Source of the DNA: Cymodocea nodosa
Taxonomy: Eukaryota > Streptophyta > Magnoliopsida > Alismatales > Cymodoceaceae
Reading direction: 5' to 3'
Assembly: GCA_036874045.1 (NCBI GenBank)
Contig: CM072343.1
Span: 6,716,001-6,780,000, forward strand
DNA: 64,000 nucleotides
Under the pieces are notes generated by a model. The model saw nothing but the letters and a program-made list of their open reading frames with translations. It was not told the DNA's origin and made no database searches. The position numbers and the translations under genes were made by a program. Shown in pieces: positions 1-64,000 of the stretch. The number at the start of each line of letters is the position of its first letter. Within the stretch, counting starts at the first letter, position 1.

Positions 1-540
1 GTTGGCGTCCAGCAGAACATGAGCAATCACGCACGGGCGCTGGCACAAGCAATGACGTAGACAAATGCACGTAGGCGCTAGCGTCGGGCGAGGACGCGAG
101 CGGTTGCGTGCGAGCACTAGCGCGGACGAAGACACGGGCGAATACGTGCAGGTGCAGGCGTAGGCAGAGACGCAGATGTTCGCGTGGGCAAGAATGTGGG
201 CGAATGCGTGCAGACACTAGCGCGGGCGGAGACGCAAATGCTGGTGCGGGTGGAGATGCGGACGATCGCGTGGGCAAGAACGCGGGCGAATGCGCGCAAA
301 CGCTGGCGTGGGCGGAGACACGGACGATTGCGTGGGCGAATGAGCACGGACGCTGGTGTGGGCGGAGACGGGGACGATCGCGCGGGTAAGAACGTGGGTG
401 AATGCGCGCGTTGGGCGCGGGCGTCGAGCGTCGGGCGTTGGCGTTGGCGTTGGCGTTGGGCGAGGGCGTCGGGCGTTGGCGTTGGGCGAGGGCGTCAGAC
501 GTTAGGCACGGGCGTCAAGCGCAGGCGTTAGGCATCGACT
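1..540. repeat. GC-rich degenerate tandem repeat
   Basis: This stretch is built from short, imperfectly repeated GC-rich units such as GCGGGCGGAGACG, GACGATCGCGTGGGC and, towards the right end, GGGCGAGGGCGTCGGGCG. Its composition is opposite to the AT-rich remainder of the window. Open frames through it code only for Arg/Ala/Gly-rich low-complexity peptides on both strands, as expected when a GC-rich repeat lacks stop codons, so I do not call a gene. It sits internal to the minus-strand LTR at 621-900 and may be the internal region of that small element, cut by the window edge. Confidence 0.7.
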
Positions 541-607
541 CGTGTGTTGGCCAAGATCTTTCTTTTCTTCTTTCAAGCCTAATCCTCGACCAACTCCTCA
601 AGCTTCA

Positions 608-618
608 CTCTAATACCA
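608..618 (-). other. Primer-binding site (tRNA-iMet type), minus-strand LTR element
   Basis: On the minus strand this reads TGGTATTAGAG, one change from the usual plant copia PBS TGGTATCAGAG. It lies two bases from the LTR end at 621, as expected for a minus-strand element whose 5' LTR is 621-900. Confidence 0.7.
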
Positions 619-620
619 CT

Positions 621-900
621 TGTTATGCGAAGAGAAATGCGAAAAGGGAGAAGCTTGGACTCGTGGAGAAGAAAGAAGAAGACAAATGGGAAAAACGTGG
701 GAAGCAAATGCAAAAACACCATGGTTTAACGTGGTTCCTCAATTGGGTACGTCCACGGATGGAGCTCAACTGAATGATTCTCTAGGTGATCACAAAGGGA
801 TACAAGATTCAACATCATCTCTAAGCACACGTTGGGGGTCTATTTATAACATTTGTGTACCCCCAAGTGGCTAAGGAAAAAACTACCCCTATGTGTAACA
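621..900 (-). mobile_element. Short LTR (280 bp), minus orientation
   Basis: The ends are TGTTATG... and ...GTGTAACA, an inverted TGTTA/TAACA pair. A PBS lies immediately outside on the left, so this is the 5' LTR of an element on the minus strand extending left out of the window. A TATA-like box is present on the minus strand at 841-850. It separates the GC-rich repeat from the copia-1 gag remnant and probably inserted into copia-1. The short LTR and the lack of coding sequence fit a TRIM or other non-autonomous element, but only one end is visible. Confidence 0.65.
841..850 (-). promoter_or_regulatory. TATA-like box of the 280-bp LTR
   Basis: The minus strand reads GTTATAAATAGACCCCC here, a good plant TATA box about 50 bp inside the LTR start and in the right orientation to transcribe towards the PBS. 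Confidence 0.45.
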
Positions 901-1366
901 AACTAATTCAAGACACATAATAACATAAAAGATTAAATCATTGCTTAGAAAATTCGTTTGCTGAATTAGAATCAACTATAGTTGAAAATAGAAATCTAAA
1001 ATCAAATTTAGATAAGTAAAGTTGTGTTAACAGTGAATTAAAAGATGAAAATAAAAATCTATTAACTACTATATCAAATTTGAAAGATACCATATGTAAA
1101 TTTACTTAAGGTCAAAAAAGATTAAATAAAATAATAGGATCTCAATGATCAAATGGGAATAAATATGGCCTAAGGTATGCTACACCATAGGAAATACCTT
1201 ATTGTGGTGGAGTGATTCGATCTTATAGAGATGACACCACTGTGTTTGCCATCAAACAAAGATCAGGTCATATGTGGCTGCCAAGAGGCAATAGATTTAA
1301 TGTTTTAAGGACTAACTCTATTGGACCCAAAAAGATTTGGGTACCAAAAGCTTTAATTTCAATATG
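901..1366 (+). pseudogene. copia-1 gag C-terminal remnant (SIRE-like)
   Basis: The plus-strand frame encodes the late gag region of a SIRE-like copia element: a charged, coiled-coil-like stretch (ELESTIVENRNLKSN), then the conserved block around KYGLRYATP and PKKIWVPKAL. The same block is seen in copia-3 at about 13800-14040. In-frame stops include TGA and TAG. One is informative: copia-1 reads GCT ACA CCA TAG where copia-3 reads GCT GTA CCA CAG, so Gln became stop by a C-to-T change. The upstream gag is missing because the 280-bp LTR element adjoins at 900. Confidence 0.75.
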
Positions 1367-1386
1367 ATTTGTAGGGTGACAAGGAG

Positions 1387-2667
1387 TTTCAAGCACGTTC
1401 AACTAAATGGATCATGGACAGTGGATGCTCAAAGCACATGACAGGTAAGAAAGGTTTTCTTGACTCTGTTAAAAACTTAAGTTCAAGATCTGTTAAGTTT
1501 GGAAATAATGAAAAGTGTAAAATAACTGCAATAGGAAATATTACATCTGGAAATGGTATAATTGAGAATGTCTTGCATGTAAATGGATTAAAACAAAATT
1601 TGTTAAGTGTAGGAAAATTATGTGATAAAGGTTATACTGTTTCTTTTAATGTTGAAAATTGTTTCATTATTGATTCAGCCTCGAATGAAACAAAATTTAC
1701 TGATTTTAGAAATTGCTCAATTTATACATTAAACTTTCCATGTGAAAATTCTGCAAGCAATTCCTATTTGGTAGCAACTGGTGAAGATGATTGGGTGTGG
1801 CATAGAAGACTTGGCCATATCTGTATGAAGAATATCAGGAAGCTATCCATGAGTGATCTTGTTAGGGGTCTGCCTAAACTCACTTTTAAGAAAGATAGAG
1901 TATGCAGTGAGTGTATGCTAGGTAAGCAGAAGAGAATTGCCCTTCACAGCAAAAATGCTTTTACCACCAAAAGGCCATTGGAACTGTTACATTTGGATTT
2001 ATTTGGTCCCTCTCAAGTTTCAAGTCTTGGGGGTCGAAAATATACCTTTGTTATTGTTGATGATTTCTCTAGATTAACTTAGGTAATATTTTTGACACAT
2101 AAAAATGAAACTTGCAATGAGTTCAAGAATTTCTGCATAAGAGTTCAGAATCAGAAGGAACTAATAGTGAAGAAAATCAGAAGTGATCATGGAGGAGAAT
2201 TTGAAAACTATGAATTTGAAAACCTTTGCAATTCATTTGGAATTCTGCATGAATTCTCTTGTCCTAGAACTCCTGCTCAAAATGGAGTTGTGGAAAGGAA
2301 AAATAGGACATTACAAGAAATGGCTAGAACTATGTTAAATGCCACGAATCTACCTAAATTTCTCTGAGCAGAAGCTGTAGGAACAACTTGTCACATTTCC
2401 AACAAAACACACATTAGATCCATATTGAATAAGACACCCTTTGAAATTTGGTTCAATAAAACTCCAAATGTTGGCTATTTTAAGACATTTGGATGCAAAT
2501 GCTTTGTCTTAAATATAGGAAATGCTAAAGACAAGTTTGATGCAAAGTCTGAACCTGCTATACTTGTTGGTTACTCCTCTAGAAGCAAAGCTTACAGGGT
2601 ATATTTTGCTGAAGATGGAAGAGTGGAGGAAAGTATAAATGTTCAGTTTGATGAAGATCTGATCTAG
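1387..2667 (+). pseudogene. copia-1 protease and integrase (SIRE-like Ty1/copia)
   Basis: Aspartic protease motif MDSGCSKHMTG starts at 1414 with the catalytic Asp kept. The GAG-pre-integrase domain follows (WHRRLGH near 1798; CSECMLGKQKR near 1900), forming the HHCC zinc-binding site. The integrase core shows Asp in LHLDLFGPS, Asp in RSDHGGEFEN and Glu in NGVVERKN, so the DDE triad is present. The frame is broken by TAG at 2080-2082, TGA at 2365-2367 and TAG at 2665-2667. The TGA falls at a Trp position of the family (KFL-stop-AE, also TGA in copia-3). The integrase end (GYSSRSKAYRVYF) is typical of SIRE-like copia. The copy cannot make the polyprotein without readthrough. Confidence 0.88.
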
Positions 2668-4445
2668 AATTTCAAAAAGTTGAAGATTAAAAATGATAGT
2701 GTAAATGAATACTTTGAAGATGATAACTACAAGTAGAAAGTCAATTCATAAGTGTCAAACCAGAATCTCAACAATAGATATCAAAATCATAATAGTTGGA
2801 AGTTTAGATCTGATCATCTCGAGGACCAAATTATTGGAAATATATTTAAAGGGGTACAAACTAGAAGCAAAACACAAGATATCTGCAATTTTTGTGCATT
2901 TGTGTCAGAAATAGAGCCAAAATCAGTAGATAAAGCATGTAAGGATACCTACTGGACAATGGCTATGTAGGAAGAATTAAATCAGTTCTAGAAAAATAAT
3001 GTTTGGGAACTAGTAGAAAAACCTGTAGGAAAATCCATCATTGGAACAAATGAATTTTCAAAAATAAATTAGATGAAGAAGGTAATATTCTCAAAAATAA
3101 AGCTTGATTAGTTGCTCAAGGCTACAATCAGTAGGAAAGTATTGACTATGAAGAAACTTTTGCTCCCGTAGCTAGGATTGAAGCTATCAGAATGTTGCTT
3201 GCTTTTGCAAGTAGTATGAAGATAAGATTGTTTCAAATGGATGTGAAAAGTACGTTCTTAAATGGAGAAATTCAGGAAGAAGTGTTTGTCAAACAACCTC
3301 CTGGATTTGAAGATGAATTCAAGCCGAATCATGTCTTCAAACTAAGAAAGGCTCTTTATGGTCTAAAATAGGCACCTAGAGCTTGGTAAGAGAAATTGAA
3401 AAAGTTTTTAACTGGAAACAATTTCTCTATAAGCAAAGTGGACAACACTTTGTTTATCAAAACTTTTGATGTGCATATTTTGATTGTACAGATTTATGTT
3501 GATGATATAGTCTTTGGAGCCACTTCAGAAGATCTCTATCATGAATTTCAGAATTTGATGAAAAATAAATTCGAAATGAGCATGATGGGAGAGTTGAAGT
3601 TTTTCTTGGGATTACAGATTCATCAAGTGCATAATGGCATTTTTGTCAACTAAGAAAAGTACTGCAAAGAGATGTTGAAGAAATTTGGTTATGAAAACAT
3701 CAAACCTGCAAATACTCCAATGAGTTCAAGTATTAAACTGGAAATGGATGATTCAAGTGTTGTAGTGGATCAAAAGCAATATAGAGGTATGATTGGATCC
3801 CTATTATACCTTTCAGCTAGTAGGCCAGATATTATGTTCAGTGTATGCTTGTGTGTTAGATTTCAAGTATCACCAAAGGAATTGCACTTGAAATCAATCA
3901 AAAGGATTTTCAGATATCTACAAGGAACAAAAGATTTCGGACTATTCTACTCAGTTGATAGTAATTTGATTTTAACAGGCTATAGTGATGCAGATTATGT
4001 AGGTAGCAGATCTAATAGAAAAAGCACTAGTGGTACTTGTCAACTACTTGGAAATTCTTTAATCTCCTAGTTCAGTAGGAAACAAAATTGTATTACTTTA
4101 TCTACTACTGAAGTCTAGTATATTGCAGCAGGACTGTGCTATGCTCAAATTCTTTGGATGCAGCAAACTCTAGCAGATTACAGATTGAAAATTCAGAACT
4201 CAATCATATTTTGTGATAACAGTAGTGCAATCAGTCTATCTAAGAATACAGTACTTCATTCCAGAGCCAAGCATATCGAGATCAGACATCATTTTCTAAG
4301 AGATCATGTGGAAAAAGAGAACATCTTACTTAAGTTTGTGCCAACAGAAAATCAACTTGCAGATATTTTCACCAAACCTTTAAATGAATAAACTTTTAAT
4401 CATATTAGAAGAAATCTAGGCATATGTTCTTTACTAGATCTTTAA
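2668..4445 (+). pseudogene. copia-1 reverse transcriptase and RNase H
   Basis: This continues the copia-1 polyprotein. The RT includes QMDVKS, YGLK and APRAW, and the catalytic YVDD lies at 3495-3506 inside IYVDDIVFGAT. MSMMGELKFFLGLQIHQ is characteristic of the SIRE/Maximus lineage. RNase H follows, with GYSDADYVG, SRSNRKSTSGTCQ, DNSSAISLSKN and HSRAKHIEIRHHF. Many stops interrupt it, mostly TAG. Several face an intact codon in copia-2: VN-stop-EKY is TAA against CAG, and LIS-stop-F is TAG against TGG. The original stop is near 4443-4445. Motifs are preserved but the copy is dead. Confidence 0.9.
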
Positions 4446-4841
4446 ATATCTTTTTTATCAAGCTCACCATATGGGAGCTTGTTTTCTGCTAACTTACTCG
4501 TGCAAGATATATTCAATATCAGTTTTACTATCCTCACCTTTTTATATAATGACAAAAAGGGGGAGAAGATTTTGGAAATTAGTAAAGTATATGTCCCTTA
4601 CAGTATTTCCAGCAAGAACTGAAAGAGAATTATTAAAAGAGATGAAGAAATACTCAACACACAGATAGGGGGAGAAGACAGCACAAAGTCAGGGGGAGGA
4701 ATCCCTCCACGTTAGTATAGTCTTGATTAATTCCTGTTTATTTGGTTCTTTGTGTCACTAAATGTATAGAAATACACTAGGGAGTGAAATACATGTAAAT
4801 AAATGTAAAGGTTTTTTTGTCATTATCAAAAAGGGGGAGAT
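4446..4841 (+). other. copia-1 3' noncoding region with repeated purine tracts and PPT
   Basis: There is no gene here. Several purine runs of the form AAAAAGGGGGAGA occur (about 4554-4568, 4667-4676, 4690-4700). The last, at 4828-4841, directly adjoins the 3' LTR and is the likely polypurine tract. Multiple PPT-like runs are typical of SIRE-like elements. Confidence 0.75.
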
Positions 4842-6661
4842 TGTTAGAACCCGAGTATTTTGATAATGCAAAACCTATGTGAGGAAGTATATTGTATTTC
4901 ACAGTTAAGTCAGAGCAACATTAGATCAGAAGGCAAATAGAACAAATTCCAAACAGACGAACAGATGGAGGAAGTTCTAGAAGATACTGCCTTAAAGCTA
5001 CAGGAAAATCGGACAGTTACAGGTCCAAGTATCCGAGGAGTAAAACAGTTGCAAGACTATCAAACAGTTAGAAGGATAACTATCCAAATTTTTCAAAGCC
5101 TTCAGAGAGTTAAATAATCGAACAGTTAAGTTGGTTGAATGATCAGAGAGTTAAGGAGTTAACTATCTGGAAGAAAAAGGATAATTGGAAAGTTAGAGAG
5201 GCTAACTATCCGAAACTTAAGTCATTCAATAAATCATGTGCAAAAATACAGAACGGAAGCTTAAAGGACTTGTCGGAGAGTTAGATAACTATCCGAGTTT
5301 TCTTTTCGGAGAGTTAGATAACTATTCGAGCTTTTCGGTAAGTTACAAGTATAACTTTCCAGAACTTAAGTCATTTTATTATGCATGTGCAAAATGGAGA
5401 AGCCGACAGTTGAAAGCTTAAAAGGGAAAATCGGAGAGTTAGATAACTATCTGAAATTTCAAAGAGAGTTTCGGTAAGTCATAGTTTAACTATCCGAAAC
5501 TTAAGTCATTGAATTTCCCATGTGCAGAATTCCAGAAAGAAGCTTAAATAAGTTTTCGGAGAGTTAGAAAGATAACTATCCGAAATCCTGAAGCATTTTG
5601 GTGAGTTACAAGGATAACCATCTGAAACTTAAGTCATTGAATTTCCCATGTGTAGAATTCCAGAGAGAAGCTCAAATAAGTTTTCGGAGAGTTAGAAAGA
5701 TAACTATCAGAAATACTGAAGCGTTTCGGTGAGTTACAGAGATAACCATTCGAAACTTAAGTTAGCCTTTTATGCAAGTGCTGAATTGAAGCAATCGGAA
5801 AGTTAACAGAGGGTTACTTTAGCTAACTATCCGATAGTTATATAACTGTTTGGTGAGTTACAGTTATAAGTATCTAACTGAATGACAGCTCGCAGTAAAT
5901 ATTCTGGAATCCTACCTGGCAGAAAGGTTTAAGTGATCTTTCGGTGAGTTACAGATTTTCTTCGAAGAGTTACACAGCTAACTATCCGAAAGGTTAGGAA
6001 AATCAATAAGACATCTTGAAATAACTTTCTGAACGATAACTTACTGTATTTGACTGGTGTCTAATCAAGTATAGCAAAATACATCCATTGACAGAGAAAT
6101 ACGATCGTTATACCTTTGGTATAAATATGAGGAGTTTATGAAAGGAAAATACAGAGATAACGGATATGCCACATATAGTGAGCTACACTCTAATTCCAAT
6201 TACACTCAAGTCTGCAAACAGTGAAGAATATTCTAAAGACCTACTGTAGAAAAAATTCTGTGCGCCAAAACTTTGATTGAAAGATTCAAGCTGTTGGTTC
6301 GTGGCTTCAACTTGAAAGCTACATTCAATGTTGGTTTGAGTTTCGATGTGAAATCTCTAAAGGTTGGTTTACTGAAATTTATATCTAAAAACTTCTGTGT
6401 AGTTGGTTCTTGCTTTGACCTGAAAGCAAGTGTGTAAGTGTTGAAACACTTAGTGAAGCCCAAGTGAATCTTGGGGGTGGACTAGCCAAGTTGGTGAACC
6501 ACCTAAAAATTTGCTGTGTTTCTTTTCTCTCTGATTTGCATTTGTTTAATTTCATCTCATTACATTTCTGTTGAATCATTTGATTCAACATCAAAAGAAT
6601 TTTAAAAACTACACACTTTCACCATTCACCCCCCCTTCTGGTGAGCCTACCGATCCTAACA
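4842..6661 (+). mobile_element. copia-1 3' LTR (1820 bp)
   Basis: The LTR begins TGTTAGAACCCGAGTATTTTG after the PPT and ends ACCGATCCTAACA. More than a dozen copies of a dyad-type motif fill the U3-like part: AGTTA...TAACTATCCGAA, alternating with ACTTAAGTCAT and CATGTGCA. At 6662 the sequence switches directly into another copia polymerase (copia-2) at the family position after VSEIEP, so copia-1 appears inserted in copia-2. The predicted TSD is AGAAA (6662-6666); its partner lies left of the window. Confidence 0.85.
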
Positions 6662-8186
6662 AGAAATTGAGCCAAAATTAGTGGATGATTATTGGACAAT
6701 GGCTATGTAGGAAGAATTAAATCAATTCTAGAAAAATAATGTTTGAGAATTAGTGAAGAAACCTGTAGGAAAATCCATCATTGGGATTAAATGGATTTTT
6801 AGAAATAAATTAGATGAAGAAGGAAACATACTTAGAAATAAAGTTCGATTGGTTGCACAAGGATATAATTAGCAAGAAGGTATTGATTATGAAGAAACTT
6901 TTGCACCTATAGCCAGAATTGAAGTTATCAGAATGTTACTTGCTTTTGCAAGCAGTATGAGAATAAAATTGTTTCAAATGGATGTAAAGAGTGCATTTCT
7001 GAATAGAGAAATACAAGAAGAAGTATTTGTCAAGCAGTCTCCTAGATTTGAAGATGAAGAAAAATCAGATCATGTATAGAGATTAAAGAAAGCTTTGTAT
7101 GGTTTGAAACAAGCACCTAGGGCATGGTATGAAAAATTGAAAAAGTTCTTAACTGATAATGATTTCATCATAGGCAAAGTGGACAACACTTTGTTTATTA
7201 AAACTTTTGATTTGCACATGTTGATTGTTCAAATCTATATTGATGATATTGTTTTTGGAGCTACATTAGAAAAACCATGTCATGAATTTCAAAATTTGAT
7301 GAAAAATAAATTTGAAATGAGCATGATAGGAGAGTTGAAGTTTTTCTTAGGACTACAGATCCATCAAGTGAAAAATGACATCTTTGTTAATCAGGAAAAA
7401 TACTACAAAGAAACTCTAAAGAAATTCGGCTTTGAGAACATCAAATTTGCAAACACACCGATGAGTTCAAATACTAAACTTGAAAATGATGACTTAAGTG
7501 TTGTAGTAGATCAAAAGAAATACAAAGGCATGATTGGATCTTTGTTGTATTTATCAACAAGTAGGCCAACTATCATATTCAGTGTATGCTTGTGTGACAA
7601 ATTTCAAGTATCACCAAAAGAATCTCATCTGAAATCAGTCAAAAGAATCTTCAAATACTTACAAGGCACTAAAGATTTTGGATTATATTACTCAATTTAT
7701 AGCAATCTAACTTTAACAGGGTATAGTGATGTAGATTATGTAGGAAGTAGATCAAATAGAAAAAGTACAAGTGGCACATGCCAACTACTTAGAAATTCTT
7801 TAATTTCATGGTTCAATAGGAAACAAAATTGTATTGCATTATCCACTATTGAGGTAGAATATATTGCAACAAACTTATGTTGTGCTCAAATTCTATGGAT
7901 GTAGCAAACTTTAGCAGATTACAGATTGAAAATTTAGAATACAAAAATTTATTATGATAATAGCAATGCAATAAGTTTATCCAAGAATACAGTATTTCAC
8001 TCTAGAGCCAAGCATATCGAGATTAGACATCATTTTTTGAGAGATCATGTGGAAAAAGGGCACATCTCACTTGAGTTTATTCCAACAGAAAATCAACTTG
8101 CAGACATTTTCACAAAACCATTAAATGAATCAACATTTAATCATATTAGAAGAAATTTAGGCATATGTTCTATACATGACTTATAA
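6662..8186 (+). pseudogene. copia-2 reverse transcriptase and RNase H (SIRE-like)
   Basis: This is a close relative of copia-1, starting at the insertion junction. The RT shows QMDVKSAFLN, YGLKQAPRAWYEKL, the catalytic YIDD at 7236-7247 and MSMIGELKFFLGLQIHQ. A long uninterrupted stretch runs from 7095 to 7904 (269 codons). RNase H continues to the TAA at 8184-8186 (RRNLGICSIHDL). Stops include two TAG codons facing CAG in copia-1 (WM-stop-QTLADY and LKI-stop-N). The reciprocal pattern also occurs: YN-TAG-Q here against YNQ-TAG in copia-1. The 5' half is not in the window. Confidence 0.9.
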
Positions 8187-8638
8187 TGCATTCATATTGG
8201 ATTTATATTTATTACCCCTCAAGCTCACCATATGGGAGCTTATTTTCTACTAACATGTACTCTTGCAGGATTTTAAAGTGTGCATCCTCTCAAGGGAAGA
8301 GCAAGTTAGGAAATAAAAGGAATTAACATGAAAAGATCTATCTAACTTAGGATTAATAAGGGGAGAAGATTTTGCCTATAGGAATTACTGTATCAGACAT
8401 AGAGATCTCTTTTTATCTAATGACAAAAAGGGAGAGAAGAATAAAGAGAAATTACATGAAAGGTAGGGGGAGAATTCCCAGCACATAGATAGGGGGAGAT
8501 ATTTACTTCAGTATTCTATACTCTTTGTAAATTTATTTTACTTATTTTTTGTATGATTGAATGTATAGAAATAAACTAAGGAGTGAAATACATGTAATTT
8601 AATGTAAAGGATTTTGTCATTATCAAAAAGGGAGAGAT
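8187..8638 (+). other. copia-2 3' noncoding region and PPT
   Basis: No gene is visible. Purine runs like those of copia-1 recur (AAAAAGGGAGAGAAG near 8424, GGTAGGGGGAGAA near 8462). The last, at about 8625-8638, adjoins the LTR and is the probable PPT. Confidence 0.72.
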
Positions 8639-10065
8639 TGTTAGAACCCTTGTATTTTGATAATGCAAAAACCTCTATGAGGAAACAAATTGTATTTCAT
8701 AGATTTCATAAGACAATTCAACATACTGAAGTTCAGAAGGTAGATAAACAGATACAAGTAGTTCAAAAATCGCTGCTATAGAGATACAGGAACTTCGGAT
8801 AGTTACAACACAGGTTAAAACTTATGTATCCAAAAGAAGAAGAAAATCAGAAGGTTAAATGTTTAAGTTTCTGGAAGACCATTTAAAAGTAGTAGGAATA
8901 CCTTCGGATAGTTAGAAGGATAACTATCCAAAAATAAAAGGGCATTCAAAAAGTTTATAAGATGACTGTTTTGGAAAATCAAAGAGTTAAGGAGCTAACT
9001 ATTCGAAAGACCAAGGAAATCAGAAAGTTAGGAGCTTTAACCATCTAAGAACTTAAGTCATGTAATTTCACACGTGCAAAAATTCACTCAAAAGCTTAGA
9101 AGACTTTTTGGAAAGTTAGGAAAGCTAACTATTCGAAAAACAAAATGTTATCGGAAGGTTACAAAATGAACTATCCGAAACTTAAGTCATCTTATTATGC
9201 ACGTGTCAAAATAAGAAGACAATAGTTGGAAGCTTTGAAAGAGATCAGAGAGTTACTGTAGCTAACTATCCAATAGTTAAAAACATTTTGGTAAGTTACA
9301 ACTGCAAGTATCCGAACTTAAGACAAACAAAAAAATTTAAGTGGATTTTCAGTGAGATATGGATTTCCTTTGGAGTGTTACATAGATAACCATCCAAAAG
9401 TCAAAGGAAATCAGAAGGTTATCTTCAAAGACCTTTGTGAATGGTAATTTACCATATTTGGGCCTATAATTTTAGTAAGTACAGTTGGAAACATCCATTA
9501 GAAGTAAATATGATCGTTATACCTCTTGGTATAAATATGATCAGTAAAGGAAAGATAGAAACATTGATTATCAAATATTGTGAGTTACTCAAAAATTCCA
9601 GCAATACACTTAATCTACAAATATAGAAGAGAAATATTCTTCAGTATACTGAAACACAAAAGCTCCCTACACTCAAACTCTGGTTCAAAGCTTAAAGCTG
9701 TTGGTTCGTGAGATTCTACCTAAAATCTCACTATTGGTTAAAAGCTTCAACTTGAAAGCTCGAGAAAGGTTGGTTGCTGAGCTTCTACCTAAAAGCTCAA
9801 GTGTTGGTTCTTGCTTTAACCTGAAAGTAAGTGTTGTAAATATTTAAATACATAGTGAAGCTCAAGTGAATCTTAGGGGTGGACTAGCCAAGTTGGTGAA
9901 TCACCTAAAAATCTCTTTGTGTCTAGACTTTATTACTATTGTGCATGTTTATTAAATATCTGTACTCACTCATTAAGCAAATCAACTAGTTTAGTTTGAA
10001 AAGAACTTAAAATTACATACACACACACCATTCACCCCCCTCTAGTGAGCCATATGATCCTAACA
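8639..10065 (+). mobile_element. copia-2 3' LTR (1427 bp)
   Basis: It begins TGTTAGAACCCTTGTATTTTG after a purine tract and ends CATATGATCCTAACA, and is related along its length to the copia-1 LTR. It carries the same TAACTATCCGAA, ACTTAAGTCAT and CACGTG motif set. At 10066 it meets an inverted piece of the same LTR. Confidence 0.85.
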
Positions 10066-10699
10066 AGCTTCGAACTACTATCTTCTTATTTCAGCACGTG
10101 CATAATAGGATGACTTAAGTTTCGAATGGTTGATTCTGTAACCTTCCAAAAACATTCTAATTTTCAGATAGTTAACTTTCCTAACTTTCCAAAAAGTCTT
10201 CTAAGCTTCTGATTGGATTTCTGCATATGTGAAATTGAATGACTTAAGTTCTCGGATGGTTAAATCTCCTAACTTTTCGATTTCCTTGGTCTTTCAGATA
10301 GTTAGCTCCTTAACTCTTCGATTTTCCAAACAACCATCTTATTAACTTTCTGAAAGCTCTTTTATTTTCAGATAGTTATCCTTCTAACTATCCGAATGTA
10401 TTTCTACTGCTTTTAAATGGTCTTTCGAAAACTTAAACATTTAACCTTCCAAAAATCTACTTCTTCTAGATACTTAGACTGGTAACTGTTTGATCTTCTT
10501 CTTCTTTCGGATACTTAAGCTTTAACCTGTGTTGTAATTATCTGAAGTTCTTGTATCTCTATAGCAGCAATTTTTGAACTACCTGTATCTGTTTATCTAC
10601 CTTTTGATATTTAGTTTGCTGAACTGTCTTATGATATCTGTGAAATACAATTTGTTTCCTTACATAGGTTTTTGCATTATCAACATACAAGGGTTCTAA
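10066..10699 (-). mobile_element. Inverted fragment of a copia LTR
   Basis: Read on the minus strand, this matches the first part of the copia-2 LTR, from TTAGAACCC and TGATAATGCAAAAACCT through the motif array to about LTR position 600. It abuts the copia-2 LTR end, so 9170-10700 contains a long inverted repeat with a spacer. It stops two bases short of the LTR terminus, so it is a truncated copy. A local rearrangement or an insertion whose other end is lost are both possible. Confidence 0.7.
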
Positions 10700-10967
10700 T
10701 AGTAAGAGTCTGTAAAGTTATGGAGATAAGTTTATGGATGTTCTACTATGCATATGCTTGTAAAGTTATGCCCATAGCTTTACAAAGGGTCGTAATATTA
10801 TCTCTTTGATGAATTTATTTAACTATTATATTTTTATATTTAATCAAAGTTTGTTGCAGGATTATTTATTTTGTAGAAGATACATGGCACACACATACTT
10901 ACACACATTCTACCATATTTCTAAAGACTCAATCAAATATTTATAAATGGTAATTAGAGATAAATTT
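10700..10967. other. Unassigned AT-rich stretch
   Basis: I recognise no gene, LTR motif or repeat unit here. It lies between the inverted LTR fragment and the copia-3 5' LTR and may be older host DNA or a decayed element. Confidence 0.4.
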
Positions 10968-12446
10968 TGAAAGGACCTCTAGATTTTGATAATGCAAAAA
11001 TTAATGCGAGGAATCATTTCTTGTATTTCACAAGTTGATAGATCAACAATTACAGACAATCACAAGTAGTTCATTCAAAGCTGATAGATGAAAAAAAAGG
11101 TTCAGACAATTCTTAGCTTAAGTATTTGGAAGAAATGGATTTTCGAAAGGTTAACAAGTTAACTATTCGAAAGACCATTTAAATATAGTAAGAAAGCTTT
11201 TCGGAAGGTTCGGTCAATTCTTAGCTTAAGTATTCAGAAAAAGTGGACTTTTGGAAGGTTAAGAAGCTAAGTATCTAAAAGACCACTTATGTGCAATAGG
11301 AAAGATTTTCAAAAAGTTACAAGGCTAACTCTCTGAAAACAAGAAGACTTTTAGAATGTAAGAAAACTATTCAAAGCTTTTGAAAAGTTAACTATTTGAA
11401 AATATTTTGAAATCTGAAAGTTAGGAAGGCTAACTATCCGAATAGTTAAGTTATTTAAATAAGCACATGTAGAAATCAAAAAATAGAAGTCGGAAGCTTA
11501 AAAGGACTTTTAGAAAGTTAGGAAAGCTAACTATCCAAAAAATAAGAAGTTTTGGAAGGTTACAGATATAACTAACCGAATAGTTAAGTTATTTAATATG
11601 CACATGTAAAAATCAAAAACTAGTAGTCAGAAGCTTAATAGGACTTCTAGAAAGTTAGGAAAGCTAACTATCCAAAAATCAAGAAGTTTCGAAAGGTTGT
11701 AGATTTAACTATCCAAACTTAAGTCCTAGCATGTGCTTAAGTACTCATGTGATGCAGGCAGAAAAACCATTTCTAATATTTGGAGAGTTACAAGAATCTT
11801 TCAAAGAGTTACGAAGCTAACTATCTAAAATTTTAGAATTATCAAAAGGTTACAATGCTACTAATCACTCAATGGTAACTTAAGAAAATTAGGCCTACTA
11901 GGACAGTAGGAGAAAGCTATTAGAAAGGAATATGATCATTATAATTTTTGATATAAATACAAACAACAATCAAGGGAAGAAGATAGAATAGAATATACAC
12001 ATCTATACATTGAGCTCCACAAAAATTGTAGAATACATTCAAGATCGAAATCTCAGTAAAGTACAAACACAAGTCAAGAGCTCTCTACGCAAATAATCTT
12101 TGATCTCTTTAAGCTAGTGGTTTGCTGAAGTTTCCCAACTGAAAACTTTAGAAATAGGTTAGTTGGTGCTACAACTAGAAAGTTCAAATAGATCGATTGG
12201 TTCTTGCTTTGACCTTAAAGTAAGTATTTGTAAGTTTAGAAAAGTTAGTGAAGCCCAAGTATCCCTTGGGGGTGGACTAGCCAATAGTGGTGAACTATCT
12301 AAAATCCCTATGTGCATTATCTTCATTTACTTTGTGTTTTCACTAGGAAGATCATTTTATGCATGTTGAAATTTAATTGCAAATCAATCATTTACTATTA
12401 AGTCTTGAACTTGTTTAAAAATCATTAAATCTTACCATTCCTAACA
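10968..12446 (+). mobile_element. copia-3 5' LTR (about 1480 bp)
   Basis: It starts TGAAAGGACCTCTAGATTTTG, a diverged form of the copia-1/2 LTR start, and ends ACCATTCCTAACA. A decayed PBS follows. The body repeats AGTTA and TAACTATCC motifs and the shared 3' segment (GAAGCCCAAG...GGGGGTGGACTAGCCAA). A TATA-like TGATATAAATAC lies near 11950. Confidence 0.78.
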
Positions 12447-12448
12447 AT

Positions 12449-12460
12449 TAGTACTAGAGC
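12449..12460 (+). other. copia-3 primer-binding site (decayed)
   Basis: TAGTACTAGAGC matches 9 of 12 bases of TGGTATCAGAGC, two bases downstream of the LTR end. This is the normal place for a tRNA-iMet PBS. Confidence 0.65.
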
Positions 12461-12498
12461 AAAGTTGATCTCATTAATAGATTTAACCATCTGAGATC

Positions 12499-14046
12499 AT
12501 GACTTTCCATGTTGTAGAGGGACAGAATATCCATTGATATCTCCTTTTTTATGGTAGCAATTATAGCTACTGAAAAAATAGGATGGAGTGTTTCCTCAAG
12601 AGCATTGATGTAAAACTTTAGAGAATAGTTGTATAGGGTACACCACTTCCAATCAGTCACGATAGAGACTAGATTGAGGAGGATGAAAGAATCATCCAAA
12701 TGGATGCTTGAGGGCTAAACTCTATTTACTATGCACTAACTAGTGAACAATACAATAAAATATCTACTTGTAAGTCTTTTCATGAGGCTTGGAAGACTCT
12801 TCAAATTACATATGAAGAAACCAGCCAAGTGAAAGATACTAAAATTAGTATCTTGTTAAGAAAATATGAACTGTTTAAAATGCTTGAAAAGGAAAGTATT
12901 ACTGATATATTTTTAAGATTTACTGAAATTTTAAATGAGCTAAGGGGCATTGGAAGGGAATTTTCTAATCAACAAGTACAAAAGATCCTAAGAAGCTTGA
13001 CAATTGAATGGAAATAGAAATCTACTTCTATACAAGACTCAAAGGATTTAAAAAATTATTCAATAGAATATCTATTAGGAAGTCTGCTTGCTCATGAAGT
13101 CTAGATGAAGGAATGAAAGGAAGAAGAGAGAGCTATTGAAAGAAAAGCTGAGAAGAAGAAAGAACTAGCATTTCCCTCAACAAAAGAGCAACCAAGCTCG
13201 GATAAAGATAAAGTTCTACTATTGGCTAGGAACTTTAGAAAATTGATGAGACAAGGAGGCAAAACCAACTCTTCAAGATCAAAAGTCCCCACATGCTACA
13301 AGTGCAAGAAATGGGGATACATTCAACTTTGCTGTCCCTTTTAGTAGGAAGAGGACAAACAAAAATGGAGGAAGAAGAACAAGAAGAAAATGGCTTTGAA
13401 AGCCACATGAGATGACAATAGCTCATCCAATAGTTCATCAAATTCAAATGAAGATGCCTTTACAAGCATGTGCTTCACTACACAAGAGGTATCTCCTTCA
13501 TCTCCCGATTACTCAAATACTAAGAATAATAATTTAGATGTAAATAGTCTTCTTTGTATAGTAGATAACTTGTAAGTAAAATGTAAAAACTATAGAAAAG
13601 AAATTAAAGGTTTGAACTCTTACTTAAAGGATGCTTTTACTAAACTAAAAAAAGCCTTAGTTGATAATAGAGATTTAAAAACAAAGCTTGATAACTATAG
13701 TTGTAAGAATTTTGATTTGAAAGAAGAAAATAAAAATTTGTTATTTGAAATTACTAACTTGAAAAACACTATATATAAATTCATGAAAGGTGAAAACAAC
13801 CTAAATAAAATTATGGGATCTCAAAGAATAGGAATAAATAAATTTGGCTTAGGGTATGCTGTACCACAGGAAATTCCCTACTATGGTGGAAAGATTAGAT
13901 CTTATAAAGATGGCACAATTGTATTTGTCATTAAAAGAAGATATACTAATATATGGTTGCCAAGAGACAACAGATTTAATATGCTAAGGACTAACATTGG
14001 TGGACCCAAGAAAATATGGGTACCAAAAGCCTTAATTTCAACATAG
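12499..14046 (+). pseudogene. copia-3 gag (SIRE-like)
   Basis: The start MTFHVVEGQN is followed by the N-terminal gag region (FYGSNYSY...NRMECFLKSID). Next come the conserved central domain (about 12790-13017, YELFKMLEKESITDIFLRF) and a decayed zinc knuckle at 13294-13335. There the family His is Tyr (CYKCKKWGYIQLCC), which should abolish zinc binding. A Ser/Asn-rich linker and a coiled-coil-like region follow (13612-13800), then the block PKKIWVPKALIST ending at 14046. Several TAG/TGA/TAA stops and at least one frame change lie in the first 500 bp. In SIRE elements gag packages the RNA and feeds into pol. Confidence 0.82.
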
Positions 14047-14079
14047 TTTATAAGATTGCAAGGACAAGAAAGCTCAAAC

Positions 14080-14872
14080 GTCAAAGTGGATTATTAATAG
14101 TGGATGTTCAAAGTACATGATAGGTAAGAAAAGATTTTTTGAATCTATTAAATCTATAAATTCAGGATCAATTAAGTTTGGTAATAATGAAAAATGCAAA
14201 ATTACTGCCGTAGGAAATGTTGCATCTAAAAATGGAAAAATTCAAAATGTCTTGCATGTAAATGGATTAAAAAAAAATCTATTAAGTGTAGGTCAATTAT
14301 GTGACAAAGGTTACAATCTACTATTTATTGTTGAAAACTATTTTATATTACAACAAGATACACTTGAAATTAAATTTACTGGATATAGAGATAATTCAAT
14401 TTATGCCTTAGAATTTTCATTAGAAAATACAACTAGTGATGCATGCTTAATTGCCTTTAGTGAAGTTGATTGGTTATGACATAAAAGATTAGGTCATGTA
14501 AATATGAGAACTCTAAGGAATTTAACCAAACATGATCTTGTTAGAGGTGTGCCCAAACTTAGATTCAAAAGGGATAAACATGTAGTGAATGTATTGTTGG
14601 AAAATAAAAGAAATTAGTACACAAAAGTATAGAAGATATTGCCACAAAACAGCCACTAGAACTACTACGCTTGGACCTTTTTGGTCCTACTCAGATAGCT
14701 AGTTTAGGAGGAAGAAAAAACACTTTAGTTGTGGTTGATGATTATACAAGATTTACTTGGGTTATTTTCTTAGCACAAAGAATGAAGCTTGTAATGAATT
14801 TAAACATCTCTACATTAGAATTCAAAATGAAAAAGAATTAACTATGAAGAAGATTAGAAGTGATCATGGAGG
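14080..14872 (+). pseudogene. copia-3 protease and first part of integrase
   Basis: The protease active site reads NSGCSKYMIG: the catalytic Asp is Asn and the family His is Tyr, both G-to-A or C-to-T type changes. GAG-pre-integrase follows (HKRLGHVNMRTLRN), with TGA where the family has Trp. A frame change near 14580 disrupts the zinc-binding segment, and further stops follow. The frame then recovers the integrase piece KKIRSDHGG, cut at 14872 by a solo LTR. Confidence 0.82.
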
Positions 14873-15857
14873 TGTTGTTACTAAACCCGATCGTTCAGTC
14901 AACACACTATGGCACGATTCTGAAAAAAAACTCAACTCTAAACTCACCGAAACTGGAAGTGAAGAGAAAGAGGAAGATAAAACACTGAAGATACAAGATT
15001 TACATGGTTCAGCAATAGCCTATGTCCATAGAGAGTTGAGGGTTCTACTATGAGCTTCGACACAATCAACTGCAATGTTTTACAACATCATAAAGGTTTA
15101 TATACTACCCAACTTAAGGTTAATAAACCTTAAATTACACTTAAGCCATTATAGTAGAGAGAAAATGCTTCGGAGAAGGAACTCTCAATTTTGGAGCCTT
15201 ATCTTCTTAACTTTTCGAAATCTGTAACACTTCAGATAGTTATAGAGTTTAACTATCCGAAGAATAATCTTCTTTCTTCATTTGTCATAACGGGCGTTAT
15301 TGTAGCTAATTATCTGGAGAGTTTCGATCTTTCAGATAGTTACAAACTTAACTGTCTGAAAACCTACTTACGTCCCTCTTAATCCATTCGGATGGTTCTA
15401 CCGTTAACTTTCCGAAAACTGCATGCCCTTCAGATAGTTACGGACTTAACTATCCGAAAACTCACTTAAGTGTCTCTTCAGTCACTTCGAAAGGTTTTAG
15501 TTGTAACCTTCCGAAACGCACATGACTTTCGAATAGTTACTGCTTAACTATCCAAAGATCCACTTAAGTTATTGTCTTTCGGATACTTGGCTTCTCAACT
15601 ATCCGAACATCCACTTAAGTGTCTGACTTTCGGATACTTAGTTTCATAATTGTCCGAACATCCACTTAAGTGTCCTTTAAGTCATTTCGGATGGTTACGG
15701 CTAGTAACCCTCCGAAATCTCCTGACTTTCAGATAATTTGACCTAGTAACCTTCCGAAATCATAAATTTGCTAGAGACTTACTGCTAACAAGCTTCCTAC
15801 TGAACATGGACATCTTGTGGCATACTCCACACTTGTACTACTCGCCCTAACAGGAGG
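14868..15857. repeat. Target-site duplication GGAGG flanking the solo LTR
   Basis: GGAGG occurs at 14868-14872 and again at 15853-15857. Removing one copy plus 14873-15852 restores continuity with the integrase reading seen in copia-1 (RSDHGGEFEN), which confirms the insertion. Confidence 0.9.
14873..15852 (-). mobile_element. Solo LTR (980 bp) inside copia-3 integrase
   Basis: It begins TGTTGTTACTAAACCCG and ends CGCCCTAACA, with 5-bp GGAGG duplications on both sides. No internal coding sequence, PBS or PPT is present, so it is a solo LTR. A TATA-like TATATAAAC on the minus strand (near 15099) suggests minus orientation. The right two-thirds is an array of GGATAGTTA/TAACTATCCGAA and CACTTAAGT units very like those in the other LTRs of the window, although the termini belong to a different family. 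Confidence 0.88.
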
Positions 15858-16695
15858 AGAATTTGAAAATACTAATTTTGAAGACTTATGGAATTCATTT
15901 GGTATACTACATGAGTATTCATGCCCAAGAACTTCTGCCCAAAATGGACTAATAGAGAGGAAAAATAGATTAGTACAAGAAATGGCAAGAACAATACTCA
16001 ATGCAGCTGATCTACCAAAATTCTTATGAGCTGAAGTTGTGAATACTATATGTCATATAATAAACAGAACCCATCTTAGACCTATCTTGCATAAGACATC
16101 ATTTGAATTGTGGTATGGTAAAACACCAAATGTTGGATACTTCAAAATATTTGGATCAAAATATTTTGTGCTTAATACAAGGGATCAAAAGGACAAATTT
16201 GATGCAAAATATAATCCTACACTACTAGTTGGATACTCTTCAAGAAGCAAAGCTTACAAGGTATATTTTGAAAATGAAAAAAGAGTAGAAGAATCAATTA
16301 ATGTGTCATTTGATGAAGATCTAGTAGAAAAATTGAAGCAATTAAAAATAGAAGATGAAAGTGATAGTGAACTAGAACATCAAAAAACATCACAAAAAAG
16401 CACAATAATGCCTACATCTACTCTAATAGAAAAAATTTGGAAGACAAAATCTAGACATCCTATTGAACAGATCAATGGTAATATAAATCAAGGTATCCAA
16501 ACAAGAAGTAAAATTCAAGATATCTGTAACTACTATGCATTTGTATCTGAATTCTTGCCCTCTATAGTTGAAGAAACTTGCAATGATAAATATTGGATTT
16601 TGGCCATGCAAGAAGAATTGAATCAGTTCAAGAAAAATGATATCTAGAATTTAATTGAAAGACCCACTAAAAAATCAACTATTGGAACTAAATGG
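15853..16695 (+). pseudogene. copia-3 integrase end and start of reverse transcriptase
   Basis: This continues the integrase after the solo LTR: GEFENTNFEDLW, then the catalytic Glu region NGLIERKNR, NVGYFKIFGSK and GYSSRSKAYKVYF. The linker is Ser/Lys-rich, and the RT start (KYWILAMQEELNQFKKND) ends at TIGTKW. Codons here are often intact where copia-1 has stops, for example ATG CAA GAA against ATG TAG GAA. One TGA follows KFL and one TAG follows KKNDI. It is cut at 16696 by an inverted LTR. Confidence 0.88.
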
Positions 16696-17633
16696 TGTTA
16701 GGATCGTATGACTCACCAAAGGAGGGGTGAATGGTGATCTATGTGTAATTTTAATTCTTTTCAAACTTAACTAGTTGATTCAATTAATTAATAATCTCAA
16801 GTATTAAATAAACATGCATAGTAATAATAAATAATTGACACAAGAGAATTTTTAGGTGGTTCACCAACTTGACTAGTCCACCCCCAAGTTTTACTTGAGC
16901 TTCACTAAGTATTTTACTACTTACAACACTTACTTTTAGGTTGAAGCAAGAACCAACACTTGAGCTTTCAAGTAGAAACTCAACAACCAACCTTTCTTGA
17001 GCTTTTAGGTCCAAGCTCTTAACTAACAGTGAGTTTTCAGATATAAAATCATGAACCAACACTTAAGCTTTTAGTTATAAACTCACAAACCAACACTTGA
17101 GCTTTTAAACAAAGTATACGCATAGGGAGCTTTCTGTACTTCAATACGTTTGAGAATTCTTCTCTTCTAAATTTGTAGTATGTATGTATCACTAGAAATT
17201 TTTGTGTAGCTCTCAATATGATAATCATTGTCTTTATCTTTCTATTCTGATCATACTTATACCAAGGTGTATAATGATCATATTCTTTCTAACGGCATTT
17301 GTCCTATTGTACTTATTGTACTGTCTGTCCCAAAGATAGTAAGTTACCGTTTAGAGAGATGCTTTAATGTAACCTTCTGATTCTATTTGATTTTTGAATA
17401 GTTATCTATCATAACCTTCTGAAATCTATTTGTAACCTTCCAATGGATAGGAGTTTTCTTTAAGTCTATCACATGGAATCTAAGTCATGCACGTGAGATG
17501 CCTTGAGTTCGGATACTTAAAAAATGTAACCTATTGAAAGGTCTTTTATTTTTGGATAGTTACCTTGTTAACCTTCTGATTTTCCTAAAGAATCTTTCTG
17601 TATGTGTCACGTGTGAATTTTAAGTCATACACA
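16696..17633 (-). mobile_element. Inverted copia LTR (element X), truncated
   Basis: On the plus strand it starts TGTTAGGATCGTATGACTCACC, the complement of the SIRE-like LTR end. It continues as the reverse complement of the copia-2/3 LTR 3' half: GGTTCACCAACTTGACTAG..., and TATACCAAGG matching the TATA-region complement near 17260. The 5' end of the LTR is absent. The right boundary near 17633 is inferred from the change in motif content. It inserted in copia-3 and is probably the 3' LTR of a minus-strand element. Confidence 0.7.
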
Positions 17634-18814
17634 TGTTAAAATAGGTCACGTGAGAACTCGTTGAGTTAGTGAACAAAATGTTAAAATGAAGAGACGAACT
17701 CGTTAAGTTAGTATTGTGCACATGGTAAAATTAAAGTTTACGAATGTTATATTGTATCACGTGAGTTGCACATGTTGAACTCGTTAAGTTAACATAATTA
17801 CACGCATTGAGTTGTTATATTGAACACTAAGGCAACGCATTATAAACTTAAAGTTCTTATTATTGCATGTGGTAAATATGTTATTGTAAAAACATTTGTT
17901 TATTATTGGTTCATTGAGTTATCAGTAACACAATGAAGTTGGTTCATTGAGTTAGCTTAACACCATGAAGTTGGTTCGTTGAGTTAGCTATAATACTTGT
18001 CACATGATTTGGCATATGATGAACTCGTTAAGTTAGATATGTTAAGTTATAAATCTACTTGTTTTACTTATTTAGTTAACATTAACACAACAACTTGTTA
18101 TTATACTTGAAGAAAAATTTTGGACGAGAAATTTTATTTTGTAGGAAATTTTTCAGAGATCCAGGATTGATGATTAAAGAAAATTTGAAAGGAAAACGTG
18201 GGTCAGAACATGTGTATTTCGATGAAAGAAAAAGAGAAGATATGAAGAGTGGAAAACTGATAGTGATTAAACGTGGAGGATATGCATAAAATGAAGATAT
18301 AGTATAAAAGACATGGAATTCTCATTGATCAATTATCCCTGCACACCAAATGAAATATATTTTCAGAAATCAAAACACCTCTCTGAGGAAAAGCTCTCAG
18401 ATAGAAGAAAATTCAGTGAAGTAGAGAAAGTCAGATATATGTCATTGAAGATTTGAAGAATCAAAAGAAAGCAAATTCGGTGAAGCAGAGAAAGTCAGAT
18501 ATTTGTCATTGAAGAATTGTAAAAGGAGAAGAAGAGGAAGAAAAATCTCAAACAAGGAGAAATGTTCTAAATTCTGTAAATTAGTTTCTCTATTTGTAGT
18601 TGTAAAATTGATTAGATGAAACATGATATCGTTATATAATTGCATCTACAATTTCTTAGGAGAATTGAATTGTATATTGTAATTGAAACCATGAATAAAA
18701 TGATTTGATTAAAACAATGTCTTGACTTGTTTTTAATATTGAAGTTTCAATTATCTATTGAAAATGTTGAAAAACACAATTCACCCTCCTCTTGTGTAGC
18801 CATTCGATCCTACA
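17634..18814 (+). mobile_element. copia-4 5' LTR
   Basis: The right end is secure: CATTCGATCCTACA is followed by a tRNA-iMet PBS. The left end (TGTTAAAATAGG at 17634) is a guess from TG and motif content. The body repeats AACTCGTTGAGTTAG and CGTTAAGTTAG with CACGTG boxes. Part of it (about 17755-17870) closely resembles a block in gypsy B LTR at 29265-29385. TATAAAAG at 18303-18310 is a probable TATA box. Confidence 0.68.
18303..18310 (+). promoter_or_regulatory. TATA-like box of copia-4 LTR
   Basis: TATAAAAG lies in the LTR about 500 bp before its end, in the transcribed orientation of copia-4. Confidence 0.45.
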
Positions 18815-18816
18815 AG

Positions 18817-18828
18817 TGGTATCAAAGC
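18817..18828 (+). other. copia-4 primer-binding site
   Basis: TGGTATCAAAGC is one change from TGGTATCAGAGC and lies two bases after the LTR end. It is complementary to the 3' end of tRNA-iMet. Confidence 0.85.
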
Positions 18829-19014
18829 AGGTTGATAATCTTTAATATAAAATCGATACCAATTTAATTAATATCATAGCTTATTCTACCTTCCTTATTT
18901 TTAAACAGAAATTAATATCTAAGCATACATTTAACTTTTGTTGATTTTATGCTCAAGTTATTTTTAAAGTTTTAAACTATTTAAAATCTAATAGGTTGCA
19001 AAATTTAAGGTAAG

Positions 19015-19310
19015 ATGGCTACTAGAAATGATAATTTTTCTTTGTAAGAAAGCCAAAATCTTAATCATCCTCCTTTATTTGATGGAATACATTTTGAATA
19101 TTGGAAATATAAGATGACAATTTTTTTTCAAAGTATAGATCACAAGTTGTGGTTCATGATTTCAAAACCATATACTCCGTTAACTACTCCTTATAATACT
19201 TAAACAGTTACTCAAAAAGAAAAAGAAACTCTAAATGCAAAAGGCTTAAATATCTTATTTTGTGCATTGAGTTATGAATAGTTTAGTAAAGTATCGACAC
19301 ATAAATCTAT
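19015..19310 (+). pseudogene. copia-4 gag N-terminal fragment
   Basis: The start ATGGCTACTAG lies about 200 bp after the PBS. The product includes HPPLFDGIHFEYWKYKM, FFQSIDHKLW and TLNAKGLNILFCALS, the N-terminal gag region of a copia element closely related to copia-5. Stops interrupt it, including TAA/TAG at Gln or Trp positions of copia-5 (CALSYE-stop-F here against CALSHDQF). It is cut at 19311 by the next element. Confidence 0.78.
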
Positions 19311-20115
19311 TGTTAAGAATTTTATTTTGATGATGAATGCTTTAATAATGTTTTAAAATAAGTCTAAATAATATTTTCTAAGTATAATAGTCATGTAATT
19401 AAATGTTGACAAGTTATCGGAAAGTTTCATTTAAAATTTCGGATAGTTAAAGTTTTTGGATAGTTAGATTTTCAGATAGTTAATGTTTTGATTTAGTCAA
19501 AGAGTTATGTTAAAAACTCATATAGTTAAGTTATCTACACATGTGTTTTTAATGTTTTAAGTTGTCACGTGTTTTCCATATACGTTCGGTAATGAAAATC
19601 AAAAAGTTGGATAATTGTTTGAGTTTTTATACGTATGGATAGATAACTATTAGAGTTTTATAAAATGACTAACGAACAGATAAGTTTTCCTTATTCAGTC
19701 ACGTGTTTTGTAGATACAAAACTCGAAGAGTTACAGATAAGTGTTTGAGTTCTTACAAGACTTAAAGGATAAGTGTTCGACTAAAACGAAGACTCAGAAG
19801 ATATTCTACAAATCTCCAGGAAGATAAAGTTTCGGTGAATCTACGAGTGGAAATCATGTAAATTTCAAAATGATAGTGGACATAGTGGAAATTCAAAAAG
19901 ATAGTGGAAATCGTGGATAATTTGAATTAAAAAATTAGTACGTGGATTATGGATTAAGTGAATGAACATGTTAAATGTGAAGTTAGAGTTCAACTACTAA
20001 TAGAGAGTATGAGCTACATTACCATCAGGATCCCAATCTCAAAAACCAAGTCTGAATATTCAATCCAAATCCTAATCAGTTTTTTTTGTCATTTACTTAT
20101 GATCATCTGGTTAAA
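19311..20115 (+). mobile_element. copia-5 5' LTR and leader (boundaries partly unclear)
   Basis: It starts TGTTAAGAATTTTATTTTGATGATGAATGC, similar to SIRE-like LTR starts, directly after the copia-4 gag. It contains GGATAGTTA motifs, TCACGTG boxes and a block (about 19510-19800) that is the clear reverse complement of 36690-36990 in the gypsy C LTR. I find no convincing LTR end or PBS before the gag start at 20116, so the leader may be deleted or decayed. Confidence 0.6.
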
Positions 20116-20546
20116 ATGGATAATACTGAAATCTTAGTAATGACTGAAGGACAGACCACTAATCGTCCTCCTATGTTCGAAGGTAGCAATTATGGTTATT
20201 GGAAATATAAGATGAAAGTATTCTTTCAGTCAATTGATTTCAAACTATGGCACATAATTAGCAATCCTATAGTGTTAGTTACGACTCCATATGATACTTG
20301 GACTTTTGATGAAAAGGAGTGAATGACACTGAATGCTAAAGGTTTAAACATCTTATTTTGTGCTTTATCTCATGATCAATTTAACAAAGTTTCTGCATAT
20401 CAAACTGCATATGAGATATGGTATGCATTAGAAGTTGCCAACGAAGGTACTAACCAGGTCAAGGAATCTAAGATTCATATGTTAGTACATAAATATGAGC
20501 TTTTTAAAATGCACGAAGATGAATGTATCTTTGATATGTTTTCATG
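20116..20546 (+). pseudogene. copia-5 gag, first part
   Basis: I chose the ATG at 20116 (MDNTEILVMTEGQ). The product continues RPPMFEGSNYGYWKYKM, FFQSIDFKLWHIISNP, TLNAKGLNILFCALSHDQF and ESKIHMLVHKYELFKMHEDECIFDMF, the N-terminal and central copia gag regions. One in-frame TGA occurs at 20320-20322. The frame stops at the copia-6 insertion (TSD TCATG at 20542-20546) and resumes at 25790. Confidence 0.85.
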
Positions 20547-20919
20547 TGTGATGCGTGTGTCTTCCATCAAGTATATGTATGTGTCTTTGTATATGGTTGT
20601 ATTTCTTTGATAATTTGTAGAAGGGCAAACTTGTCTTTTGTGTATCACCAACCGTTGCCCCTATATATGTAAGGGGTCATCCACATCCAATGGATACCAT
20701 GCCAAACCATCCCTTGATTTCATTCCCCCCCTTCTTTGTACCAGCAACTATACAGCAAGGAATCACGATAGATTGATCACCCGTGGATGTACCCATGTTG
20801 GGGAATCACTTAAATTTGTTGTTCTTCGAATTCTCCACTCGCAATCCTCTCTTCCACGCAGATCTTTTCTCCACGCTACCCCTAGATGCTCCACGTTTGT
20901 TTGATCTTTCCACACAACA
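20547..20919 (+). repeat. copia-6 5' LTR (373 bp)
   Basis: It begins TGTGATGCGTGTGTCTTCC and ends CTTTCCACACAACA. CCCCTATATATGTAAGGGG near 20659 is a probable TATA region. Compared with the 3' LTR it has an extra segment (CATCCACATCCAATGG...) but lacks a short duplication found there. Confidence 0.9.
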
Positions 20920-20921
20920 AC

Positions 20922-20933
20922 TGGTATCAGAGC
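20922..20933 (+). other. copia-6 primer-binding site (tRNA-iMet)
   Basis: A perfect TGGTATCAGAGC lies two bases after the 5' LTR. Confidence 0.93.
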
Positions 20934-21484
20934 GAGGTTGGACATCTATGGGTTTGCATCTGATGTTTCGAAGAGTTTCATCAAGGTTCAAGCCATTTCC
21001 GCAAGGGATCTCTCCATTGTTGTAGTTGTCGTCGTCGCCGACGCTAGTCTGCACACTCCGACGCCAAGTCGTGTGCCTTCCTCGTCGGTGCTCCGTTGCG
21101 TCTCAAATTTTGAGGACATATAGTAAGCTTCCTGAAATTCCTTCCTTTAAAATTTCGTGGTCAGAAGTTTCGTATTCAAAGAGATACAGCAAGAGGCGTC
21201 TGGCTAGGGCATAGTAGTTTTCTGGACGAGTGACTCTTTGATTATCAGATTTTAGGCATTTTGTGATTGTGGTTTTGTGCTTGGTTTGTGCGAGTATTTG
21301 CTACTATTTTGTGATAAGTAGTGTGCTTGGCTTGTGGTTGATTGTATTTCGTTGAAATCAGTAGTTTTAGTAGCATATTGTTGTTGAGATATTGCTTGCT
21401 ATTGTGTACCTTGCTGTAGAATTGTGTTTGTTGAAATCACATTATATCTCGTGTGTATTGCTAGTTGTTTGTTGTTTTGAAAAC

Positions 21485-22310
21485 ATGAATACTTTGGGGT
21501 TGAAGATAGAAAAGTTTGATGGTAAGAATAGCTTCAGCTTATGGCAAATTAAGATGAAAACACTTCTAAAGCAACAAGGTATTTGGGCTCCTTTAAATAA
21601 GGAAACTACTCTAAATAGAAATTCGCCAGAGTTTGAATCAAGAAAGCTCACTCCACCATCTTGTTGTGTTTGTTTGATGAAGTTATAATAGAAGTTGCTG
21701 ATGAATCTACCTCGTTAGGTCTTTGGCAGAAACTTGAGTCATTGTATATGACTAAGTCTTTAATAAACAAATTGTTGTTAAAGCAGAGACTGTTCTCTTT
21801 AAAGATGATAGAAGGTGTACCTCTTAAGCAGTATTTAGATCAGCTAAATGCTATTCTGATGGAACTCAAGAATATTGGAGTAATCATAGAAGATGAAGAT
21901 GCAGCTCTTATCTTGTTTTGTTCACTCCCATTGAGTTATGAAAACTTTGTTTAGTCTTGTGTAGTTGGAAGAGATTCAATTACACTGGAAGAAGTGAGGT
22001 CCAACCATCATTCCAGGGAGCTCAGGCACATGGTGCATGGTAGAAACGAGGCAAGTGGTGTTGGCCTCTCAGCTCAGTAGCAAGAGAACAGGGGAAGAAG
22101 CCAGAGACAAGGTGGAGGGAAGAATAGAAGTAGAAGCAAGTCGAAGGGCAAGTACTCTAAGGATACTTGCCATTACTATAAGGAGAAAGGACATTGGAAA
22201 TCACATTGTCCCAAGCTTATGAACAAAGGAAAGGTTGTTGTGGTAGAAACCAATTTTGCATCAGGTGATGACTTTTCTTTTATAGTTTGTTGCAGTACCT
22301 ATTCTAATGA
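21485..22310 (+). pseudogene. copia-6 gag
   Basis: The start is MNTLGLKIEKFDGKNSFSLW, a standard Tork-type gag opening. It continues with MKTLLKQQGIWAPL, WQKLESLYMTKSLINKL, LKQRLFSLKM and a C-terminal zinc knuckle near 22165. The knuckle reads CHYYKEKGHWKSHC: the second Cys is Tyr (a TGC/TGT-to-TAC type change), so zinc binding should be lost. A frameshift occurs near 21660 and stops at FV-TAG-SC and AQ-TAG-QE. Gag would form the virus-like particle. Confidence 0.86.
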
Positions 22311-23700
22311 TCAATGGATTATGGACTCAGGAGCTTCACATCATATGACTCCTACTAGGGAGTAGTTTGACACCTACGAGTAGGTGGAGGGTGGTCAAGT
22401 GACTTTGGCCAATGATGATGTGTGTTCTAGAGTTGGTGTGGGCACTATAAAATTTAAACTGCATGATGGCACAATTAGAATTTTGGAGGACGTTTGGCAC
22501 ATCCCAAAGCATGGAAAAAGTCTAATCTCACTGATGGCCCTTGATGCTAAGGGTTATAGATATACAAGTGGTGAGGGGAAGATTAGCATACTGAAAGGCT
22601 CATTAGTTGTTATGAAGGGAACCAAATCTGGTCCCTTATACATTTTGCAAGGCACTCCAATTATTGGCGCAGCTACATCAGCTATATCTGATCAGTAGGA
22701 TTTTTTTGTCATGTGGCACTCAAGGATAGGTCATTTGGGGTAGAAAGGAATGCAGAAACTGAGTAGTCTGGGCAAGTTTAATGGGCACAAGGTTGCTTGT
22801 ATTGACATGTGCAAGCATTGTGTCTTTGGCAAACAGAAAAGAATGTCATTTGTACATAGTCAGCATAGCTCCAAGGGAGTTCTTGATTATATTCATGCTG
22901 ATTGTTGGGGGCCTTCACGTTGGCCTTCTATTGCAGGTTCTAGATATTTTCTTTTTATCATTGACTGTCATTCAAGGATGAACTGTGTTTTCTTTTTGAC
23001 ACACAAAAGTGAAGCTTTTTCTTGCTTCAAGCATTGGAAGAAGCAGGTAGAAAACCAAACAGACAGAAAGGTAAAATATCTTAGAACTGATAATGGTCTT
23101 GAGTTTTGTTCTCAAGAATTTGATAACTTTTGTAAAGATGAAGGTATTACACGGCATAACACTATCAGGTATACCCCTTAGCAAAATGGAGTGGCTGAAA
23201 GATTGAACATAACACTCCTAGAAAAGGTATGTTGTATGCTGTTAACACAGCTTCCTATCTAGTGAATAGGTCCCCTTCTAGTGCCTTAGATGGGAAGATA
23301 CCTCTTGAGGTATGGTTGAAAAGATCTGCTAGTTATTCAAAGCTCAGAATTTCGGGTGTCTAGCTTACTATCATGTGAACAATGGCAAGTTAGAACCACG
23401 TGCCAAGAAAGGCATATTTATGGGCTATGGTGTTGGTGTAAAGGGATACATGATATATGATATTGAATCTCACAAAGTAATATATAGCTGTGATGTTACT
23501 TTTGATGAGAATTCTCTTTTGCAGGCAACAGATAAACTAGCAGGTGAAACACCAGAAATTGAGCACACCCTTCCTGAATAGATGGAGATAGATGACGCAC
23601 AACAGCTGCCTATCACTGATCAAGTTGAAATTAGAGAAATCTCATCTGAAACTCAGGAAAATGAAGTTGAGGAGGAAGAGGTGGAGCAACCACCACCAAG
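22311..23700 (+). pseudogene. copia-6 protease and integrase
   Basis: The protease motif MDSGASHHMTPT keeps its Asp (near 22325). GAG-pre-integrase has WHSRIGHLG and CKHCVFGKQKR. The integrase core shows IHADCWGPS, LRTDNGLEF and NGVAERLN, so the DDE residues are present, followed by MGYGVGVKGYMIYD. Stops are mostly TAG (for example TP-TAG-QNGVAER, LG-TAG-KGM), and a deletion or frameshift around 23200-23260 removes part of the core after the Glu. Confidence 0.86.
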
Positions 23701-23759
23701 AACCATTGGCAAAGATTGTCCTAGAAGAGACGTTAGACATCTGATTAGATATGGCTAGG

Positions 23760-25372
23760 ACAGTTTGGTTGCTTTTGCCTTACAAGTAGCAGTTGAAGTG
23801 GAGGATTCTGTTGATCCACCTACATATGAAGTTGCAATGAAAGATTCAGAAGCTGGTCTTTAGATGTCTGCTATGGAGGAGGAACTCCAATCTCTCCATA
23901 AGAACAAGACTTGGGAACTGGTGAAACGTCCAAAGAACACAAATATTGTTGGTTGCAAATGGGTCTATAAGAAGAAGATTGGGACTCAAGGCAACGCAGG
24001 TGTGTAGCACAAGGCAAGATTAGTCACCAAAGGTTATTCACAACGAGAAGGAGTTGACTTCAATGAGGTATTTGCTCCTGTTGTACATCATACATCTATT
24101 AGAATTTTGTTATCCATTGCTGCAGTATAGAATTTAGAATTGGAACAACTAGATGTAAAGACGGCCTTCTTGCATGGTGAGTTGGAAGAAAATATTTGGA
24201 TGGAACAACCAATAGGGTTTGTGGTGAAAGGTAAATCTGATTGGGTGTGCAAATTAAATAAGTCCTTGTATGGACTTAAACAGTCACCACGACAATGGTA
24301 CAAAAGGTTTGATGCCCTTATAGTTAAAGTTGGTTTTAGACGCAGCAACTATGATTCAAGTGTATATGTTAAAACTCTTGATAAGAGTACACATGTTTAT
24401 TTGTTATTGTATGTTGATAATATTCTTATAGCTGCGATGAATATCGAAGTGATACAGGAGTTGAAGGACACATTAAAATCAGAATTTGATATGAAGGATC
24501 TTGGTCCAGCTGGTAGAATTCTTGGAATGGAGATTAGGTGTGAAAGAAATTTTGGTAAGCTATTTTTGAATCAACAGAAGTATATTGAGAAGATCCTTAG
24601 CAGATTTGGTATGGCTTCATGCAAAGCCATTAGCATGCCTTATGATAGAAATGTCAAATTGTCATCTGCGATGTGTCCACAAATTGATTCTGAAAAGCTT
24701 GATATGTAGCGAGTTCCTTATGCACAGGCAGTTGGAAGTCTTATGTATGCTATGGTATGCACTAGGCTTGATTTGGCATATCCTTTGAGTGTTGTTAGTA
24801 GGTTCATGTCCAATCCAAGCAGGGAACATTGGAAAGTAGTTAAAAGGATATTCAGATATTTGAAAGGAACTCTAGGTGTTCGCTTGATGTATGCAGCAGA
24901 TCAGGGTTGTACTATGGCTGGTTATACAGACTCAGACTATGTAGGTGATGTTGACAGAAGGAGATCATTATCTGGTTATGTCTTTACATTTGTAGGTTCT
25001 ATTGTGAGTTGGAAATCAACTCTTCAGCCTCCGGTATCTCTGTCCACAACTGAGGCTGAATATGTGGCTATGACAGAAGCTGCAAAGGAAGGGATTTGGT
25101 TGAAAGGCTTACTTGGAGACTTTGGTTGGCGCATTGATAAAGCTGATATCTTCTGTGATAGTCTTAGTGCTATTTGTCTCTCCAAAGATAATGTCTTTCA
25201 TGATAGAACTAAACATATTGATGTTAAGTATCACTTCCTCAAGAATGAAGATAGGATAAAGATTATGAAGGTCAACACAAAAGACAATCTGGTAGATATG
25301 TTTACAAAGGGCATTGTTGAAAGCAAGTTCAAGCATTGCTTGGACTTACTCAACGTCTATTGCTACTGCTGA
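23760..25372 (+). pseudogene. copia-6 reverse transcriptase and RNase H
   Basis: The RT shows GCKWVYKKK, QLDVKTAFLHGELEENIWMEQ and KSLYGLKQSPRQWYKRFD. The catalytic box at 24410-24421 reads YVDN, with the second Asp changed to Asn (GAT to AAT), which should inactivate polymerase. RNase H follows with GYTDSDYVGDVDRRRS, LSTTEAEYVA, CDSLSAICLSKD and HDRTKHIDVKYHF, largely intact, ending near 25370. The reading is uninterrupted for 189 codons (24140-24709) and 209 codons (24743-25372), with TAG between them. Confidence 0.9.
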
Positions 25373-25427
25373 CCCAAGTTGGGTCTTGGTGATACATCAC
25401 CTGTTCGTGGTGAAGATTGATGAAATA

Positions 25428-25440
25428 CAAGGTGGAGATT
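25428..25440 (+). other. copia-6 polypurine tract
   Basis: The purine-rich AAGGTGGAGATT immediately precedes the 3' LTR start TGTGATGCG. Confidence 0.75.
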
Positions 25441-25789
25441 TGTGATGCGTGTGTCTTCCATCAAGTATATGTATGTCTTTGTATATGGTTGTATTTCTTT
25501 GATAATTTATACAGGGGCAAACTTGTCTTTTGTGTATCATCCATTAAGTATATGTATGTGTCTTTGTATATGGTTGTATTTCTTTGATTTCGTTCTCCCC
25601 CTTCTTTGTACCAGCAACCATACAGCAAGGAATCACGATAGATTGATCACCCGTGGACGTACCCGTGTTGGGGAACCATGTAAATTTGTTGTTCTTCGAA
25701 TTCTCCACTTGCAATCCTCTCTTCCACGCAAATCTCTTCTCCATGCTACCCCTAGATGCTCCACGTTTGTTTGATCTTTCCACACAACA
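25441..25789 (+). repeat. copia-6 3' LTR (349 bp)
   Basis: It has the same termini as the 5' LTR. It carries a local duplication of the segment ATTAAGTATATGTATG...TTGTATTTC and lacks the segment around the 5' LTR TATA box. Confidence 0.9.
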
Positions 25790-27345
25790 TCATGTTTTCT
25801 TGAGATTGTAAATTCATTAAAATCTTTAGGCAAGAAATTTGAGGAAAAAGACTTGGTAAGAAAGATCCTTAGATCTTTGACTAAAATTTGGGCTCAAAAG
25901 ATGACATCTATTGAAGAGTCCAAAGATTTAAATACATATACTCTCGATGATCTCATAGGAAATCTGATAGCCTATGAAGTACAACATTTAGATCCAAAAG
26001 GGAAGAATCCTAGAAGGGATCTAGCTTTTGAGGCTGATAAAGTCTTAGAAGTCACTAGTGATTCTAATGATGATTTACTATTGTTGACCAGAAAATTTAG
26101 AAGTTTGTTGAAGAAACGCAGGAACCTCAGGTCAGCAAAGACATCTAGAGCTATGGAGAAGAAGTCATTCATGAAAGACAAAATCATATGCTACAAGTGC
26201 AACAGGTCGGGTCACTTTCAAACTGATTATACCCTCAACAAAGATAAGAAGAATTCGAGGAGGAATTTCAAGAATAAGAAATTCAGAAAGAGAAGGACAC
26301 TTAAAGTGACATGGGATGACTCTTCAGCTTCACAAAGTGAAGAAGCAAAGGATTCAACATCAGACAATGAATCCTCGTCAACATCAGATTCAGAAGAAAA
26401 TCTGGCAAATATATGCTTCATGGAAAAATCCAGTGAGGTATCCTTTGATCAAAATGCTAGTTTTGATAGTTTTGATGGATTACTTGCTGAATACAATAAA
26501 CTAGTTAGAAAATATAAGAAAGTAAAAACAAAAGGAAAGAACACTAGGAAAATGTTAGATGAATCTGAAAATAAGATTGATTTTCTGAACTCTACGTTGA
26601 ATAAATTTAAAAAAGAAAATCAAAAGCATGCATAAGAAATTTTAAAGTTTATTGCAGTAGAAAAAAAATTACATGCAAATTGTGAAAATTTAATTGCTGA
26701 TAAAAAGAAAATGATCTGTGAAATTGAAAAACTGAAACTGACTATTACTGATTTAAATTCAAAAATTGATATGTTAAAGATTAAGGTTTGCGATCAAAAG
26801 GCTACATTAAGTAAATGGAATAATAGTCAAACTATAACAAATGAACTTAGTAGTAAAATATCAAATGTAGAAAAACATGGTATTGGTTTACACGATGCAT
26901 CTTCTGAAAATTATATATTGCATGATGGTACTGCTAAAAATAATGTCTTTGTTTCTAGTACTAAGAATAGTAAAAGAAAAACTATTCCATGTGTGATTAA
27001 AAGGGAGATAAATATGTGCAAATTGATAAAATGAAGCATATAAATAATAGCACACAAAGCAAGAATTTCAAAAGAAATTTTCAAAAAAATAAAGCTAAGT
27101 CATTTGAGAATTTTAATATTTTTGATTAGTTTTCTTCACATTTAAAAAATATCAGATATTGGGATTAGCAATCAAATAATGTTAGAAATGAAAAATTCAA
27201 CTCTAGTTTACATAGAGATAAATGTTTTGATAATTACAACATTAGGAGGAATAAACGTAGGAATAATTATTAGAAAATAGATAAGTTGAAGTTTAAAAAT
27301 ATTGATTATTCTGATATGACTCTCTCTAAAATTCTTGGACCCACT
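25790..27345 (+). pseudogene. copia-5 gag, second part
   Basis: Gag resumes after copia-6: KFEEKDLVRKILRSLTKIW, SKDLNTYTLDDLIGNLIAYE, then a zinc knuckle near 26189 reading CYKCNRSGHFQTDYTL, in which the final Cys is Tyr. A Ser/Asp/Glu-rich linker follows (about 26300-26420), then long Lys/Glu-rich coiled-coil-like sequence (26480-27030). One uninterrupted stretch of 260 codons runs from 25853 to 26635. The region ends at SKILGPTQK and a TAG near 27353. Confidence 0.85.
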
Positions 27346-27374
27346 CAAAAATAGGTTCTAAGAGATAAAATCTC

Positions 27375-27846
27375 TTCTTAACTATTTTGTAGGTACACAA
27401 ATCAAAATGGATAATGGATAGTGGAGCATTTAGCCACATGACTAGAGATATATGATTACTTACAGAAGTAATAGAGACCAAGAACAGACAAGTTACCTTT
27501 GAAAATAAAAGCAAAACAAATATCCTTAGGTCTAGCAAGGTTTAGGTAACTGAAAAATGTTTTATAAATGATGTCTTATTAGTGGAAAACTTAAGTTTTA
27601 ATTTATTGAGTGTTCCTGTTTTAATGAAGTTTTATAGAGTAATTTTTGAAAAAGATTCCTGTAAAATTATGGACATGTTTACAAATGAAATTTTATTCAC
27701 TACATATAAGAAATGATCCATTTGTATTCCGAATTTGCCTTCTGACATCATTAAAGACAATGCTTGCTTAATTGCAAAATCAAATGAAGTTATTTTATGG
27801 CATAGAAGGCTAGGACACTCAAACTTAAAATTATTACAAAAGTTGT
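27375..27846 (+). pseudogene. copia-5 protease and start of GAG-pre-integrase
   Basis: The protease active site is WIMDSGAFSHMTRD near 27410, Asp intact. The frame continues through CFINDVLLVENLSFNLLSV and NACLIAKSNEVILWHRRLGHSNLKLLQKL. TGA, TAG and TGA codons interrupt it. At 27847 a gypsy LTR begins in the middle of the GAG-pre-integrase zinc-binding domain, and the rest of this element should lie right of the window. Confidence 0.84.
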
Positions 27847-28795
27847 TGTTTGGGTTGTTAAGTTAATTCTTAAACTTGTTTAATTTTTTTTTATGCTTAT
27901 ATCAATAATTACTTTTAGAAGTAAACAAACAACATTTCACACAAATTAGACATTAATTTCAATTTGTATTTTAATTGCAAGTGCATAGTGTATATTGTAT
28001 TTGTGTGCAAGTATAGGTCGATCCCATAGAGATTGAGTAAGAATTGTGTATTGTTTCGATTTTTATATTGGAGTTTATATATGTTCAATTAAACACCTCG
28101 TTGAGTTACAGTTAACACAACAGACCTAGTTCGTGGAGTTATAGTTAACTCAACGGACTACCCTCATGGACTTAAGTTAACTCCACAAGCCTATTTTTCT
28201 AGTTAAATATTGTTATTTACAAAGGAATTTGGCTAACCATTGGGCGGTTCCATAGATTGTAAATAACATCAATTAAGCTCTTTAATGTTAGTTAATATTA
28301 GACTTATCATTAAGCAACACTAACATTTAGATATTTCAAATAGTAACCATTAAAATCTTTAAGTATCTAGAACAAATCAATTTTAGTAAACAATAAAACT
28401 ATTTTCTATTTTCTAAATCAAACAAACAGAAAACATTCACAATACTGATAATGATAACATTAACCATGATACAAAACAAACAATACAACACTTTAATACT
28501 AAATGTAAACATAGATAATTTGTTGTTTTTGGTATTTTTGTTTTAACATGTTCCTGAATATGAACGAAAGGTGAAATGTAAAAATCTTTATCGACAGTAA
28601 AAACTTCTGTCACTACATGTGACACAATTTCATCATTGAAAACTTAATCACTTACTATCTTGCCTCCTCTCCCTATAGAATCGCGAATCAAGAATTGTAA
28701 GATGATCTCCTCTTCAGCATACTAGCATCAACCTGAAACTAAGGCTAGAAGCTTTACAATCTCTTGAGATATGAGTCGGTGCTTGGTGAAAATGG
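27847..28795 (-). mobile_element. Gypsy A LTR, left part (Athila-like family)
   Basis: It starts on the plus strand TGTTTGGGTTGTTAAG (complement of the family LTR end ...CCAAACA) and follows the family LTR through the TCGATCCCATAGAGA segment, the GTTGAGTTA/TAACTC dyads near 28100-28190 and GATATGAGTCGGTGCTTGG. At 28796 the expected continuation (CTTCCCTTCCC...) is replaced by the start of a plus-strand LTR of the same family, so gypsy B is nested in it. Confidence 0.85.
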
Positions 28796-29974
28796 TGTTT
28801 AGAATGAAAAAGTGCATAATATTAACGGTTAAATGATGGTTAATTGCATAATATTTAGCTTATCATATGAGAATTAAGCCATTATGTTATAATTGCACTG
28901 TTATATGCTTTAATGAAAGAATCTGCATAATTTCAGGATATTAACGTTAATTAAGTACATTTCTGAATTGTCGGTAAGTTGCAGGTTTTTAATTTTTAAG
29001 TATCCAAATTTTCTGTTATTTCGGAGAGTTATATTGCATGTACCAGGCAGTTATGTTTTAAATGCTTAAAGAATATTTTATTATTTCTTGGAGTACACGT
29101 GTTGAAACATCAATGCATGACTTAAGTGAATTTTCGGTAAGTTATCTAGTAACTATCCGAAATGCATCTAGGCATTAGACAGTTAGGTTCGTAAGTATCT
29201 AAAATATCTGAACTTGTTAAGTTAGAATTATGCACGTGTTGAATTTAAATGCTTTATTATGTCACGTGAGATGCACATGTTTAACTCGTTAAGTTAGCAT
29301 AACTATACGCGTTGAGTTACTTGAATATACACTAAGGTAACGTGTTGCGTTAGTGTTATAAGCTTATAAGTTATTTCTTTATTGTACGTGTTTTATAGTT
29401 AAATCAACAAAGTATGTCTGTTGAGTTATATGTAACTCCACGGACCATTTATTTTCTAATATGCCATTGTAGTAGTTACAAAAATAGGACATTCGAAGGA
29501 AAACCACGATCATGCGTATCACGTAGGAATTCACTTATGGAATGAAGAAGAAATCACCATCATTGATATGAATGAAGAAAATCCAATCGATCATCTAAGC
29601 AGAAGCAGTTACTACAGAAGAAATATAAAAGAAGAGAAAAAATACGAAGAGTGTGTGTGTGCAGAGGTGGAGACCACGCTAACTACAGGAAGCGTCGAAA
29701 GTTCCCTGAAGCTCCACACCACCACCAAAATCACCAGCCATCGGAGGTCTGTGAGGATACTTTCTTGATGTTGGGTCGATTCCAAGCCAAACACAGTGCC
29801 TGACAACCATTGTGAGGAGTGATCGTGTCGTAGGAAGGGAAGCCATTTTCACCAAGCATCGACTCAAATCTTAGGAGATCGTAAAGCTTCTAGCCTTGGT
29901 TTCAGGTTGATGCCAGTATGCTGAAGAGGAGATCATCTTACAATTCTAGACTCGCGATTCTATAGGAAGAGGAG
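28796..29974 (+). mobile_element. Gypsy B 5' LTR, first part
   Basis: It starts TGTTTAGAATGAAAAAGTGC, the family LTR start, in plus orientation. It carries U3-like arrays of dyad motifs and, unlike the other copies, a block at about 29190-29400 (CACGTGAGATGCACATG, AACTCGTTAAGTTAG) shared with the copia-4 LTR. A TATA-like AAATATAAAAGAAGAG lies near 29622. It is interrupted at 29975 by a solo LTR (TSD AGGAG) and resumes at 32242. Confidence 0.88.
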
Positions 29975-32241
29975 TGTTTGGTTTTTACCCAGCACAACAC
30001 CAAAAAACCTAATTGGATCTCCAACAACGTACCAGAAAAACTTGGATTTGTTAACTTCTGTTTTTACTTAGTTAATTTATCTTTATGCCTATTCTTTTTC
30101 TTTAGAAGTAAACAAACAACCTTTAATACAAATTAGATATTAATTCCAATTTGTACTTTAACTGCAAGTGCACAGTGTCTATTGTATCAGTGTGCAAGTA
30201 CAAGTCGATCCCACAGGGAATTGCTTAAGAGTTGAGAACTATCTGTTTGTTAACAATAAAAATTTATATATTCAATAAGCTCTCCGTTGAGTTATAGTTA
30301 ACTCAATGGACAAAGTTTGTTGAGTTATGGCTAACTCAACGGACTAACCTCGTGGACTTAAGTTAACTCCACGAGCCTGTCTTTTCTTTTTAATACTGCT
30401 ATTTACAAAGGAATTTGGCCAACCATTGGGCGATTCCACAGATTGTAAATAACATCAATTATGCTCTTTAATGTTAGTAAACATTGGATTTATCATTAAG
30501 CATACTAACATTCAGATAATTCAAATAGTAACCATTAAAATTTTTAAGTATTTTGAATGAACTAATATCAGTAAACTATAAAACTAAAACTAAAATAAAA
30601 CAATCACAACACTGATAAAGATGACATTAATCACGATACAACACAAACAATACAACACTCAAGTACAACATACAAACATAGATAAATTGTTTTTGGTATT
30701 TTTGTTTTAATATGAACATGGAAATGGGTGAAAGGTGAAATGTAAAGTAATCTCAGTTGAGAGTAAATACTTCCGTCACTACATACGACGCAATTACACC
30801 ACTGAAAATTAAACCACTTACAATTCTGTCTCCTCTCCCTATAGAATCGCGAGTCTAGAATTGCAAGATGATCTCCTCTTCAACATACAAGCATCAACCC
30901 GAAGCCAAGGCTAGAAGCTTTACGATCTCCTGAGATATGAGTCGGCGCTTGGTGAAAATGGCTTCCCTTCCCACGACGCGATCACTCCTCACAGTGGTTA
31001 TCAGGCACTGTGTTTTGCTTGAAATCGACCCGACATCAGGAAAGTATCCTCACAGACCTCCGATGGTTGGTGATTATGATGGTGGTAATGATGGTTGGTG
31101 TGGTACTTCAAAGAATTGCTGACACTACCTGCAGAAAGCTCGGTGCTCCTCCTCTATACACATTGGCCATACCCATCAATCACACACACTTTACTTCTTT
31201 TTCTTCTTTTCTTTTATATTTCTTCAGTAGTAACTACTTTTGCTTGAATGGTCGGTTGGATTTTCTTCATTCATATCAACGACGATGATTTCTTCTCCCT
31301 TCGACGAGTGAATTCCTACGTGATACGTGCGATCGTGGTTTTTCTTCCAATTGTCCTGTTTTTACAACCGCTATAGTGGCATATTAGAAAATAAATAGTC
31401 CGTGAAGTTACAGATAACTCAACGGACTTTCTTCGTTGATTTAACTATAAAACACGTGCATAAATTTAACCATCTGATGCTCAGGTGCATTTCGGATACT
31501 TAAAAACTTAACTATCCGATGCCTAAATGCATTTCAGATACTTACAAACTTAACTATCCGATGCCCATATGCATTTCGGATAGTTACAAATAACTAACCG
31601 ATATATAACTTAAGTAAATCTACTAGATCTCGACACATGTCAGCAGTAGTTTAATAATGAAAGAAATATTTCAGAGAGTTACAGGTCTAACTATCCGATG
31701 CTCAGCTGCAATTTCGAATAGTTAGAGATAACTCACCGAAAATCCACTTAAGTCACTTTCCCAAAACGTGGCACGTGTCCACAGCTATTTTATAAATAAA
31801 AAGAGATTTCGGAGAGTTAGAAATATAACTGTCGGATGTCCAACTGTAATTTCGGTAGTTATAGATAACTCACTGAAAGTTCACTTAAGTCATGCATTAT
31901 GGTTTTAACAGGTGTACTTCAGGAAATAATAAAATATTTTTTTAAAACATAACTGTTCGGTAGTTTAAATATAATTATCCGATACATGTTCGGTCTGTTA
32001 AACATAACTATCTGAAATATCAAAAAATTCAGATACTTAAGAATTTCATAACCTACAACTTACCGACAGTTCAGAAATGTACTAAATTAACATTAATTCC
32101 CCAAAATTAAGCAGTAATTCTAATTAAAGCATATAACAGTGCAATTATAACATAATGACTTAATTCTCATATGATAAGCTAAATATTATGCAATTAACCA
32201 TCATTTAACCGTTAATATTATGCACTTTTTCATTCTAAACA
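29975..32241 (-). mobile_element. Solo LTR of the Athila-like family (2267 bp)
   Basis: The plus strand starts TGTTTGGTTTTTACCC and ends CATTCTAAACA, the full family LTR in minus orientation. Flanks are AGGAG at 29970-29974 and 32242-32246, a perfect 5-bp duplication. No internal domain is present, so this is a solo LTR left by LTR-LTR recombination, sitting inside an LTR of its own family. It is the most complete reference copy of the LTR in the window. Confidence 0.92.
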
Positions 32242-33066
32242 AGGAGGCAGGAATGTAAGTGATTAAGTTTTCAGTGGTGTAATTGCATCGTATGTAGTAA
32301 CGGAAGTTTTTACTATTGATAGAGATTTTTACATTTCACCTTTCATTCATCTTCAGGAACATATCAAAAAAAAAAACCAAAAACAACAAATTATTTGTGT
32401 TTACATTTAGTATTAAAGTGTTGTATTGTTTGTTTTGTATCGTGATTAATGTTATCATTGTTAATATTATGAATGTTTTATGTTTGTTTGATTCAGAAAA
32501 TAGAAAATAGTTTTACCGTTTATTGAACTTGTATTGTTCTAGATACTTAAAGATTTTAATGGTTACTGTTTGAAATATCTAAATGTTAGTGTTGCTTAAT
32601 GATAAATCTAATATTAACTAACATTAAAGAGCTTAATTAATGTTATTTACAATCTGTGAAACCACCCAATGGTTGGCCGAATTCCTTTGTAAATAGCAGT
32701 ATTCAACTGAAAAAATAAGCTCGTGGAGTTAACTTAAGTCCACGAGGATAGTCCGTTGAGTTAACCATAACTCCATGAACGAAGTCCATTGTGTTAACTG
32801 TAACTCAATAGAGTACTTAACTAAACACATATAAACTCCAATATAAAAATCGAAATAATACACAATTCTTACTCAATCTCTATGGGATCAACTTGTACTT
32901 GTACATAAATACAATATACACTATGCATCTGTAGTTAAAATACAAATTGGAATTAATGTCTAATTTGTGTGAAAGGTTGTTTGTTTACTTCTAAAAGAAA
33001 TTACTGATATAAGTAAGTTTAAGATTTAACTTTTCACAACCAAACAGAAGTTAACAAACCCAAACA
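32242..33066 (+). mobile_element. Gypsy B 5' LTR, second part
   Basis: The B LTR continues after the solo LTR (GCAGGAATGTAAGTGATTAAG) through the CCTCGTGGACTTAAG complement dyads near 32715-32810, ending AACAAACCCAAACA at 33066, followed by the PBS. Confidence 0.88.
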
Positions 33067-33073
33067 AGTTTTC

Positions 33074-33092
33074 TAGTGTCGTTACCGGGGAT
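33074..33092 (+). other. Gypsy B primer-binding site (tRNA-Asp type)
   Basis: TAGTGTCGTTACCGGGGAT matches 15 of 19 bases of the Athila PBS TGGCGCCGTTGCCGGGGAT. The mismatches are all transitions. Confidence 0.82.
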
Positions 33093-33172
33093 TGAGAAGC
33101 TAAGCAATTGTGAGTACTATTTTGTTTTAATAGCAGGAGGAGTGTTGTGTGTTTTACTCTATAATTGAGAAT

Positions 33173-35365
33173 ATGGCATATGCTGATACTCAAAGATTTC
33201 TGAAACCTGTAGTTAGCATATGTGAATTTTGCAATTTGGAAGGTCAAGACATCTCTGATTGTCTGAAACTAAGATGATTGCAGATGGTTAGATCATGTGA
33301 ATAACAAATAAATTATCTTCAATATAATAGAGCTGAGTACAAGAATCCTATAATTTACCCAATTGATGGTCAGCTTAGAACGTGTAATATGTTGAGAGAC
33401 AAGGAAGTTTGGGATAGGTATGACAGACTAGAGCGTAGCTTAGAGTAAAACATAGACAAAATGGAACAATATATGTGTCAGCAACAAGAAGTCAACCAAT
33501 TAAACTATAAGGAAGAATATATAGAACCTAAAATTGATATCATTTACGAAACTAAAAAAACCATAATGAAAATTGATCAAAAATTGTATGCAATAAGATT
33601 AAAAGATCTAGAAAGAAAACTAAAAGCATTGGATGAATTTACAATGAAACTACAAGTCATGCAATAGGAAAACACAAATGAAAACTTTAATTTTATAGAA
33701 GTGCATAATTTGCAAGATATACAAAAAAAATAAAATACCAATGCAATAGAATTTAAAGAATGCAATTTAAAACTAAAAATAGTTGAAGATCATAAGCATG
33801 AAAATGAAATACAATAACGTCATGAAAGTAATGAAAATCTGGAAGATGTATGTATAACATTAAGATCTGGAATAGATATACCACCAAGAATTCAAAAAGA
33901 AAGTAACACGAAGGTGGATAAGAACAAAATTCCAAATGATAATGAAAATGTAATGTTTGAAAACGTAGAAATCAATGAAGAAAAATCTGAATCTGAAAAT
34001 GAAACTAAAAATGATCAAAAAAATGAAATGAAAGATAAAGAATCTTTTAAATCACAATCATTAGCACTCTATCTTGAAAGATTACAACAAACATTTCCTA
34101 AAAAATAAGAAAAAATTAGAGAAATTTTTGAAAAAGTACAAGTTAATATTCCTTTGTTAGACTTATTGTAGAAAATGCCACATTGTGCTAAATTTCTTAA
34201 GGATTTGTGTACTAAGAAAAGAGAGAGAAAAGTTTTAAGGAAAGTCTTTTTAGCTGAGTAAAGTAGTTCCCTATTTCTACGACAAATTCCTAAAAAGTTA
34301 TCTGATCCTGGAATCCCTGTTATATCATGCACCATAGGAAATACCATTCTAGAAAGAACTTTAATAGACCTAGGTGTACGTATAAATGTCACGCCGAGTG
34401 ATATATTTGCATCCTTAGGATTAAAAGGCTTAATCCCTACTAGGACTATTATTCAATTAGCTGATAGATGTATAAGATACCCTACAGGAAAAATAAAGGA
34501 TGTCTTAATTAAAATTAAAAACTTCATATATCCTATTGATATTGTGATTTTGGATTCCCAACAAATTAAGCATCAAAATCATGACACATCTTTAATTTTG
34601 GGAAGACCATTCTTAGCAACATCAGGGGCTGTTATAAATTGTAAAACTGGAGTAATGAAGTTAGCATATAGTAATGAAGATACTCAATTAAACATTTTCA
34701 AACCAAAAAAGTTTAAGGAGTTAGAAATGTCCTTACATACTATAGACTTTTTAGAAGATGAAGGAGATATGCTAGATGATGTGATTCAAGAAGAACTAAA
34801 TAGTCAACTAAATTCTGAAAATTTAGAAGAAAGTGAAAGCATAAATATAGAAGGAGATCAAGAAGAGATTAATATAGAAAATGAAAATGTTCAATTAGAA
34901 GCTCTAGCTCTTGATGGGTAACATTTAGATTTAAAACCTTTACCTCCTAAAATAACCTATATATTTCTGAAAGAAAAACGAACATGTCTAATCATTATTG
35001 CTTCAGATTTAAAAGAGGATCGAATTTCTAAATTAAAAGATGTCGTAAAAACTTATAAAAAAGCAATAGGATGGACTATGACTGATATAAAAGGGTTAAG
35101 TGCAATTTTATGTTGTCACCACATATATTTAGAAGAGAATGCTAAACCTATTAGAATTCCTAAGAGGAGATTAAATCCAAACCTTAAAGAAGTAGTCAGG
35201 AAAGAAATAATGAAATGGTTAGATAATGACATAATTTATCCGATTTCTAATAGCTCATGGGTTAGTCCAATCCATGTAGTTCCTAAGAAATCAGGATTAA
35301 CAATTATTAGGAACGAAAGTCAGGACTTGATACCTACTAGAATTCAATCAGGCTAGAGAGTGTGT
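33173..35365 (+). pseudogene. Gypsy B pol, 5' part (zinc knuckle, protease, start of RT)
   Basis: The start MAYADTQRFLKPVVS lies about 100 bp after the LTR. The zinc knuckle CEFCNLEGQDISDC has lost its His (Gln instead). A Glu/Lys-rich linker follows, then the Athila-type motif VQVNIPLLDLL. The protease region holds ISCTIGN, LIDLG and LGRPFLATSGAVINCKTG. RT starts with IYLEENAKPIRIPKRR and SSWVSPIHVVPKKSG. The frame is continuous for 731 codons with no frameshift but about eleven nonsense codons, mostly TAA, several facing CAA in gypsy D. At 35366 gypsy C interrupts it just after RVC. No gag capsid domain lies between LTR and zinc knuckle. Confidence 0.9.
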
Positions 35366-38217
35366 TGTTTGGGGTTTATTAACTTCTTAAACTTGTTTAA
35401 TTCGACTTTATACTTATATCAATAATTACTTTTAGAAGTAAACAAACAACCTTTCCCACAAATTAGATATTAATTTCAATTTGTGTTTTAACTGCAAGTG
35501 CATAGTGTATATTGTATTTGTGTGCAAGTACAGGTCGATCCCATAGAGATTAAGTAAGAATTGTATACTGTTTTGATTTTTATATTGGAGTTTATGTGTT
35601 CAGTTAAGCACTCCCTTGAGTTACAGTTAACACAACAGACTTAGTTCATTGAGTTATGGCTAACTCAACGGATTGATCTCGTGGACTTAAGTTAACTCCA
35701 CGAGTCTAATTTTTCCAATTGAATATTGTTAATTACAAAGGAATTTGGCCAACCATTGGGCAGTTCCATAGAGTGTAAATAATATCAATTAAGCTCTTTA
35801 ATGTTATTTAACATTAGATTTATCATTAAGCAACACTAACATTCAGATATTTCAAACAGTAACCATTAAAATCTTTAAGTATCTGGAATGAATTAATTTC
35901 AGTAAACTGTAAAACTATTTTCTATTTTCTGAATCAAATAAACATAAAACATTCACAATACTGACAATGATAACATTAATCACGATACAAAACAAACAAT
36001 ACAACACTTTAATACTAAATGTAAACACAGATAATTTTTTTTTGGTATTTTTGTTTTGATATGTTCCTGAAGATGAATGAAAGGTGAAATGTAAAAATCT
36101 CTATTGATAGTAAAAACTTCTGTCACTACATGTGACGCGATTACACCACTAAAAATTTAATCACTTACAATCCTGTCTCCTCTTTCTATAGAATCGCGAG
36201 TCCAAAATTGTAAGATGATCTCCTCTTCAGCATACTGGCATCAACCCGAAACCAAGGTTAGAAGGTTTACGATCTCCTAAGATATGAGTCGGTGCTTGGT
36301 GAAAATGGCTTCCCTTCCCACGATGCGATCACTCCTCACGGTGGTTGTCAAGCACTATGTTTGGCTCGAAATCGACTCGACATCAGGAAAGTTTCCTCAC
36401 AGACCTCCGATGGTTGGTGATTATGGTGGTGGTGTGGAGCTTTAGGGAACTTCTGACTCTTCCTACAGTTAGCGCGGTCCTCCACCTCCTACACACACTA
36501 TTTTTCTTCATCTTTTACATTTCTTACAGTAGCAACTGCTCCTGCTTAGATGATTGGTTGGATTTCCTTCATTCATATCAACGATGGTGATTTCTTCTTC
36601 CTTCTATGAATGAATTCTTGCGTGATACGTGCAATCGTGGTTTTCCTTCGAATGTCTTATTTCTGCAATTGCTATAGTGGCATATTAGTCTTCATTTTAG
36701 TCGAACACTTATCCTTTAAGTCCTGTGGAACTCGAATATTTATCTTTAACTCTTCAAGTTTTTGCACCTGCAAAACACATGACAGAATATAGAAAACTTA
36801 TCTGTTCATTAGTCATTTTATAAAACTTGAACAATTATCTAATAAAAACTCGAACAGTTATCTATCCATGCATATAAAAACTCAAACAGTTATCTAACTC
36901 TTCGATTTTCATTACCGAATGCACATGGAAAACATGTGACAACTTAAAACATTAAAAAACACACGTGCCAATAACTTAACTATACGAGTTCGGATATTTC
37001 AGATACTTACAACCTTAACTATCTGATGCCCAGATGCATTTCAGATAGTTACCAGATAACCTTTCGATAGATAACTTAAGTCATGCATTAAGGTTTCTAC
37101 ATGTGTACTTCAGAAAATAATAAAATATTCTTTAAGCATTTAGAACATAACTGTCCAGTACATTAAACATAACTCTCCAAAATAATAAAAAATTTGGATA
37201 CTTAAGGATTTCACAACTTGTAATTCACTAATAGTTCAGAAATGTACTAAATTAACGATAATTCCTTGCAATTATGCAGATTCCTTCATTAAAGCATAAA
37301 ACAGTGCAATTATAACATAATGGCTTAATTCTCATATGATAAGCTAAATATTATGCAATTAACCATCATTTAACCGTTAATATTATGCACTTTTTCATCT
37401 AAACACTTATTTTTGCACCTGCAAAACACGTGACAGAACATAGAAAAGTTATCTGTTCATTAGTCATTTTATAAAACTCGAACAATTATCTAATGAAAAC
37501 TCAAATAGTTATCTATCCAGGCATATAAAAACTTGAAAATTATCTAACTCTTCGATTTTCATTACTGAACGCACATGGAAAACACATGACAACTTAAAAC
37601 ATTAAAAAAAAAAATGTTCAGATTACTTAACTATACGAGTTCGGATATTTCAGATACTTACAACCTTAACTATCCGATACCCAGATGCATTTCGGATAGT
37701 TACTAGATAAGTTAAGTCATGCATTAAGGTTTCTACATGTGTACTTCAGGAAATAATAAAATATTCTTTAAGCATTTAAAACATAATTGCCCGATACATT
37801 AAACATAACACTTCAAAATAACAGAAAATTTAGATACTTAAGGATTTCATAGCTTGTAATTCACTAACAGTCTAGAAATGTACTAAATTAATGGTAATTC
37901 CTTGCAATTATGCAGATTCCTTCATTAAAGCATAAAATAGTGCAATTATAAAATAATGGCTTAATTCTCATATGATAAGCTAAATATTATGTAATTAACC
38001 ATCATTTAACCGTTAATATTATGCACTTTTTCATTCTAAACACTTATATTATAACCATTAAGTTAATATGTTAACTATGATATACATATCTGTTTAACTA
38101 ATAATATTACTATTAGTGAATAATGCTTATAATACTATAATTAAGTATAAGGGTATTTTAGTAACCTTCTTAACCATCATTTAACCGTTAATATTATACA
38201 CTTTTTCATTCTAAACA
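35366..38217 (-). mobile_element. Gypsy C 3' LTR (2852 bp, with internal tandem duplication)
   Basis: The plus strand begins TGTTTGGGGTTTATTAAC and ends CATTCTAAACA, followed by the PPT. The family core is intact to about 36684 (GTGGCATATTAG). The next about 300 bp (CTTCATTTTAGTCGAAC...) are unlike the other family LTRs and match the copia-5 LTR in reverse. A unit of about 650 bp (36761-37410) is then repeated at 37412-38047, each copy ending with an LTR-start sequence. It inserted in the RT of gypsy B. Confidence 0.85.
36761..38047. repeat. Tandem duplication (about 650-bp unit) within gypsy C LTR
   Basis: TTTGCACCTGCAAAAC begins both units (36761 and 37412). Both run through the copia-like block, the GGATAGTTA array and the conserved LTR-start region to TTTTTCAT(T)CTAAACACTTAT. 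The second copy is slightly shorter and diverged. Confidence 0.85.
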
Positions 38218-41186
38218 CTTCCCCCATACTTAAATTTTGCTAGTCCCTTAGCAAACTAAGATCTAACTAGTTGGTCTCTCTAAAGTGCTAGAATTAATTC
38301 TTCCTTTTGTTCTTCTTTAGAATAATAAATTAGATTACTATATAGATATTCTGTATTTTTTAGTAATCTGTTTTAACTTTGTTTTCTCCTCTACAACCTG
38401 CAAATATATTTAAAACATATGTAAATTACATACAAAATATATCAGCATCATATAGGTGTTAATTATATTATCATTTTTCTTCTTTTCAAATATCTGTTAT
38501 CTTGAATTTCCTAATATGATTTCCAGAACAAATTTCAACTACATATGAATCAAAACACAATCCAATTCAATATGATTAAAACAAGTAGAATAATGAATTG
38601 TATCTCAAATAAACAACTTCAAAAGTCTATTCTAGATTCATACTTCAGCAATCTTAGATAACAGAAAATATACTCGATTCAAAAGATATCTGTATTTCAC
38701 TAAACACTTTTATCTTTTCAGAACAGTATATGCATATTTGTACTTTAAAAGTTAATTTGAAAAGCTTGAATCATAAGAGAGCTTTCTAGTGTACCCATGT
38801 ATCGAGCTTTTAGTCAACAATTCCTCTTGTAGGAGGTATCAATTTCATTAACAATTCTGTTGACGGGGTTAGGTACTGCTTGCATTGGCAATCCTCTAGT
38901 AGGTCTAACTTCCATTGATTCTAGCAGTGCCATGAAGCTATACATTTCTGATCAAGGTATTATTGGTATAGGCTTAATTCTCATATGATAAGCTAAATAT
39001 TATGCACTTTTTCATTCTAAACACTTCCCCCATACTTAAATTTTGCTAGTCCCTTAGCAAACTAAGATCTAACTAGTTGGTTTCTCTAAAGTGCTAGAAT
39101 TAATTCTTCCTTTTGTTCTTCTACAGAATAATAAATTAGATTACTATATAGATATTCTGTATTTTTCAGTAATCTGTTTTAACTTTGTTTTCTCCTCTAC
39201 AACCTGCAAATATATTTAAAACATATGTAAATTACATACAAAATATATTAGCATCATATAGGTATTAATTATATTACCATTTTTCTTCTTTTCAAATATC
39301 TGTTATCCTGAATTTCCCAATATGTTTTCCAGAATAAATTTCAACTACAAATGATTCAAAACACAATCCAATTCAATATGATTAAAACAAGTAGAATAAT
39401 GAATTGTATCTCAAATAAACAACTTCAAAAGTCTATTCTAGATTCATACTTCAGTAATCTTAGATAATAGTGCAATTATAACATAATGGCTTAATTCTCA
39501 TATGATAAGCTAAATATTATATAATTAACCATCATTTAACCATTAATATTATACACTTTTTCATTCTAAACACTTCTCCCATACTTAAATTTTGCTAGTC
39601 CCTTAGCAAACTAAGATCTAACTAGTTGGTCTTTTTACAGTTACTAGAATTACTTCTTCAAAATACATAAATTAGATTACTATATAGATATTTTGTATTT
39701 TCAGCAATCTATTTTAACATTGTTTTCTCCTCTTCAACTTGCAAATATATTTAAAACATATGTAAATTACATACAAAATATATTAGCATCACATAGGTAG
39801 TAATTATATTATCATTTTTTCTTCTTTTTAAATATCTGTTATCCTGAATTTTTCAATATGATTTCTAGAATAAATTTCAACTACTTATGAATCAAAACAC
39901 AATCAAACTCAATATGATTAAAGTAAGAAGAATAATGAATTGTTTCCCAGATAAACAACTTCAAAAGTCTAATCTAAATTCATACTTTAGCAATCTTAGA
40001 TAACAGAAAATATACTCGATTCAAAAGATATCTGTATTTCACAAAACACTTTTATCTTTTCAAAACAGTATATGCATATTTGTACTTTAAAAGTTAATTT
40101 GAAAAGCTTGAATCATACAAGAACTTTCTAGTGTACCCATATATTGAGCTTTTAGTCAACAATCTCAGATCTGATCAGGATCTTAGGTTGCCAGATTTAA
40201 AGAGTCCTTTTTGAGGTCAACAATCCTTACATACCTATCTGCTCAAGTACAAAAGGCTCGTGATCAAACAAGTTAATAAACTCTCAAAGTTTTTCTCTTT
40301 TTTTTCCCTCTTTTTTCTTTTCAACATAGTATATATATGTATTTTATTAATACAGATGCAATAAAACACAAATCTCATATAGTCCTACTTCTATTATTTA
40401 CTGAAAATATGAATCCATATCAATAAGCTCATACTTTTTTTGTAGTTTAATAAGATCTATATATAAATCATTCTACAAGTTTAATCACTCAAATTAAATG
40501 TATCCTTGATCATATGTATTTCATTTAATCCAAAAATCAACATTTCAACTCTTTTAGGATTTCAGATAATTTAATGAGTTTCAATTAAGCATTTTCTTTT
40601 TAAAATCATGAAACTGTTAAACTCATAAAATTCAGCAAAAACATAAGATACTATATCTAGATTTGTATGAATAGTAAAATTTTGTAGCATCTTATATAAG
40701 ATTATAAATATAACATTAAAGTAGTTACAGTTCTTAAAAATTTGATAGTCTCAATTATTAGATAGTTACAGAAAATTCATAAAAATTTTCAATTTCCACA
40801 GAACTTTTGCAGTACCATTCTAATTCCTCTAATTAACAAAATTACTTGGTTGTTAATCAAATTACCTCCCCCCATACCTACATTTTGCATTGTCCTCAAT
40901 GTAAAAGATTTTACAGTAAATTCAATAAATGTTAGTAGGCAGGAATATTGTTTCGTTGACTTAGCACCTAACTCAACGAACTTAATTCGTTGAGTTAATG
41001 AATAACTCCATGAACTTAGTTTACTCTACATTCAGGATAAGTAATCAATTACATACCTTGTTCTTTTGTATCTCCTTCAATATCTTCCAACTTTTGATTT
41101 TGAAAAACTTTTCATTCACAAATAAAAGCAAAATATATAACAAAATAATAAAACATAAATTGTTAATTCAATGTCCTTTGTGGAAC
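38218..41186 (-). other. Gypsy C 3' noncoding region, rearranged, with three PPT/LTR-start junctions
   Basis: There is no gene. The PPT (minus GTATGGGGGAAG) is at 38218-38229. The block that follows it is repeated at 39024 and, with a slightly changed PPT (CTTCTCCCATAC), at 39573. Each repeat is preceded by a short stub of LTR start (about 38950-39023 and 39466-39572). A misplaced piece of the gag 3' end lies at 38826-38924 (it matches 58945-59045). A second purine tract (minus GTATGGGGGGAGG) is at 40865-40877. Dyads of the GTTGAGTTA type are at 40951-41015. D inserted at 41187. Confidence 0.8.
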
Positions 41187-43414
41187 TGCTTGGATTTTCC
41201 CAACACGACACCATAAAAACTTGGATTTGTTACTTCTATTTTTACTTAGTTAATTTATCTTTATGCCTATTTTTTTTTAGAAGTAAACAAACAACCTTTA
41301 ATACAATTTAGATATTAATTCCAATTTGTACTTTAACTGCAAGTGCACAGTGTCAATTGTATCAGTGTGCAAGTACAGGTCGATCCCACAGGGAATTGTT
41401 AAAGAGTTGAGAACTGTCCGTTTGTTAACAATCAAATTTATATATTCAATAAGCTCTCCGTTGAATTACAATTAACTCAACAAACAAAGTTCGTTAAGTT
41501 ATGGCTAACTCAACAGACTAACCTCGTGGACTTAAGTTAAGTCCACGAGCCTGTCTTTTCTTTTTAATACTACTATTTATAGAGGAATTCGGCCAACCAT
41601 TGGGCGATTCCACAGATTGAAAATAACATCAATTAAGCTCTTTAATGTTAGTAAACATTGGATTTATCATTAAGCATACTAACATTCAGATAATTCAAAC
41701 AGTAACTATTAAAATTTTTAAGTCTTTTGAACAAACCAATTTTAGTAAACTGTAAAACTAAAACTAACATAAAACAATCGCAACACTGATAAAGATAACA
41801 TTAATCACGATACAACACAAACAATACAACACTCAAATACAACATATAAACATAGATAAATTGTTTTTGGTATTTTTGTTATAATATGAACATGGAAATG
41901 GGCGAAAGGTGAAATGTAAAGTAATCTCAGTCGATAGTAAATACTTCTGTCACTACATACAACAAAATTACATCACTGAAAATTAAACCACTTACAATTC
42001 TGTCTCCTCTCCCTATAGAATCACGAGTCCAGAATTGCAAGATGATCTCCTCTTCAGCATACAGGAATCAACTTGAAGCCAAGGCTAGAAGCTTTACGAT
42101 CTCTTGAAATATGAGTCGGCGCTTGGTGAAAATGGCTTCCCTTCCTGCGACGCGATTGCTCCTCATAGTGGTTGTTAGGCACCGTGTTTGGCTCGGAATC
42201 AACCCAGCATCAAGAAAGTATTCTCACAAACCTCCGATGGTTGGTGATTGTGGTGGTTATGGTGGTGGTAATGATGGTTGGTGTGGTACTTCAGAGAATT
42301 GCCGACACTATCTATAGAAAGCTCGATGCTCCTCCTCTGTACACACTAGCCGCCCATCGATCACACATAGTTTACTTCTTTTTGTTCTTTTCTTTTATAT
42401 TTCTTCAGTGGTAACTGCTTCTGCTTGAATAGTTGGTTGGATTTCCTTCATTCATATCAACGACGATGATTTCTTCCCCCTTCGACAAGTGAATTCCTGC
42501 GTGATACGTGCGATCGTGGTTTTTTTCTTCCAACTGTCTGTTCCTGCAACCGCTACAGTGGCATATTAGAAAATAAATAGTCCGTGGAGTTACAGATAAC
42601 TCAACGGACTTTCTTCATTGATTTAACTATAAAACACGTGCATAAATTTAACTATTCGATGCTTAGATGCATTTCGGATACTTATAAACTTAACTATCCG
42701 ATGCTCAGATACATTTCGGATAGTTACAAATAACTCACTAATATATAACTTAAGTAAATCTACCAGATCTCGACACATGTCAGCAGTAGTTTAATAATAA
42801 AAGAAACATTTCAGAGAGTTACAAGTCTAACTATCCAATGCTCAGATGCATTTCAGATAGTTATAGATAACTCACCGAAAATCCACTTAAGTCACTTTCC
42901 CAGAACATGACACATGTCCACAGCTATTTTATAAATAAAAAGAGATTTCGGAGAGTTACACATATAACTGTCCGATGCCTAGCTGTAATTTCGGATAGTT
43001 ATAGATAACTCACCGAAAGTTCACTTAAGTCATGCATTATGGTTTCGACATGTGTACTTCAGAAAATAATAAAATATTCTTTTAAAACATAACTGCTCGA
43101 TAGTTTAAACATAACTATCCAATACATGTTCGGTATGTTAAACATAACTGTCCGAAATATGTTTGGTATGTTAAACATAACTGTCCGAAATATCAGAAAA
43201 TTCAGATACTTAAGAATTTCGCAGCCTCCAACTTATTGATAGTTCAAAAATGTACTAAATTGACATTAATTCCCCCAATTTAAGCAGATTCTTTAATTAA
43301 AGCATATAACAGTGCAATTATTGCATAATGGCTTAATTCTCATATGATAAGCTAAATATTATGCAATTAACCATCATTTAACCGTTAATAATATGCACTT
43401 TTTCATTCTAAACA
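41187..43414 (-). repeat. Gypsy D 3' LTR (2228 bp)
   Basis: The plus strand begins TGCTTGGATTTTCC and ends CATTCTAAACA, next to the PPT. It carries all family modules: GTTGAGTTA dyads (41456-41550), TCGATCCCACAGGGA, a TATA-like AATATAAAAGAAAAG on the minus strand near 42390, and the GGATAGTTA/TAACTATCC array (42640-43200). Confidence 0.92.
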
Positions 43415-43426
43415 CTTCCCCCATAC
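43415..43426 (-). other. Gypsy D polypurine tract
   Basis: The minus strand reads GTATGGGGGAAG immediately before the LTR start TGTTTAG. It fixes the orientation and the LTR boundary. Confidence 0.9.
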
Positions 43427-45179
43427 CTAAATTTTGCTAGTCTCTTAGCAAACTAAGATCTAATTAATTGGTCTTTCTAAAAGTGCTAGAATTAATTCTT
43501 CCTCTTTCTTTTTTCTTCTGTTCAGCATAAGAATATATATTCTGTATGTTTCAGTAATCAACTTGCAAATATACTTAGAATATATGTAAATTACATACAA
43601 AGTATATCACCATCACATAGGTGTTAATTATATTATCATTTGTTCTTCTTTTCGTCATCTATCATCCTGAATTTTCCAATAAGATTTCTAGAAGAAATTT
43701 CAACAACATACGAATCAAAGTACAATCCAATTCAATATGATTAAGACAAGTAGAATAAAGAATTGTATTTCCATTAAAACAACTTCAAAAGTCAATTCCA
43801 TATTCATATTTCAACAATTCTAGATAACAGAAAATATACTCGATTCATAAGATATCTATATTTCACAAAACACTTGTATCTTTTCAAAACAGTATATGTT
43901 TTTTTTTTTTTTTTGTACTTTAAAAGTTAATTTGACAAGCTTGAATCATACAAGAGCTTTCTAATGTACCCATGTAACGAGCTTTCAGTCAACAATCCTA
44001 GATTTGATCAAGATCTTAGGTTGCTAGATTTCAAGAGTCCTTTTTTAGGTCAACAATCCTTACATACCTATCTACTCAAGTATAAAAGGCTCGTGATCAA
44101 ACAAGTCAATAAACTCTCAAATTTTTTTTTTCAATCAAAATACACACAAAACAAATTATTAATCACATACTGTATATGTACGTATTTCATTAATACAGAT
44201 GCAGTAATCACCAATCTAATATAGTCCTGCTTCTATCATTTACTAAAAATATGAATCCATAACAATAAGCTCATACTTTTTTCTGTAGTTTAATAAGATA
44301 TACACATAAATCATTCTACAAGTTCAATCAGTCAAATTAAATGTATCTTTAATCATATGTGTTTCATTTAATCTAGAATTCACATCTCAGCTCCTTCAGG
44401 ACTTGAGATAATTTACTAATTTTTCATTAAGCATTCTGATTTCATTTTAAAATCATGAAACTGTTAAACTCATGAAATTCAGAAAAAACATAAGATACTA
44501 TATCCAGATTTGCATAAATAGTAAATTCTATAGCATCTTATATAACCTTCTAAATATAACATTCAAGCAATTACAGTTTATATAAATTTTATAGTCTCAA
44601 TTATCGGATAGTTACAACAAGTTCATAAAAATTTTCAATTTTCACAAAACTTTGCAGTACCATTTTAATTCCTTTAATTAACAAACTTACATGGCTGTTA
44701 CTTTAATTACCTCCCCCCATACCTACATTTTGCATTGTCCTCAATGTAAAAGATTTGACAATAAATACAGTAATTGCAGTAGGCATGAATACAATTTCTT
44801 TGATTTAAAATTCAAGATAAGTAATTAGTTACATACCTTGTTTTATTTGTATCTTCTTCTACATATTCCGATTTTTGATTCTGAAAAACTTTTCATTCAC
44901 AGATAAAAGTAGAATATAAAACAAAATAACATTTAACAAATATTAATAAACTAGTGCCTTGTGTGAAACCCAGGCTCCTATGCCCTTTGGTGGCTCACAA
45001 GCAAGCTAGTTGGTTTCCCAAAATAGATACCAACAAACTGGATTGATATTTTGTTTTTGTTTTTGTTTTTTTTCTTTTATAAAATACAAATGAAAACTAA
45101 ATTTTTTTCTTTTTTCTATTTTTTTTATTTTAAAAATAAATGCAGAATACACACAACATTAAACACAGAAAATCACAGC
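43427..45179 (-). other. Gypsy D 3' noncoding region
   Basis: No coding sequence is recognised. It is AT-rich, with a poly-T run near 43899-43914 and a second purine tract (minus GTATGGGGGGAGG) at 44710-44723 followed by a context resembling that of the main PPT. Near 44970-45030 lies GGCTCCTATGCCC...CACAAGCAAGCTAGTTGG, also found in C at 57433-57475. Confidence 0.7.
44710..44723 (-). other. Secondary purine tract of gypsy D
   Basis: On the minus strand this reads GTATGGGGGGAGG, nearly the same as the main PPT and conserved in C at 40865-40877. It may be an internal second plus-strand primer site; that is inference. Confidence 0.5.
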
Positions 45180-46313
45180 TTAAGAACAAGATTGAAAAGT
45201 AGGAACAAATGGAATAAATGTATCAGTCCAAGCAAACTTTTTAGGCATAGTTCTTGCTATTAACTCTATTTTAATGCAGTTCTTATTCCTTCTTAATTTG
45301 TAAACATGTAATATATTATAAATTCCAAATACAAGTGTATTATCATTAATGATATGAAATGCAGAAAGGGATCCTTTTTGGTTCCAGGGTAATGTAGCAG
45401 TTTCTATTTCTACATCTATTTCAATATATTCTTCTTCCCACTTCCATTCATTTATGTCTTCCATAATCCATATTCGAAATTTCATCAATTCATCCCACCA
45501 TCTTATCAGACATAAAGTAAGATCATCATCTTCATTATACCACATTCCTATTTGAATTTTATTAAATTCTGTAGATGGTGGTTTAGCTATTTCTCTCGGT
45601 ATAGGTAAAATTTCTATATATTGATTATAACTGTCTATGCTCACTATGTATAAATCAGATCCAAATGCTATTGATATATCTGTGACTAGATATACATATC
45701 CATCAAGTATGACATGTGTTTGGTTAATTAATGATTTCTGTCCTAGATATATCATAATATTTTCATTCCAAGATCTATTCAGAAAATTATACACACTTAA
45801 GCGTAAACCTTCACCCCAATTTCCTGTAGGTCTCCAATAATATAATTTTTCAGGAATTGTAGAATTTTTATCAGAAAATATTAAAGCCGATCCACAATTT
45901 ATAGTTGGTACTTCATATCTATTAGGTCTTCCTATATACCATTCATCTCTTGTTATAGGATTTCTTATCAAAATATCAGGTAATAAACTTGCATACCTTG
46001 GTCTCGTCCTGTATATGATTAATCCTTCATCTATCCTCATAATATGATCTATTCCTTCTAATGTATTGGGTGGAATTCTAGTAGTTTCTTCCATAGCCAG
46101 ATATTCATGGTTAATTGAACTACGATTAATTGACCTCCATCTGAATCCTTCTCTAATCTTAGTCATTTTTGTAGCTTGTAGTCCTTGAAAATATTTTTCT
46201 TCAATACAATTTTTAATTTCCTTTGATACACAACACAGCCTGCACAGATCTTCAGTTGATAAATTACTCAGTACCTCCCTTAGTGCATCCAACGGTAATT
46301 GCATCAATTCCAT
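45180..46313 (-). CDS. F-box protein carried by gypsy D (377 aa, intact)
   Basis: The N-terminus (residues about 5-45: LPLDALREVLSNLSTEDLCR, then LCCVSKEIKNCIEEKYF) is a clear F-box, the Skp1-binding motif of SCF ubiquitin-ligase adaptors. Residues 118-125 read NPITRDEW, and the Trp-rich acidic region near residue 300 (EWKWEEEYIEID) resembles plant F-box-associated domains that recognise substrates. It has no stop or frameshift, although I count 13 Trp and 9 Gln codons that one transition would turn into stops. It lies 190 bp after the gag stop and before the PPT. Gypsy C carries a homologue in the same position, so it moves with the element. The substrate is unknown. Whether it is expressed cannot be seen; it could be captured and simply young. 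Confidence 0.85.
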   Translation of the reverse strand: MELMQLPLDALREVLSNLSTEDLCRLCCVSKEIKNCIEEKYFQGLQATKMTKIREGFRWRSINRSSINHEYLAMEETTRIPPNTLEGIDHIMRIDEGLIIYRTRPRYASLLPDILIRNPITRDEWYIGRPNRYEVPTINCGSALIFSDKNSTIPEKLYYWRPTGNWGEGLRLSVYNFLNRSWNENIMIYLGQKSLINQTHVILDGYVYLVTDISIAFGSDLYIVSIDSYNQYIEILPIPREIAKPPSTEFNKIQIGMWYNEDDDLTLCLIRWWDELMKFRIWIMEDINEWKWEEEYIEIDVEIETATLPWNQKGSLSAFHIINDNTLVFGIYNILHVYKLRRNKNCIKIELIARTMPKKFAWTDTFIPFVPTFQSCS

Positions 46314-46379
46314 TTGTCGATTCTGTATAACACAAACGAAAATTTAGCAAAGACAAAAATTAACATAACTACTGCACAC

Positions 46380-46443
46380 CCTCGTGGAGTTAAGGCATAA
46401 CTCAACGGACTAAGTTCGTTGAGTTAAGGACTAACTCAATGAT
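46380..46443. repeat. Dyad repeats between gag and F-box (gypsy D)
   Basis: CTCGTGGAGTTAAGGCATAAC is followed by TCAACGG, then TCGTTGAGTTA and TAACTCAA: two inverted pairs of the GTTGAGTTA/TAACTCAAC type in the intergenic gap. The same feature is at 58792-58850 in C. Confidence 0.8.
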
Positions 46444-46502
46444 ACTATTAACTATAAATAAAAGCATATATATATACAGATAGTTGCTTCAGATATGTTG
46501 TT

Positions 46503-47846
46503 TCATTCAGCTACCCTCCTAGAAGAGGTATCAATTTCATTAACCGTTCTATTGATAGGATTAGGTATTGCTTGTATTGGCAATCCTCTAGTAGGTCTAA
46601 CTTCCATTGGTTCCTTTTGTCTAAGTGGTATATTTCTATTATGATTTTGAATTGCAGCATTTCCAAATACAAAATCTAGACGATTATTTAATTGTTGGAT
46701 TATCTTTTCTAATTTCTCTATTCTAGAACCTTGTTCCAGTAATACTTCATAACTTATATTCTTCTCATTTACATTTTCTCCTCCTTGGAAATTGTTGTTT
46801 CTCTAAGATAAATTCGGGTGATTTCTCCAACTAGGATTATAAGAATTTCCCAAGTTATCTCTTTGGTTTTTAGCATAAATAATATCTAAATCATTTATGT
46901 TTGCATTCATTTCTGCTAGCTTTTGATTTAATGATAACTCTTCTATTTTCTTTGTTAATTCAGTTAATTTCACCTCAAGCATAGTACTTGAATCTATTTC
47001 ATGCATTCCTCTTGGCAAAATTTTTTTATCTGCATTAGCTTCAGTTGAGTTTTCCCACTATGCAGTTCTTTTTGCAAAGTTTTCTAAATATGCCCATGCT
47101 TCTTCACTACATAATTTTAAAAATCCATTTTGACAAGTAGATTCTAATAAAGATTTCGTTGAAACATCTATGCCTTCATAAATTATACCTATTAGTTGTG
47201 CTTTACTCATTGTATGATGTGGACATTGAGTCAGTAAATCTTTAAATCTTTCAAAATATTTCTAGAATGATTCACCCTATTTTTGGCTACACATTAATAT
47301 TTCTTTTTTCTTTTTAATCGTTTGATGTGTTGGATAATATTTTTCCAGAAAAATAGAGCAAAATTCAATCCATGTAGAAATTGAATCAGGCGACAAAGTA
47401 TATAACCATCTCTTAGCCGTGTCTTTCAAAGAAAAAGGGATATATCTAAGTTTAATAGCATCTATACTCATGTTCAGCATTTTCATCATTTGACAAACTT
47501 CATTAAATTCTCTAAGGAAATAATAGGCATCCTCTCTTTCTAATCTATGAAAATGTGGCAATTGACTAATATAATTAGATTTCAGTTCAAACCTATCTCC
47601 CTCAAAGTTTGGCAATCGAATACATGAAGGTTCATCAACTAATTCAGGATATAGAATTTCTCCTAATGGTTTTTCTACTAGAGCAGCCATCTCTACGTTC
47701 TCTTTTAAAGAAAGGTTAGCTACACCCCAAAGAATTTCGTTAAAGTTCAGTTCAGAAAATTTTTCAGTACTCCTCTGTGATGAAAATTCCTAGGTAGGTG
47801 TTCTAACTAATCGTTTAGTGCTTAGAGAACGAGTCCATGTGCTCAT
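46503..47846 (-). pseudogene. Gypsy D gag capsid ORF, located downstream of pol
   Basis: The start MSTWTRSLSTKRLV is at 47846. The Athila/gypsy capsid region includes IRLPNFEGDRFELKSNYI, REDAYYFLREFNEVCQMM and DTAKRWLYTLSPDSISTW, then FCSIFLEKYYPTHQ. Later come LTKKIEELSLNQKLAEMN and the Athila-type tail YNPSWRNHPNLS. There is no zinc knuckle; that motif is in the 5' ORF of pol. The frame is continuous over 448 codons, with about five nonsense codons, all TAG as I read them; at SF-stop-KYF gypsy C has Trp. The normal role is particle assembly. Its position between ORF-E and the F-box gene is unusual. Confidence 0.88.
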
Positions 47847-48479
47847 AAATAAATAGCAGAAGATTAATTACATACTAGTCTAAAGCTTTCCATTCAATAA
47901 ATATTTGTTGTCGGATGAAGTTGAATCAACTGCTTCTCCTTCCAGTTCCTCCAACGCGTTCTCCTTTCTTTTAAAAGTGCTGGTAACTCGTAAATAACAT
48001 TCTGTTATATATATATAATGCACATCCATAAAGTGAATAAATCTCGTTGCAAGAACGTGTCTTGCAATGTGCATCGTGGTTCCTATTTTTATGGCTACAT
48101 GTACCACTACTAATTTCAAATTTTGGTAACCGCAAAACTGACGAAGTTTCGTTTGTGGTTAAAAGAATAACCATTCTACTTAATCCAGGAACTAACCTCA
48201 TTGAGTTACAGATAACTCAATGAAACAAAGTCGGTTACTGTTGCTAACTCCACGGACTAACTTCGTTGAGTTATAGATAACTCAACAAAGTGACCTTATA
48301 TTATATTACTAACCTCGTGGAGTTATGTTTAACTCAACGAACTTACTTCGTTGAGTTAACACTTAGCAACCTCTAAGTTTACTCTCGTAAGTTCCTCTCT
48401 AATTTTTTTTCTTTTTCATTCTGCTAACTAAAATAAAGTTAAATCTATGTCATTAATGCATCATTCTAATTAAAATTTG
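47847..48479 (-). other. Gypsy D spacer between ORF-E and gag, with dyads
   Basis: No gene is present. Between 48196 and 48370 there are at least three inverted pairs of the type TTGAGTTA-CAGA-TAACTCAA and CGTTGAGTTATAGATAACTC, separated by CTCCACGGACTAAC. The corresponding dyads in C are at 60655-60810. Confidence 0.78.
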
Positions 48480-50111
48480 TTTAAATCTAAACAATCTTTG
48501 ATTTCCTATTCTGTCCACTCAACTACAGTTGTGTCTTCCAAAATTTTTAGTCCTTCATTCTTTAATCCAAAAATGTTGTGGAGAAGCTTTGGTGTTATCT
48601 ATACATCAGCTTCCTCCACGTTGGAAATTAATCCTCCTCCTTCTCTTAAATTTGCATAGAAATAGGGCACTAAATTCTCATAAACTGCATGCCCTCTTTC
48701 TTGAGAAATGAACTTTAGTAGACCTTGGAATTCAACTAAATCTTTGATTTCTTGCATTCTATCCCAATTTACTGGTCTACTGTAAATAACATCGTAACCC
48801 CTAATCTCTTGATATTTGATATAAGCTTCCTGACTCCAAAAATGTACTTCATTTAGAACTCTTGTTTCAGTCGGGTCAGGAATGTGACTTTGTTGTTCCA
48901 AAGGGGTTTGTTCTTGATCTTCCTCTACTATAGGCTGCATTTGAACATTCTCTACAGATTCCTGAATTTTTGCTTCTGCTTCTATCTATGGTGGTGAGCT
49001 GGCAGAACTCTCCACTCTGTCTTGAATTCTTTCCATAAATTGCTTAAGAGTTTCTTGCTCTTCAATGGAATCTGTAAAGTTATTTTTGTCCAAATGGCTT
49101 CGTTCAGCTTCTTCTTCATTTTCTGCTCTTTCTTCTTCCTCCTGACTACCAATCTGCTTTGTCACTGTTCTTTCTGATTCTATAACAGATTGGGATGGAG
49201 TCATGGGCAATTTTGCCCTAATTTCTGTTCTTTCTTCTTGTACAGGTTGTAGACTAATTTCAGCCTATTTTTCTTCTTGTCTTTGCTCCTACTACTGCAG
49301 CTCCTGCTCCTCCTCAAAATCGGATAGCAGGTTTATAAATATTGGCTCCACAGGCCTTGTTGAAATTGGTACTTCAGATTTAATTTCTTCTCTATATTCA
49401 GGCACTATCTCTTTTCCTTTCCTTTTTCTAATTAATTGTGCTTGTTCTTCCTCTTCTTCTTTTGAGATTAAATCTATAAAAGTAGGCTCTGCAGGCCTTC
49501 GAGCCACAGGTACTAGCTCTTCCTATTTAATTCTCTCTATAATTACTGGTCTCGAAGGACTAGCCTCAGCTTCTCTTGCAACACTTGATTTAGCTGCTGC
49601 CTGATGTTGTTCAACCTTAATTCTTTCTCTTCTTCATTAGTTCTTGGCCAAGCAAATGCTACTTGTGGCAATGGCTCTATTGGCTAAACTGGAGGTCTTG
49701 ACTGCTGTTCCTCAAGAACAGGTCTTTCAGCAGTCGGTTCTTCCTATTCTCCTGTTGTTGTTGTTGCCATATTTCCCAACTTCCACGACCAGCAATGCGC
49801 CTTTTAAACCACAATTTGGCCTTGCGCTGAATTAGCTCTAGGGCTACTTCGTTGTTTGGTCGGATTTTTCTTTCTTTACTAACTGCAATTTCTGTTGCTA
49901 CTCTGATTCATGTCTCCATTATATGAGGTATTTGTATACCACAATCTACTGATATTTTTCTTAATCTAAAAAGTTTAGATTCTACCTTCTGTAGCTCTTT
50001 TTCTCTTGTCGTATTCTGAATCTTTTGCCGCGTGTGCCATTCTTCTGATTCCTTCAGAAACTGTGCTGTGTCAACTACATCTTCCTAGAACTCAGGTGTC
50101 ATCTTCCTCAT
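48480..50111 (-). pseudogene. Gypsy D ORF-E (Glu-rich ORF), truncated and frameshifted
   Basis: The start MRKMTPEF is at 50111 with TAG at the next codon, shared with C. The N-terminal part is basic and helical (KESEEWHTRQKIQNT, EVALELIQRKAKLWFKRR). The middle is Glu-rich with repeats of the form RPxEPxFIxLxS. The C-terminal domain (YIKYQEIRGYDVIYSR, VPYFYANLREGGG) resembles the putative plant transposon protein domain found in many plant repeats. Relative to C there is an internal deletion plus frame change near 49630-49750, and about 0.8 kb including the C-terminus is lost at 48480. It occupies the place of the env-like ORF of Athila elements; its function is not known. Confidence 0.78.
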
Positions 50112-50690
50112 CGTGGAGTTACACAACAGCACGAAATCGCTCTAATTTCTACTATTCTAGATTCTAAATGATTTGCTTGATAATGCCCCCAAAACCCTAG
50201 GTTTTAGTTTAAATAAGCCCTAAGTTTAGGCAGGTAATCGGGTCATTTCCCGAAGCAATTATTGCTCTCTCATCTGCGGTCTTAGCTATAGTACTCCGTT
50301 GAGTTACAGTTAACTCAACGGAATAAGCTCGTTGACTAACTCAAGACTCAACGGAGTAAGCTCGTTGAGTTAAGCGTAACTCAACGGACTTACCGTACAA
50401 GTAGATATAATAATAAAAATATTTAAGATAATAGTTTTTCTGTTTTTTTACCGGTTTAATCGATACTATGTTCCGGTCAGACCTAATTTTTTTCCAGTTG
50501 AACCGATACTATGTTTCGGTAAAACCAACATTTTTTTCTGAAAATTAATATACATATTTTTTTATGTTCTGGTCATACCGATGGATCCAGTTGGTTGAAC
50601 TTCAATGATTTTTATATTATATATATATATATATATATTTTTAATGTTTTTTATATATATATATATATAAACATAAAAATTGATTTCTTA
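50112..50690 (-). other. Gypsy D spacer between integrase and ORF-E: dyads and TA microsatellite
   Basis: No gene is present. A near-perfect hairpin at 50296-50321 has 11-bp arms (CCGTTGAGTTA / TAACTCAACGG) and a 4-base loop. A second at 50363-50386 has 10-bp arms. GATACTATGTTCCGGT and GATACTATGTTTCGGT form a short direct repeat near 50460-50520. (TA)n runs are at about 50617-50637 and 50652-50669. Confidence 0.8.
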
Positions 50691-51930
50691 CTAAGTAAAG
50701 CTCGAGTAGTCCTCTACTCTGACTTCTTCTATAATTCCAAAGGAGCTTTTTGGTGTTTTCAGAATAGGTCTAAGTCTTTGTCCATTTACTTTAAATATAT
50801 TCTGATTTTTAGGATTTTCAATTTCAATAGCTCCATAAGGATAAATATTTCGAACTAGGTATGGTCTTGCCCATCTAGATCTTAATTTTCCTAGATGGTT
50901 ATGAAGTCTAGCCATATAAAGATATACTTCTTGTCCTATTTCAAAGCTTTTTGGAATAATTTTCCTATCATGCTAGAATTTCATTTTCTCTCTTTCTCTT
51001 ACAGTCTTTGAATAAGCTTCATTTCTAAATTCTTCTAATTCAAGTAATTGCATTTTTCTATTTTCAACAGCTTGATTTAAATTAATGTTCAGAGTTTTTA
51101 ATGCCCAATAAGCTTTATGTTCTATTTCAGCTGGTAAATGACAACTTTTTCCACATACTAGCCTAAAAGGTGACATACATAAGCTCATTTTATAAGCAGT
51201 TCTATAAGCTCAAAGTGCATCTATCAATCTATTAGCCCAATCTGTTGTAGTAGGATTTACTACTTTTTCTAAGATTAATTTAATTTGTTTGTTTGCACTT
51301 TCTACTTGTCCACTTGTTTGCGGATGATATGATGTTACAATTTTGTGGTTTACTCCATATTTCTTTATTAAGGTTTTAAAACTTCTATTACAGAAATGAG
51401 TTCCTCTATCACTGATAATAGCTTTAGGTATTCCAAATCTAGCAAATATATTGGTTCTTATAAATTGTATTACCACTTTATTGTCATTAGTTTTTGTGGG
51501 AATAGCTTCTATCCATTTAGATACATAATCCACCCCCAACAATATGTAACTAAATTGATTAGACATAGGAAATGGACCCATAAAATCTATTCCCCACACA
51601 TCAAATATTTCAACCTCAACAATAGGATTAAGAGGCATCATATTCATCTTTGATATTCTTCCTATTTGTTGACATCTTAAACAACTTAAGCAATATTTAT
51701 GAGCATCTTTGAATAGTGTTGGCCAATAAAATCCACATTGCAAAATTTTTACAGTAGTTTTCCCTGAGCCAAAATGCCCTCCACAAGCTTGGTCATGACA
51801 GAAAGACAATATGTTTGGATATTCAGTTTCTGGAACACACCTTAAAACCAAATCAAGACATTTCTTAAATAAGTATGGGTCTTCCCAATAGTAATATTTT
51901 ACTCTCGAGAAAAATAGTTTCTTATCCTGT
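50691..51930 (-). pseudogene. Gypsy D integrase
   Basis: The HHCC zinc domain shows HDQACGGHFGSGKT and YCLSCLRCQ. The catalytic core has Asp in GIDFMGPFP, Asp in IISDRGTHF and Glu in GQVESANKQIK, so DDE is intact. The C-terminal region (SFEIGQEVYLYMARLHN, RSRWARPYLV) ends at 50691. No chromodomain is seen, consistent with Athila. A frameshift separates it from RNase H near 51930. TGA near 51210 and TAG near 50973 interrupt it. The enzyme would insert the cDNA into the genome. Confidence 0.9.
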
Positions 51931-53580
51931 CTATTCCAATCCGTAACCAGTAACTAAATAATTAACTATGTCTACATAACAAGGTATTGTGTTGATGGTC
52001 ATTAATTGTTCATCAGAAAAATTATCCTTAATTTCAATATTTGAATTTTCTATTTGTAATCTTGATAAATGATCTGCTACTACATTCTCACAACCTTTTC
52101 TATCTTTAATTTCTAGATCAAATTCTTGTAATAATAATATCCATCGGATCAATCTAGGTTTAGTCTCTTTTTTCTTTATTAGATGTTTTAGAGCTGAATG
52201 ATCTGTGTATACTATTACTTTAGCTCCAATCAGATATAATCTAAAATTTTCTAAAGCAAACACAACAGCTAATAATTCTTTTTCAGTAGTTGTCTAATTA
52301 ACTTGAGCATCATTTAAGGTTTTGCTTGCATAATGAATCACTCTAGGAGATTTTTCTATCTTTTGTCCTAACATTGCTCCTACAGTAAAATCAAAAGCAT
52401 TGCACATTAATTCAAATGGATGGTTCCAATCAGGTGCTTGAATTATAGGAGTTGAAACTAAGCTAGTCTTAAGTCTGAAAAATGCTTCCTTGCAATTTTT
52501 ATCAAAGTTAAATGGAACGTCTTTTAATAGATTAGTTAAGGGTCTAGCAATCTTGCTAAAGTCTTTAATAAATTTTCGATAAAAACCAACATATCCTAAA
52601 AATGATCTAATATCTTTTACTGATTTAGGTTTTGGTAGATTAGAAATTACTTCTATTTTAGTTTTATCTACTTCCAACCATTTCTTAGAAACAACATGCC
52701 TTAAGACTATTCCTTGTTTAACCTTGAAGTGACATTTTTCCCAATTTAAAACCAAATTTTTTTCCACATAACATTTTGATATTAAGTCTAAATTTTTTAA
52801 ACAGACTTCATATGAGTTTCCATATACAGTAAAGTCATCCATAAATATTTCTAAGAAATCTTTAGTCATTCCAGTAAATATGCCCTGCATACACCTTTGA
52901 AAGGTAGCTAGTGCATTGCATAATCCGAATGGCATTCTCTTAAAAGCATAAGTTCCATTAGGATAGGTGAAAGTTGTTTTCTCTTGATCCTCTAATGCTA
53001 CTGGAATTTGATTATAACCTGAATACCCATCTAGGAAACAAAAATATTCTTGCCCTGCTAATCTTTCCAGCATTTGATCTATAAAAGGTAAGGGAAAATG
53101 ATCTTTCCTAGTCACAGCATTTAGCTTTCTATAGTCTATACATACTCTCCAGCCCAATTGAATTCTAGCAGGTATCAAGTCTTGACTTTCATTCCTAATA
53201 ACTGTTAATCCTGATTTCTTGGGAACTACATGGATTGGACTAACCCACGAGCTATCAGAAATCGGATAAATTACGTCATTATCTAACCATTTCATTATTT
53301 CCTTCCTGACTACTTTAATGTTTGGATTTAATATCCTCTTAGGAATTCTAATAGGTTTAGCATTCTCTTCTAAATATATGTGGTGATAGCATAAAGTTGA
53401 ACTTAACCCTTTTATATCAGTCATAGTCCATCCTATTGCTTCTTTATAACTTTTTACTACATCTTTTAATTTAGCTATTTGATTCTCTTTTAAATCTGAA
53501 GCAATAATGATTGGACAGGTTCGTTTATCTTCCAGAAATATATAGGTTAATTCAAGAGGTAAATGTTTTAATTCTAAATG
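51931..53580 (-). pseudogene. Gypsy D reverse transcriptase and RNase H
   Basis: Uninterrupted RT runs from 53424 to 52294 (376 codons). Motifs are SSWVSPIHVVPKKSG, WRVCIDYRKLNAVTRKDHFP, FLDGYSGYNQIPV and YAFKRMPFGLCNA; the catalytic FMDD is at 52834-52845. Then come RSFLGYVGFYRKFIKDFSKI and the RNase H start. TAG near 52291 precedes RNase H ([39 protein letters not shown]). All catalytic boxes are kept. TAA at 53581-53583 lies upstream and is shared with gypsy B. Confidence 0.92.
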
Positions 53581-54327
53581 TTACCCATCAGAAGCTAGAG
53601 CTCCTAATTGAACATCATCATTTTCTAAATTAATTTCTTCTAGATCTCCTTCTATATTTATGCTTTCACTTTCCTCTAAAGTTTCAAAATTGATTTGCCT
53701 ATTTAATTCTTCTTGAATCACATCATCTAACATATCTCCTTCATCCTCTAAAAAGTCTATGGTATGTAAGGACATTTCTAACTCCTCAAACCTTTCTGGT
53801 TTGAAAATATTTAATTGAGTATCCTCATTACCATATGCTAACTTCATTACTCCAGTTTTACAATTTATAACAGCCCCTAATGTTGCTAAAAATGGCCTTC
53901 CCAAAATTAAAGATGTATCACTATTTTTATGTTTAATTTGTTGGGAATCCAAAATTACAATATCAATAGGATATATAAAATTTTTGATTTTAATTAAAAC
54001 ATCCTCTATTTTTCTTCTAGGGTATCTTATACTTCTATCAGCTAATTGAATAACCGTACTAGTAGGAGTTAAGTCTTCTAATCCTAAGGATGCAAATATA
54101 TCACTTGGCATAATATTTATACCTGCACCTAAGTCTATTAAGGTTCTTTCTAGAATGATATTTCCTATGGTGCATGATATAACAAGGATTCCAGAATCAG
54201 ATAACTTTTTAGGAATTTGTGGCAGAAATAGGGAACTACTTTGCTCAGCTAAAAAGACCTTTCTAAGAACTTTTTGCTCTCTTTTCCTAGTACACCAATC
54301 CTTCAGAAATTTAGCACAAGGTGGCAT
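53581..54327 (-). pseudogene. Gypsy D protease region
   Basis: An uninterrupted 248-codon stretch. Athila-type block MPPCAKFLKDWCTRKRE, then the aspartic protease with LIDLGAGINIMPSDIF (catalytic Asp near 54130) and LILGRPFLATLGAVINCKTG. It ends with an acidic Glu-rich tail. It is bounded upstream by TAG (DLL-stop-KM) and downstream by TAA (DG-stop-HL); both stops are also present at the same places in gypsy B. Confidence 0.9.
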
Positions 54328-55323
54328 TTTCTACAACAGATCTAACAAAGGAATGTTAACTTGTACTTTTTCAAAAATTTCTCTAATTTTTTCTTATTTT
54401 TCAGGTATTGTTTGTTGTAATATTTCAGGATAGGGTGCTAAAGATTGTGATTTAAAAGATTCTTTTTCTTTCATTTGATTTGTTTGATCATTTTTAGCTT
54501 CATTAGCAGATTCAGATTGTTCTTCAGTAATTTCTAGATTTTCAGCTATTACATTTTCATTATCATTTTGATTTTTACTCTTATCCACCTTCATATTATT
54601 TTCATTTTGAGTTCTTGGTGGTATATCAGTTCCAGATCTTAATGTTACATATACATCTTCCAGATTTTCGTTACTCTTATGATGTTTTTGTATATCATTT
54701 TCGTGATTATGATTTTCAATTGTTTTTAGTTTTAAAGTGCATTCTTTAAATTCTCTTGCATTAATATTTTCTATTTGCTGTATATTTTGCAAATTATGCA
54801 GATTTATAACATTATAATTTTCATTGTCCTGTTACATAACTCGTATTTTCATTGTATATTCGTCCAATGCTTTTAGTTTTCTTTCTAGATCATCTAATCT
54901 CATTGCATTCAATTTTTGATCAATTTTCATTATTGTTTTTTCAGTTTCGTAAATTATATCCTTTTTAGGTTTTGAATATGCTTCCTTATAATTTAATTGG
55001 TTGACTTCTTGTTGCTAACACATAAAGTATTCTAGTTTGTCTAGGTTTTGCTCTATACTATGCTCTAGTGTGTCATACCTATCCCAAACTTCAGTGTCTC
55101 TCAACATATTACACATTCTATACTGACCATCAGTTGGGTAAACTATAGGATTCTCATACTCGGCTCTATTATACTGAGGATAATTCATTTGTTGTTCATG
55201 GGATCTAACCATCTGCAAACGTCTTAGTTTCAAACAGTCAGAAATGTCATGTCCTTCAGAATTGCAGAATTCACATATGCTAACTACAGGTTTTAGAAAT
55301 CTTTGAGCATAAGCATATGCCAT
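54328..55323 (-). pseudogene. Gypsy D zinc-knuckle ORF (5' part of pol)
   Basis: This is the first ORF after the PBS, with start MAYAYAQRFLKPVVS at 55323; an upstream in-frame ATG at 55347 is possible. An intact CCHC knuckle is near 55236-55280 (CEFCNSEGHDISDC), a nucleocapsid-like motif normally found at the end of gag. A Gln/Asn/Glu-rich linker follows. Stops are TAG (YMC-stop-QQ, CAG in B), TAA (VM-stop-Q; B has CAA there and TAG at the next codon), TAA (EK-stop-EK, shared with B) and TAG (DLL-stop-KM, shared with B). The frame stays the same throughout. Confidence 0.88.
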
Positions 55324-55390
55324 ATTCTCAATTACAAAAGAAAACACACAACTCTGGCTATTAAAACGAAACAGCTCTAATAGTTGCTTA

Positions 55391-55420
55391 TATTAATTCA
55401 ATTCAATTCAATTCAATTCC
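55391..55420. repeat. AATTC microsatellite next to PBS
   Basis: About five tandem copies of ATTCA/AATTC lie just downstream of the PBS on the element's strand. Confidence 0.75.
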
Positions 55421-55434
55421 CTAGCAACGGCGCC
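55419..55434 (-). other. Gypsy D primer-binding site (tRNA-Asp)
   Basis: The minus strand reads GGCGCCGTTGCTAGGG, one change from the tRNA-Asp PBS of Athila elements, eight bases from the LTR end. Confidence 0.9.
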
Positions 55435-55442
55435 GTAAAACT

Positions 55443-57425
55443 TGTTTGGATTTTCCTAGCACGACACCAAAAAAACTTGGATTTGTTACTTCTGTGTTTA
55501 CTTAGTTAATTTATCTTTATGCCTATTTTTTTTTAGAAGTAAACAAACAACCTTTAATACAATTTAGATATTAATTCTAATTTGTACTTTATCTGCAAGT
55601 GCATAGTGTCTATTGTATCAGTGTGCAAGTACAAGTTGATCCCATAGGAAATTGCTTAAGAGTTGAGAACTGTCCATTTGTTAACAATCAAATTTATATA
55701 TTCAATAAGCTCTCCGTTGAATTATAGTTAACTCAAAGGACAAAGTTCGTTGAGTTATGGCTAACTCAACGGACTAACCTTGTGGACTTAAGTTAACTCC
55801 ACGAGCCTGTCTTTTCTTTTTAATACTGCTATTTACAAAGGAATTTGGCCAACCATTGGGCGATTCCACAGATTGTAAATAACATCAATTATGCTCTTTA
55901 ATGTTAGTAAACATTGGATTTATCATTAAGCATACTAACATTCAGATAATTCAAACAGTAACCATTAAAATTTTTAAGTCTTTTGAATGAACTAATATCA
56001 GTAAACTGTAAAACTAAAACTAAAATAAAACAATCACAACACTGATAAAGATAACATTAATCACGATACAACACAAACAATACAACACTCAAATACAACA
56101 TACAAACATAGATAAATTGTTTTTGGTATTTTTGTTTTAATATGAACATGGAAATGGGCGAAAGGTGAAATGTAAAGTAATCTCAATTGAGAGTAAATAC
56201 TTCCGTCACTACATACGACATGAAGAAAATATTCTCACAGACCTCCGATGGTTGGTGATTGTGGTGGTTATGGTGGTGGTAATGATGGTTGGTGTGGTAC
56301 TTCAGAGAATTGCCGACACTATCTGTAAAAAGCTCGGTGCTCCTCCTCTGTACACACTGGCTGCCCATCGATCACACATACTTTATTTCTTTTTGTTCTT
56401 TTCTTTTATATTTCTTCAGTGGTAACTGTTTCTGTTTGAATGGTCGGTTGGATTTCCTTCATTCATATCAATGATGATGATTTCTTCTCCCTTCGACGAG
56501 TGAATTCCTACGTGATACGTGCGATCGTGGTTTTTTTCTTCCAACTATCTGTTCCTGCAACCGCTACAATGGTATATTAGAAAATAAATAGTCCATGGAG
56601 TTACAGATAACTCAACGGACTTTCTTCATTGATTTAACTATAAAACACGTGTATAAATTTAACTATCCGATGCTTAGATGCATTTCAGATACTTATAAAC
56701 TTAACTATCTAATGCTCAAATGCATTTCGGATAGTTACAAATAACTCACCGATATATAACTTAAATAAATCTACCAGATCTCGACACGTGTCAGCAGCAG
56801 TTTAATAATAAAAAAAATATTTCAGAGAGTTACAAGTCTAACTATCCGATGCTCAGATGCATTTCGGATAGTTATAGATAACTCACCGAAAATCCACTTA
56901 AGTCACTTTCCCAGAACATGACACGTGTTCACAGCTATTTTATAAATAAAAAGAGATTTCAGAGAGTTACACATATAACTGTCCAATGCCTAGTTGCAAT
57001 TTCGGATAGTTATAGATAACTCACCAAAAGTTCACTTAAGTCATGCATTATGGTTTTGACACGTGTACTTCAGAAAATAATAAAATATTCTTTTAAAACA
57101 TAACTATTCGATAGTTTAAACATAACTATCCGATACATGTTCGGTATGTTAAACATAATTGTCCGAAATATGTTTGGTATGATAAACATAACTGTCCGAA
57201 ATATCAGAAAATTTGGAAACTTAAGAATTTCACAGCTTGCAACTTACCAACAGTTCAGAAATATACTAAATTGACATTAATTCCCCTAATTTAAGCAGAT
57301 TCTTTAATTAAAGCATATAACAGTGCAATTATAACATAATGGCCTAATTCTCATATGATAAGCTAAATATTATGCAATTAGTCATCATTTAACCGTTAAT
57401 AATATGCACTTTTTCATTCTAAACA
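55443..57425 (-). repeat. Gypsy D 5' LTR (1983 bp, internal deletion)
   Basis: It has the same termini as the 3' LTR. At about 56218 CATACGACATGAAGAAAATATTC joins sequences that are about 245 bp apart in the 3' LTR (41953 to about 42200), so a segment just upstream of the TATA-proximal region was lost, apparently after insertion. Confidence 0.9.
56401..56414 (-). promoter_or_regulatory. TATA-like box in gypsy D 5' LTR
   Basis: The minus strand reads GAAATATAAAAGAA, conserved in all family LTRs seen (near 42390, 31210, 36510 and, in plus orientation, 29622). It is a plausible core promoter for the element transcript. Confidence 0.5.
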
Positions 57426-57581
57426 GGAACCCAAGCTCCTATGCCTTTGGTGGCTCACAAGCACGCTAGTTGGTTTCCTAGAATAGATACCAACAAACTG
57501 GATTTAAAATTTTTCTTTTCCTTTTCTTTTTCTAAAAATAGATGTAGAATGCACACAACATTAAAAGCATAGAATCACAAT

Positions 57582-58721
57582 TTAAGAACATGATTGAAAA
57601 GTAGTAACAAACAGAATAAACGTGTCAGTCCAAGCAAACTTTTTAGGCGTAATTCTTCTTCCTATTAATTCTATTTTAATGTAGTTCATTTTCCTTTTTA
57701 ACTTGTAAACTTGTAGTATGTTATCAATACTAAATATGAGTGTATTTCCATTAATGAATTGAAATGTAGAAAGGGATCCTCTTTTATTCCAAGATAATGT
57801 AGCTGTTTCTATTTCTACATCTATTTCGATATATTCCTCTTCCCACTTCCATTCATTTAGGTCTTTTATAATCCATATTTGAAATTTCCTCAATTCATCC
57901 CACCATCTAATCAGACATAAAGTGGGATCATCATATTCATTATACCACATTCCTAATTGAGTTTTATCATATTCTGAAGATGGTGGGTTAGCTATATCAC
58001 TAGGTATAAGCAATATTTCTATAAAGTCATCATCATAAATATCTATGCTTACTATGTATAATTCAAATCTAAATGCAATTGATATATCTGTGACTAAATA
58101 TATACATCCATCAAGTATGACATGTATGTTGTTAATTAATGCTTTCTGTCTTAGATATATCATAGTATTTTCAGTCTAAGATCTATTCAGAAAATTATAC
58201 ACACTTAAGCATAAATCTTCATCCCAATTTCCAATTGGTCTCCAATAATACAATTTTTCAGGAATGGTCAAATTTTTATCAGAAAATGTTAAAGCTGACC
58301 CAATATTTTCAGTTGGCACTTCAAATTTATTTGGCCTTCCTATATTCCATTCTTCTCTAGTGATAGGATTTCTAATCAAAATATCAGGTAACAGAATTGC
58401 ATATCTTGGTTTGGTTCTGTAAATAATTAATCCTTCGTCTATTCCCATAATATGATCTATTCCTTCTAATGTATTGGGTGGAATTCTAGCAGTTTCTTTC
58501 ATATTCAGATATTCATAGCTAATGGAACTACGATTAAATGACTTCCATAAAAATTCATCTCTAATCTTAGTTATTTATGCAGCTTGTAGTCTATGAAAAT
58601 ACTTTTCTCTAACATAGTCTTTAATTTCCTTCACTACACAACACAATCTACACAGATCTTTAGCTGACAGATTACTAAGTACTTCCCTTAGTGCATCTAG
58701 TGGTAATTTCATCAATTCCAT
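57582..58721 (-). pseudogene. F-box protein copy in gypsy C
   Basis: A homologue of the gypsy D F-box gene in the same element position, in one frame of 379 codons without frameshift. Start MELMKLPLDALREVLSNLS; NPITREEW and EWKWEEEYIEIDVEI are conserved. It has only two nonsense codons: TAA near the end of the F-box region (QAA-stop-ITK) and TAG where D has Trp (RS-stop-TEN). Neither is shared with D. Gypsy D is inserted about 155 bp beyond its stop. Confidence 0.85.
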
Positions 58722-58791
58722 CTATTGTGATTCTGTATAACATAAACAAAAATTAACAGAGACAAAATCAACATAGCTACCTTCTTACCCT

Positions 58792-58850
58792 CGTGGAGTT
58801 AGGTCATAACTCAACGGACTAAGTTCGTTGAGTTAAGTAATAACTTTACG
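58792..58850. repeat. Dyad repeats between gag and F-box (gypsy C)
   Basis: CTCGTGGAGTTAGGTCATAAC with TCAACGG, then TCGTTGAGTTAAGTAATAAC: the same arrangement as at 46380-46443. Confidence 0.78.
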
Positions 58851-58939
58851 ATACTACTAACTACAATTAAACTTACATTTTTTATTATTATATTTTTTTA
58901 CTTACTATATTATACACAGTTACTTAAGTTATACTACTT

Positions 58940-60288
58940 CATTCAACTTCCCTCCCATAGGAGATATCAATTTCATTAACAGTTCTATTGACGGGGTTAG
59001 GTACTGCTTGCATTAGCAATCCTCTAGTAGGTCTAACTTCCATTGATTCCTTCTGTCTAGGGGGTATATTTCTATTCATATTTTGATTTTGAATTGCAGC
59101 ATTTCCAAATACAAGATTTAGACGATTGATTAATTGTTGAATTATCTTTTCTAATTTCTCTATTCTAGATCCTTGTTCAATTAATGCTTCATAACTTATA
59201 TTTTTGTCATTTATATTTTCTCCTCCCTGGAAATTATTGTTTCTTCAAGATAAATTCGGGTGATTTCTCCAATTAGGGTTATAAGAATTTTCAAAGTTAT
59301 CTTTCTAGTTTCTAGCATAAATAATATCTAAGTCATTAACATTTGCATTCTTTTCTGCTAGCTTTTGATTTAATGATAACTCTTCTATTTTCTTTGTTAA
59401 TTCAGTTAATTTAACTTCAAGCATAGTACTTGAATCTATTTCATGCATTCCCCTTGGCAATATTCTTTTATCTATAATAGCTTCAGCTGAGTTTTCCCAC
59501 TATGTCGTTCTTTTTGCAAAGTTTTCTAAATATGCCCATGCTTCTTCACTACATAGTTTTAAAAATCCATTCTAACAAGTAGATTCTAATAAAGATTTCG
59601 TTGAAACATCTTTGCCTTCATAAATTATACCTATTAATTATGCTTTACTCATTGCATGATGTGGACATTGAGTCAGTAAATCTTTAAATCTTTCAAAATA
59701 TTTCCAAAATGATTCTCCTTATTTTTGGCTACACATTAATATTTCCTTTTTGTTTTTAGTCATTTGATGTGTTGGATAATATTTTTCTAGAAAAACAGAG
59801 CAAAATTTATTCCATGCAGAAATTGAATCAGGCAATAGAGTATATAACCATCTCTTAGTTGTGTCTTTTAAAGCAAAAGAGATATATCTAAGTTTAATAG
59901 CATCAATATTCATGTACAGCATTTTCATCATTTGACAAACTTCGTTAAATTCTCTAAGGAAATAATAGGCATCTTCTCTTTCTAATCCATGAAAATGTGG
60001 CAATTGACTAATATAATTAGATTTCAATTCAAACCTATCTCCCTCAAAGTTTGGCAACCGAATATATGAAGACTCATCAACTAATTCAGGATATAGAATT
60101 TCCCCTAATGGTTTTTCTATTGGAGCAGTCATATCTTCGTTCTCTTTTAAAGAAAGGTTAGCTACACCCCTAAGGATTTTGTTAAAGTCCAATTCAGAAA
60201 ATATTTCAATACGCCTTGGTGTTGAATAATCCTGTGTAAGTGTTCTTACTAATCATTTAGTGTTAGGAGAACGAATCTGTGTGCTCAT
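58940..60288 (-). pseudogene. Gypsy C gag capsid ORF
   Basis: The start MSTQIRSPNTK is at 60288, followed by TGA where D has CGA. Its capsid region is nearly the same as D (158 codons uninterrupted, 60192-59719), the middle holds LTKKIEELSLNQKLAEKN and the tail YNPNWRNHPNLS. Stops include TAA/TAG/TGA at Gln or Trp positions of D. The stop before WEN is TAG in both copies, and the Trp in NLSWR-type context is TAG in D but TGA in C. Its length suggests at least one frame change. No zinc knuckle is present. Confidence 0.85.
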
Positions 60289-61283
60289 AAACTCTTAACA
60301 TAAAGTAAAATAGCAAAAGTTTAATTACATACCAGTCTAAAGCTTTGTTTTCAGTAAATAGTTGTTGATAGATGAAGTTGAATCAGCTGCTTCTCCTTCC
60401 AGTTCCCCAACGAATTTTGTTTCATTCCTCAAGTGCTAGTAACTTATAAATAACATTCTGTTCTATATTTATAATGCATGTCCATAAGGCAAATGAATCT
60501 CATTACAAGAACGTGTATTGTAATGTGCCGTATGGTTCCTATTTTTATGGATACGTGTTCCACTTCTAATTTCAAATTTCAATAACCGCTAAACCTACGA
60601 AGTTTCATTCGTGGTTGAAAGAATAACTGTTCAGCTTAATCCATAAACTAACCTCGTTGAGTTACAGTTAACTCAACGAACTAACTTCAGTTACTGTTTG
60701 CTAACTCCACGGACTAACTTCGAGTTACAGTTAACTCAATAGAGTGACCTTATATTTTATTTATTGACCTCGTGGAGTTAAGGTTAACTCAATGAACTAA
60801 CTTCGTTGAGTTAACACTATACAAATTTTCTAAAACTTACTCCTCATATTAACTTCTATATTTTTTCTCCTACATTTTGTCAACTTAAGTAAAGTTAAAT
60901 ACATGTCATTAATGAAGTGTTCTAATTAAAACTCATTTAAATCTAAACATTATATGCATATATAACTTACAGTTCATTTCATGTTATGTAGAATTTACAT
61001 TTTACTTTTCAGCATGAAGATATGCTCAAGCATTAACCAAACATTGTGCATTTAATCATGTCATTCAGAAAATTTGTAAATCTTTTAAACAGTCTTGCAC
61101 ATTGTTTACAATTATATAATATTCAAGATAGTTCATCAATTATATCATTCATTCTAAAACACAAATGTAATAGCATTTGAAAAATATTCATTTACAATAC
61201 AAATATTCATTAAATAATTTACATTTACATTCAATCAGATATTTTCAATACAAATATAAGTATAAGTAGACAAATAATACAGT
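60289..61283 (-). other. Gypsy C spacer between ORF-E and gag
   Basis: No gene is present. GTTGAGTTA/TAACTC dyads at about 60655-60810, then about 450 bp of AT-rich sequence with nothing recognisable. Confidence 0.72.
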
Positions 61284-63539
61284 TTAATCTTTCTTCCTAA
61301 GTTCATCTACTTCCTTCTGGAGTTTTTCTAATTGTTGCTCTAATTAATTTATCCTCTCTATAGCTCCAATAATGTCTCTAGAAGGTACAGATACTTCAAC
61401 AACTGCAACATTGTAGTTTTTGTATTCCTTCACTGAAATAACTCTTGATTTTATCCTTTTAGATGTCCATCTCGTGAAGTCAATACAGTCCCCCATCAGT
61501 ATAAGTATCAAATCTCCATAAAATAATTTCTTCTTTGCAGATTTTATCTTGGACAGGAAAACTTGACACCAATTAACTTGGATTCTACTCACAACTGCAT
61601 ATGTGGCCCATTTGACAAACTGACTTAATTCAATATCATGGCCTTATCGTTGATAGACATTTTTAATCAAAATGTTACCTATCATGTGTGCTTTCCCATT
61701 TAAGTGCTTCAATTTGTTTAATAATGTCACACTAGGATTAATAGCTAAACTATCCTTGATTTCCTGCTCTATCCACTCAATGGCAGTTATGCTTTCCATT
61801 ATTTCTTTCCCTTCATTTCTCAATCCTAAAATATTGTGGAGAAGCTCTAGTGTTATCTGTATATCATCTTGCTCCACGTTGGAAATTAATCCATTTTCTT
61901 CTTCTCTTAAATTTGCATAGAAGTAGGGTACTAGATTCTCATATACTACATGCCCTCTCTATTGAGAAATAAATTGCAGTAGACCTTGGAACATAAATAA
62001 ATCCTTAATTTCCTACATACCATCCCAGTTTGCTGGTCTACTGTAAATAATATCATAACCCCTAATCTCTTGATATTTATTATATGCTTCTTGACTCTCA
62101 AAGTGTACTTCATTTAAAACTATTGCTTCAGTTAGGTCAGGAATTTGAATTTGTTGTTCTAGAGGGGTTTGCTCTTGAATTTCCTCTTCCATGTGTTGAA
62201 CTTGAATTGGCTGGGAATGCTCTGGAGATTCCTGCATTTTTTCTTCTGCTTCTGTCTATGGTGGTGAGCCGGCAGAACTCTCCACTCTATCTTGAATTCT
62301 TTCAATTAATTGCTGAAGAGTCTTTCCCTCTTCAGTGGAATCTATCAAGTCATTTCCTTCCTGTTCAATATGCTCTTGTTCAGCTTCTTGTTCAATTTCT
62401 TCTCTTTCTTCTTTCTCCTGACTACCAATCTTCATTGTCACTATTCTTTTTTATTCTATGGTAGATTGGGATGGAGTCACGGGCAAATCAGCTTCTACCC
62501 TAATTTCTGTTTCTTTTGTTTGTATAGGCTGTAGATTAGTTTCAGCCTATTTTCCTTCTTCTCTTTGCTCTTGCTATTGCTGCTCCTCCTTAGAATTGGA
62601 TAGCAGGTTTACAAAAATTGGCTCTACAGGCCCTACTAACATTTGCATTTCAGATTTAATCTCGTCTTGATGTTCAGACACTATGTCTTTTCCTTTCCTT
62701 CTTCTAATTAATTATGCTTGATTTTCCTCTTCCTCATTTGAGATTAAATCTATAAAAATAGGCTCTGCAGGTCTTTGAGCCACAGGTACTGGCTCATCCT
62801 GTTTAACGTTTTCTATAATTGCTGGTCTTGAAGGACCAACTTCAGCTTCTCTTGCAGCACTTGATCTAGCTACTTCCTGATGTTGCTCTATTTTAATTTT
62901 GTATTGGTCTTTCAACTTTTCTTCTGCCTGCCTTCTCTTTATGGCATCATACAGAATATGTGCCTTGGCTATAGCCATTTCTTCATTATCTCCTTGGTCT
63001 TTTGCTGTTTTGACCAAGCTAGCAAACTCTTTATCTTCATCTTCAGTTCTTGGCCAAACAAATTCTATTCGTGATAATGGCTCTATTGGTGGAACTGAAG
63101 GTCCTAGCTATTGTTCCTTAGGGACAAGTCTTTTAGCAGTCAGTTCTTGTTGTTCTTCTATTGCTTGTTCTTCATTTCCTTTCCTTTGTTGCTCCCAGAT
63201 TGCCCACTGAGCCCGTCTACCTATGCATTTTTTGAACCAGAGTCGGGACTTACGTTGGATCAACTCTAGGGCAACTTCATTATTTGGCCTGATTCATCTT
63301 TCTCTATTTACAGTAACTTCCATTGCTACTCTAATTCTCGTTTCCATAATCTAAGGTATTTTTATGCCTAAATCCACTAACACTTTCCTCTAGTAGAAAA
63401 GGTTAGATTCTACCTTTTGTAGCTCTTTTTGCCTCGTTGTATTTCTGATCTTTTGCCTCATGTGCCATTCTTCCGATTCTTTAAGAAATTCTGACATGTC
63501 AACTACATCCTCCTAGAATTCTAGTGTCATCTTTGTCAT
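61284..63539 (-). pseudogene. Gypsy C ORF-E (Glu-rich ORF, 751 codons)
   Basis: This is the best copy of ORF-E: one continuous frame from MTKMTLEF at 63539 to the TAA at 61284, no frameshift, about 14 nonsense codons of which about ten are TAG. Domains: basic helical N-terminus (residues 1-120), coiled-coil-like AKAHILYDAIKRRQAEEKL, Glu-rich middle with RPAEPIFIDLISNEEEE, and a C-terminal domain from about residue 480 (YQEIRGYDIIYSR, YFYANLRE, LLHNILGLRNEGKE, GDCIDFTRWTSKRIKS). The C-terminus is a coiled coil (EKLQKEVDELRKKD). The C-terminal domain resembles the putative plant transposon protein domain. Role unknown. Confidence 0.8.
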
Positions 63540-64000
63540 CGTAGAGTTATGAAATAGAACGGAATCACTTTGCTCTCTACTGTTCTAAGTTCTAAATGAG
63601 TTGGTGAATAATGCCCCCAAATCCTAAGTTTTAGTATAAATAAGCCCTAAGTTTAGGCGAGTAATCGGGTCAATTTCCCACGCAAACTCTCGCTCTCTCA
63701 TCAATCTCTCCGTGGAGTTACGGTTAACTCCACAGACTAAGTTCATGAACTTAACTACAGTACTTCGTTGAGTTATAGTTTACTCAACGGGGTAAGCTTG
63801 CTAACTTATCCTAGACTCAATAGAGTAAGTTCATTAAGTTAAGCATAACTCAACGGACTTCTCGTAAAGTTATATCTAATAAAAATACTTATAATAATAA
63901 TATTTACTTCGGTCAAGACCAAAGAATTTTGGTCTAATCGACTCTTAATGTTTTTAGCATTTTAGAATTTTCGGTCAAACTATTATATTCCTCAATTGAA
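63540..64000 (-). other. Gypsy C spacer between integrase and ORF-E (cut by window end)
   Basis: Dyads TCTCCGTGGAGTTACGG with TAACTCCACAG, CTTCGTTGAGTTATAG with TTTACTCAACGG, and others up to about 63860, matching those at 50293-50393 in D. Then GGTCAAGACCAAAG-type sequence. Integrase should lie beyond 64000. Confidence 0.7.

Follow-up and report, generated by a model that had tools for sequence, protein, structure and literature searches.

Retroelements have been taken to need a gag gene that precedes pol and encodes capsid and nucleocapsid in a single protein, since it is through this arrangement that capsid assembly, RNA packaging and the Gag:Pol ratio are coupled. Foamy viruses (Spumaretrovirinae) likewise have gag 5' of pol. 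The standard order of the Ty3/gypsy elements is GAG-PROT-RT-RH-INT, and among them Athila is defined without an extra RNase H (aRH), unlike Tat (PMC6317226). Athila, Calypso and Diaspora have a tRNA-Asp primer binding site (PBS) a few bases past a long LTR, a CX2CX4HX4C zinc knuckle and the pol order PR-RT-RH-IN, and in Diaspora the gag core, zinc finger, protease, reverse transcriptase (RT) and integrase follow in that order in one ORF of 1892 codons (PMC1142308). A permuted domain order is described for the Gmr1-like Ty3/gypsy elements, in which the integrase lies upstream of RT (PMC8220671, PMC3587641). In the Sireviruses, of the Ty1/copia superfamily, palindromic repeats are found upstream of the LTR TATA box and of the env-like gene, and were taken by the authors to support an internal promoter, though none was identified by them (PMC2829016).

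Element D and its gene order

The DNA analyzed here, referred to as the window, is a stretch of 64,000 nucleotides from Cymodocea nodosa (GCA_036874045.1, contig CM072343.1, positions 6,716,001-6,780,000 of the forward strand). The minus strand at positions 41187-57425 of the window carries element D, a complete Ty3/gypsy element of the Athila type. Its 5' LTR (55443-57425; 1983 bp, TGTTTAG...AACA) is preceded by a flank ending with the target site duplication (TSD) GTTCC, and its 3' LTR (41187-43412; 2226 bp) is followed by the same five bases, a perfect match in an insertion site known from the relatives of D. The PBS, CGGCGCCGTTGCTAGGGA (55418-55435), starts after the 7-base spacer AGTTTTA 3' of the LTR and matches 15 of the 18 bases of what we take to be the tRNA-Asp PBS word, and the polypurine tract (PPT), GGTATGGGGGAAG (43413-43425), stands directly before the 3' LTR. 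With LTRs bounded by TG...CA, the TSD, the PBS and the PPT, all the terminal features of a Ty3/gypsy element are present, and the complete ends that the initial annotation had ascribed to D were borne out. Across 1981 aligned bases the two LTRs share 94.0% identity, with 99 transitions, 19 transversions and one 245-base gap.

On the minus strand, the order in D is zinc knuckle-PR-RT-RH-IN-ORF-E-capsid-F-box. The 5' ORF starts with MAYAYAQRF (55015-55323) and carries a CX2CX4HX4C zinc knuckle without a capsid; no Pfam match was obtained for it in the Pfam scan. Between this ORF and the protease lies a linker (54394-54831), with VTLRSG and PYPE motifs. It is followed by the protease (53581-54330; PF13650, weak at E 0.0019 and under the cut-off), RT (52294-53580; PF00078, 2.8e-27), RNase H (51931-52293; PF17917, 7.5e-19), and an integrase (H2C2 and rve) with a presumed C-terminal part (50697-51953), whose frame is broken in D and which matches PF00665 (2e-16) and PF17921 (2.6e-13) at 51953-51210, the remainder being read by eye. 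This is the pol order expected of Ty3/gypsy, and, as in Athila and unlike Tat, no aRH was found in the pol ORFs of D that were scanned, where all the RNase H matches were of the RT_RNaseH type.

Downstream of the integrase lies ORF-E (approximately 48480-50111, minus strand), which is weakly Transposase_32-like (PF20167 at E 0.0016, below the family cut-off, in one of two pieces, in another copy; the other piece gave no match). Part of the Athila lineage has an extra ORF of the Transposase_32 / Athila ORF-1 type, and a Transposase_32-like one is described in a sunflower Athila element (PMC11728184). A presumed capsid leader (47847-48025, minus strand), with TATATATA some 170 bases and a donor-like GTATGTAATTAATC 29 bases ahead of the ATG, precedes the 3' gag gene (46503-47846, minus strand), which has an MSTWTRS start, a capsid and a post-knuckle segment, and no CCHC. 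Its frame is broken in D; Retrotrans_gag (PF03732) is matched in D at 47789-47277 (E 1.8e-7), and a match at 1.4e-19 identifies the capsid of the family as a real gag. Twelve relatives of this capsid were found, the best seven at 47-55% identity; in the viral contigs, relatives of the capsid or of RT were not found. The last gene (45180-46313, minus strand) encodes an F-box protein (PF00646, 4.1e-10), is open in D and has an acceptor-like ACAG just before its ATG; no relative was found at E 0.001 or better among 2371 candidates. D is damaged: approximately 750 bases between ORF-E and the capsid are absent compared with other copies, and stops are found in several ORFs.

The domain matches and the ends confirm in D the order initially proposed, with the gag capsid downstream of the integrase. 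GAG does not precede PROT in this family, only the knuckle being 5', and the capsid and the CX2CX4HX4C knuckle, which Athila has in one ORF, are both present in separate ORFs. Unlike in Diaspora, the capsid is a separate gene after the integrase, and an F-box gene is added; whereas in Gmr1-like elements the order within pol is altered, here a normal pol order is combined with a split gag. In the available text of the open-licence literature searched, the same gene order was not found.

Recurrence of the order in the genome

Two further elements of the window carry the two halves of D, as had been proposed. Element B (32242-35365, plus strand) consists of an LTR end, the knuckle ORF, the linker, the protease and the start of RT, and element C carries ORF-E, capsid and F-box. 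D and C do not lie side by side, as D is inserted inside C: the two flanks of D are adjoining stretches of C's own pre-PPT region, the portion of C 5' of the insertion (57428-63905, minus strand) having the three genes in the same order as in D, and the portion 3' of it (39464-41186, minus strand) reaching the start of an LTR.

The recurrence across the genome was analyzed in two samples, both made up of the closest relatives of D. The capsid sample comprised ranks 2-11 of 40 scored copies from 3757 first-look candidates; these ten extra copies, on nine contigs, were each read as two stretches. The knuckle sample comprised the 30 best of a similar number of first-look candidates (3656), D included. 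Pol was observed upstream of the capsid on the same strand in six of the ten extra capsid copies, the left side being missing or rearranged in the other four, and the run LTR-knuckle-pol-capsid-F-box-LTR was seen in four of the ten (two of the four have a 5' LTR truncated where the stretch ends, and C12 is without ORF-E). The TSD of C7 is GGTTT / GGTCT, with four of five bases alike, and that of C12 could not be read because its 3' LTR continues into other sequence of the family. At 29 of the 30 knuckle loci an LTR ends 46-141 bases upstream of the knuckle, and a PBS of the tRNA-Asp type (5 or fewer mismatches of 18) is likewise found at 29, close to the LTR as in Athila; the CCHC is readable at 23 loci. 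At one of the 30 loci (L034), a capsid fragment lies outside the LTR, the element being nested in the capsid gene of another copy.

The split order is a family trait and not a misassembly. The initial annotation had already favored a family trait over damage to one copy, and this is upheld by C, by B, by the extra copies and by the knuckle loci. It had named a capsid between PBS and knuckle in most members, or a chimeric assembly of D, as speaking against its reading: a capsid before the knuckle was seen in none of the ten copies, and a capsid between LTR and knuckle at none of the 30 loci. An assembly chimera or nested-insertion artefact might be suspected in a window full of nested elements, but the other copies with the same order, which come from several contigs and have their PBS, PPT and LTRs where expected, already refute it. 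The perfect 5-base TSD of D in a site known from relatives also speaks against it, and we assign it next to no probability.

This family, for which some 3,700 first-look candidates were counted, has proliferated with its capsid and its nucleocapsid encoded by separate genes, which makes it testable how Pol and RNA find a capsid of knuckle-less Gag, and how the capsid:Pol ratio is set. A reference survey of plant elements removed every element with an unexpected domain order as likely mispredicted (PMC6317226), so families of this kind may have been lost to such filters elsewhere.

Division of gag and upstream palindromic modules

In the relatives P0001, which has an intact CCHC, and P0003, in which a CCHC-like motif lacks the first Cys, one protein contains the capsid, the knuckle or knuckle-like segment and the sequence following it. 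The 3' ORF of the D family contains the Gag N-terminus, the capsid, a coiled region and the post-knuckle segment NSYNPSWRNHPNLSW, and no knuckle. Judged from these sequences, Gag is split and was not moved en bloc, the knuckle being fused to Pol and the rest placed in the 3' ORF. Of the earlier proposal that the knuckle stayed by the PBS while the capsid moved to the 3' side, the two positions hold, but not the simple move, since the post-knuckle part is also 3'. Comparison with P0001 and P0003 indicates that the knuckle was lost inside one copy of gag and kept in the other, which points to a gag duplication with reciprocal loss as the best explanation of the split. gag would once have been duplicated downstream of pol, after which the 5' copy would have lost the capsid and the 3' copy the knuckle. 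As it stands, the 5' gene is an NC-Pol (zinc knuckle, protease, RT, RNase H and integrase, after the PBS), and the 3' gene is a free-standing capsid with its own Gag-type start, followed by the F-box gene.

Each gene downstream of pol is preceded by a palindromic GTTGAGTTA/TAACTCAAC module. On the minus strand of D, the modules lie before ORF-E (50280-50400; RNA folding z -6.5), before the capsid gene (48200-48360) and before the F-box gene (46380-46440), and in copy C14 the three intergenic regions match one and the same LTR segment (1.2e-12, 7.5e-10 and 9.7e-8 to the LTR profile, respectively). In the LTR, the module stands just upstream of TATATAAA (TATA box), which is a promoter position; the conservation of the TATA stretch is no better than that of its surroundings. 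Eighteen of the 19 internal module copies in D are located in the three intergenic regions and one in the ORFs, which account for 71% of the span (binomial P 2.5e-9, a value overstated because the module copies are clustered). Over ten copies, the module density is 9.7/kb before the capsid, 4.1/kb toward the F-box gene and 2.8/kb toward ORF-E, as compared with 4.6/kb in the LTR and at most 0.43/kb in any ORF; other DNA of the fetched stretches lacking assignment has 2.1 copies/kb. The pre-capsid region was also considered as a decayed internal LTR with a PBS, and this was rejected: the match to the LTR profile is confined to a palindromic stretch of about 100 bases, and a search before the capsid in C14 for a PBS-like site, at 7 or fewer mismatches of 18, was negative.

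The position of the module near the LTR TATA box and before each downstream gene, and its near absence from the ORFs, favor separate, perhaps internally promoted, transcripts. The need for separate expression of the capsid, stated in the initial annotation, is supported, and the palindromic module of the LTR, which precedes each of the downstream genes, is a candidate means. The likeness to the Sireviruses is limited to the placement of palindromes, since those belong to the copia superfamily, have another motif (mostly with a CGG-CCG core) and have one internal site rather than three, before env and not before a capsid gene (PMC2829016). We give slightly better than even chances to a split gag that works and is expressed separately, by a promoter or a splicing route; the internal-promoter route alone, which we favor over splicing, falls somewhat short of even. 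ORF-E, capsid and F-box would come from separate transcripts, most likely started beside the module common to the LTR promoter region. A separate capsid transcript would allow the capsid to be made in excess, and the knuckle on Pol could bind genomic RNA, so that Pol and RNA would be taken into the capsid jointly, much as in foamy viruses, where Gag is also without Cys-His knuckles and Pol is made apart and packaged via genomic RNA (PMC7828637). No relation is implied. Foamy Pol is expressed from a spliced RNA, and foamy Gag binds RNA through a GR-rich part of its own (PMC7828637); in the present family the knuckle is on Pol and the capsid is 3'. Only tentatively, the element may be viewed as a four-gene multi-promoter element (NC-Pol, ORF-E, capsid and F-box) with one module each, the knuckle on Pol, the capsid in excess, and an F-box protein disabling a host silencing factor. 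If this were true, this retroelement would resemble a small DNA virus in its organisation and depart from gag-pol.

Coding constraint and alternative readings

Sequence comparisons indicate coding constraint in part, for the capsid mainly through the few indels. Compared with C, there are 0 gaps in 507 bases of the capsid core, 2 in 765 in the rest of the capsid ORF and 3 in 1131 in the F-box gene; compared with B, there are none in 750 bases of the protease (90.4% identity) or in 432 of the linker, and NC, the RT start and ORF-E have 1, 1 and 3 gaps against C or B. Two non-coding control stretches have 13 gaps in 598 bases and 22 in 1332. Among differing codons, 14/43 are synonymous in the capsid core, 23/59 in the rest of the ORF and 49/138 in the F-box gene, the same count giving 15/74 and 36/149 on the non-coding stretches read as codons. 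These indel counts against C and B replaced a codon-position test within the subfamily, where no third-position excess was found among variants in any of 12 regions, shared changes were mostly transitions, and a depletion of second positions was confined to NC and ORF-E (p 0.019 and 0.026, uncorrected). The codon-position test against C or B was weak too, giving only the F-box gene (p 0.015), with a 118-base non-coding control at p 0.023. Inter-copy identity was abandoned as a sign of capsid constraint, since the 96.7% found for the capsid (8 sequences) is inflated by the choice of copies by capsid likeness, and the F-box gene (92.6%) hardly exceeds the pre-PPT control (92.0%).

With the same split order, capsid, ORF-E and F-box could instead arise from spliced forms of one LTR transcript, the palindromes acting in RNA or being relics. 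The donor-like GT, 29 bases ahead of the capsid ATG, is conserved in 9 of the 10 rows compared (D, C and eight copies, with C7 and C8 omitted for their short matches), and 10 of 11 rows (C8 omitted) have the acceptor-like AG ahead of the F-box ATG. The modules also give good RNA folds (z -3.1 to -6.5), and splice acceptors predicted for the env of BAGY2 and Athila are cited in PMC2829016. The placement of the module just before TATATAAA in the LTR, repeated before each downstream gene, argues for promoters instead, and we regard splicing as a rather unlikely, though appreciable, alternative; it overlaps with the working split gag favored above, as our estimate for the latter covers either expression route.

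Two other readings deny the 3' capsid its role in the family's own particles. The family may be helper-dependent, with the 3' gag a captured passenger or interfering factor and the working capsid supplied in trans by canonical Athila elements of the same genome. With 150 of 230 candidates scored, 34 places in the genome showed a likeness (E 0.001 or better) to the part of the canonical relative P0001 that comprises coil and knuckle. Reading frames are also disrupted, which weighs against a working split gag as well: of the eight extra copies (of ten) whose frames were listed, none keeps pol or capsid open over its full length, and the whole capsid ORF is in a single frame at none of eight capsid loci. 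BARE-2, which reportedly lives without gag, provides a precedent. Such dependence is unlikely in our view, given a capsid core that is gap-free against C and a capsid with the same neighbors in D, C and the ten sampled copies, although these were found via the capsid. Alternatively, the relocated capsid might serve in another role, Arc-like in carrying RNA between cells or env-like, with the RNA enclosed by another protein. Its position is that of env-like genes, and dArc1 capsids are the top matches of its predicted structure (mean pLDDT 69.8), not significant at E 1.2 and 1.4. We consider this quite improbable, since a second capsid-like domain was not found in the ORFs of D that were scanned and the capsid keeps an ordinary gag core. 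The capsid sequence has its best match in the PDB at only E 0.079, and the structure search returned 38 matches at E 10 or better, of which all but about three are capsids.

Ends and gene order of element D

The full-length element D (41187-57425, minus strand) is bounded by a 5' LTR at 57425-55443 and a 3' LTR at 43412-41187, also on the minus strand, which are 94.0% identical (99 transitions, 19 transversions and one 245-base gap). The PBS starts 7 bases past the 5' LTR and agrees at 15 of 18 positions with the tRNA-Asp type, the PPT, GGTATGGGGGAAG, adjoins the 3' LTR, and GTTCC is found at both outer flanks as the TSD, so that the complete ends reported in the initial annotation were recovered. 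Both flanks (41030-41148 and 57428-57531) are sequence of a related element on the same strand, C, whose pre-PPT region (just 5' of the PPT) is split by D. D is therefore a genuine insertion, and C, which runs on at both sides of it, is older. The PPT/LTR junction region of C is present in tandem, two to three times, at 38109-40115 (offsets 806 and ~540 bases; 60-97% identity by segment).

The order in D from the 5' LTR is knuckle ORF, linker, protease, RT, RNase H, integrase, ORF-E (an extra ORF), capsid, F-box, PPT and LTR. The first ORF is short, starts with MAYAYAQRF and carries a CX2CX4HX4C zinc knuckle. The matches of RT (PF00078, 2.8e-27), integrase (PF00665, 2e-16), capsid (PF03732, 1.8e-7; 1.4e-19 in a longer copy) and F-box (PF00646, 4.1e-10) follow in that sequence, which confirms the permuted order noticed initially, with the capsid 3' of integrase. 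The same two halves had been attributed to the relatives, and were found there: the plus-strand element B (32242-35365) reads LTR, knuckle, linker, protease and RT, and C reads ORF-E, capsid, F-box and pre-PPT. A minus-strand family LTR at 30013-32241, 88% identical to the D 3' LTR, falls inside the apparent plus-strand 5' LTR of B (28796-33003), and decayed Ty1/copia-like pol pieces were recognized by ORF reading at 1375-4070, 7080-7904, 13576-16647 and 22744-25372 (plus strand).

That the family is Athila-type is suggested by its PBS, its capsid likeness and the finding of just one RNase H, along with a weak match to Transposase_32. According to a plant-element survey, Ty3/gypsy is defined as GAG-PROT-RT-RH-INT, and elements with an unexpected domain order were dropped as likely mispredictions (PMC6317226). 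In Gmr1 elements, integrase and RT are permuted (PMC8220671, PMC3587641), whereas in the D family it is the capsid that lies past integrase. No account of a capsid after integrase was found in the open-licence literature searched.

Recurrence of the order in the copies sampled

A first-look search of the 374.6-Mb genome (28 contigs) yielded 3757 capsid and 3656 knuckle candidates, and the best 40 were scored in each case. Both sides were read for ten capsid copies, ranked 2-11 and spread over nine contigs. Downstream, the F-box gene (45180-46313 in D) was present in nine and pre-PPT plus LTR in all ten; upstream, ORF-E was present in seven and same-strand pol in six. Four copies (C3a, C7, C14 and C12) extend from LTR and knuckle through to the 3' LTR, the 5' LTR of C3a and C14 being cut by the edge of the stretch read and C12 being without ORF-E. 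Among the others, C4 has an LTR joined to protease, with the knuckle absent, and an LTR inserted ahead of ORF-E; C5 has an LTR joined at the integrase end; the stretch read for C16 stops at the linker; C3b has upstream pol on the opposite strand only; and C8 and C23 show no more family sequence upstream within the 10 kb read.

Of the 30 top-scoring knuckle loci, one of which is D, 29 have an LTR end 46-141 bases upstream of the knuckle; at the remaining one, L042, no LTR was seen and the PBS is present. The PBS was found at 29 loci (absent at L054) and CCHC at 23. Together with the six copies having pol upstream of the capsid, this upholds the earlier claim of a family trait. Both samples consist of the closest relatives of D, and are widened somewhat by B and C, which are 72-91% identical across the probes. 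A capsid fragment occurs at one knuckle locus, L034, outside the LTR; here a family element is nested in the capsid gene of another copy, an arrangement that could mislead toward the canonical order.

Division of gag and probable coding constraint

A search of the protein collection gave twelve gag relatives, and identity was 47-55% for the seven best. In P0001 a single protein runs from an MxxWxRD..RL start through capsid, coiled region and intact knuckle to NPYSSTYNPG; in P0003 the capsid is followed by a segment that resembles a knuckle but misses its first Cys, and then by WRNQQNFLW. The family 3' ORF begins like P0001 (MSTWTRSLSTKRLVRT) and keeps capsid and coil, which run directly into NSYNPSWRNHPNLSW, with a stop after TVNEIDTSSRRVAE; no knuckle was found in this ORF. 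The 5' ORF carries the knuckle and the VTLRSG linker. In Athila Gag-Pol, VTLRSG normally follows the post-knuckle coil. Relocation as one block would not produce this arrangement, since the knuckle originates inside the span retained by the 3' ORF; of the initial proposal, the 3' capsid and 5' knuckle stand, but not the single move. We infer that a gag duplication with reciprocal loss can account for the split.

Between D and C, gaps numbered 0 in 507 aligned bases of the capsid core, 2 in 765 of the rest of the capsid ORF, 3 in 1131 of the F-box and 3 in 385 of ORF-E; between D and B, 0 in 432 (linker), 0 in 750 (protease), 1 in 376 (knuckle ORF) and 1 in 440 (start of RT). Non-coding stretches had 13 in 598, 22 in 1332 and 2 in 118. 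Synonymous changes among differing codons were 14/43 in the capsid core, 23/59 in the rest of the capsid, 49/138 in the F-box and only 8/52 in the linker; treating the two longer non-coding stretches as codons gave 15/74 and 36/149. Codon positions speak against constraint: variants had no third-position excess in any of 12 regions, and in the comparison with C or B the F-box alone gave p 0.015, while the 118-base non-coding control gave p 0.023. Capsid identity among copies (96.7%, 8 sequences) is unusable as evidence of constraint because the copies were picked by capsid likeness; the F-box, at 92.6%, differs little from the pre-PPT control, at 92.0%. Frames were listed for eight of the ten extra copies, and every one of these has both pol and capsid broken; an intact F-box frame is found in C3a and in D. 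Constraint while the family was active, followed by decay by transitions, is the likely history from these comparisons. The F-box protein had no relatives at E 0.001 or better among 2371 candidates scored. Polerovirus P0 acts on host silencing, and the retroelement F-box protein could, by analogy, do the same.

Proposed expression and assembly of a split gag

With up to 1 mismatch allowed, D has 36 occurrences of a palindromic motif (GTTGAGTTA with TAACTCAAC), whereas ten shuffles averaged 5.7. The interval between the LTRs has 19 copies; the three intergenic regions account for 18 of them and ORFs for 1 (P 2.5e-9, a value exaggerated by clustering). The motif is clustered 401-479 bases ahead of the knuckle ATG, a position inside the LTR, 195-274 ahead of ORF-E (one more copy at 10), 362-512 ahead of the capsid and 79-127 ahead of the F-box. 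The ten copies show the same pattern; in unassigned DNA of those stretches the background is 2.1 per kb. Positions ~1826-1945 of the 2212-position LTR profile match all three intergenic regions of C14 (1.2e-12, 7.5e-10 and 9.7e-8), and in the D LTR the matching palindromic segment is directly upstream of TATATAAA. In ten rows compared ahead of the capsid, namely D, C and eight copies (C7 and C8 were omitted, their matches being short), TATATATA is preserved in 8, but the stretch containing it is conserved no more than its surroundings.

A working split gag with separate expression, by internal promoter or splicing, is the reading to which we incline. In Sireviruses, palindromic motifs precede both the TATA box of the LTR and env, an arrangement that, in the view of the authors, supports an internal promoter (PMC2829016); the D family is alike in having palindromes in the LTR and upstream of downstream genes. 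Because the module recurs before the downstream genes, and given this parallel, internal promoters are favoured as the candidate means of their expression, splicing being the main rival. With the knuckle on the Pol-side ORF and a capsid without it, Pol would not enter particles as a Gag-Pol fusion. The same problem is solved in foamy viruses by Pol binding genomic RNA (PMC7828637); Pol of the D family, itself not a foamy virus, may enter by a similar route. Alternatively, the family may be helper-dependent, its capsid being supplied in trans by canonical Athila elements; the broken frames of the copies speak for this and the gap-free capsid core against it, and we consider it rather improbable.

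A second palindromic motif, CGGATAGTTA/TAACTATCCG, occurs 20 times in the pair of D LTRs (55443-57425 and 41187-43412) and once in the pre-PPT region, and the three intergenic regions have none.
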